Positions 1-23,037 of a stretch of DNA of 23,037 bases are shown here, one piece after another (position 1 is the stretch's first letter; each line of letters opens with the position of its first letter). The position numbers were made by a program, and so were the translations under genes. Below the pieces are notes generated by a model, which was given only the letters and a program-made list of their open reading frames with translations, was not told the DNA's origin and made no database searches. Source of the stretch: a virus; the IMG/VR virus record IMGVR_UViG_3300034198_004571, positions 1 to 23,037 of that record; one strand, written 5' to 3'.

Positions 1-1
1 C

Positions 2-1912
2 GTGCAGTGGGATGACTTTCGCATCCTGTGCGCTGCCAAGACGTGGGACGAGGTGTCGGCGATTGCGTTTCGCCACCGGATGAACCGCGAAGACTGCGTT
101 GAGAAGTTCGGCGAAGAAATCGGATCGGCCATTCCACTGGATTCGGTCGAAGACGAAGACGTAAAGAAGTCCAAGGACACCGCAGACCTATTCAAGACGG
201 CCGAAGTTTGGGAGATTTGGGACAAGGAAGAAAAGGAAGTGGTGTGGATTTGCCCCACGCATCCGACGCCCTGCAAGACCCAAGATGACCCGCTAAAACT
301 GTCCGGCTTTTTCCCGATCCCACGTCCTCTGTACGCCATCGAGAACGACCAGACGCTGGTGCCCACGGCGCTCTATAGCCAATACGAGCAGCAGGCGAAG
401 GAACTCAACCGTATCAGTGTGCGGATCAACAAACTGATCGACGCGCTGAAAGTGCGCGGCATCTACGACTCGACGCTCACCGAGTTGTCCGAGTTGATGA
501 AGTCAGGTGACAACGACCTGATTGCGGCGTCCAACGTCACAGCGCTGCTTGAGCGCGGCGGTCTGGACAAGGCCATTTGGATGATGCCGATCGACACGGC
601 GGCGATGGTCCTGAAAGAGTTGTACGGGCAGCGCGACGCCACCAAGCAAGTCATTTATGAGGTCACCGGCATCAGCGACATCCTGCGCGCCGCCAGCGAC
701 CCGAATGAGACGTACGGCGCGCAGAAGATCAAGGCGCAGTGGGGCTCGCAGCGCTTGCAGCGGCTCCAGATGGAAGTGCAGCGCTACATCCGCGACCTGA
801 TCCGCCTGAAGGCCGAAATCATTGCGGAGAAGTTCCAGATCGAGACGCTGGAGCAAATGACGTTGCTGCCTTACTTGCACCAGGCGCAACTGGATCAGCA
901 GTTTGCGCAGGCCATGCAGCAATACCAGCAGGCCGCGATGCAAGCTCAGCAGCAGGGCCAGCAACCACCACCGCCCCCACAGCGCCCGCAGGCGATCACC
1001 TGGGAGCAAGTGGGCGAGGCCATGCGCAACGACGCCACGCGCACGTACAGGGTGGACATTGAGACCGACAGCACGTTGTCCGCCACGCAGGACGGCGACA
1101 TGAAGGGCTTGCAGGATTTGCTCGGCGGACTGTCGCAACTCATCACCGGATTCGGCCCAGCGGTGCAAGCGGGTGCGATCCCCATTGATGCGGTCAAGGC
1201 CATCATGGGCGTGGTTGTCAGGCGCGCCAAGATGGGCACGGCGGTCGAGGATGCGCTGGAAAAGATGCAAGCACCTCAAGCCGGTCCTGATCCGGAGGTT
1301 GCCAAGGCTCAAGCTGCACAGCAGGCCCAACAGGCTCAACAAGCGCATGAGGCGCAGATCGAGCAGGCTCGAATGCAGCACGAGGCGCAACTGGAACAGA
1401 TGAAGGGCCAACAGACCGCCCAACTTGAGCAGATGAAAGCGCAACTTGCCGACAAGCAGCACCAGCGTGAATTGATCGCCAACCAGCAAGCCAGCGAGGC
1501 CGACGCGCAACGCACGATGGCACTGGAGCAGCACAAACAGGAAATGCAAGCGCAGCAGGTCCAGCATCAAAACGAAATCGAGGCGCAGCGCGAGATGCAG
1601 CGTCAGCAACTCGAAGCGGCACAGTCTGATCGCGAGGCCGCATACAAGGCTCAGATGGAGGCCAGCCGCTTGGAGTTCGACAAATACAAGGCCGATCTGG
1701 ACTACCGCAAGGCCATTGAGGTGGCCGAGATCGCCGCGCAGACCACGCTGCAAGCCGCACAGGCAACCGCAGCCACGCAAGCCGCCAAGGGAGAACCAGT
1801 GGCAGCAGCCAACAACGACACCAACACCAAGCTTGACGCGGTGCTGGCCCATCTGAGCAAGCCGAAAAAGATCGTGCGCGGTCCTGACGGCAAGGTCGCA
1901 TCAATTGAGTAA
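2..1912 (+). CDS. Portal protein, C-terminal part (5' end outside window)
   Basis: This is the portal (head-to-tail connector), the dodecameric ring at one capsid vertex through which DNA is packaged and ejected. The reading frame is open from the first base, and the first visible residues (QWDDFRILCAAKTW) already lie inside the fold, so the N-terminal part lies upstream of the window; the GTG at position 2 is not a real start. About 636 residues are visible. Residues 1-400 have the look of P22/SU10-type podovirus portals, including a helical segment with TGISDILRAAS and a Leu/Arg-rich stem-like helix. A Pro-rich stretch lies near residues 322-330. From about residue 428 to 593 the chain is an extreme Gln/Ala/Glu-rich coiled coil, matching the long C-terminal helical barrel of P22-like portals. 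The terminase large subunit would be expected just upstream. The identity is inferred from sequence character and gene order. Confidence 0.85.
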   Translation: MQWDDFRILCAAKTWDEVSAIAFRHRMNREDCVEKFGEEIGSAIPLDSVEDEDVKKSKDTADLFKTAEVWEIWDKEEKEVVWICPTHPTPCKTQDDPLKLSGFFPIPRPLYAIENDQTLVPTALYSQYEQQAKELNRISVRINKLIDALKVRGIYDSTLTELSELMKSGDNDLIAASNVTALLERGGLDKAIWMMPIDTAAMVLKELYGQRDATKQVIYEVTGISDILRAASDPNETYGAQKIKAQWGSQRLQRLQMEVQRYIRDLIRLKAEIIAEKFQIETLEQMTLLPYLHQAQLDQQFAQAMQQYQQAAMQAQQQGQQPPPPPQRPQAITWEQVGEAMRNDATRTYRVDIETDSTLSATQDGDMKGLQDLLGGLSQLITGFGPAVQAGAIPIDAVKAIMGVVVRRAKMGTAVEDALEKMQAPQAGPDPEVAKAQAAQQAQQAQQAHEAQIEQARMQHEAQLEQMKGQQTAQLEQMKAQLADKQHQRELIANQQASEADAQRTMALEQHKQEMQAQQVQHQNEIEAQREMQRQQLEAAQSDREAAYKAQMEASRLEFDKYKADLDYRKAIEVAEIAAQTTLQAAQATAATQAAKGEPVAAANNDTNTKLDAVLAHLSKPKKIVRGPDGKVASIE

Positions 1913-1921
1913 GGACTAATC

Positions 1922-2389
1922 ATGGCAACAGGCAATATCAAATGGTTCCAGCAAGCGGTGCTGGACCTTGGCACCAAGATTCACAACCTCACCAGCGACG
2001 CGCTGTTGCTGGGCATCGTCACCACGACGACCGTGCCCACGATGGCGACGGCTGGACCCCACTGGGGCGGCACGGGTACGACCAACTTCGCCACCAACCA
2101 GGTCGGCACGGGCGGCGGCTACACCGGGCCGATCACGCTGGCCTCGGTGACCTGGACGAACGTAGCCGGCGTGCTGACCCTGCGAGCCACTGACGTGTTG
2201 ATCCCTCAGAACGCCGCCGGTTTCAGCAACGGCGCGTACGGGATCATCTACAACAACACCGACGCAAACAAGCGGGCCATCGCCTTCATCGAACTGAGCG
2301 CGGCGGGCACCCTGTCCATCGTTTCCGGCTCGGTGACGATTGACTTCCAGGGTGCTGGCACGGACGTGCTGACGATCACGCCAGCCTGA
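1922..2389 (+). CDS. Hypothetical virion-associated protein, 155 aa
   Basis: The start is ATG 1922, with a good ribosome site (AAGGA at 1911-1915, six bases before it). The stop overlaps the next start (TGATG at 2387-2391). The protein begins with a short amphipathic helix (NIKWFQQAVLDLGTKIHNL) and continues as Thr/Gly/Ala-rich beta-type sequence with repeated short strands (GPITLASVTWTN, GVLTLRATDVLI, GTLSIVSGSVTIDF). No signal peptide or membrane segment is seen. It is the first gene of the seven-gene block between portal and scaffold and looks like a small decoration or fibre component. No enzyme motif is visible. The virion role is inferred from composition and position, not from a recognised family. 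Confidence 0.7.
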   Translation: MATGNIKWFQQAVLDLGTKIHNLTSDALLLGIVTTTTVPTMATAGPHWGGTGTTNFATNQVGTGGGYTGPITLASVTWTNVAGVLTLRATDVLIPQNAAGFSNGAYGIIYNNTDANKRAIAFIELSAAGTLSIVSGSVTIDFQGAGTDVLTITPA

Positions 2390-2739
2390 TGAGTTTCGTT
2401 GCCGACCGTGTATCGCAGACCGCTGCCAATCCAGGCGCGGGTGCGGTCACGCCCTCCGGTTCTGTCAGTGGATATCAGACCTTTTCGGCTGGTGTGACCA
2501 CGGGCGCGACGGTGACCATCGCCATCGAGTCCACGGTGGCCGGCGATTGGGAAGTGTGCGACGCGGTGTGGAACGGCACGACCCTCACCCGAGGCCAGAT
2601 CAGCGCGTCAAGCACTGGATCGCGTGTGACCTTCACCACGACCGTCAATGTATTCCTGACTCCTTCGGCGCGTGCGCTCAAGGGCATCCGACGCGGCACC
2701 GCCATGCAGGTCAGCGCAGGCAATTTTGGAGTGATTTAA
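2389..2739 (+). CDS. Phage fibre-type beta-domain protein, 116 aa
   Basis: ATG 2389 overlaps the stop of the previous gene, so translation is probably coupled. The whole protein resembles a domain found in many phage tail fibres: it starts with DRVSQTAANPGAG, followed by GYQTFSAGVTTGATVTIAIES, then a DWEVCDAVW segment, a TLTRGQISASS segment and an NVFLTPSA strand. In the known domain these correspond to the 'DRV...GAF.SF', 'W.EVG.GTY', 'TL.R..V..SS' and 'V.C..P' blocks. Here the domain stands alone as a separate gene rather than repeated in a long fibre. It is probably a virion surface or fibre component; the binding partner is unknown. The domain match is from memory and should be confirmed by profile search. 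Confidence 0.7.
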   Translation: MSFVADRVSQTAANPGAGAVTPSGSVSGYQTFSAGVTTGATVTIAIESTVAGDWEVCDAVWNGTTLTRGQISASSTGSRVTFTTTVNVFLTPSARALKGIRRGTAMQVSAGNFGVI

Positions 2740-3153
2740 ATGGCACTTGACCCGCAGTACACCACCACGCCGAACATCGCGTCCAGCACGCTGACGGCGG
2801 CAAATAACGTTTTTGACGGCACTGGTACGACCGGCATTTGCTTCACCGCTGGCGCGTCTGGCTCGTTTCTTGGCTTCGTGAAACTCAAGCCGAACAACGC
2901 CACGGCGAACACCACGGCCAGCGTTGCACGGTTCTGGATCAACAACGGCCTGACCTCTGCCACGGCGGCCAACAACTTCTTCTTCGGTGAGGTGTCCTTG
3001 CCAACGACGAGCGCATCGACCAGCGTGGCTCAAGTCGAGCTGTCGATGCCGTTCAACCTTGCCTTGCCCGCTGGCTACAAGATCATTTGGTCTCTCGCGG
3101 CGGCTCCTGGTGGTGGCGGCTGGGCAGCAACCGGCGTCGGCGGGGACTTCTGA
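2740..3153 (+). CDS. Small phage structural protein, 137 aa
   Basis: ATG 2740 follows directly after the previous stop (TAA 2737-2739), with TGGAG upstream. The protein is Thr/Ala/Asn-rich beta-type sequence: SSTLTAANNVFDGTGT near the start, ARFWINNG in the middle, and the ending GYKIIWSLAAAPGGGGWAAT plus GVGGDF. This architecture ('...WINNG...LPAGYK...W.VT..GGD') recurs in small proteins of phage virion gene clusters, usually of unknown function and thought to be structural. No membrane segment or catalytic motif is seen. The stop overlaps the start of the Gly-rich gene (TGATG at 3151-3155), supporting co-expression with the putative adhesin downstream. Confidence 0.7.
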   Translation: MALDPQYTTTPNIASSTLTAANNVFDGTGTTGICFTAGASGSFLGFVKLKPNNATANTTASVARFWINNGLTSATAANNFFFGEVSLPTTSASTSVAQVELSMPFNLALPAGYKIIWSLAAAPGGGGWAATGVGGDF

Positions 3154-4001
3154 TGGATTTCAGCGGCTTCGCGCAAACTGGCGTCAAGCCCATCGTCTTG
3201 CAGGGCCAAGGCCCGAGCGCGCTCGGCGCTCGTTCGCTGCCGATCCCCAAGTGGTGCAAGTTCGTCTACGTCGTCATGGTCGGCGCGGGCGGCACTGGTG
3301 GCGCGGGGTTCAGCCGCACCGCTGGCACGGCGGGTGGTGGTGGTGGTGGTGGTGGGTCTGGCGGCATCACGCAAGCACTGATCCCGGCGTCGGCTTTCCA
3401 AGGCACCCTGTACTACAAGGTTGACATTGCGGGCGGCGTTGCAACCACCGGTATCTGGACATCGTGGGAAACCACGTCGCAACAAAACGCCGCACTTGCT
3501 TCGGCGGGTAGCGGCTCGACTGGCGGCACAGGCACGGGTGCCGCAGCCGGTGCTGCGGGTGGCGCGGGATCAGCTGGCACGATCAAATTCCCCGCATTTG
3601 GTATCGCAACCGTCGGCAACGCCGGGATCATCGGCGGCGCTCAGACCGGCGCAGTGGGCGGCACTTCAACCACGTCCAACATCCCCATCGTCATGGGCGG
3701 CGCGGGCGGCGCGGGCTGCACAACCACCGACTTCGCGGGCGGCCCCGTGACGTATGCGACGACCCTCACACTGACCCTTCCGGGTGGATTAGCAGCAGGC
3801 GGCGCGGGACAACATGGCTGGTATTTAAGCCAGTACATGAGCGGCTTTGGCGGCTCGGGAGGCGGCTCGAACAACGCGGCCACGGGCGGCGCGGGCGGTG
3901 ATGGTGCCATCGGCTGCGGCGGTGGCGGTGGCGGCGCTGGTGTCACCGGAGGCGCAGGCGGCAAGGGTGGTAACGGTCAGATTTGGGTCTGGTTCCTATG
4001 A
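3153..4001 (+). CDS. Glycine-rich virion protein, candidate adhesin (282 aa)
   Basis: The start chosen is ATG 3153, overlapping the preceding stop; an in-frame upstream ATG at 3087 would lie inside the previous gene and is rejected. Residues 1-42 form a beta N-terminus (IPKWCKFVYVVMVGAGG), the usual opening strand of phage Gly-rich domains. It is followed by an eight-Gly run (61-68). A central section (about 120-225) alternates Gly/Ala runs with short strands. The C-terminal 45 residues are a dense Gly-X-Gly array ending in an aromatic strand (GQIWVWFL). Gly-rich domains of this type occur in tail-fibre tips and adhesins; in T4-like gp38 adhesins they form polyglycine II helix bundles. A receptor-binding or fibre-tip role is therefore a reasonable inference, but it is not proven. 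The stop overlaps the next start as ATGA. Confidence 0.72.
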   Translation: MDFSGFAQTGVKPIVLQGQGPSALGARSLPIPKWCKFVYVVMVGAGGTGGAGFSRTAGTAGGGGGGGGSGGITQALIPASAFQGTLYYKVDIAGGVATTGIWTSWETTSQQNAALASAGSGSTGGTGTGAAAGAAGGAGSAGTIKFPAFGIATVGNAGIIGGAQTGAVGGTSTTSNIPIVMGGAGGAGCTTTDFAGGPVTYATTLTLTLPGGLAAGGAGQHGWYLSQYMSGFGGSGGGSNNAATGGAGGDGAIGCGGGGGGAGVTGGAGGKGGNGQIWVWFL

Positions 4002-4399
4002 TCGACTTTCAAGACGGGGAATTTGTGAACTCGCTCGACGTCGAGTTCGAGTCGCTGGCTGATGCACAAGCCAACCGCTCGGCGGTGGTCGATGCGGCGG
4101 CGCTCAGCCTGCGCAACAAGGCAACCGCTGGCACCAGCCCCGCAGAGATGTCCTCGTGGCCGCTCAAGCTCGCCGCAGCCAACGCAGGCGGTGGTCAGAT
4201 GCTTGCGCTCGAGGCTCAATATCGAGGCATCACCGAGGCCGAACTGATCCAGTTGGTCCTCGACAGCGCGGCGCAGCTCAGCCAGCTCGAAGCGGTCATT
4301 GCTGGTGTCTCTGGCAATCACCGCGATGCCATCGCTGCGTTGACCACGATTGAGGAAGTCTGCGCATACGACATGCGCTCGGATTGGCCTGAGGTCTAA
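3998..4399 (+). CDS. Hypothetical protein after the Gly-rich gene, possible fibre chaperone (133 aa)
   Basis: The start is ATG 3998 in an ATGA overlap with the stop of the Gly-rich gene; a TTG 15 bases upstream is also in frame but less likely. The protein has a short acidic N-terminus (MIDFQDGEFVNSLDVEFESL), then an Ala/Leu-rich helical body including AELIQLVLDSAAQLSQLEAV and GNHRDAIAALTTIEEV. It ends with YDMRSDWPEV, which recalls the tails of phage fibre-associated small proteins. No membrane segment or catalytic motif is present. A helical protein encoded immediately after an adhesin-like gene suggests a fibre assembly chaperone or a fibre partner. That role is inference from position only. 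Confidence 0.65.
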   Translation: MIDFQDGEFVNSLDVEFESLADAQANRSAVVDAAALSLRNKATAGTSPAEMSSWPLKLAAANAGGGQMLALEAQYRGITEAELIQLVLDSAAQLSQLEAVIAGVSGNHRDAIAALTTIEEVCAYDMRSDWPEV

Positions 4400-4402
4400 C
4401 CC

Positions 4403-5539
4403 ATGATCGGCGCGTATCCGGTCGGGTCGAGGCCGGTCGCTGCGGGGCCGGTTGCTGCGGCATCCGGAACCACGATCACATGCACCGTAGGTGGTGCATC
4501 GGCTGTTGGCGTCACGGCGCTCATCAGCCAGACGATACCGACGACCGTTGGCAACGCCAGCGCGCTGGGCACGACCGCGACGATCTCAACATCGACTGCG
4601 ACGACGATCACTTGCACGGTCGGCAATGCCAGCGCACTGGGAACGACAGCGCTCGTCAGTTCGAGCATCGTTGCAACGGTCGGCAATGCTGCTGCTGCCG
4701 GGGTCTCTGCTCTAGTTAGCACGACGCTACAGACAACCACCGGCAACGCTGCGGCGACCGGAACGACGGCGCTGCTCAATTTGAGCGTTGTCGCAAGCGT
4801 AGGAGATGCGAGCGCGCTGGGCGTCACGGCGGCGATCAGCACGTCAGGCGGGACGACGATCACTTGCAGCGTAGGAAACGCTGGGGCGGCCGGCACGAGC
4901 GCGCTGGTCAGCCCGAGCATCGTGGCCTCGGTCGGCAACGCGGCGGCGGCTGGTGTCACTGCAGCGGTCAGCACGACGCTCCAGACGACCACCGGCAACG
5001 CAGCCGCTACGGGCGTTTCGGCGCTGTTGGCTACGTCGGTTCAGACGACGACCGGAAACGCGGCAGCGGTCGGAATAACGGCCCTGCTGCCAGTGTCTGT
5101 GCAGACGGCCACCGGCGATGCCAGCGCGTTGGGCGTGACAGCCGCGGTCAGCACGACGGTCGGGGTCACGATCAGTTGCACGGTGGGCGGCGCGGCGGCG
5201 GCTGGTGTCTCTGCGCTGCTGAATGTCTCGCTGCAAACGTCAGTGGGGAATGCGACGGCGCTGGGTATTACTGCGCTGATCAACACCGAAGCGCCACCCA
5301 CCAAGATCGGCGGCGACGACGCCCCAAGAGGTGGCCGGTATCAGGTCCAAGTGCGCAACAAGGTGCATTTGTTTGACACCGACGAGGAAGCGCAAGCGTT
5401 CCTGAAGTCGTTGTCCAAGAAGGCCAAGAAGGTTGCCACCGCCAAGCCGCTGGACCGTGGTTACGTCCAAATGATGGACGCAATCACGGCGGGTTTCGAC
5501 GACGAGCAAGACATCGAAGAAATCTTGATGTTGCTGTGA
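4403..5539 (+). CDS. Tandem-repeat protein with small C-terminal domain, 378 aa
   Basis: ATG 4403 has GAGG at 4391-4394 eight bases upstream. Residues 24-295 consist of 13 tandem repeats of about 20 residues with the core pattern V/T-G-N/D-A-x-A-x-G-x-x-A. The alternation of Thr/Ser beta positions with Gly-Asn turns suggests a beta-solenoid or stacked-sheet fibre. Charged residues are almost absent in the repeats. Residues 310-378 are quite different: a charged domain containing GGRYQVQVRNKVHLFDTDEE, a Lys-rich helix (KSLSKKAKKVATAK) and an acidic end (DDEQDIEEILMLL). That looks like an anchoring or interaction domain. No known family was recognised. A virion fibre or decoration role fits the gene block. 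The next gene's GTG start overlaps this stop. Confidence 0.75.
   Translation: MIGAYPVGSRPVAAGPVAAASGTTITCTVGGASAVGVTALISQTIPTTVGNASALGTTATISTSTATTITCTVGNASALGTTALVSSSIVATVGNAAAAGVSALVSTTLQTTTGNAAATGTTALLNLSVVASVGDASALGVTAAISTSGGTTITCSVGNAGAAGTSALVSPSIVASVGNAAAAGVTAAVSTTLQTTTGNAAATGVSALLATSVQTTTGNAAAVGITALLPVSVQTATGDASALGVTAAVSTTVGVTISCTVGGAAAAGVSALLNVSLQTSVGNATALGITALINTEAPPTKIGGDDAPRGGRYQVQVRNKVHLFDTDEEAQAFLKSLSKKAKKVATAKPLDRGYVQMMDAITAGFDDEQDIEEILMLL
4472..5287 (+). repeat. 13 tandem ~60-bp repeats coding for VGNAxAxGxxA units
   Basis: The repeats encode residues 24-295 of the gene at 4403. Most units are 60 bases (20 codons); four are 3-9 bases longer. A higher-order period is visible: the segment beginning at 4604 (acgatcacttgc) recurs at 4856, an offset of 252 bases or 84 codons, with the same order of unit subtypes (TTITC-type, SIV-type, TLQ-type). 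The array therefore probably grew first by unit duplication and then by duplication of a four-unit block. The DNA copies have diverged at many synonymous sites, so the array is not fresh. Confidence 0.85.
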
Positions 5540-5946
5540 ACTGGGATCACACCATGACGCTTGAAGAGCAGTTGGGGTTCACCCCGCAAGACAAGGCCAA
5601 TTGGCTGGAGATGTACGCGAAGCATTACGCAGACCCTGAGCAAGGATGGCGGGAGAAATTGGAGATGCACGCCAACCCAAAGCGCTCTGCGGCTGTGTAC
5701 GTCATGCCGGGGTATCAATCGCCCGCGTCTGGGCGCTGGATCGAAACCCCGCGCCAACGCCGCGAGGATTTCAAGGCGACCGGCACTCGCGAGTGGGAGG
5801 GCATGGCAAACGAGCGCCAGCACTCCGAGCGTCAAAAGCAGTACGCCGAAGAGAAATTCGACAAAGCACTGGACCACACGGTCAGGTCTGCATGGGCAAA
5901 CCTGCCCGAAGCGAAAAAGCAGCAAGCACTCGCTACGGCGGGCTAA
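5536..5946 (+). CDS. Hypothetical phage protein, 136 aa
   Basis: The start is uncertain. GTG 5536 gives a GTGA overlap with the previous stop, a habit seen at several junctions in this window. ATG 5554, six codons later, is the alternative; neither has a strong ribosome site. The protein is soluble and charged. The centre carries PGYQSPASGRWIETPRQRRE followed by DFKATGTREWEGM, a pattern ('Y.SP..GR.I..R..R.EDLK..G.REW') I recall from small conserved proteins in phage head gene clusters. The C-terminus is a charged helix (HSERQKQYAEEKFDKALDHT). The function is unknown; position next to the scaffold suggests a head-related role. Confidence 0.72.
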   Translation: MNWDHTMTLEEQLGFTPQDKANWLEMYAKHYADPEQGWREKLEMHANPKRSAAVYVMPGYQSPASGRWIETPRQRREDFKATGTREWEGMANERQHSERQKQYAEEKFDKALDHTVRSAWANLPEAKKQQALATAG

Positions 5947-5956
5947 GGAGCAACAC

Positions 5957-6178
5957 ATGGCATTCACCGAAGCAACCCTGACGGCCCAACTCGACCCCAC
6001 GGGCCAAGGCCGCACGATCACGCTGGAGCGGTTCATCACTGACAGCGCAACGATCACCACGATCTACGCAGTGGGCGTTGTGGCACCGTATGCGGGTCGT
6101 TCCCGCTGGATGGACATTGCGCAAACCAACACCGCCGCACAAGCCGCCACGTTGGTGCAAAACAACCTGCAAGCCTGA
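5957..6178 (+). CDS. Small hypothetical protein, 73 aa
   Basis: ATG 5957 has a near-perfect ribosome site (AAGGAG at 5945-5950, six bases before it), which decides this start; the longer open frame upstream only overlaps the previous gene. The protein opens MAFTEATLTAQLDPTGQGRT and continues with beta-type sequence (TTIYAVGVVAPYAGRSRWMD), ending in a short Ala/Gln/Thr-rich helix. There is no signal peptide or catalytic motif. It is the last gene before a strong terminator at 6201-6222, closing the block between portal and scaffold. No family was recognised. Confidence 0.72.
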   Translation: MAFTEATLTAQLDPTGQGRTITLERFITDSATITTIYAVGVVAPYAGRSRWMDIAQTNTAAQAATLVQNNLQA

Positions 6179-6200
6179 GTCTCAGCGCTGCAATTCACCA

Positions 6201-6222
6201 AGCACCTTCGGGTGCTTTTTTT
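6201..6222 (+). terminator. Rho-independent terminator before the scaffold gene
   Basis: A perfect 6-bp stem (AGCACC 6201-6206 with GGTGCT 6211-6216) closes on a very stable TTCG loop and runs into seven T residues (6216-6222). The tail of the T-run touches an in-frame ATG at 6223, and the scaffold ribosome site lies only six bases further on. It would end transcripts of the portal-proximal block. Confidence 0.85.
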
Positions 6223-6237
6223 ATGTCCGGAGCAACC

Positions 6238-7266
6238 ATGATCGAAAACGAAGGGGCAACCCCCATCGAAGACGAAGTTATTGAAGTCGAACAGCCCAAG
6301 AGCATGGACGACACGATCCGCGAGACGCTGCGCAGTCTCAAGGAGCGAGGCGCAGAGATCGAGGCTCCGGCTGATCCGGAAGAAAAAGCCGAACGCATTC
6401 GCAACGAACAGGGCAAGTTTGCCAAGGCCGAGGACAAGCCAGTCGAGCCCGAAACACCCGCCGAGCCTGAAGTGGCCGAGCCGCAGATCAAGGCGGCACC
6501 GAACACCTGGAAGAAAGGTCCTGCCGAGAAGTTTGTCGCGCTCGACCCCGAAGTGCAGGAAGAAATCCTGCGCCGCGAGGCAGACATCCACAAGGGGCTT
6601 GAGGGTTACAAAGCCAAGGCGCAATGGGCTGACACCATGCAGTCGGCCATCGCTCCATTTGAGGCCACCGTGCGCGCTTTGGGCGTGACGCCTGACGTTG
6701 CAGTGCGCGAGCTGATGGCAGCGGACCACAAGATGCGCTACGGCACACCAGCCGACAAGCAGCAGTATTTCGCCTATCTGGCGAAATCTTACGGAGTTGA
6801 CCTAAGCCAACTCCCAGCCACAGATTCAGCATCGGTTGACCCGACAGTCGCAGCCCTGAAACAACAGGTCGAGCAGTTGTACGGGCACATCAACCAGCAA
6901 CAAGTTCAGAGCAAGCAGCAAGCAGAACAAGCGCTCAACAGCGAGATTTCTGCCTTTGCTGCCGATCCGAAGAATAGGCATTTTGAGAGTGTCAGGGGGT
7001 ACATGGCCGCGCTACTGCAAGCCGGTCAGGCCTCCGATCTAGCAGATGCCTATGAGCAAGCGGTCTACGCAAACCCAGCGACCAGAGCAGCCTTACTTGC
7101 AGAACAGCAAGCCGCAGCTCGGGCTGAGTCAGCGAAGAAAGCACAGGCGGCAAAAGCGGCCAGCAGCGTCAACGTGCGCAATCGGCCATCAATGCCAGTT
7201 AGCCAGCCCATAGGTTCTATGGACGACACCATCAGGGCGACTTTGCGACGACTGCAAAGCGCCTGA
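6238..7266 (+). CDS. Probable capsid scaffold protein, 342 aa
   Basis: The start chosen is ATG 6238, with CGGAG at 6228-6232 five bases upstream. The in-frame ATG 6223 sits in the T-run of the terminator and has no ribosome site. The protein is acidic at the N-terminus, Glu/Lys/Pro-rich through residue 90, then mostly helical, with a Gln-rich coiled-coil stretch near 205-240 (QQVEQLYGHINQQQVQSKQQ) and an Ala-rich C-terminus. Lack of beta structure, charge, and position immediately before the major capsid gene are typical of podovirus scaffolds. The motif SMDDTIRxTLRxL appears at both ends (residues 22-34 and 327-339). No protease motif was seen. The scaffold identity is from context and composition. 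Confidence 0.78.
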   Translation: MIENEGATPIEDEVIEVEQPKSMDDTIRETLRSLKERGAEIEAPADPEEKAERIRNEQGKFAKAEDKPVEPETPAEPEVAEPQIKAAPNTWKKGPAEKFVALDPEVQEEILRREADIHKGLEGYKAKAQWADTMQSAIAPFEATVRALGVTPDVAVRELMAADHKMRYGTPADKQQYFAYLAKSYGVDLSQLPATDSASVDPTVAALKQQVEQLYGHINQQQVQSKQQAEQALNSEISAFAADPKNRHFESVRGYMAALLQAGQASDLADAYEQAVYANPATRAALLAEQQAAARAESAKKAQAAKAASSVNVRNRPSMPVSQPIGSMDDTIRATLRRLQSA

Positions 7267-7290
7267 TTCCTCACACACTAGGAGCACATC

Positions 7291-8286
7291 ATGGCCTCAC
7301 CCGGTCAAGGTTATTCCGCCGGTAACTTCGGCGTTTTCTCGGAGTTGGTCACAACGACCTTCCGCAATCACAGCAAGGACATTGCTGACAACGTATCCAA
7401 GCACAACGCGCTCTATCGCAAGCTCACCGAGACCGGCAACGTCCGCCTCGAGGACGGCGGTCTGAGCATCGTTCAGCCGCTGGAATACGCCAACAACACC
7501 ACTTATCAGCGCTACTCGGGCTATGACGTGCTCAACATCGGCGCGGTCGATGTCCTGAGCGCTGCCGAATACCCGTGGCGTCAGGTTGCGGTCAATCTGG
7601 CTGTGTCCGGTCTGGAAATGCGTACCAACAGCGGCGAAAACCGCATCATCAACTTCGTCAAGGCGAAGGTGAAAAACGCGCAGCACAGCTTTTCCAACGG
7701 CCTGAGCGCTGACCTGTACTCTGACGGCACCGCCGCCAACCAGATTAACGGTCTGCAAGCACTGGTTGCTGACGCTGGCACAGGCACTGTGGGCGGCATC
7801 AACAGCTCGACCTATGCCTTCTGGCAAAACGTCGTGCAGTCTGCTGCGGCACCTCTGCAAGGCGGCTCGGGCATTACGCCTTCGGCCACCACGTTCGAGT
7901 CGCTGATGCTTCCGCTGTGGATCAAGTTGACCCGTGGCATGGACACGCCTGATTTGATCGTGATGTCGGACGACTACTTCACGTTCTATGAGCAGTCGCA
8001 GACCTCGCTGAAGCGCTACACCGCAGCCGAAGACGGCAAGGGCGGGATGATGACCATGAAGTACAAGTCTGCGGACGTGTTCTTCGACTCATCGGGTGGC
8101 ATCCCAGCCGGTCACGCCTATTTCCTCAACAGCAAGTACATCGACTTGGTGGTCCATCAGGACGCAAACATCACCATGCTCGATGACGTTGAGGCGATCA
8201 ACCAAGACGCGTTGGTGAAAACCATCATCTGGCAGGGCAATGTTGCGTTGAGCAACCGTTCCCTCCAGGGCGTCCTCAAGGCTTAA
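7291..8286 (+). CDS. Major capsid protein, 331 aa
   Basis: ATG 7291 is preceded by AGGAG about eight bases upstream. Length and sequence fit the major capsid proteins of BPP-1/BcepC6B-like podoviruses, which have an HK97-type fold. An N-terminal arm (residues 1-45, FGVFSELVTTTFRNHSKDIA) is followed by a region that matches an E-loop (LEDGGLSIVQPLEYANNTTY). Mixed alpha/beta core and A-domain sequence follows, including PDLIVMSDDYFTFYE and HAYFLNSKYIDLVVH. There is no sign of a fused protease or a long delta domain, which fits a separate scaffold gene just upstream. It forms the icosahedral shell with the cement-like protein encoded next. Confidence 0.88.
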   Translation: MASPGQGYSAGNFGVFSELVTTTFRNHSKDIADNVSKHNALYRKLTETGNVRLEDGGLSIVQPLEYANNTTYQRYSGYDVLNIGAVDVLSAAEYPWRQVAVNLAVSGLEMRTNSGENRIINFVKAKVKNAQHSFSNGLSADLYSDGTAANQINGLQALVADAGTGTVGGINSSTYAFWQNVVQSAAAPLQGGSGITPSATTFESLMLPLWIKLTRGMDTPDLIVMSDDYFTFYEQSQTSLKRYTAAEDGKGGMMTMKYKSADVFFDSSGGIPAGHAYFLNSKYIDLVVHQDANITMLDDVEAINQDALVKTIIWQGNVALSNRSLQGVLKA

Positions 8287-8296
8287 GGAGAGCACC

Positions 8297-9019
8297 ATGC
8301 CTTTTTCACAAATCACGCCTGTCGTCGGACAGTTGCAGCAGGGTTATCCCAACCCAGTGGACACGATCCAACGCGAAATTCTGGGCACGGTCATCCCAGC
8401 GGTGGACAACTACTTTGGTTTCGGCGAGTTCATGTACGTGCAGTTCCCTGCATCGGCTGCGATCACGTTCGGCCAAGTGGTGGTCATTTCCGGTTTCGGC
8501 GGCTCGTCTGGTTATTCCGCAGCCGTTGCCACCAACGCCGCCAACACTGGCCGCTCTATCGGCATCTGCATCAACGCTGTGGCCTCGGTCGCTTCAGTGC
8601 AGTACGGCTGGGTCCAGATCAGCGGCAACGCTGTGATCAAGACCACCGCGTCGGTAGCAGCAGGTACGACGTTCGGCATTGACGCTTCGACTGGTGGCTC
8701 GGTTGCAGCCAACTCGGCAGGCCGTCAGGTGCTCAACGCTGTGTCGGTTGCGCCTTCCACCACCACCATCGTCAAGACTTGGACGCTGCGCAACGGCTCG
8801 CCGATTGCTGTGGCTTCGAACGTTGACGGCTTGGTGCCGGGTCTGGCGCTGTCTGGCACGGGTGTGTCGGGCACGATCACGTCGATCGACTACGACAACC
8901 GCACGATCACGATGTCTGCCAACGCTTCGGCTGGTGGCCCATCGTCGGTGACTGCGACTTACACCGGCTTCATCGTCGGTCAGATCAATCGTCCTTTCCT
9001 CCAAGGCGCGACCTCTTGA
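8297..9019 (+). CDS. Probable capsid cement/decoration protein, 240 aa
   Basis: ATG 8297 has AAGGAG at 8284-8289. The gene directly follows the major capsid gene, where many podoviruses encode a cement protein that locks capsomers from outside. Residues 40-150 are a compact beta domain (FMYVQFPASAAITFGQVVVI, SIGICINAVASVASVQYGWV, GNAVIKTTASVAAGTTFGID) of the kind seen in DUF2190-like capsid cement proteins. Residues about 158-223 are a second, Thr/Ser/Gly-rich module (NVDGLVPGLALSGTGVSGTI, DNRTITMSANAS) of a type common in phage surface proteins. The first domain resumes with GFIVGQINRPFLQG. A terminator lies directly downstream. The role is inferred from position and beta composition. Confidence 0.75.
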   Translation: MPFSQITPVVGQLQQGYPNPVDTIQREILGTVIPAVDNYFGFGEFMYVQFPASAAITFGQVVVISGFGGSSGYSAAVATNAANTGRSIGICINAVASVASVQYGWVQISGNAVIKTTASVAAGTTFGIDASTGGSVAANSAGRQVLNAVSVAPSTTTIVKTWTLRNGSPIAVASNVDGLVPGLALSGTGVSGTITSIDYDNRTITMSANASAGGPSSVTATYTGFIVGQINRPFLQGATS

Positions 9020-9037
9020 TCTTGTTTTGAGAACGGT

Positions 9038-9069
9038 CCTCCGGCTCACAAAGCCGGGGGGCTTTTCTT
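9038..9069 (+). terminator. Rho-independent terminator after capsid/cement genes
   Basis: A 9-bp stem with one G-T pair (CCTCCGGCT 9038-9046 with AGCCGGGGG 9052-9060) encloses a five-base loop and is followed by GCTTTTCTTCT. It ends the scaffold-capsid-cement unit. Confidence 0.8.
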
Positions 9070-9091
9070 CTGCGCTCACACGAACGCAGAA
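9068..9091 (+). other. Second hairpin behind the terminator
   Basis: TTCTGCG (9068-9074) pairs perfectly with CGCAGAA (9085-9091) around a ten-base loop. It shares its first bases with the T-rich tail of the terminator at 9038-9069, so both can form only partly at once. It could be an RNA 5'-end stabilising hairpin for the next message or a protein-binding inverted repeat. No function is proven. Confidence 0.4.
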
Positions 9092-9121
9092 CAAAAGTGC
9101 AACCACTTCAAGGATTACCCA

Positions 9122-9736
9122 ATGGCCTACGCCGACCCGATGAGCAGAGTCCCGTTTTTCATGTTCGCTGACCGTGAGCACGGTGTCGATGAACCCGCCA
9201 GCAAAGAACTGGGCTACCAAGTGCCCAAGATGGCGACATTCATTCTGATTACCCCCCACGGCCACAAGGGCGATCCGCTGGAATTCTTTGCAGACGAGTT
9301 CATCGAGCGTAAGGGTCGCGAAGCCCGCGAGGGTCGGTATGACCATACCTGGGTGGCCGAGTTCAAGTCGGGTCTCGCCGCGCACCGTGAAGGCAAGGCC
9401 ATTCCACGCAATGGCACCGCGCTGATCACATGGGAACGCATCCTCAAGTCGCGCCGTGAGCAACTGGTGCAGCGCTTCCCCACGGTCGAGGATTTGGCCG
9501 CTGTGCCTGACTCATCGCTGGGCGAAATTGGCCTTGATGGGCGCGTTCTGCGCGACATGGCAAAGGCCGACATTCAAGCCAAGCGTGACCTGTCGCCCGT
9601 GGTCAAGGAACTGGCCGACACCAAAGAAGAAAACCGCCGACTGCAAGAGCAACTTGACGCACTGACGGCTCGCCTTGACCGCATGGACGAAGACAAGCCG
9701 CGCCGCCGCAAGTCGGCAGAAACCGAACTGGCGTAA
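9122..9736 (+). CDS. Hypothetical head-region protein with C-terminal coiled coil, 204 aa
   Basis: ATG 9122 is preceded by AAGGA at 9110-9114. It follows the capsid genes after two hairpins and precedes the adaptor gene. Residues 1-110 are a mixed domain of unknown fold (YQVPKMATFILITPHGHKGD, DPLEFFADEFIERKGREARE). Residues 120-160 are helical. Residues 165-190 are a clear coiled coil (ELADTKEENRRLQEQLDALT), followed by a very basic tail (KPRRRKSAETELA). No membrane segment or enzyme motif is seen. Similar proteins are often found between cement and adaptor genes of podoviruses and have no assigned job; a role in head completion is possible. Confidence 0.72.
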   Translation: MAYADPMSRVPFFMFADREHGVDEPASKELGYQVPKMATFILITPHGHKGDPLEFFADEFIERKGREAREGRYDHTWVAEFKSGLAAHREGKAIPRNGTALITWERILKSRREQLVQRFPTVEDLAAVPDSSLGEIGLDGRVLRDMAKADIQAKRDLSPVVKELADTKEENRRLQEQLDALTARLDRMDEDKPRRRKSAETELA

Positions 9737-9746
9737 GGAGTAGCCC

Positions 9747-10454
9747 GTGGCCCTGTCCTGCCTTCAAATCGTTCAAGCCGCGTGCAAGCGCATCGGCATC
9801 GTGGCGCCGACTGCGGCCTATACATCGCAGGACCAGCAGATCATTCAATTGCTGTCTCTGAGCGAGGAAGAAGGGCAGGAGCAGGCTACCCGTTACCCGT
9901 GGCAAGCCCTGCAAACAGAAACCACGTTCACCACAGTGGCGGCTCAGGTGCAAGGTGCAATCTCCACCATTGCGCCGGGGTTCGATTACATCGTCAACGA
10001 CACGATCTGGAACCGCTCGCTACGTCGTCCGGTGTATGGACCCAAGTCTCAGCAGGATTGGCAGCAAGCCAAGGCCATGCAGATCAATGGCCCGTTCAAC
10101 TCGTTTCGGATCATCGGCGACGTACTGAATTTCTACCCCAATCCAGTGGCGGGGCAAACGTGTGCGTTTGAGTACATCAGCCTCAACTGGATCGCCACCT
10201 CCACGGGTAGCACCTCATCAACGTGGACCAACGACGCCGACACGCCGCGCATTGACGATCAGTTGATGGTGCTGGGGCTGGTGTGGCGTTGGAAGCAAGC
10301 CAAGGGTCTGGATTACGCCGAGGATTTCAACAAGTACGAACGCCGCATCGCCGACTTGATGGGCCGCGATTCCGGCAAGGCCACGCTGTCAATGTCAGGC
10401 GCGAAATACGACATTCAGCCGGGTGTGTTTGTGCCTGCCGGGAGCTGGTTCTAA
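9747..10454 (+). CDS. Head-tail adaptor protein (SU10-type), 235 aa
   Basis: The start is GTG 9747 with AAGGAG seven bases before it, a strong ribosome site that decides the start. The N-terminus (LSCLQIVQAACKRIGIVAPT) followed by QIIQLLSLSEEEGQEQATRY and PWQALQ is the typical opening of podovirus adaptor proteins of the phage SU10 type, which attach below the portal and hold the nozzle and fibres. The middle is beta-rich (FRIIGDVLNFYPNPVAGQTC). The C-terminus carries a helix with VWRWKQAKGLDYAEDF and ends FVPAGSWF. The nozzle gene overlaps the stop (TAATG 10452-10456), consistent with both being tail parts made together. Confidence 0.8.
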   Translation: MALSCLQIVQAACKRIGIVAPTAAYTSQDQQIIQLLSLSEEEGQEQATRYPWQALQTETTFTTVAAQVQGAISTIAPGFDYIVNDTIWNRSLRRPVYGPKSQQDWQQAKAMQINGPFNSFRIIGDVLNFYPNPVAGQTCAFEYISLNWIATSTGSTSSTWTNDADTPRIDDQLMVLGLVWRWKQAKGLDYAEDFNKYERRIADLMGRDSGKATLSMSGAKYDIQPGVFVPAGSWF

Positions 10455-11992
10455 TGCGTCAAGCCGCCGCAGGAGTCAGTCGCAGGCAGGTCTCCAAAAC
10501 CGCCAGCGTGTCGTCCCCTGTGGGCGGCTGGAACGCCCGCGATCCGTTGGCCGAGATGAAGCCGACCGACGCGGTGATTCTCGACAACTTCTTCTGCACG
10601 CCTTATGACGTTCGTGCTCGCTTTGGGTATTCGACATGGGCCACGGGCCTGTCGGGCACCGTCGAGACGCTGGCGTCCTACTCGCCACCGTCGGGCACCA
10701 TCCAACTGTTCGCCTGTTCGGGCGGCAACATCTACAACGTCACGACCGCCGGGGCTGTCGGTGCTGCGGTGCAAACGGGCCTGACCTCCAATCGGTGGCA
10801 GCACGTCAATTTCGGCACGGCAGGCGGCAACTTCCTATACATGGTCAACGGTGCAGACGCGCCGCGCTATTGGGACGGTTCCGCATGGACCAATGCCGCC
10901 ATTACCGGCGTGACGCCTGCCAACCTGATCAACATCTGCGCGCACAAGGCGCGGCTGTGGTTCTGCGAAAAGAACTCCCTGAAGGCGTGGTATCTGCCTA
11001 CGCTGTCCATCGCTGGAGCGGCCACGTCGTTCGACTTCTCGTCGCTGTTCAATCGCGGCGGCTACCTGATGGCGCTGGGCACTTGGTCGCTCGACGCAGG
11101 CTACGGGATGGACGACTACTTCGTCGCCGTGACCTCTGAGGGGCAAGTCGCGGTCTACAAAGGAACCGACCCCGCCAGTGCATCGACATGGGCTTTAATC
11201 GGCATCTACGACATCGGCGCACCCATCGGGCGGCGCTGCATGACCAAATACGCAGGCGACTTGCTGATCATTTGCCGCGACGGTCTGGCCCCTCTGTCCA
11301 AAGCGCTCATGTCCTCGCGGGTCAATTCGCAGGAAATGCTGACCGACAAGATTCAGCACGTCATGTCGGATTACGTGACGACCTACGGTAGCAACTTCGG
11401 CTGGGAGACAACACTCTATCCGAACGAGAACATGTTGCTTGTTAACGTGCCGGTGAGTTCTACCGTCAGTTATCAACTGGTGATGAACACGATTTCGGGC
11501 GCATGGTCTCGGTTTCTTGGCTGGAATGCAACTGGCTTTGAATTGCACGGCGACCTGATCTATTACGGCAGCGGTGGCACGGTTTACAAAGCCTGGGACA
11601 CACAAGGCGACAACGGCACCAACATCGCTTTCGAGGCGTTGCAATCGTTTAGCTACTTCGGCAATTCGGGCCAGTTGAAGCAAGTCAAGATGGTGCGCCC
11701 CATCATTTCGTTCACCGGCCTGCCTTCGGTGCTTCTGGGGGTCAATACGGACTTCGACCAGACACGACCTATCGGACCCATCAGCGCGCCGCGTTATACG
11801 TGGGGTCTATGGGACTCGGCCACTTGGGACAGTTCTGTGTGGGGCTCGGATGACCTAGCCATCAACCGCGATTGGCAGACAGCCTTTGCGATGGGCTATT
11901 GCATCGCGGGGCATTTGGTCGGCACGGGGCAGGCATTTCAACTGCGTTGGGCCTCAACGGATTACCTGCTGGAGTCCGGAGGCGTGATTTGA
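10454..11992 (+). CDS. Tail nozzle/stabilisation protein (beta-propeller type), 512 aa
   Basis: The start is ATG 10454, overlapping the adaptor stop, with GGAG at 10441-10444. A longer frame opening at 10283 would overlap the adaptor gene and is rejected. The protein starts with a basic arm, then VGGWNARDPLAEMKPTDAVI, the usual opening of podovirus nozzle proteins. The body consists of repeated blade-like strands with aromatic and Gly residues (GNFLYMVNGADAPRYWDGSA, HKARLWFCEKNSLKAWYLPT, GDLLIICRDGLAPLSKALMS), as in P22 gp10-like and SU10-like propellers. Length is close to that of P22 gp10. The C-terminal part is a beta domain (YTWGLWDSATWDSSVWGSDD). It forms the tube below the adaptor through which DNA leaves. 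Confidence 0.82.
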   Translation: MRQAAAGVSRRQVSKTASVSSPVGGWNARDPLAEMKPTDAVILDNFFCTPYDVRARFGYSTWATGLSGTVETLASYSPPSGTIQLFACSGGNIYNVTTAGAVGAAVQTGLTSNRWQHVNFGTAGGNFLYMVNGADAPRYWDGSAWTNAAITGVTPANLINICAHKARLWFCEKNSLKAWYLPTLSIAGAATSFDFSSLFNRGGYLMALGTWSLDAGYGMDDYFVAVTSEGQVAVYKGTDPASASTWALIGIYDIGAPIGRRCMTKYAGDLLIICRDGLAPLSKALMSSRVNSQEMLTDKIQHVMSDYVTTYGSNFGWETTLYPNENMLLVNVPVSSTVSYQLVMNTISGAWSRFLGWNATGFELHGDLIYYGSGGTVYKAWDTQGDNGTNIAFEALQSFSYFGNSGQLKQVKMVRPIISFTGLPSVLLGVNTDFDQTRPIGPISAPRYTWGLWDSATWDSSVWGSDDLAINRDWQTAFAMGYCIAGHLVGTGQAFQLRWASTDYLLESGGVI

Positions 11993-12387
11993 TCGTCATC
12001 GGTGAGCATGTGTGCCACTGGGTCGCACAGCGCACGGGCGGCGAGTATTTCGGGGGCGGGCAGGGCATTGGCTGGACCCGCGACGGCGAACTGGTGGGCG
12101 GGGTGCTGGTGGACAACAGCACGGGCCGCTCGGTGCAAATGCACTGCGCCGGAATCGGCGGGCACTGGTTGAGCAAGTCGCTGCTGCGCTACTCGTTCCA
12201 CTACGTTTTCAACGAGTTGCAAGTTCACAAGGCAATCGCTCTGGTGGACTCGACCAACGTCGAAGCGCTGCGGCTGGATCGTCACTTGGGATTCGTCCAA
12301 GAGGCTGTGATCACGGGCACGGGACGACACGGCGACACCATCATTTTGAGCATGACACGCGACCAATGTCGCTACCTGGAGACCTGA
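11989..12387 (+). CDS. GNAT-fold acetyltransferase-like protein, 132 aa, TTG start
   Basis: No ATG or GTG is available near the junction. TTG 11989 overlaps the nozzle stop (TTGA) and has GGAGG at 11978-11982, six bases upstream, so it is taken as the start. The second half matches the GNAT fold: GGHWLSKSLLRYSFHYVFNE helix, HKAIALVDSTNVEALRL, then RHLGFVQEAVI, the usual 'N..A..l...lGF..Eg' segment. The acetyl-CoA loop is degenerate: AGIGGHWL stands where R/Q-x-x-G-x-G/A is expected. The protein might bind acetyl-CoA and modify a virion or host protein, or be a GNAT-fold structural relic. Genes like this recur in podovirus tail modules between the nozzle and ejection genes. Confidence 0.72.
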   Translation: MIVIGEHVCHWVAQRTGGEYFGGGQGIGWTRDGELVGGVLVDNSTGRSVQMHCAGIGGHWLSKSLLRYSFHYVFNELQVHKAIALVDSTNVEALRLDRHLGFVQEAVITGTGRHGDTIILSMTRDQCRYLET

Positions 12388-12390
12388 CAC

Positions 12391-13374
12391 ATGGGCAAAC
12401 CCTCAGCACCCAAGACGCCCGACTATGCCGGAGCCGCGCAAGCCACGGCGGCAGGCAACCTCGAGGCGACCAAGTACGCCACCGAAGCCAATCGGGTCAA
12501 CACGTACACGCCCTATGGGTCGCTAACCTACGCGCAAGACCCGAAGAACTCCAACAAGTGGACTTCAACGACGACGCTGGCTCCGGATCAGCAAAAGTTG
12601 CTTGACCAGCAAAACAAGACCAGCGAGAACCTTGCGGCCATGCAAGACGCTGCGACCACTCGCGTGGGCACGACGCTGGGTCAAAACATCCCGAGCGCTT
12701 ACGACCCCAACCAAGCCACCAACAACGCCGCGCAATTGCTCGACGCTCGCTTGCTGCCTCAACAGCAGCGCGACATGGCGCAACTTCAAACGCAGTTGGC
12801 AAACCAAGGGATCACCCAAGGCTCTGAGGCATACAACAACGAAATGGATCGGCTGGGCAGGCAGCAAAACGATGCCCGTCAGCAAAACCAGTTGCAAGGC
12901 ATCAACCTGGGCATGACCCAGCAGGGCCAGCAGTACAACCAGGCGACGGCAAACCGTAACGTGCCACTAAATGAGTTGAACGCTTTGCGCACCGGCGCAC
13001 AGGTAACAAACCCGACGTTTCAGCAAGCACCGCAGCAGCAGACCACTGCCGGCCCTGACATGCTGGGTGCAGCCAACTCGCAGAACCAATACAACATGGG
13101 CTTGTACAACTCTCAGGTTGGCTCTGCCAATGGACTGATGGGTGGGCTGACCTCATTGGCTGGCGCGGGGATCATGAAGTATTCAGACCGTCGCCTCAAG
13201 AAGAACATCCGCAAGGTCGGCACGTTCAACGGTTTGAACGTCTATTCCTACCGTTACAAAGCGGGTGGCCCGATGCAAATCGGCGTCATGGCTCAGGAGG
13301 TCATGGAGGTCAACCCGAGCGCCGTTCACATCATGCCTGACGGCTTCATGGCCGTGAACTACGGAGCACTGTGA
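12391..13374 (+). CDS. Gln-rich virion protein with C-terminal S74 chaperone domain, 327 aa
   Basis: ATG 12391 has GGAG at 12378-12381, nine bases upstream. Residues 1-255 are Gln/Asn/Ala-rich and largely helical (TKYATEANRVNTYTPYGSLT, then several QQQ and NQ-rich helices), ending in a Gly/Ala-rich hydrophobic stretch (SANGLMGGLTSLAGAGIM). Residues 262-327 match the peptidase S74 intramolecular chaperone: SDRRLKKNIRKVG, then QIGVMAQEVMEVNPSAV and AVNYGAL. Ser265 and Lys270 fit the Ser-Lys dyad that self-cleaves just before the Ser in endosialidase chaperones. These usually end tail fibres, but this protein lies beside ejection-type genes and does not look like a beta fibre. The S74 call is firm; the job of the rest is inferred as internal virion or tail-associated. 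Confidence 0.78.
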   Translation: MGKPSAPKTPDYAGAAQATAAGNLEATKYATEANRVNTYTPYGSLTYAQDPKNSNKWTSTTTLAPDQQKLLDQQNKTSENLAAMQDAATTRVGTTLGQNIPSAYDPNQATNNAAQLLDARLLPQQQRDMAQLQTQLANQGITQGSEAYNNEMDRLGRQQNDARQQNQLQGINLGMTQQGQQYNQATANRNVPLNELNALRTGAQVTNPTFQQAPQQQTTAGPDMLGAANSQNQYNMGLYNSQVGSANGLMGGLTSLAGAGIMKYSDRRLKKNIRKVGTFNGLNVYSYRYKAGGPMQIGVMAQEVMEVNPSAVHIMPDGFMAVNYGAL

Positions 13375-15203
13375 TGGCAGCGAACCCGTACACATCAGCA
13401 CAAGCGCCCGGTGGCATCACCAGCCTGATCGCACCGGACATCGCAGTCCAGCAGCAGCAACTGGCTCGCCAGCAGCAACTGGCCGACATGCTGCGCCAGC
13501 AAGCGATGGAAAACGACGGCGGCACGCAAGTGATCAACGGGTGGGCCGTGCAGAAAAGCCCATTCGAGCATCTTGCCAAATTGGGTCAGGCGTACTTCGG
13601 CAAGGGGATGCAAGACGACATCGACACCAAGAACTTGCAATTGTCCAAAGAATACGCAAGCGTCATGGCCGACAAGTTGAACCATCCACCGGGTTCGACA
13701 CCATTGCCGGTTGCTTCTGCTGATACGCCTACAACCTCAGCCCCCATGTCAATTGGTCCCACTGTGGACAACGCCGCAAGGATGGATGCGGCTGTGGCTT
13801 CTGGCGCACCTCGTGCCGCAGCTTTGGCACAAGCGCTGTCCGGGCAAACTGCTGCCTCGTCTGCGCCCGTACAGCCCTCCAGCTCACCCGCGCCCACCAA
13901 CAACTTTGACATGGCGCATTTGCAATACGCCGCTCTGCTGAACGGGTTGAGCCCTCAAATGGCCAACGCTTATGCCAAGCAGTTTGAAGCACCAGATCAG
14001 CAACGGCTGGATTCCTATTTGGGCGTTTCAGCCGCTCAACGCCGAGACCTCAATCTGGCAGCAGCTCGCAAGGAAGGCACGCAAGCACTCATCCCCGGTC
14101 AGACCAACGTGCTGCCTGATGGCAGCAGGATCGTTGCTCCGAACTTTGAGACGGGCATGGCGGGCGGGTTTGGCCCAGACGGCGCTCCAACGGTATCGGC
14201 TATTCCTGGCGCTGCCGATGCCAAGGCGGGCATGACCCGAGCCGCCACACAAGCGGAAGTGCAAGCCAGAGACGCGGGTGCATTGCCGACGCAAGTGGAA
14301 CTGAAGACGCCGACCAACATCCCAGGCGTCGGGATGGTGCAACCAGGCGTTTACATGCTGACGCCATCGCAGCAGCGCTCCATTGCCAACGGCGGCACCG
14401 ATTCTCTGTATCCAGCCAGCCCCACCGCTGGGCAGATGCCGGGTCATCCGATCACCGGCTTGTCGACGGATCGAGCGATCAGCACGATTCGAGACCCGCA
14501 ACAACGCAGCAACGTGGTGGCGGCAATAGGTGCCGGCCCAACGGTTGCGCCAATGCAAGTGCAATCTGCCGCCGATAAAAAAGGTGCGGAAGGCTTGGCA
14601 ACCTACGGGGTAGATGTGCAAAAAGACATCGACTCGCGCTTGGCATCAGCCAGCCAGCAGAACATGGACTTGCAAGAGGCGCGAGATGCGCTGCAACGCT
14701 TCCAGTCGGGCGGTGGCACAGAGTTCAAGGCAAAGCTTGCCACCATCGCTCAGGGCTTAGGTTTTAGCCAGGGCGTCGTCGACCAAATTGGCAAGGGTGA
14801 TCTGGGAGCCATTCAGCAGTTCAATGCGTCCATGTCTCGTCAGACATTGGCTGCGTTGAAATCAACGCTGGGTGCAGGCAACCCGATCCGCATGGCTGAA
14901 CTCAAGCAGTTTGAGGCATCCAACCCGCATCTGGACACTGACCCGCGAGCGATGGCAAAGGTGTTCGACTTCCAAGACAAGCTGTACAAGGATGTCAGAA
15001 CCGAGCGGCGCGAATTCAGCAACTTCGTCAAAGGTGGCGGTGCTGCTTCGGACTTCCCCGGCTACTGGGCAGAGCAACGCTCGAAGCTCGGGTTCACCAA
15101 TCCGACGGGCACCAGCCAGCCGACCAATGCAGTCAAGCCAACGATCACGTTGGACGACATCGCCGCAGAAATCCAACGTCGCAAAACGCAAGGGGCCAAG
15201 TAA
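13374..15203 (+). CDS. Probable internal virion (ejection) protein, 609 aa
   Basis: The start chosen is ATG 13374 (GGAG at 13363-13366), overlapping the previous stop; GTG 13371 one codon earlier is possible. The N-terminus (PGGITSLIAPDIAVQQQQLA, RQQQLADMLRQQAM, VINGWAVQKSPFEHLAKLGQ) is a pattern I recall from ejection-region proteins of podoviruses. Residues 110-180 are a low-complexity Pro/Ala/Ser linker. Residues 395-550 are helical (NMDLQEARDALQRFQSGGGT, TEFKAKLATIAQGLGF, RAMAKVFDFQDKLYKDVRTE). It lacks beta-fibre features and membrane helices. It probably travels inside the head and enters the cell with DNA. The next gene starts directly after the stop (TAAATG), pointing to paired production. 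Confidence 0.72.
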   Translation: MAANPYTSAQAPGGITSLIAPDIAVQQQQLARQQQLADMLRQQAMENDGGTQVINGWAVQKSPFEHLAKLGQAYFGKGMQDDIDTKNLQLSKEYASVMADKLNHPPGSTPLPVASADTPTTSAPMSIGPTVDNAARMDAAVASGAPRAAALAQALSGQTAASSAPVQPSSSPAPTNNFDMAHLQYAALLNGLSPQMANAYAKQFEAPDQQRLDSYLGVSAAQRRDLNLAAARKEGTQALIPGQTNVLPDGSRIVAPNFETGMAGGFGPDGAPTVSAIPGAADAKAGMTRAATQAEVQARDAGALPTQVELKTPTNIPGVGMVQPGVYMLTPSQQRSIANGGTDSLYPASPTAGQMPGHPITGLSTDRAISTIRDPQQRSNVVAAIGAGPTVAPMQVQSAADKKGAEGLATYGVDVQKDIDSRLASASQQNMDLQEARDALQRFQSGGGTEFKAKLATIAQGLGFSQGVVDQIGKGDLGAIQQFNASMSRQTLAALKSTLGAGNPIRMAELKQFEASNPHLDTDPRAMAKVFDFQDKLYKDVRTERREFSNFVKGGGAASDFPGYWAEQRSKLGFTNPTGTSQPTNAVKPTITLDDIAAEIQRRKTQGAK

Positions 15204-17324
15204 ATGGCTGATCTTTCCGCGCTGTCTGATGACGACTTGATCAAGCTGTACCAGCAGGTCAGCGCATCGCCCGCTCCGGCATCCGAAACCCAATGGCAAC
15301 GAGACGCCGACGGCAACGTGAGCGGGTTTACCAAGTCAAACTTGGCCCCCAAGATGACCGACCCGTCCACGCTGCAAATCGGGCCGATGGACACAGGGAT
15401 TAAGATTCCCGGTGGCGTCAACGATGCACTGATTCGTGCCGGCAGGGGAACCGCTGACTTTTACCAAGGGGCCAAGCAAAAGGCTTTGAACTGGGCTTAC
15501 GGGAACAACTCCCCAGAAGCCAAGGGGTACACAGACAAGGTCAACGAAGAAAACGCGTTGTATGACCAAGGGCACGGTCTTGATGCTGGTTTTGACGGGT
15601 GGCGCTTGGCCGGCAACGTCGTCAACCCATCGCTGTTGCTGGGCGGTGGGGCATCCACGTTGGGGCGCTTAGGCATGGGTGTGCTGCAAGGCGGCTTGTC
15701 GAGCTATGCCAATTTCAGCAAGGACAACAACGCGCTGGACAATCTGACTCAAGCCGGCATCGGTGCGGGGCTAGGCGGCGCATTGAACGTGGGTGCCCCG
15801 TATGTAATTGACGGGGTCGTCAATCTGGCATCGGCTTTGTCCAACTACGGCAAGAAAGCCGTCAACGTCGCCACGCACGTCCCAGACTTGGTGGGTGGTG
15901 GCCTCGAGGCCAAGGTGGCGGCAATCTACGGTGCAGCGCAAAACGGGCCCGCCGCCACCAGTTGGCAATCGCTTGCTCCGACTGTGCGCGATCAGTTGGT
16001 CAGCGATGCCAAAGACATGCTGGTGCAAAACGGGCAACTCGACGTAAATGCGCTGGCACGCAAAGCATCCATCCTAGGCATCAACGGCAAGCCAACCACG
16101 GGCATGGTCACGCGCAGTCCTCTGGACTGGACGCAAGAGCGCAACTTGCAAAAGCGTCTGGCGCAAGCCGGCACATCTGATGGCGCACTAGACCCGATCA
16201 CCGCAGCACTCAAGACCAACGACACGGCCCTGAGCAATCAAGGCACCAGGATCGCCTACGAGATTTCCCCGCATGCACCCAACGACTACGCGGTCGGGCT
16301 GCAAGCGCAACGCACGATTGAAGGCATATCCAAGGCTTCACAGCGATCAGTCAGCGACCTGTACGGTCAAGTCAGGGATGCGGTCGGGGACCAATCAGGC
16401 ATTGGATACGACAACATTCTGCACAGCCTGGACACGCTCAAGGACAACGCTTACGCGCACAACTTCCACGACTCGGTGATGAACCGCTTGTCGAGTCTGG
16501 TGGGCAAGGGTCAAGACCTGACGGTCAATAAAGCCGAGGAGTTGCGTAAATTCATCGGCACGTTGCCTGACAACGTGAGCGGGGTGGATGTCACCGGCTG
16601 GAAGTCGCAAATCAGGGATGCCATCGACCACGATGTGATTGGCGCGGCGGGGCAAGACTTTTTTACTGGTGCTCGAGCCGCAGCGCGAGATCGGTTTCAG
16701 ATGCTGCACGACCCAGCCATTCAAAACCTGATCAAGTCAGGCGGCTCGCTAGGCGAAGACAAGAACGCCATGACATGGGTCAACAAGTTCGTGATGAACG
16801 GAGGCCCAGGCGACATTGCCAAGCTGCGTGATGTTTTGCAATCGCAAGGCGGACAACCTTTGTGGGACAACATCCGCGCGCTCGTTGTTCGCAATTTGCA
16901 AGACGGCGCGATCGGAGTGGATGGCAGGTTTAGCGGGGCCAATCTAAACAAGGCCATCGACAAGCTTGGGCCTGATCGCATGAGTTCATTGTTTTCACCC
17001 GAAGAACTGTCCAAGTTGCGAGGTTGGCAGGCCAACGCTCATGCAATGACCGTGGAGCCTCCGTATTCCGGCGTCAACCATTCGGCCAGCGGCACATTTT
17101 TGAGTGCGGCGGAGAACCTGCCTTGGGGTGCTGGCTCGTTGGCGCGCAAGCTCAACGAAGGCAACGCTGTCAACGATGTGCTGAGAGCGGTGGCGACCGG
17201 CGCAGGAGACGCGCAATCAAAAGCAACAGCCAAAGCTCAAGCCACTGCCGACATGATCCGGCGCTGGCTTCCAAGCGTTGGCCCCGGAACGCTGCCGGCT
17301 GGGGTACAGAACAACCAGCGTTAA
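15204..17324 (+). CDS. Large internal virion/ejection protein, 706 aa
   Basis: ATG 15204 follows the previous stop without a gap; AAGGGG lies upstream. The N-terminus (ADLSALSDDDLIKLYQQVSA) is the short acidic helix typical of large ejection proteins in podoviruses. Residues about 137-215 contain Gly/Ala/Leu-rich hydrophobic stretches (NPSLLLGGGASTLGRLGMGV, LTQAGIGAGLGGALNVGAPY, VIDGVVNLASALSNYG) that could insert into the host membrane after ejection. The rest is long helical sequence, with Asp/Asn/Lys-rich turns. No lytic transglycosylase motif was seen. The protein probably helps form the trans-envelope channel. Its stop codon overlaps, tail to tail, the stop of a possible small minus-strand gene. 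Confidence 0.72.
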   Translation: MADLSALSDDDLIKLYQQVSASPAPASETQWQRDADGNVSGFTKSNLAPKMTDPSTLQIGPMDTGIKIPGGVNDALIRAGRGTADFYQGAKQKALNWAYGNNSPEAKGYTDKVNEENALYDQGHGLDAGFDGWRLAGNVVNPSLLLGGGASTLGRLGMGVLQGGLSSYANFSKDNNALDNLTQAGIGAGLGGALNVGAPYVIDGVVNLASALSNYGKKAVNVATHVPDLVGGGLEAKVAAIYGAAQNGPAATSWQSLAPTVRDQLVSDAKDMLVQNGQLDVNALARKASILGINGKPTTGMVTRSPLDWTQERNLQKRLAQAGTSDGALDPITAALKTNDTALSNQGTRIAYEISPHAPNDYAVGLQAQRTIEGISKASQRSVSDLYGQVRDAVGDQSGIGYDNILHSLDTLKDNAYAHNFHDSVMNRLSSLVGKGQDLTVNKAEELRKFIGTLPDNVSGVDVTGWKSQIRDAIDHDVIGAAGQDFFTGARAAARDRFQMLHDPAIQNLIKSGGSLGEDKNAMTWVNKFVMNGGPGDIAKLRDVLQSQGGQPLWDNIRALVVRNLQDGAIGVDGRFSGANLNKAIDKLGPDRMSSLFSPEELSKLRGWQANAHAMTVEPPYSGVNHSASGTFLSAAENLPWGAGSLARKLNEGNAVNDVLRAVATGAGDAQSKATAKAQATADMIRRWLPSVGPGTLPAGVQNNQR

Positions 17325-17449
17325 CGCACGCGAAACAGCGCGTCCCGCAACTTTCCAGGCGGGAACACATACCAGAGCAAGCTGGCGGCAACTTTGATGC
17401 CGACGACGAACGCGATCACCATGAGTGATCTGTAGAACCAGTATTCCAT
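17321..17449 (-). CDS. Possible small membrane protein on the opposite strand, 42 aa
   Basis: On the minus strand an ATG at 17449 opens a 42-codon frame ending in TAA at 17321-17323. That stop overlaps the + strand stop of the ejection gene in the sequence TTAA. The peptide has one strong hydrophobic segment (about residues 6-29, RSLMVIAFVVGIKVAASLLW) with a basic C-terminal tail (PGKLRDALFRVR), so it looks like a single-pass membrane peptide. GAGAGG precedes the ATG by only three bases, a close but usable ribosome site. It almost exactly fills the gap between two + strand genes. No clear promoter was found. It might be a moron-type gene, or a chance frame. Confidence 0.4.
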   Translation of the reverse strand: MEYWFYRSLMVIAFVVGIKVAASLLWYVFPPGKLRDALFRVR

Positions 17450-17458
17450 TTGCCTCTC

Positions 17459-17482
17459 AAGCCACCTCCGGGTGGCTTTTTT
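17459..17482 (+). terminator. Rho-independent terminator before the tailspike gene
   Basis: An 8-bp perfect stem (AAGCCACC 17459-17466 with GGTGGCTT 17471-17478) with a TCCG loop runs into a six-T tract (17477-17482). It should end transcription from the ejection genes. The tailspike ribosome site follows six bases after the T-run. There is no matching T-run on the other strand, so it works in the + direction only. Confidence 0.85.
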
Positions 17483-17499
17483 CATTTCAGGAGCCAAGC

Positions 17500-19479
17500 A
17501 TGCCATTTAACGGGTCAGGCACTTTCACGCCTTACACACCGGGCAATCCGGTCGTGTCGGGTACGACGATCAGCAGCACAGCGATGAACAACACGCTGAC
17601 CGACGTGGCGACGGGGCTGTCTAACACGTTGACCCGCGACGGTCAAGGCATCGCGTCCGCCAACCTCCCGATGGGGGGCTTCAAGCACACCGGGGCGGGT
17701 GCTGCAACTGCGTCTGGTCAATACACGGTCTATGGTCAAACCGGCGCGGTGTTAGACACGGTGTTTACCCCAGCCGGAACCGGAGCCGTCGCCACTACCA
17801 CGCAGACCAAGCTGCGCGAGTCGGTGAGCGTGAAGGACTTTGGGGCCAAGGGTGATGGCACGACCGACGACACCGCTGCCATTCAAGCCGCTGACACGGC
17901 GGCAACCGCTGCGGGAAAGACGTTGTATTTCCCAGCAGGAACTTACCGAATCAACACAAGCACACGACTCTCAATGGGCGGATGCAACTGGGAAGGCGAC
18001 GGACAAAAACAAAGTGTTTTGCAGTCTGCGGCAGGAACCTATAGCGCGGCAACTTACATGGTGACTGCCAACACCCTAAGCAATTTCACCATCAGTAAAT
18101 TGGGCTTTGATGTAAGTCTGGCGACATTTACGGCGGGCTCCACTTATGGCCCGTTGCTAATGTTCTCCTGCACGAATTGGCACGTCAAAGATTGCGCGTT
18201 TATTGGACTGCAAACGTACACGCTAGGCATTTACGTCAACGGTGGCGATGCTTGGTCTATCACGGACTGTTACTTTAAAAACGCATCTCCAAGCACCAAC
18301 CAGAACCAGGCAATCAACATTCAAGTTGGGTCTGGCAAGCATATGGTTTGCCGGAACACGATGATCGGCACGGGTTTGTTTTCAAACGGGGCGGACAGCC
18401 TTTATTCCGAAAATATTGTGACCGGGTGGAAATTTGGCGGCGGCCTGACTTTTGGTCCAAACAGTAGTTGCACCAACAATCGGATCATTGGCAACTATTG
18501 CGTTGGTGGAACTGGTGCCCCCGACGTAAATGCAACTTACACCTCCGGGATTGAGTGTTGGGGGTTGTTTTCGCAAATCATCGGCAATTACTGCGCGTCC
18601 AACGCTGGAATGGGCATTGTCATTGCTGGGAACAATTCCGTAGTTAGCGGAAACACTTGCGTCAACAACGGACAAAGCTCGGCCCTTCCTGGAATCGGCG
18701 CTTATTCCAAAGTTATCTCAGCATTTACATATTCGGTGGACAAAAGTGTTATTTCTGGCAACGTATGCACGGATACTCAAGGCAGCAAAACGCAAACATA
18801 TGGCTACGCTGAATTCAGTATTTCTGCTAGCCCCATTACAGGCGTAATAGTTTCTGGAAACTACTTTTCCGGTAACTTGACAGGAACGCAATTGTTGCTT
18901 GGCACTAGCCCAACGACCAATTTTATAAACGGTGCGGTACAGGCGTCGTCGGTGGGGGTTGGAGCGGTCCCATTCAATAATGTGTCGCTAGTCACTAGCA
19001 CCAACTCCACATTGACCGGCACAGCTCAACGAGGAATTCAAGTCAATGACACGTTTTCGTCTGCGGCCACTGGGTCAGTTTACGGAGTCAGTGTTTCGCT
19101 GACTAACCAAGCCGCAACAGGCGCTTGTGCTGGGTTGGTTGTATCCAATCCTGTCCTATCGGGCGGCACGATTACAAACAACTATGGTGCTTTTATCAGC
19201 GATCTGACCAGCGGCACAAACAATTACGCTTTTCTAGGTAGCGTTACCACCGGGGCGAACAAGTGGAATTGCTACATGTCGGGCACGGCTCCGAACTTCT
19301 TTCAAGGCGCGATATGTGTCCCCGGTGGAACGCAATCAGTTTTGCAGACCATTGGCGCAGTGACATCAGGAGCAGGGGCCAACACCGGCACGCTCACCAA
19401 CTCTCCGGTCACAGGGAATCCAACAAAGTGGATTCCGTTCAACGACGCCGGAACCATTCGTTACATCCCAGCATGGTGA
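17500..19479 (+). CDS. Tailspike with pectate-lyase-type beta-helix, 659 aa
   Basis: The start is ATG 17500 with AGGAG at 17489-17493; the frame extends upstream to 17425 but crosses the terminator. Residues 1-108 look like a particle-binding head, with helical segment TAMNNTLTDVATGLSNTLTR and PMGGFKHTGAGAATASGQYT. Residues 109-130 (SVSVKDFGAKGDGTTDDTAA) are the classic entry to a pectate-lyase-3-like beta-helix, which receptor-degrading phage spikes use. Repeated helix turns follow at about 328-450 (IIGNYCVG, IIGNYCAS, VVSGNTCV, VISGNVCT, VIVSGNYF). The C-terminal 200 residues are Thr/Gly-rich and probably trimerise. The substrate and catalytic residues cannot be read. The middle of the gene is clearly lower in GC than its neighbours, which suggests domain exchange. 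Confidence 0.85.
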   Translation: MPFNGSGTFTPYTPGNPVVSGTTISSTAMNNTLTDVATGLSNTLTRDGQGIASANLPMGGFKHTGAGAATASGQYTVYGQTGAVLDTVFTPAGTGAVATTTQTKLRESVSVKDFGAKGDGTTDDTAAIQAADTAATAAGKTLYFPAGTYRINTSTRLSMGGCNWEGDGQKQSVLQSAAGTYSAATYMVTANTLSNFTISKLGFDVSLATFTAGSTYGPLLMFSCTNWHVKDCAFIGLQTYTLGIYVNGGDAWSITDCYFKNASPSTNQNQAINIQVGSGKHMVCRNTMIGTGLFSNGADSLYSENIVTGWKFGGGLTFGPNSSCTNNRIIGNYCVGGTGAPDVNATYTSGIECWGLFSQIIGNYCASNAGMGIVIAGNNSVVSGNTCVNNGQSSALPGIGAYSKVISAFTYSVDKSVISGNVCTDTQGSKTQTYGYAEFSISASPITGVIVSGNYFSGNLTGTQLLLGTSPTTNFINGAVQASSVGVGAVPFNNVSLVTSTNSTLTGTAQRGIQVNDTFSSAATGSVYGVSVSLTNQAATGACAGLVVSNPVLSGGTITNNYGAFISDLTSGTNNYAFLGSVTTGANKWNCYMSGTAPNFFQGAICVPGGTQSVLQTIGAVTSGAGANTGTLTNSPVTGNPTKWIPFNDAGTIRYIPAW

Positions 19480-19484
19480 GCGTG

Positions 19485-19775
19485 ATGGACAACCTCGAAC
19501 ACCTCCTGATCAGCATCTGTCTCCAAGCTGTCATCGGCGGCCTCACCGGCAACTGGTGGGCGGGCGCCGCGGTGTGCGCCGCGCTGTTCATCGGACGCGA
19601 GCAAGCGCAGGCCGAGTACCGCTGGATCGCTCAGTTTGGCAATGGCGACCGCGCCAAGTTGCGGTGGTGGGATGCGCTCGAACCGCGCCTGTGGAACGCC
19701 CACAACGCATTTTGGAACCTCGCCCTGCCCATCGCGTATGTGGTGTGCGCTGCCCTGTACGTCGAACTGAGGTAA
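19485..19775 (+). CDS. Small membrane protein at start of lysis cassette, 96 aa
   Basis: Two in-frame starts exist: ATG 19473, inside the tailspike gene without a ribosome site, and ATG 19485, with GGTGAG just upstream; the latter is chosen. Hydrophobic segments lie at residues 6-37 (LLISICLQAVIGGLTG then WWAGAAVCAALFIG) and 78-94 (NLALPIAYVVCAALYV). Between them is a conserved-looking polar region, GREQAQAEYRWIAQFGNGDR and WWDALEPRLWN. Small proteins with GREhAQAEYRWI between hydrophobic ends are common in phage lysis cassettes. It may be a holin or holin regulator. No enzyme motif is visible. Confidence 0.75.
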   Translation: MDNLEHLLISICLQAVIGGLTGNWWAGAAVCAALFIGREQAQAEYRWIAQFGNGDRAKLRWWDALEPRLWNAHNAFWNLALPIAYVVCAALYVELR

Positions 19776-19779
19776 CTGC

Positions 19780-20013
19780 ATGGACGTTCAAGCCCTGATC
19801 AATGTCGCCCTGTTTGCGATCTCGTCGGCCACCGGTTGGTTCGCCCGCGAGATGTGGAACGCGGTTAAGGAACTCAAAGCCGACCTCTCCAAGTTGCGTG
19901 AGGAACTGCCCAAGGAGTACATCGCCCGCGATGACTACCGCTCGGACATCCGCGAGTTGAAAGAGATGCTCACGCGGCTGTTTGATCGACTCGATCACAA
20001 GGTGGACAAATGA
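19780..20013 (+). CDS. Single-pass membrane protein with coiled coil, lysis cassette, 77 aa
   Basis: ATG 19780 follows the previous stop by four bases, with GAGG upstream. Residues 5-22 form one hydrophobic helix (ALINVALFAISSATGWFA). Residues 24-77 are a charged heptad-rich helix (EMWNAVKELKADLSKLREEL, RELKEMLTRLFDRLDHKVDK). That layout, N-terminal anchor plus coiled coil, is shared by XhlA-type lysis accessory proteins and by inner-membrane spanins. Its place before the endolysin rather than after it favours a holin accessory or antiholin role, but spanin function cannot be excluded. The next gene's ATG overlaps its stop (ATGA at 20010). Confidence 0.75.
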   Translation: MDVQALINVALFAISSATGWFAREMWNAVKELKADLSKLREELPKEYIARDDYRSDIRELKEMLTRLFDRLDHKVDK

Positions 20014-20456
20014 CCGACATGCTCTCCCCCCACTTCTCATTGTCCGAGTTGACGCACAGCGACACGGCGACCCGCAAGGGCATCAACAACACGCCACCCC
20101 CTGCGGCCATGAGCGCGCTGCTCAGGACTGCCACCGGCCTCGAAGGCGTGCGGGCTTTGCTCGGTGTGCCGGTGCTGGTTTCGTCGGGTTTCAGATGCCG
20201 TGAGTTGAACGAACTCGTCGGGGGTCAACCCCTGAGCCAGCACACGCTCGGACAGGCCGCTGACTTCACGGCACCGCTGTATGGCGACCCCGAAAAGATC
20301 GCCGTCAGGTTGATCAAGTCGGGGCTGGCCTTCGATCAACTCCTCGTCGAGTTCGGGCGCTGGGTGCATTGCAGCTTCACCGCCACGCCGCGCCGTCAGG
20401 CACTGGTCATTGATCACTCGGGCACACGCCTGTTCACCATTCCGGAGGTTGCATGA
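20010..20456 (+). CDS. Endolysin, M15 family peptidase (L,D- or D,D-carboxypeptidase fold), 148 aa
   Basis: ATG 20010 has AAGGTGG five bases upstream and an ATGA overlap with the previous gene. The protein is a compact M15-type zinc peptidase that cuts peptidoglycan cross-links or stem peptides. The zinc motif is clear: Ser76-Gln-His78-Thr-Leu-Gly-Gln-Ala-Ala-Asp85, with His78 and Asp85 as ligands, and WVH at 118-120 giving His120. Glu114 (in VEFGRWVH) fits the catalytic acid. The region SSGFRCRELNELVGG (58-72) is the usual motif before it. No signal peptide or cell-wall binding domain is present, so it should need a holin for release. The holin gene follows with another ATGA overlap. Confidence 0.88.
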   Translation: MTDMLSPHFSLSELTHSDTATRKGINNTPPPAAMSALLRTATGLEGVRALLGVPVLVSSGFRCRELNELVGGQPLSQHTLGQAADFTAPLYGDPEKIAVRLIKSGLAFDQLLVEFGRWVHCSFTATPRRQALVIDHSGTRLFTIPEVA

Positions 20457-20860
20457 GCCTTGATCCAGTATCCGCTCTGCTTGATGTAGGCGGCAAAGTC
20501 ATCGACCGCATTTGGCCTGATCCCGCGCAAGCCGCATCGGCCAAGCTCGAACTGTTCAAGCTCCAACAGTCTGGAGAGTTGCAGCAGCTCGCCGGTCAAC
20601 TCAAGGTCAACGAGATCGAGGCGGCATCGTCCAGCCTGTTCATCGGCGGCTGGCGTCCGTTTGTGGGCTGGATTTGCGGCGCTGCGCTGGGCTACACCTA
20701 CATCGCATATCCGTTGCTCCTGTGGGCCGCTGCTGCGTGGTGGCCGACTGTTCACCCGCCCATCTTGGGCAATGACGGGATGCTCTACGAGCTGCTGCTC
20801 GGCATGCTTGGCCTTGGCGGCCTGAGGACATTCGAGAAGATCAAGGGCGTTGCTTCGTGA
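20453..20860 (+). CDS. Holin, 3TM superfamily type, 135 aa
   Basis: ATG 20453 overlaps the endolysin stop; GGAGG at 20444-20448 is four bases upstream. Residues 1-60 are the polar helix typical of the 3TM holin family (GKVIDRIWPDPAQAASAKLE, LFKLQQSGELQQLAGQLKVN). GGWRPFVGWICGAALGY (65-81) is a hallmark of the family. Hydrophobic segments lie at about 68-96 and 110-125, with RTFEKIKG near the end. Holins form lesions in the inner membrane so that the endolysin reaches the wall at a set time. Together with the two membrane proteins upstream, the cassette has more membrane proteins than a minimal one. The stop overlaps the next gene's GTG start. Confidence 0.85.
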   Translation: MSLDPVSALLDVGGKVIDRIWPDPAQAASAKLELFKLQQSGELQQLAGQLKVNEIEAASSSLFIGGWRPFVGWICGAALGYTYIAYPLLLWAAAAWWPTVHPPILGNDGMLYELLLGMLGLGGLRTFEKIKGVAS

Positions 20861-21039
20861 GGTGGGGGCTCCTGCTCTGCCTGCTGCTCGCAGGCTGCGC
20901 AGCCGTGCCCATCGTCGATTGCGCCTGTGATGAAAAGCGCATCAAGTACGCCGAGCCGCTGGACGACGGACCCGAGGAAGTCACTTGCCGAAAGACCGGC
21001 CAGTACATGGTCTGCTATCCCGTCAGCGGTCGGGCATGA
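20857..21039 (+). CDS. Small Cys-rich lipoprotein, 60 aa
   Basis: GTG 20857 overlaps the holin stop. Residues 1-14 form a lipoprotein signal: Arg2, a hydrophobic run (GLLLCLLLAG) and the lipobox LAGC with the acylated Cys at 14. The mature part has 47 residues with further Cys at 22, 24, 44 and 53 and is acidic in the middle. The place after the holin and the lipobox fit an outer-membrane spanin subunit or a lysis-related lipoprotein, but it lacks the Pro-rich character and the overlapping-frame arrangement of classic Rz1. A superinfection-exclusion role is another option. The next ATG overlaps the stop as ATGA. Confidence 0.65.
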   Translation: MRWGLLLCLLLAGCAAVPIVDCACDEKRIKYAEPLDDGPEEVTCRKTGQYMVCYPVSGRA

Positions 21040-21551
21040 AGTTCGAGCGGACCATCCTGAGCGTGGCCCGCGAAATCCACTTCAAGGTGCCGCAAGCCCT
21101 CGTCGATGACCTTGCCCAAGAGGGGCGCATCGCCGTGTGGTTGAAGCGTGACCATCTGGCAGAACTCGACGAAGAACATGCTCGACGCATGGCCGCGCAA
21201 TCCGCTCGCTGGGCCATGCTCGACTACATCCGCAAGATGTGGCCGCAGCGCGGGCTGGCGGGCAATCTCATGGCTGGATCAGTCGATGACTCCGAAGACT
21301 ACGTATTCGACAGGGGCGGCCCCGACGCCACTACCTCCGCCGTCTACTGTGCCGAGTTGATCCAGCGCATCGCCGATGGCATTCCTGCTTCGTGCCGCAT
21401 GTCCGAGGGCCGCCGCAACCGTGCCGCCATCTTTGCGCTGCTGTTGGAAGAGCACGAAGGCATAAGCATTTCTGAGCAGTTGAGCCTGAGCCCCGAAACG
21501 GTCAGCCTGCACAAGACCGCCATTTCCAAGATCGCCGCCCAATACATCTAG
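21036..21551 (+). CDS. Sigma-70-like (FliA-type) transcription factor, 171 aa
   Basis: The start is ATG 21036 in an ATGA overlap with the lipoprotein stop; an earlier in-frame ATG at 20985 lies inside that gene. Residues 23-40 (VDDLAQEGRIAVWLKRDH) match sigma-70 region 2.1-2.2 ('eDLvQEGriaLw'), and 57-70 (ARWAMLDYIRKMWP) match the FliA-type 'R.RGAMLDylRk' helix of region 2.3-2.4. Residues 125-168 (GRRNRAAIFALLLEEHEGIS, ISEQLSLSPETVSLHKTAIS) look like the region 4 helix-turn-helix. The protein is short for a complete sigma factor, so region 3 is missing. It could redirect host RNA polymerase to phage late promoters. The call is based on motifs, not on alignment. Confidence 0.75.
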   Translation: MKFERTILSVAREIHFKVPQALVDDLAQEGRIAVWLKRDHLAELDEEHARRMAAQSARWAMLDYIRKMWPQRGLAGNLMAGSVDDSEDYVFDRGGPDATTSAVYCAELIQRIADGIPASCRMSEGRRNRAAIFALLLEEHEGISISEQLSLSPETVSLHKTAISKIAAQYI

Positions 21552-21559
21552 GAGCCTTC

Positions 21560-21760
21560 ATGCAAGACACACCAGATTCGTGCGAACAATGTGCTTATTG
21601 GAAAGAGTTGACCGAGGCATCGGACAAGGTGCGATCCGGCATCTGCCGACGCTATCCAGCACAGATGATGTGCGACTCCGACGGCGATCCGATGTGCGCT
21701 CAACCGATTGCGGAAAGCGACGATTGGTGCGGTGAGTTTGCGCAGGTATTGCAGTCGTGA
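21560..21760 (+). CDS. Small six-Cys protein, possible zinc/metal-binding, 66 aa
   Basis: ATG 21560 has AGGAG at 21550-21554, five bases upstream. Cys residues lie at 8, 11, 29, 38, 46 and 57, in the pattern C-x2-C-x-x-W, G-x-C-R-R-Y-P and D-W-C-G-E-F. Small proteins with CxxC...GxCRRxP...WCGEF recur in phages and are thought to bind a metal ion. Function is unknown. It is encoded between the sigma-like factor and a metallophosphoesterase and its stop overlaps the next GTG start. It could act as a partner of either or be an independent host-interfering protein; both ideas are inference. Confidence 0.75.
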   Translation: MQDTPDSCEQCAYWKELTEASDKVRSGICRRYPAQMMCDSDGDPMCAQPIAESDDWCGEFAQVLQS

Positions 21761-22935
21761 AGGCAACCCTTCAGATTGATGAGCGTCTGAAGGATTTTGG
21801 AACCAAAACTCAGAACGCCTACATTGATGCGGTAAACGCCAACGGTAGTCTGCGTGCCGCCGCTCGGGCGATGGGCGTGAATATGTCGGTGATCCACCGT
21901 TGTATCGGTGTGGTGACGCGCAACGCAGCCGCCAGAGGCTACGCGCCGCAGCAAGACATGACGCACGTTGTGCCGGATGGGTTCAAGGTGCGCGGGGTTT
22001 CGACCTACTACGGAAAGGACGGGAAGCCAGCGGGGCAGTGGGTGAAGTCGCGGGAGGATGCGGACCGGCGCGAGGAACTGGTGCGCGAGGCCATACGGGT
22101 GCTGGCCGAGGAAGTCAAAGGGCTCGCACCCATCGTTGAGCCTCCTGCGCGGGTCAATGCTGACCTGTTGTGTGTCTATCCATTAGGCGACCCGCATGTC
22201 GGCATGTACGCCTGGGCCAAAGAAGCAGGTGACGACTTTGACCTGGCAATCGCTCGTCGACTTACGCTTGGCGCATTTGATCGGCTGGTGAGCGCAGCAC
22301 CGGCAGCGCACACGGCCCTGGTTCTGCCTCTCGGCGACATATTCCACATCGACAATCAAAACAACGTGACGCCTGGGCATGGGCACCAGCTCGATGCCGA
22401 TGGCCGATTCACCAAGGTGCTGCAAGTCGGGATCGAGATGTACCGACATGCCATCCTGCGGTGCCTTGAGAAGCATGAGCATGTCGTCGTGCGATTCGTC
22501 TCCGGCAATCACGACCCTCATTCGGTGTGGGCGTTGGCTTTCACCATCGCGGCATTTTTTGCGGACTCGCCACGGGTCACGGTTGACCTTGCGCCATCGA
22601 AGCACTGGTTCTACCGATTCGGTCAAGTGCTGATCGGTGCCACGCACGGCGATACGGTCAAGCCCGAGGAATTGCTTGGCGTCATGGTTGCCGACCGTCC
22701 CGAGGATTGGGGCGCGACCAAGCATCGGTATTGGTACACCGGCCACATCCACCACCAGACGGTGCGCGAGTTGGCTGGTGGGCTCATCGCGGAGTCATTC
22801 CGCACACTGGCGGCGCGGGATGCGTATGCGTCAGGCAAGGGCTACAGGGCGGGCCGCGACATGCGGCTCATCGTTCACGACCGGCAGCACGGTGAGATTG
22901 AACGGCATCGGTGTGATGTGGGGATGCTGGCCTGA
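21757..22935 (+). CDS. Metallophosphoesterase with N-terminal HTH, 392 aa
   Basis: The start is GTG 21757, overlapping the previous stop (GTGA). Residues 20-52 (YIDAVNANGSLRAAARAMGV, SVIHRCIGVV) look like a helix-turn-helix. The rest is a calcineurin-like metallophosphoesterase with its full metal-site series: GDPHVG (144-149), GDIFH (193-197), GNHD (250-253), HGD (297-299) and GHIHH (329-333). Such enzymes hydrolyse phosphodiesters or phosphomonoesters with two metal ions. The linkage to a DNA-binding-like N-terminus recurs in phages and suggests a nucleic-acid substrate. Length and motif spacing look intact. The substrate cannot be told from sequence. Confidence 0.85.
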   Translation: MKATLQIDERLKDFGTKTQNAYIDAVNANGSLRAAARAMGVNMSVIHRCIGVVTRNAAARGYAPQQDMTHVVPDGFKVRGVSTYYGKDGKPAGQWVKSREDADRREELVREAIRVLAEEVKGLAPIVEPPARVNADLLCVYPLGDPHVGMYAWAKEAGDDFDLAIARRLTLGAFDRLVSAAPAAHTALVLPLGDIFHIDNQNNVTPGHGHQLDADGRFTKVLQVGIEMYRHAILRCLEKHEHVVVRFVSGNHDPHSVWALAFTIAAFFADSPRVTVDLAPSKHWFYRFGQVLIGATHGDTVKPEELLGVMVADRPEDWGATKHRYWYTGHIHHQTVRELAGGLIAESFRTLAARDAYASGKGYRAGRDMRLIVHDRQHGEIERHRCDVGMLA

Positions 22936-22948
22936 TTCACAGGGCACA

Positions 22949-23037
22949 ATGACCACTCCCCGCTTGGCCTCCCGCACCAATCCCGCACGGGCAGCACTCT
23001 GTCGAGGTGAATCGGATTCCGACCCGAGGCACCACGA
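22949..23037 (+). CDS. Possible start of a further gene, cut by window end
   Basis: ATG 22949 opens a frame that stays open to the last base (29 codons), reading TTPRLASRTNPARAALCRGE and onward. AGGG lies about five bases upstream. The stretch is too short to judge, and the composition does not mark it as clearly coding. It may equally be an untranslated end. No tRNA or terminator was recognised here. Confidence 0.2.
   Translation, partial: MTTPRLASRTNPARAALCRGESDSDPRHH

Follow-up and report, generated by a model that had tools for sequence, protein, structure and literature searches.

The Ralstonia podophage GP4 reportedly carries five fibres I, in each of which an elongated rope protein links five gp80 dimers, and its accessory fibres are said to sit at the tail vertex. 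Two chains of the GP4 fibre I entry (PDB 8jou), 8jou_a and 8jou_D, are homologous to gp53 and gp55 of the Bcep22-like phage JC1. They occur in 10 and 3 copies, and these 10 bead and 3 adaptor chains fit the reported composition of fibre I. Pfam names PF23140 the GP4 fibre I protein gp80 and PF23148 the fibre-tail adaptor gp77. A three-gene module, gp34-gp35-gp36, was described in June 2026 for the Alishewanella siphophage LSH1: it is present or absent as a unit, being found in about half of the relatives, its gp35 matches 8JOU, and its gp34 combines an adhesin domain with a poorly predicted, possibly repetitive stretch that was left unexplained (PMC13243795). The Anabaena myophage A-1(L) has neck fibres in the form of bead chains, gp82-gp81-gp80, which sit on a 15-mer neck ring (PMC10966104). 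For the ordinary tail fibres and tailspikes of podophages, a constant N-terminus and an exchanged C-terminus have been described (PMC10386132).

We analysed a fragment of 23,037 bases (23 kb) from an uncultured IMG/VR virus, here called the window, which carries a podophage structural module including tail genes (Table 1). Eight genes, o1-o8, separate its portal from its scaffold, where an earlier note on this DNA had counted seven. All eight lie on the same strand with overlapping or touching stop and start codons, and we read them as one operon. Sequence comparison makes it likely, in our judgement, that the first six encode an exchangeable accessory fibre of the GP4 fibre-I type, anchored by a C-terminus and probably situated near the neck. 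The o6 protein would be the rope, each of its 13 short beta repeats being thought to hold one bead, and o1 would be the bead threaded along it. The o4 protein, perhaps together with o2, o3 and o5, may form or load the distal adhesin end, and the lineage-specific C-terminal tail of o6 would hold the fibre on the virion, its most likely seat being the neck (portal or head-tail adaptor ring).

The likeness to GP4 fibre I and to JC1 gp53-gp54-gp55 lies in a small beta-rich bead gene followed by a repeat protein with a period of 20-24 residues and a conserved C-terminus. In addition, o1 can fill the bead place (locus L124, see below), and its model bears a tentative resemblance to the bead. The rope likeness is drawn through JC1 gp54 and other rope-like proteins rather than through GP4's own rope chain. 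Unlike the GP4 system, the window cassette has no detectable relation between o1 and PF23140 and no PF23148 adaptor in its lineage, but it does have a DDEE-LMLL tail, a location between portal and scaffold and the extra genes o2-o5. It resembles the LSH1 module, compared by its published description, in being present or absent as a unit, and the LSH1 proteins fit the comparison through the match of gp35 to 8JOU and a gp34 stretch such as is expected of a rope; by contrast, LSH1 is a siphophage, and its module sits after the lysis genes and has a lyase-like payload (PMC13243795). A-1(L) has five accessory fibres that, as proposed here, are built of beads and anchored at the neck, although its beads were modelled as trimers joined head to tail with no reported rope, and its anchor is the N-terminal domain of gp82 (PMC10966104). 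Ordinary podophage tail fibres and tailspikes are alike in being modular, horizontally exchanged host-binding parts, but in the window cassette it is the C-terminus that stays constant and the N-terminal part that is swapped. The earlier note saw here a candidate for an undescribed assembly. Because its logic matches the bead-rope-adaptor arrangement of GP4 fibre I and the extra module of LSH1, it is not wholly undescribed.

Table 1. Genes and other features of the window
Feature	Positions	Strand	Remarks
portal	2-1912	+	phrog_12082, E 1e-118; left flank of the site
o1	1922-2389	+	155 aa; proposed bead; cassette gene 1
o2	2389-2739	+	116 aa; stand-alone form of a domain from the N-termini of large fibre proteins
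o3	2740-3153	+	137 aa; beta-rich WINNG...GGD protein
o4	3153-4001	+	282 aa; Gly-rich; proposed receptor-binding tip
o5	3998-4399	+	133 aa; weak phrog_2618 match, E 1e-4
o6	4403-5539	+	378 aa; proposed rope: 13 repeats of 20-24 aa, then C-terminal tail
o6 C-terminal tail	5288-5536	+	KIGGDDAPR...EEILMLL, conserved (alignment); proposed virion anchor
o7	5554-5946	+	core gene, outside cassette; present in most empty and filled relatives
o8	5957-6178	+	core gene, outside cassette; present in most empty and filled relatives
terminator-like hairpin with T run	6200-6217	+	3' of o8
scaffold	6223-7266	+	right flank; assigned by location 5' of the capsid gene and conservation in relatives
major capsid	7291-8286		phrog_9953
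cement-like protein	8297-9019		phrog_29386
tailspike	17425-19479		separate gene

Exchange of gene sets between portal and scaffold

Searches of o1-o8 against PHROG and Pfam gave mostly nothing above noise, and the entire window found no match among cultured phages by megablast. For the comparison of gene order that the earlier note had proposed, viral contigs were searched for this portal and capsid, and the 112 loci obtained were compared gene by gene. The short layout that had been expected of such phages was seen in Mx8 and ctMlz233, and among the relatives a single site held the block, lacked it or carried other genes instead. Empty loci (L013, L014, L015, L016, L019, L031, L032, L046 and others) pass from the portal directly to o7, usually o8, and then the scaffold. 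Filled loci (the window, L005, L008, L018, L021, L025, L037, L049, L051, L053, L059, L062 and others) have extra genes before o7/o8, amounting to 1.0-5.0 kb of largely unrelated genes, and the portal-scaffold gaps of the IMG/VR relatives fall at about 0.5-0.9 kb or 1.6-5.4 kb. By this comparison o7 and o8, which nearly all close relatives retain, belong to the core. The accessory block, first drawn as seven genes at 1922-6178, thus keeps o1-o6 (1922-5539) and loses o7 and o8 (5554-6178). The terminator said to close it does exist as a hairpin with a T run but sits after o8 and, with o7 and o8 being core genes, is rejected as the right-hand limit of the block. Conservation of the whole block as ordinary core genes in all relatives was looked for and did not occur.

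Portal, scaffold and capsid stay similar while the content of the site changes. Between the window and L005, L008, L018 and L049 the capsid proteins are 82-89% identical and 0-6% of the block is alignable; L053 and L062 have 95% of the capsid in common and 7% of the block. The o1-o6 set is modular: related viruses swap, lose or keep it as a unit, and the middle cassette genes vary between loci. In L067 the cassette has collapsed to just about 17 codons from the start of the first gene plus the tail, between portal-side and scaffold-side flanks that match those of L052 at 91.7% and 94% identity. In ctTUS972, whose annotation includes a P22 coat protein, the one gene between portal and scaffold joins about 60 residues of the o1 type to a tail ending ...QEDEESLLMLL. 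A protein encoded at 15204-17324 of the window, tried as a marker for downstream regions, was hardly conserved, and no relative of the major capsid was found in bacterial genomes.

By sequence reading, the same site holds a TPR/transferase-like protein in L036 and a deacetylase-like protein in L063. Unlike genes at one site, and middle genes that differ from locus to locus, could mean that o1-o6 encode individual accessory proteins, of the surface or carbohydrate-binding kind, which have collected at an insertion hot spot and do not make up one fibre. We hold this to be very unlikely, for the gene order is kept in an unrelated phage, the siphophage L129, and the tail described below ends the block in all 15 filled records tested.

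The repeat protein o6 and its C-terminal tail

The 13 repeats that had been noticed in o6 are real, with a spacing of 20 or 24 residues, and their periodicity (best lag 20) was reached in none of 1000 shuffles. Lags of 12-35 were examined in 17 proteins, namely o6, JC1 gp54 and 15 further rope-like proteins, against shuffled sequences and control proteins of the window. The best lag was 20-24 residues in all 17, which represent both operon types, and 16 of them lay beyond 998 of 1000 shuffles; no window control was significant at the rope lag. JC1 gp54, encoded between bead and adaptor, is itself a repeat protein with a lag of 22. The AF2 model of o6 consists of low-confidence beta-strand repeats and a helical tail, and was left out of the fold search.

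In the filled loci of this lineage the last block gene ends with KxGGDDxP..., a basic helical stretch, an acid run and a hydrophobic C-terminus (DDEEILMLL). A profile of this tail gave exactly one match in each of the 15 filled records, one in the collapsed record and none in 12 empty records, a few of them as long as 34-41 kb. Because most of the filled records went into building the profile, its absence from the empty set carries more weight than its presence in the filled one. Towards its N-terminus, by contrast, the tail gene is variable: it may hold dissimilar short repeats, a LamG-like domain with repeats (L005) or almost nothing (L018, L021, L025, L049). Some ropes carry an adhesin-type domain fused to the N-terminus, which is Gly-rich in L212 and LamG-like in L005 and L134. 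No match to the o6 tail was found in the PDB, and rope-like proteins from other lineages carry different terminal sequences. Judged from these comparisons, the tail probably fixes the fibre to the virus particle.

An acidic-hydrophobic tail could also be a signal for assembly or chaperoning, for instance of the scaffold or the portal, in which case o6 would be absent from the mature virion. The persistence of the tail almost alone in L067, the short genes of L018, L021, L025 and L049, and the absence of JC1 gp54 from the published virion protein list all agree with such a role. We nevertheless find it highly improbable, given that the 12 relatives with no such tail in their available sequence encode the whole head module, and that the rope-like proteins of other lineages end differently.

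Sharing of o1 and related cassettes in other phages

Relatives of o1 with 45-88% identity were found in 48 viral loci, and nearly all of these belong to phages that lack this portal or capsid; up to 88% identical forms occur in unrelated podo- and siphophages. By this distribution, o1 is horizontally shared. Its AF2 model (pLDDT 88, pTM 0.87) aligns with solved chains that come chiefly from the fibres, baseplates and tail tips of phages. The best VIA Z, 12.8, belongs to a chain of the T4 baseplate complex, and Bxb1 tail tip gives 7.5. GP4 chain 8jou_a aligns over 118 of 155 residues at 3.5 A with a Z of 7.8, which is within the tool's 'common' range. Profile comparison ties the o1 family firmly to the genes that open other cassettes (phrog_644 type; E 8e-14), but not to the gp80 family (hhalign E 0.45). 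PF23140 has no match in the window or its lineage, and the gp77-type adaptor PF23148 was found neither in the window, which is a fragment, nor in 17 records of its lineage. Because the profile comparison fails and both families are absent from this lineage, o1 is not a gp80-family member by sequence. The bead-rope-adaptor logic is already known from GP4, and the cassette is placed by its sequences outside the gp80 and gp77 families.

Gene context nevertheless puts o1 in the position of a bead. Locus L201 has the order adaptor, gp80-type bead, rope-like protein and gp77-type adaptor. In L124 the adaptor shows 56% identity to its L201 counterpart and 37% to JC1 gp51, and the gene after it encodes an 85%-identical o1; farther downstream come an o2-type gene, a repeat protein of 454 residues and a PF23148 adaptor. 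An o1-type protein thus occupies the bead place of the GP4/Bcep22-like bead-rope-adaptor operon. This swap, the common period of 20-24 residues and the fusions to adhesin and o2 domains support a function of o1 and o6 equivalent to that of their GP4-type counterparts.

The remaining cassette genes also have relatives in fibre and tail-tip settings. The o2 protein aligns with fibre N-termini in L104, L208, L209 and ct76p945, and in L208 and L209 gp80-type beads precede the fibres that carry this domain; tblastn found neither o2 nor o5 in cultured phages. The WINNG...GGD protein singled out in the earlier note is o3, which is about 40% identical to gene 24 of Rhodobacter phage RcBaka, adjoining a tail-tip gene, and to proteins of L053 and L129, so that relatives are indeed found at a siphophage tail-tip locus. 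In RcBaka the o3 relative is followed by a Gly-rich protein. The Gly-rich protein of the window is o4, as had been noted (phrog_863, E 8e-5; PF21722, E 0.001, below the family cut-off). At the tail-tip locus of EBPR siphovirus 2, an o1-type protein and repeats are fused to a larger C-terminal region. Capsid decoration was considered as a role for o1, o3 and o4, and is weakened by the tail-tip placement of their relatives in RcBaka and EBPR siphovirus 2. The siphophages L121, L126 and L129 carry o1 and a repeat protein between the capsid (phrog_10) and head-tail adaptor (phrog_442) genes, in L129 in the order o1-o2-o3-x-Gly-rich (twice)-repeat protein.

The tailspike, for its part, is encoded separately, as had been claimed. 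A spike-type gene is kept elsewhere in the window and, by sequence reading, in several empty relatives, and PHROG and Pfam searches of o1-o6 gave no spike family match and did not place any of them among the beta-helix tailspikes, which bind the nozzle by an N-terminal domain. A second, non-tailspike surface apparatus, which would serve host binding, is the best reading of the cassette.

Proposed docking site and wider meaning

The earlier note left the choice between head fibres and a second host-binding apparatus; of these the second is the better reading, and the surroundings of the genes speak for the neck rather than the capsid. As head fibres or capsid decorations, the cassette products would be held by an o6 tail that binds the capsid shell or cement protein. 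The genes do lie inside the head gene cluster, and the similar cassettes of L121, L126 and L129 lie between capsid and adaptor genes. On the other hand, related parts adjoin tail-tip genes, and the rope C-termini of L121 and L126 are 76% identical despite a capsid identity of 27%, with the adjacent head-tail adaptor at 80%. Between L126 and L129 the values are 72% for the capsid, 60% for the adaptor and 49% for the rope C-terminus. We regard attachment to the capsid as unlikely. A rope C-terminus that tracks the adaptor favours the neck, although the two genes adjoin and linkage could give the same pattern. The head-tail connection family PF12236 had no match in the window, and the same search was silent in every control genome.

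Returning to an accessory fibre docked near the neck, a broader proposal can be made tentatively, and we would not yet put it at even chances: bead-and-rope fibres may be a general plug-in system of tailed phages, in which cassettes of bead, tip adhesin and rope move between unrelated virions, with one bead per repeat, and nothing but the short C-terminal rope tail is altered to fit the local neck. If this is true, the DDEE-LMLL tail would be a new docking code for this podophage lineage.

The combination of a variable beta-repeat rope and a constant C-terminal anchor provides a rule that can be tested on many repeat proteins that lack annotation in the head regions of phages. By analogy, it suggests that poorly predicted stretches of the LSH1 type may be ropes, and so offers an explanation for the repetitive part of that module. 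Accessory fibres that are gained and lost as a unit bear on the evolution of host range and on the annotation of phage genomes.

Genes at the portal-scaffold site

In some relatives the site between portal and scaffold holds dissimilar genes, by reading a TPR/transferase-like protein in one locus (L036) and a deacetylase-like protein in another (L063), and the site is therefore an insertion hot spot. In three loci (L059, L060 and L062) the gene resembling the core gene o8 lies 5' of the portal gene and does not adjoin the scaffold.

Coordinates of features in the window and in the compared viral loci
Feature	Locus	Position	Remark
TPR/transferase-like protein	L036	4938-6494	between portal and scaffold
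Deacetylase-like protein	L063	2353-4374	between portal and scaffold
o8-like gene	L059/L062	about 7417-7736	upstream of portal
o8-like gene	L060	357-560	upstream of portal
Capsid-gene interruption	L024	950-1729	group I intron (Rfam)
Capsid-gene interruption	L067	13333-14142	group I intron (Rfam)
Capsid-gene interruption	L025	about 9246-10000	GIY-YIG-like open frame
Capsid-gene interruption	L026	about 4412-5170	GIY-YIG-like open frame
Sigma-like protein	window	20985-21551	188 residues
Rope	L133	7477-8673	
gp72	L175	3180-5939	EBPR siphovirus 2

Interrupted capsid genes and a sigma-like protein

Some relatives have a major capsid gene that is interrupted about 31-35 codons in. All four interrupted loci contain an open frame of 150-180 residues that, from its sequence, reads like a GIY-YIG homing endonuclease. 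In the window, one product reads like a sigma-factor region; a search for a PHROG match to it found none.

C-termini of rope-type proteins

In EBPR siphovirus 2, an o1-type (proposed bead) gene lies close to gp72. In this protein, rope-type repeats precede a large C-terminal region, fused to them, which is possibly a tail-tip protein. The ropes of three GP4-like operons (L200, L201 and L205) carry a C-terminal motif of the E.RTF..P.E..F kind, and the L133 rope, which follows an o1 relative (77% identity), ends in RSFYAPAEARALYAPAENRSLLAPAE. The terminal motif of these ropes is possibly a docking motif for gp77-type adaptors.
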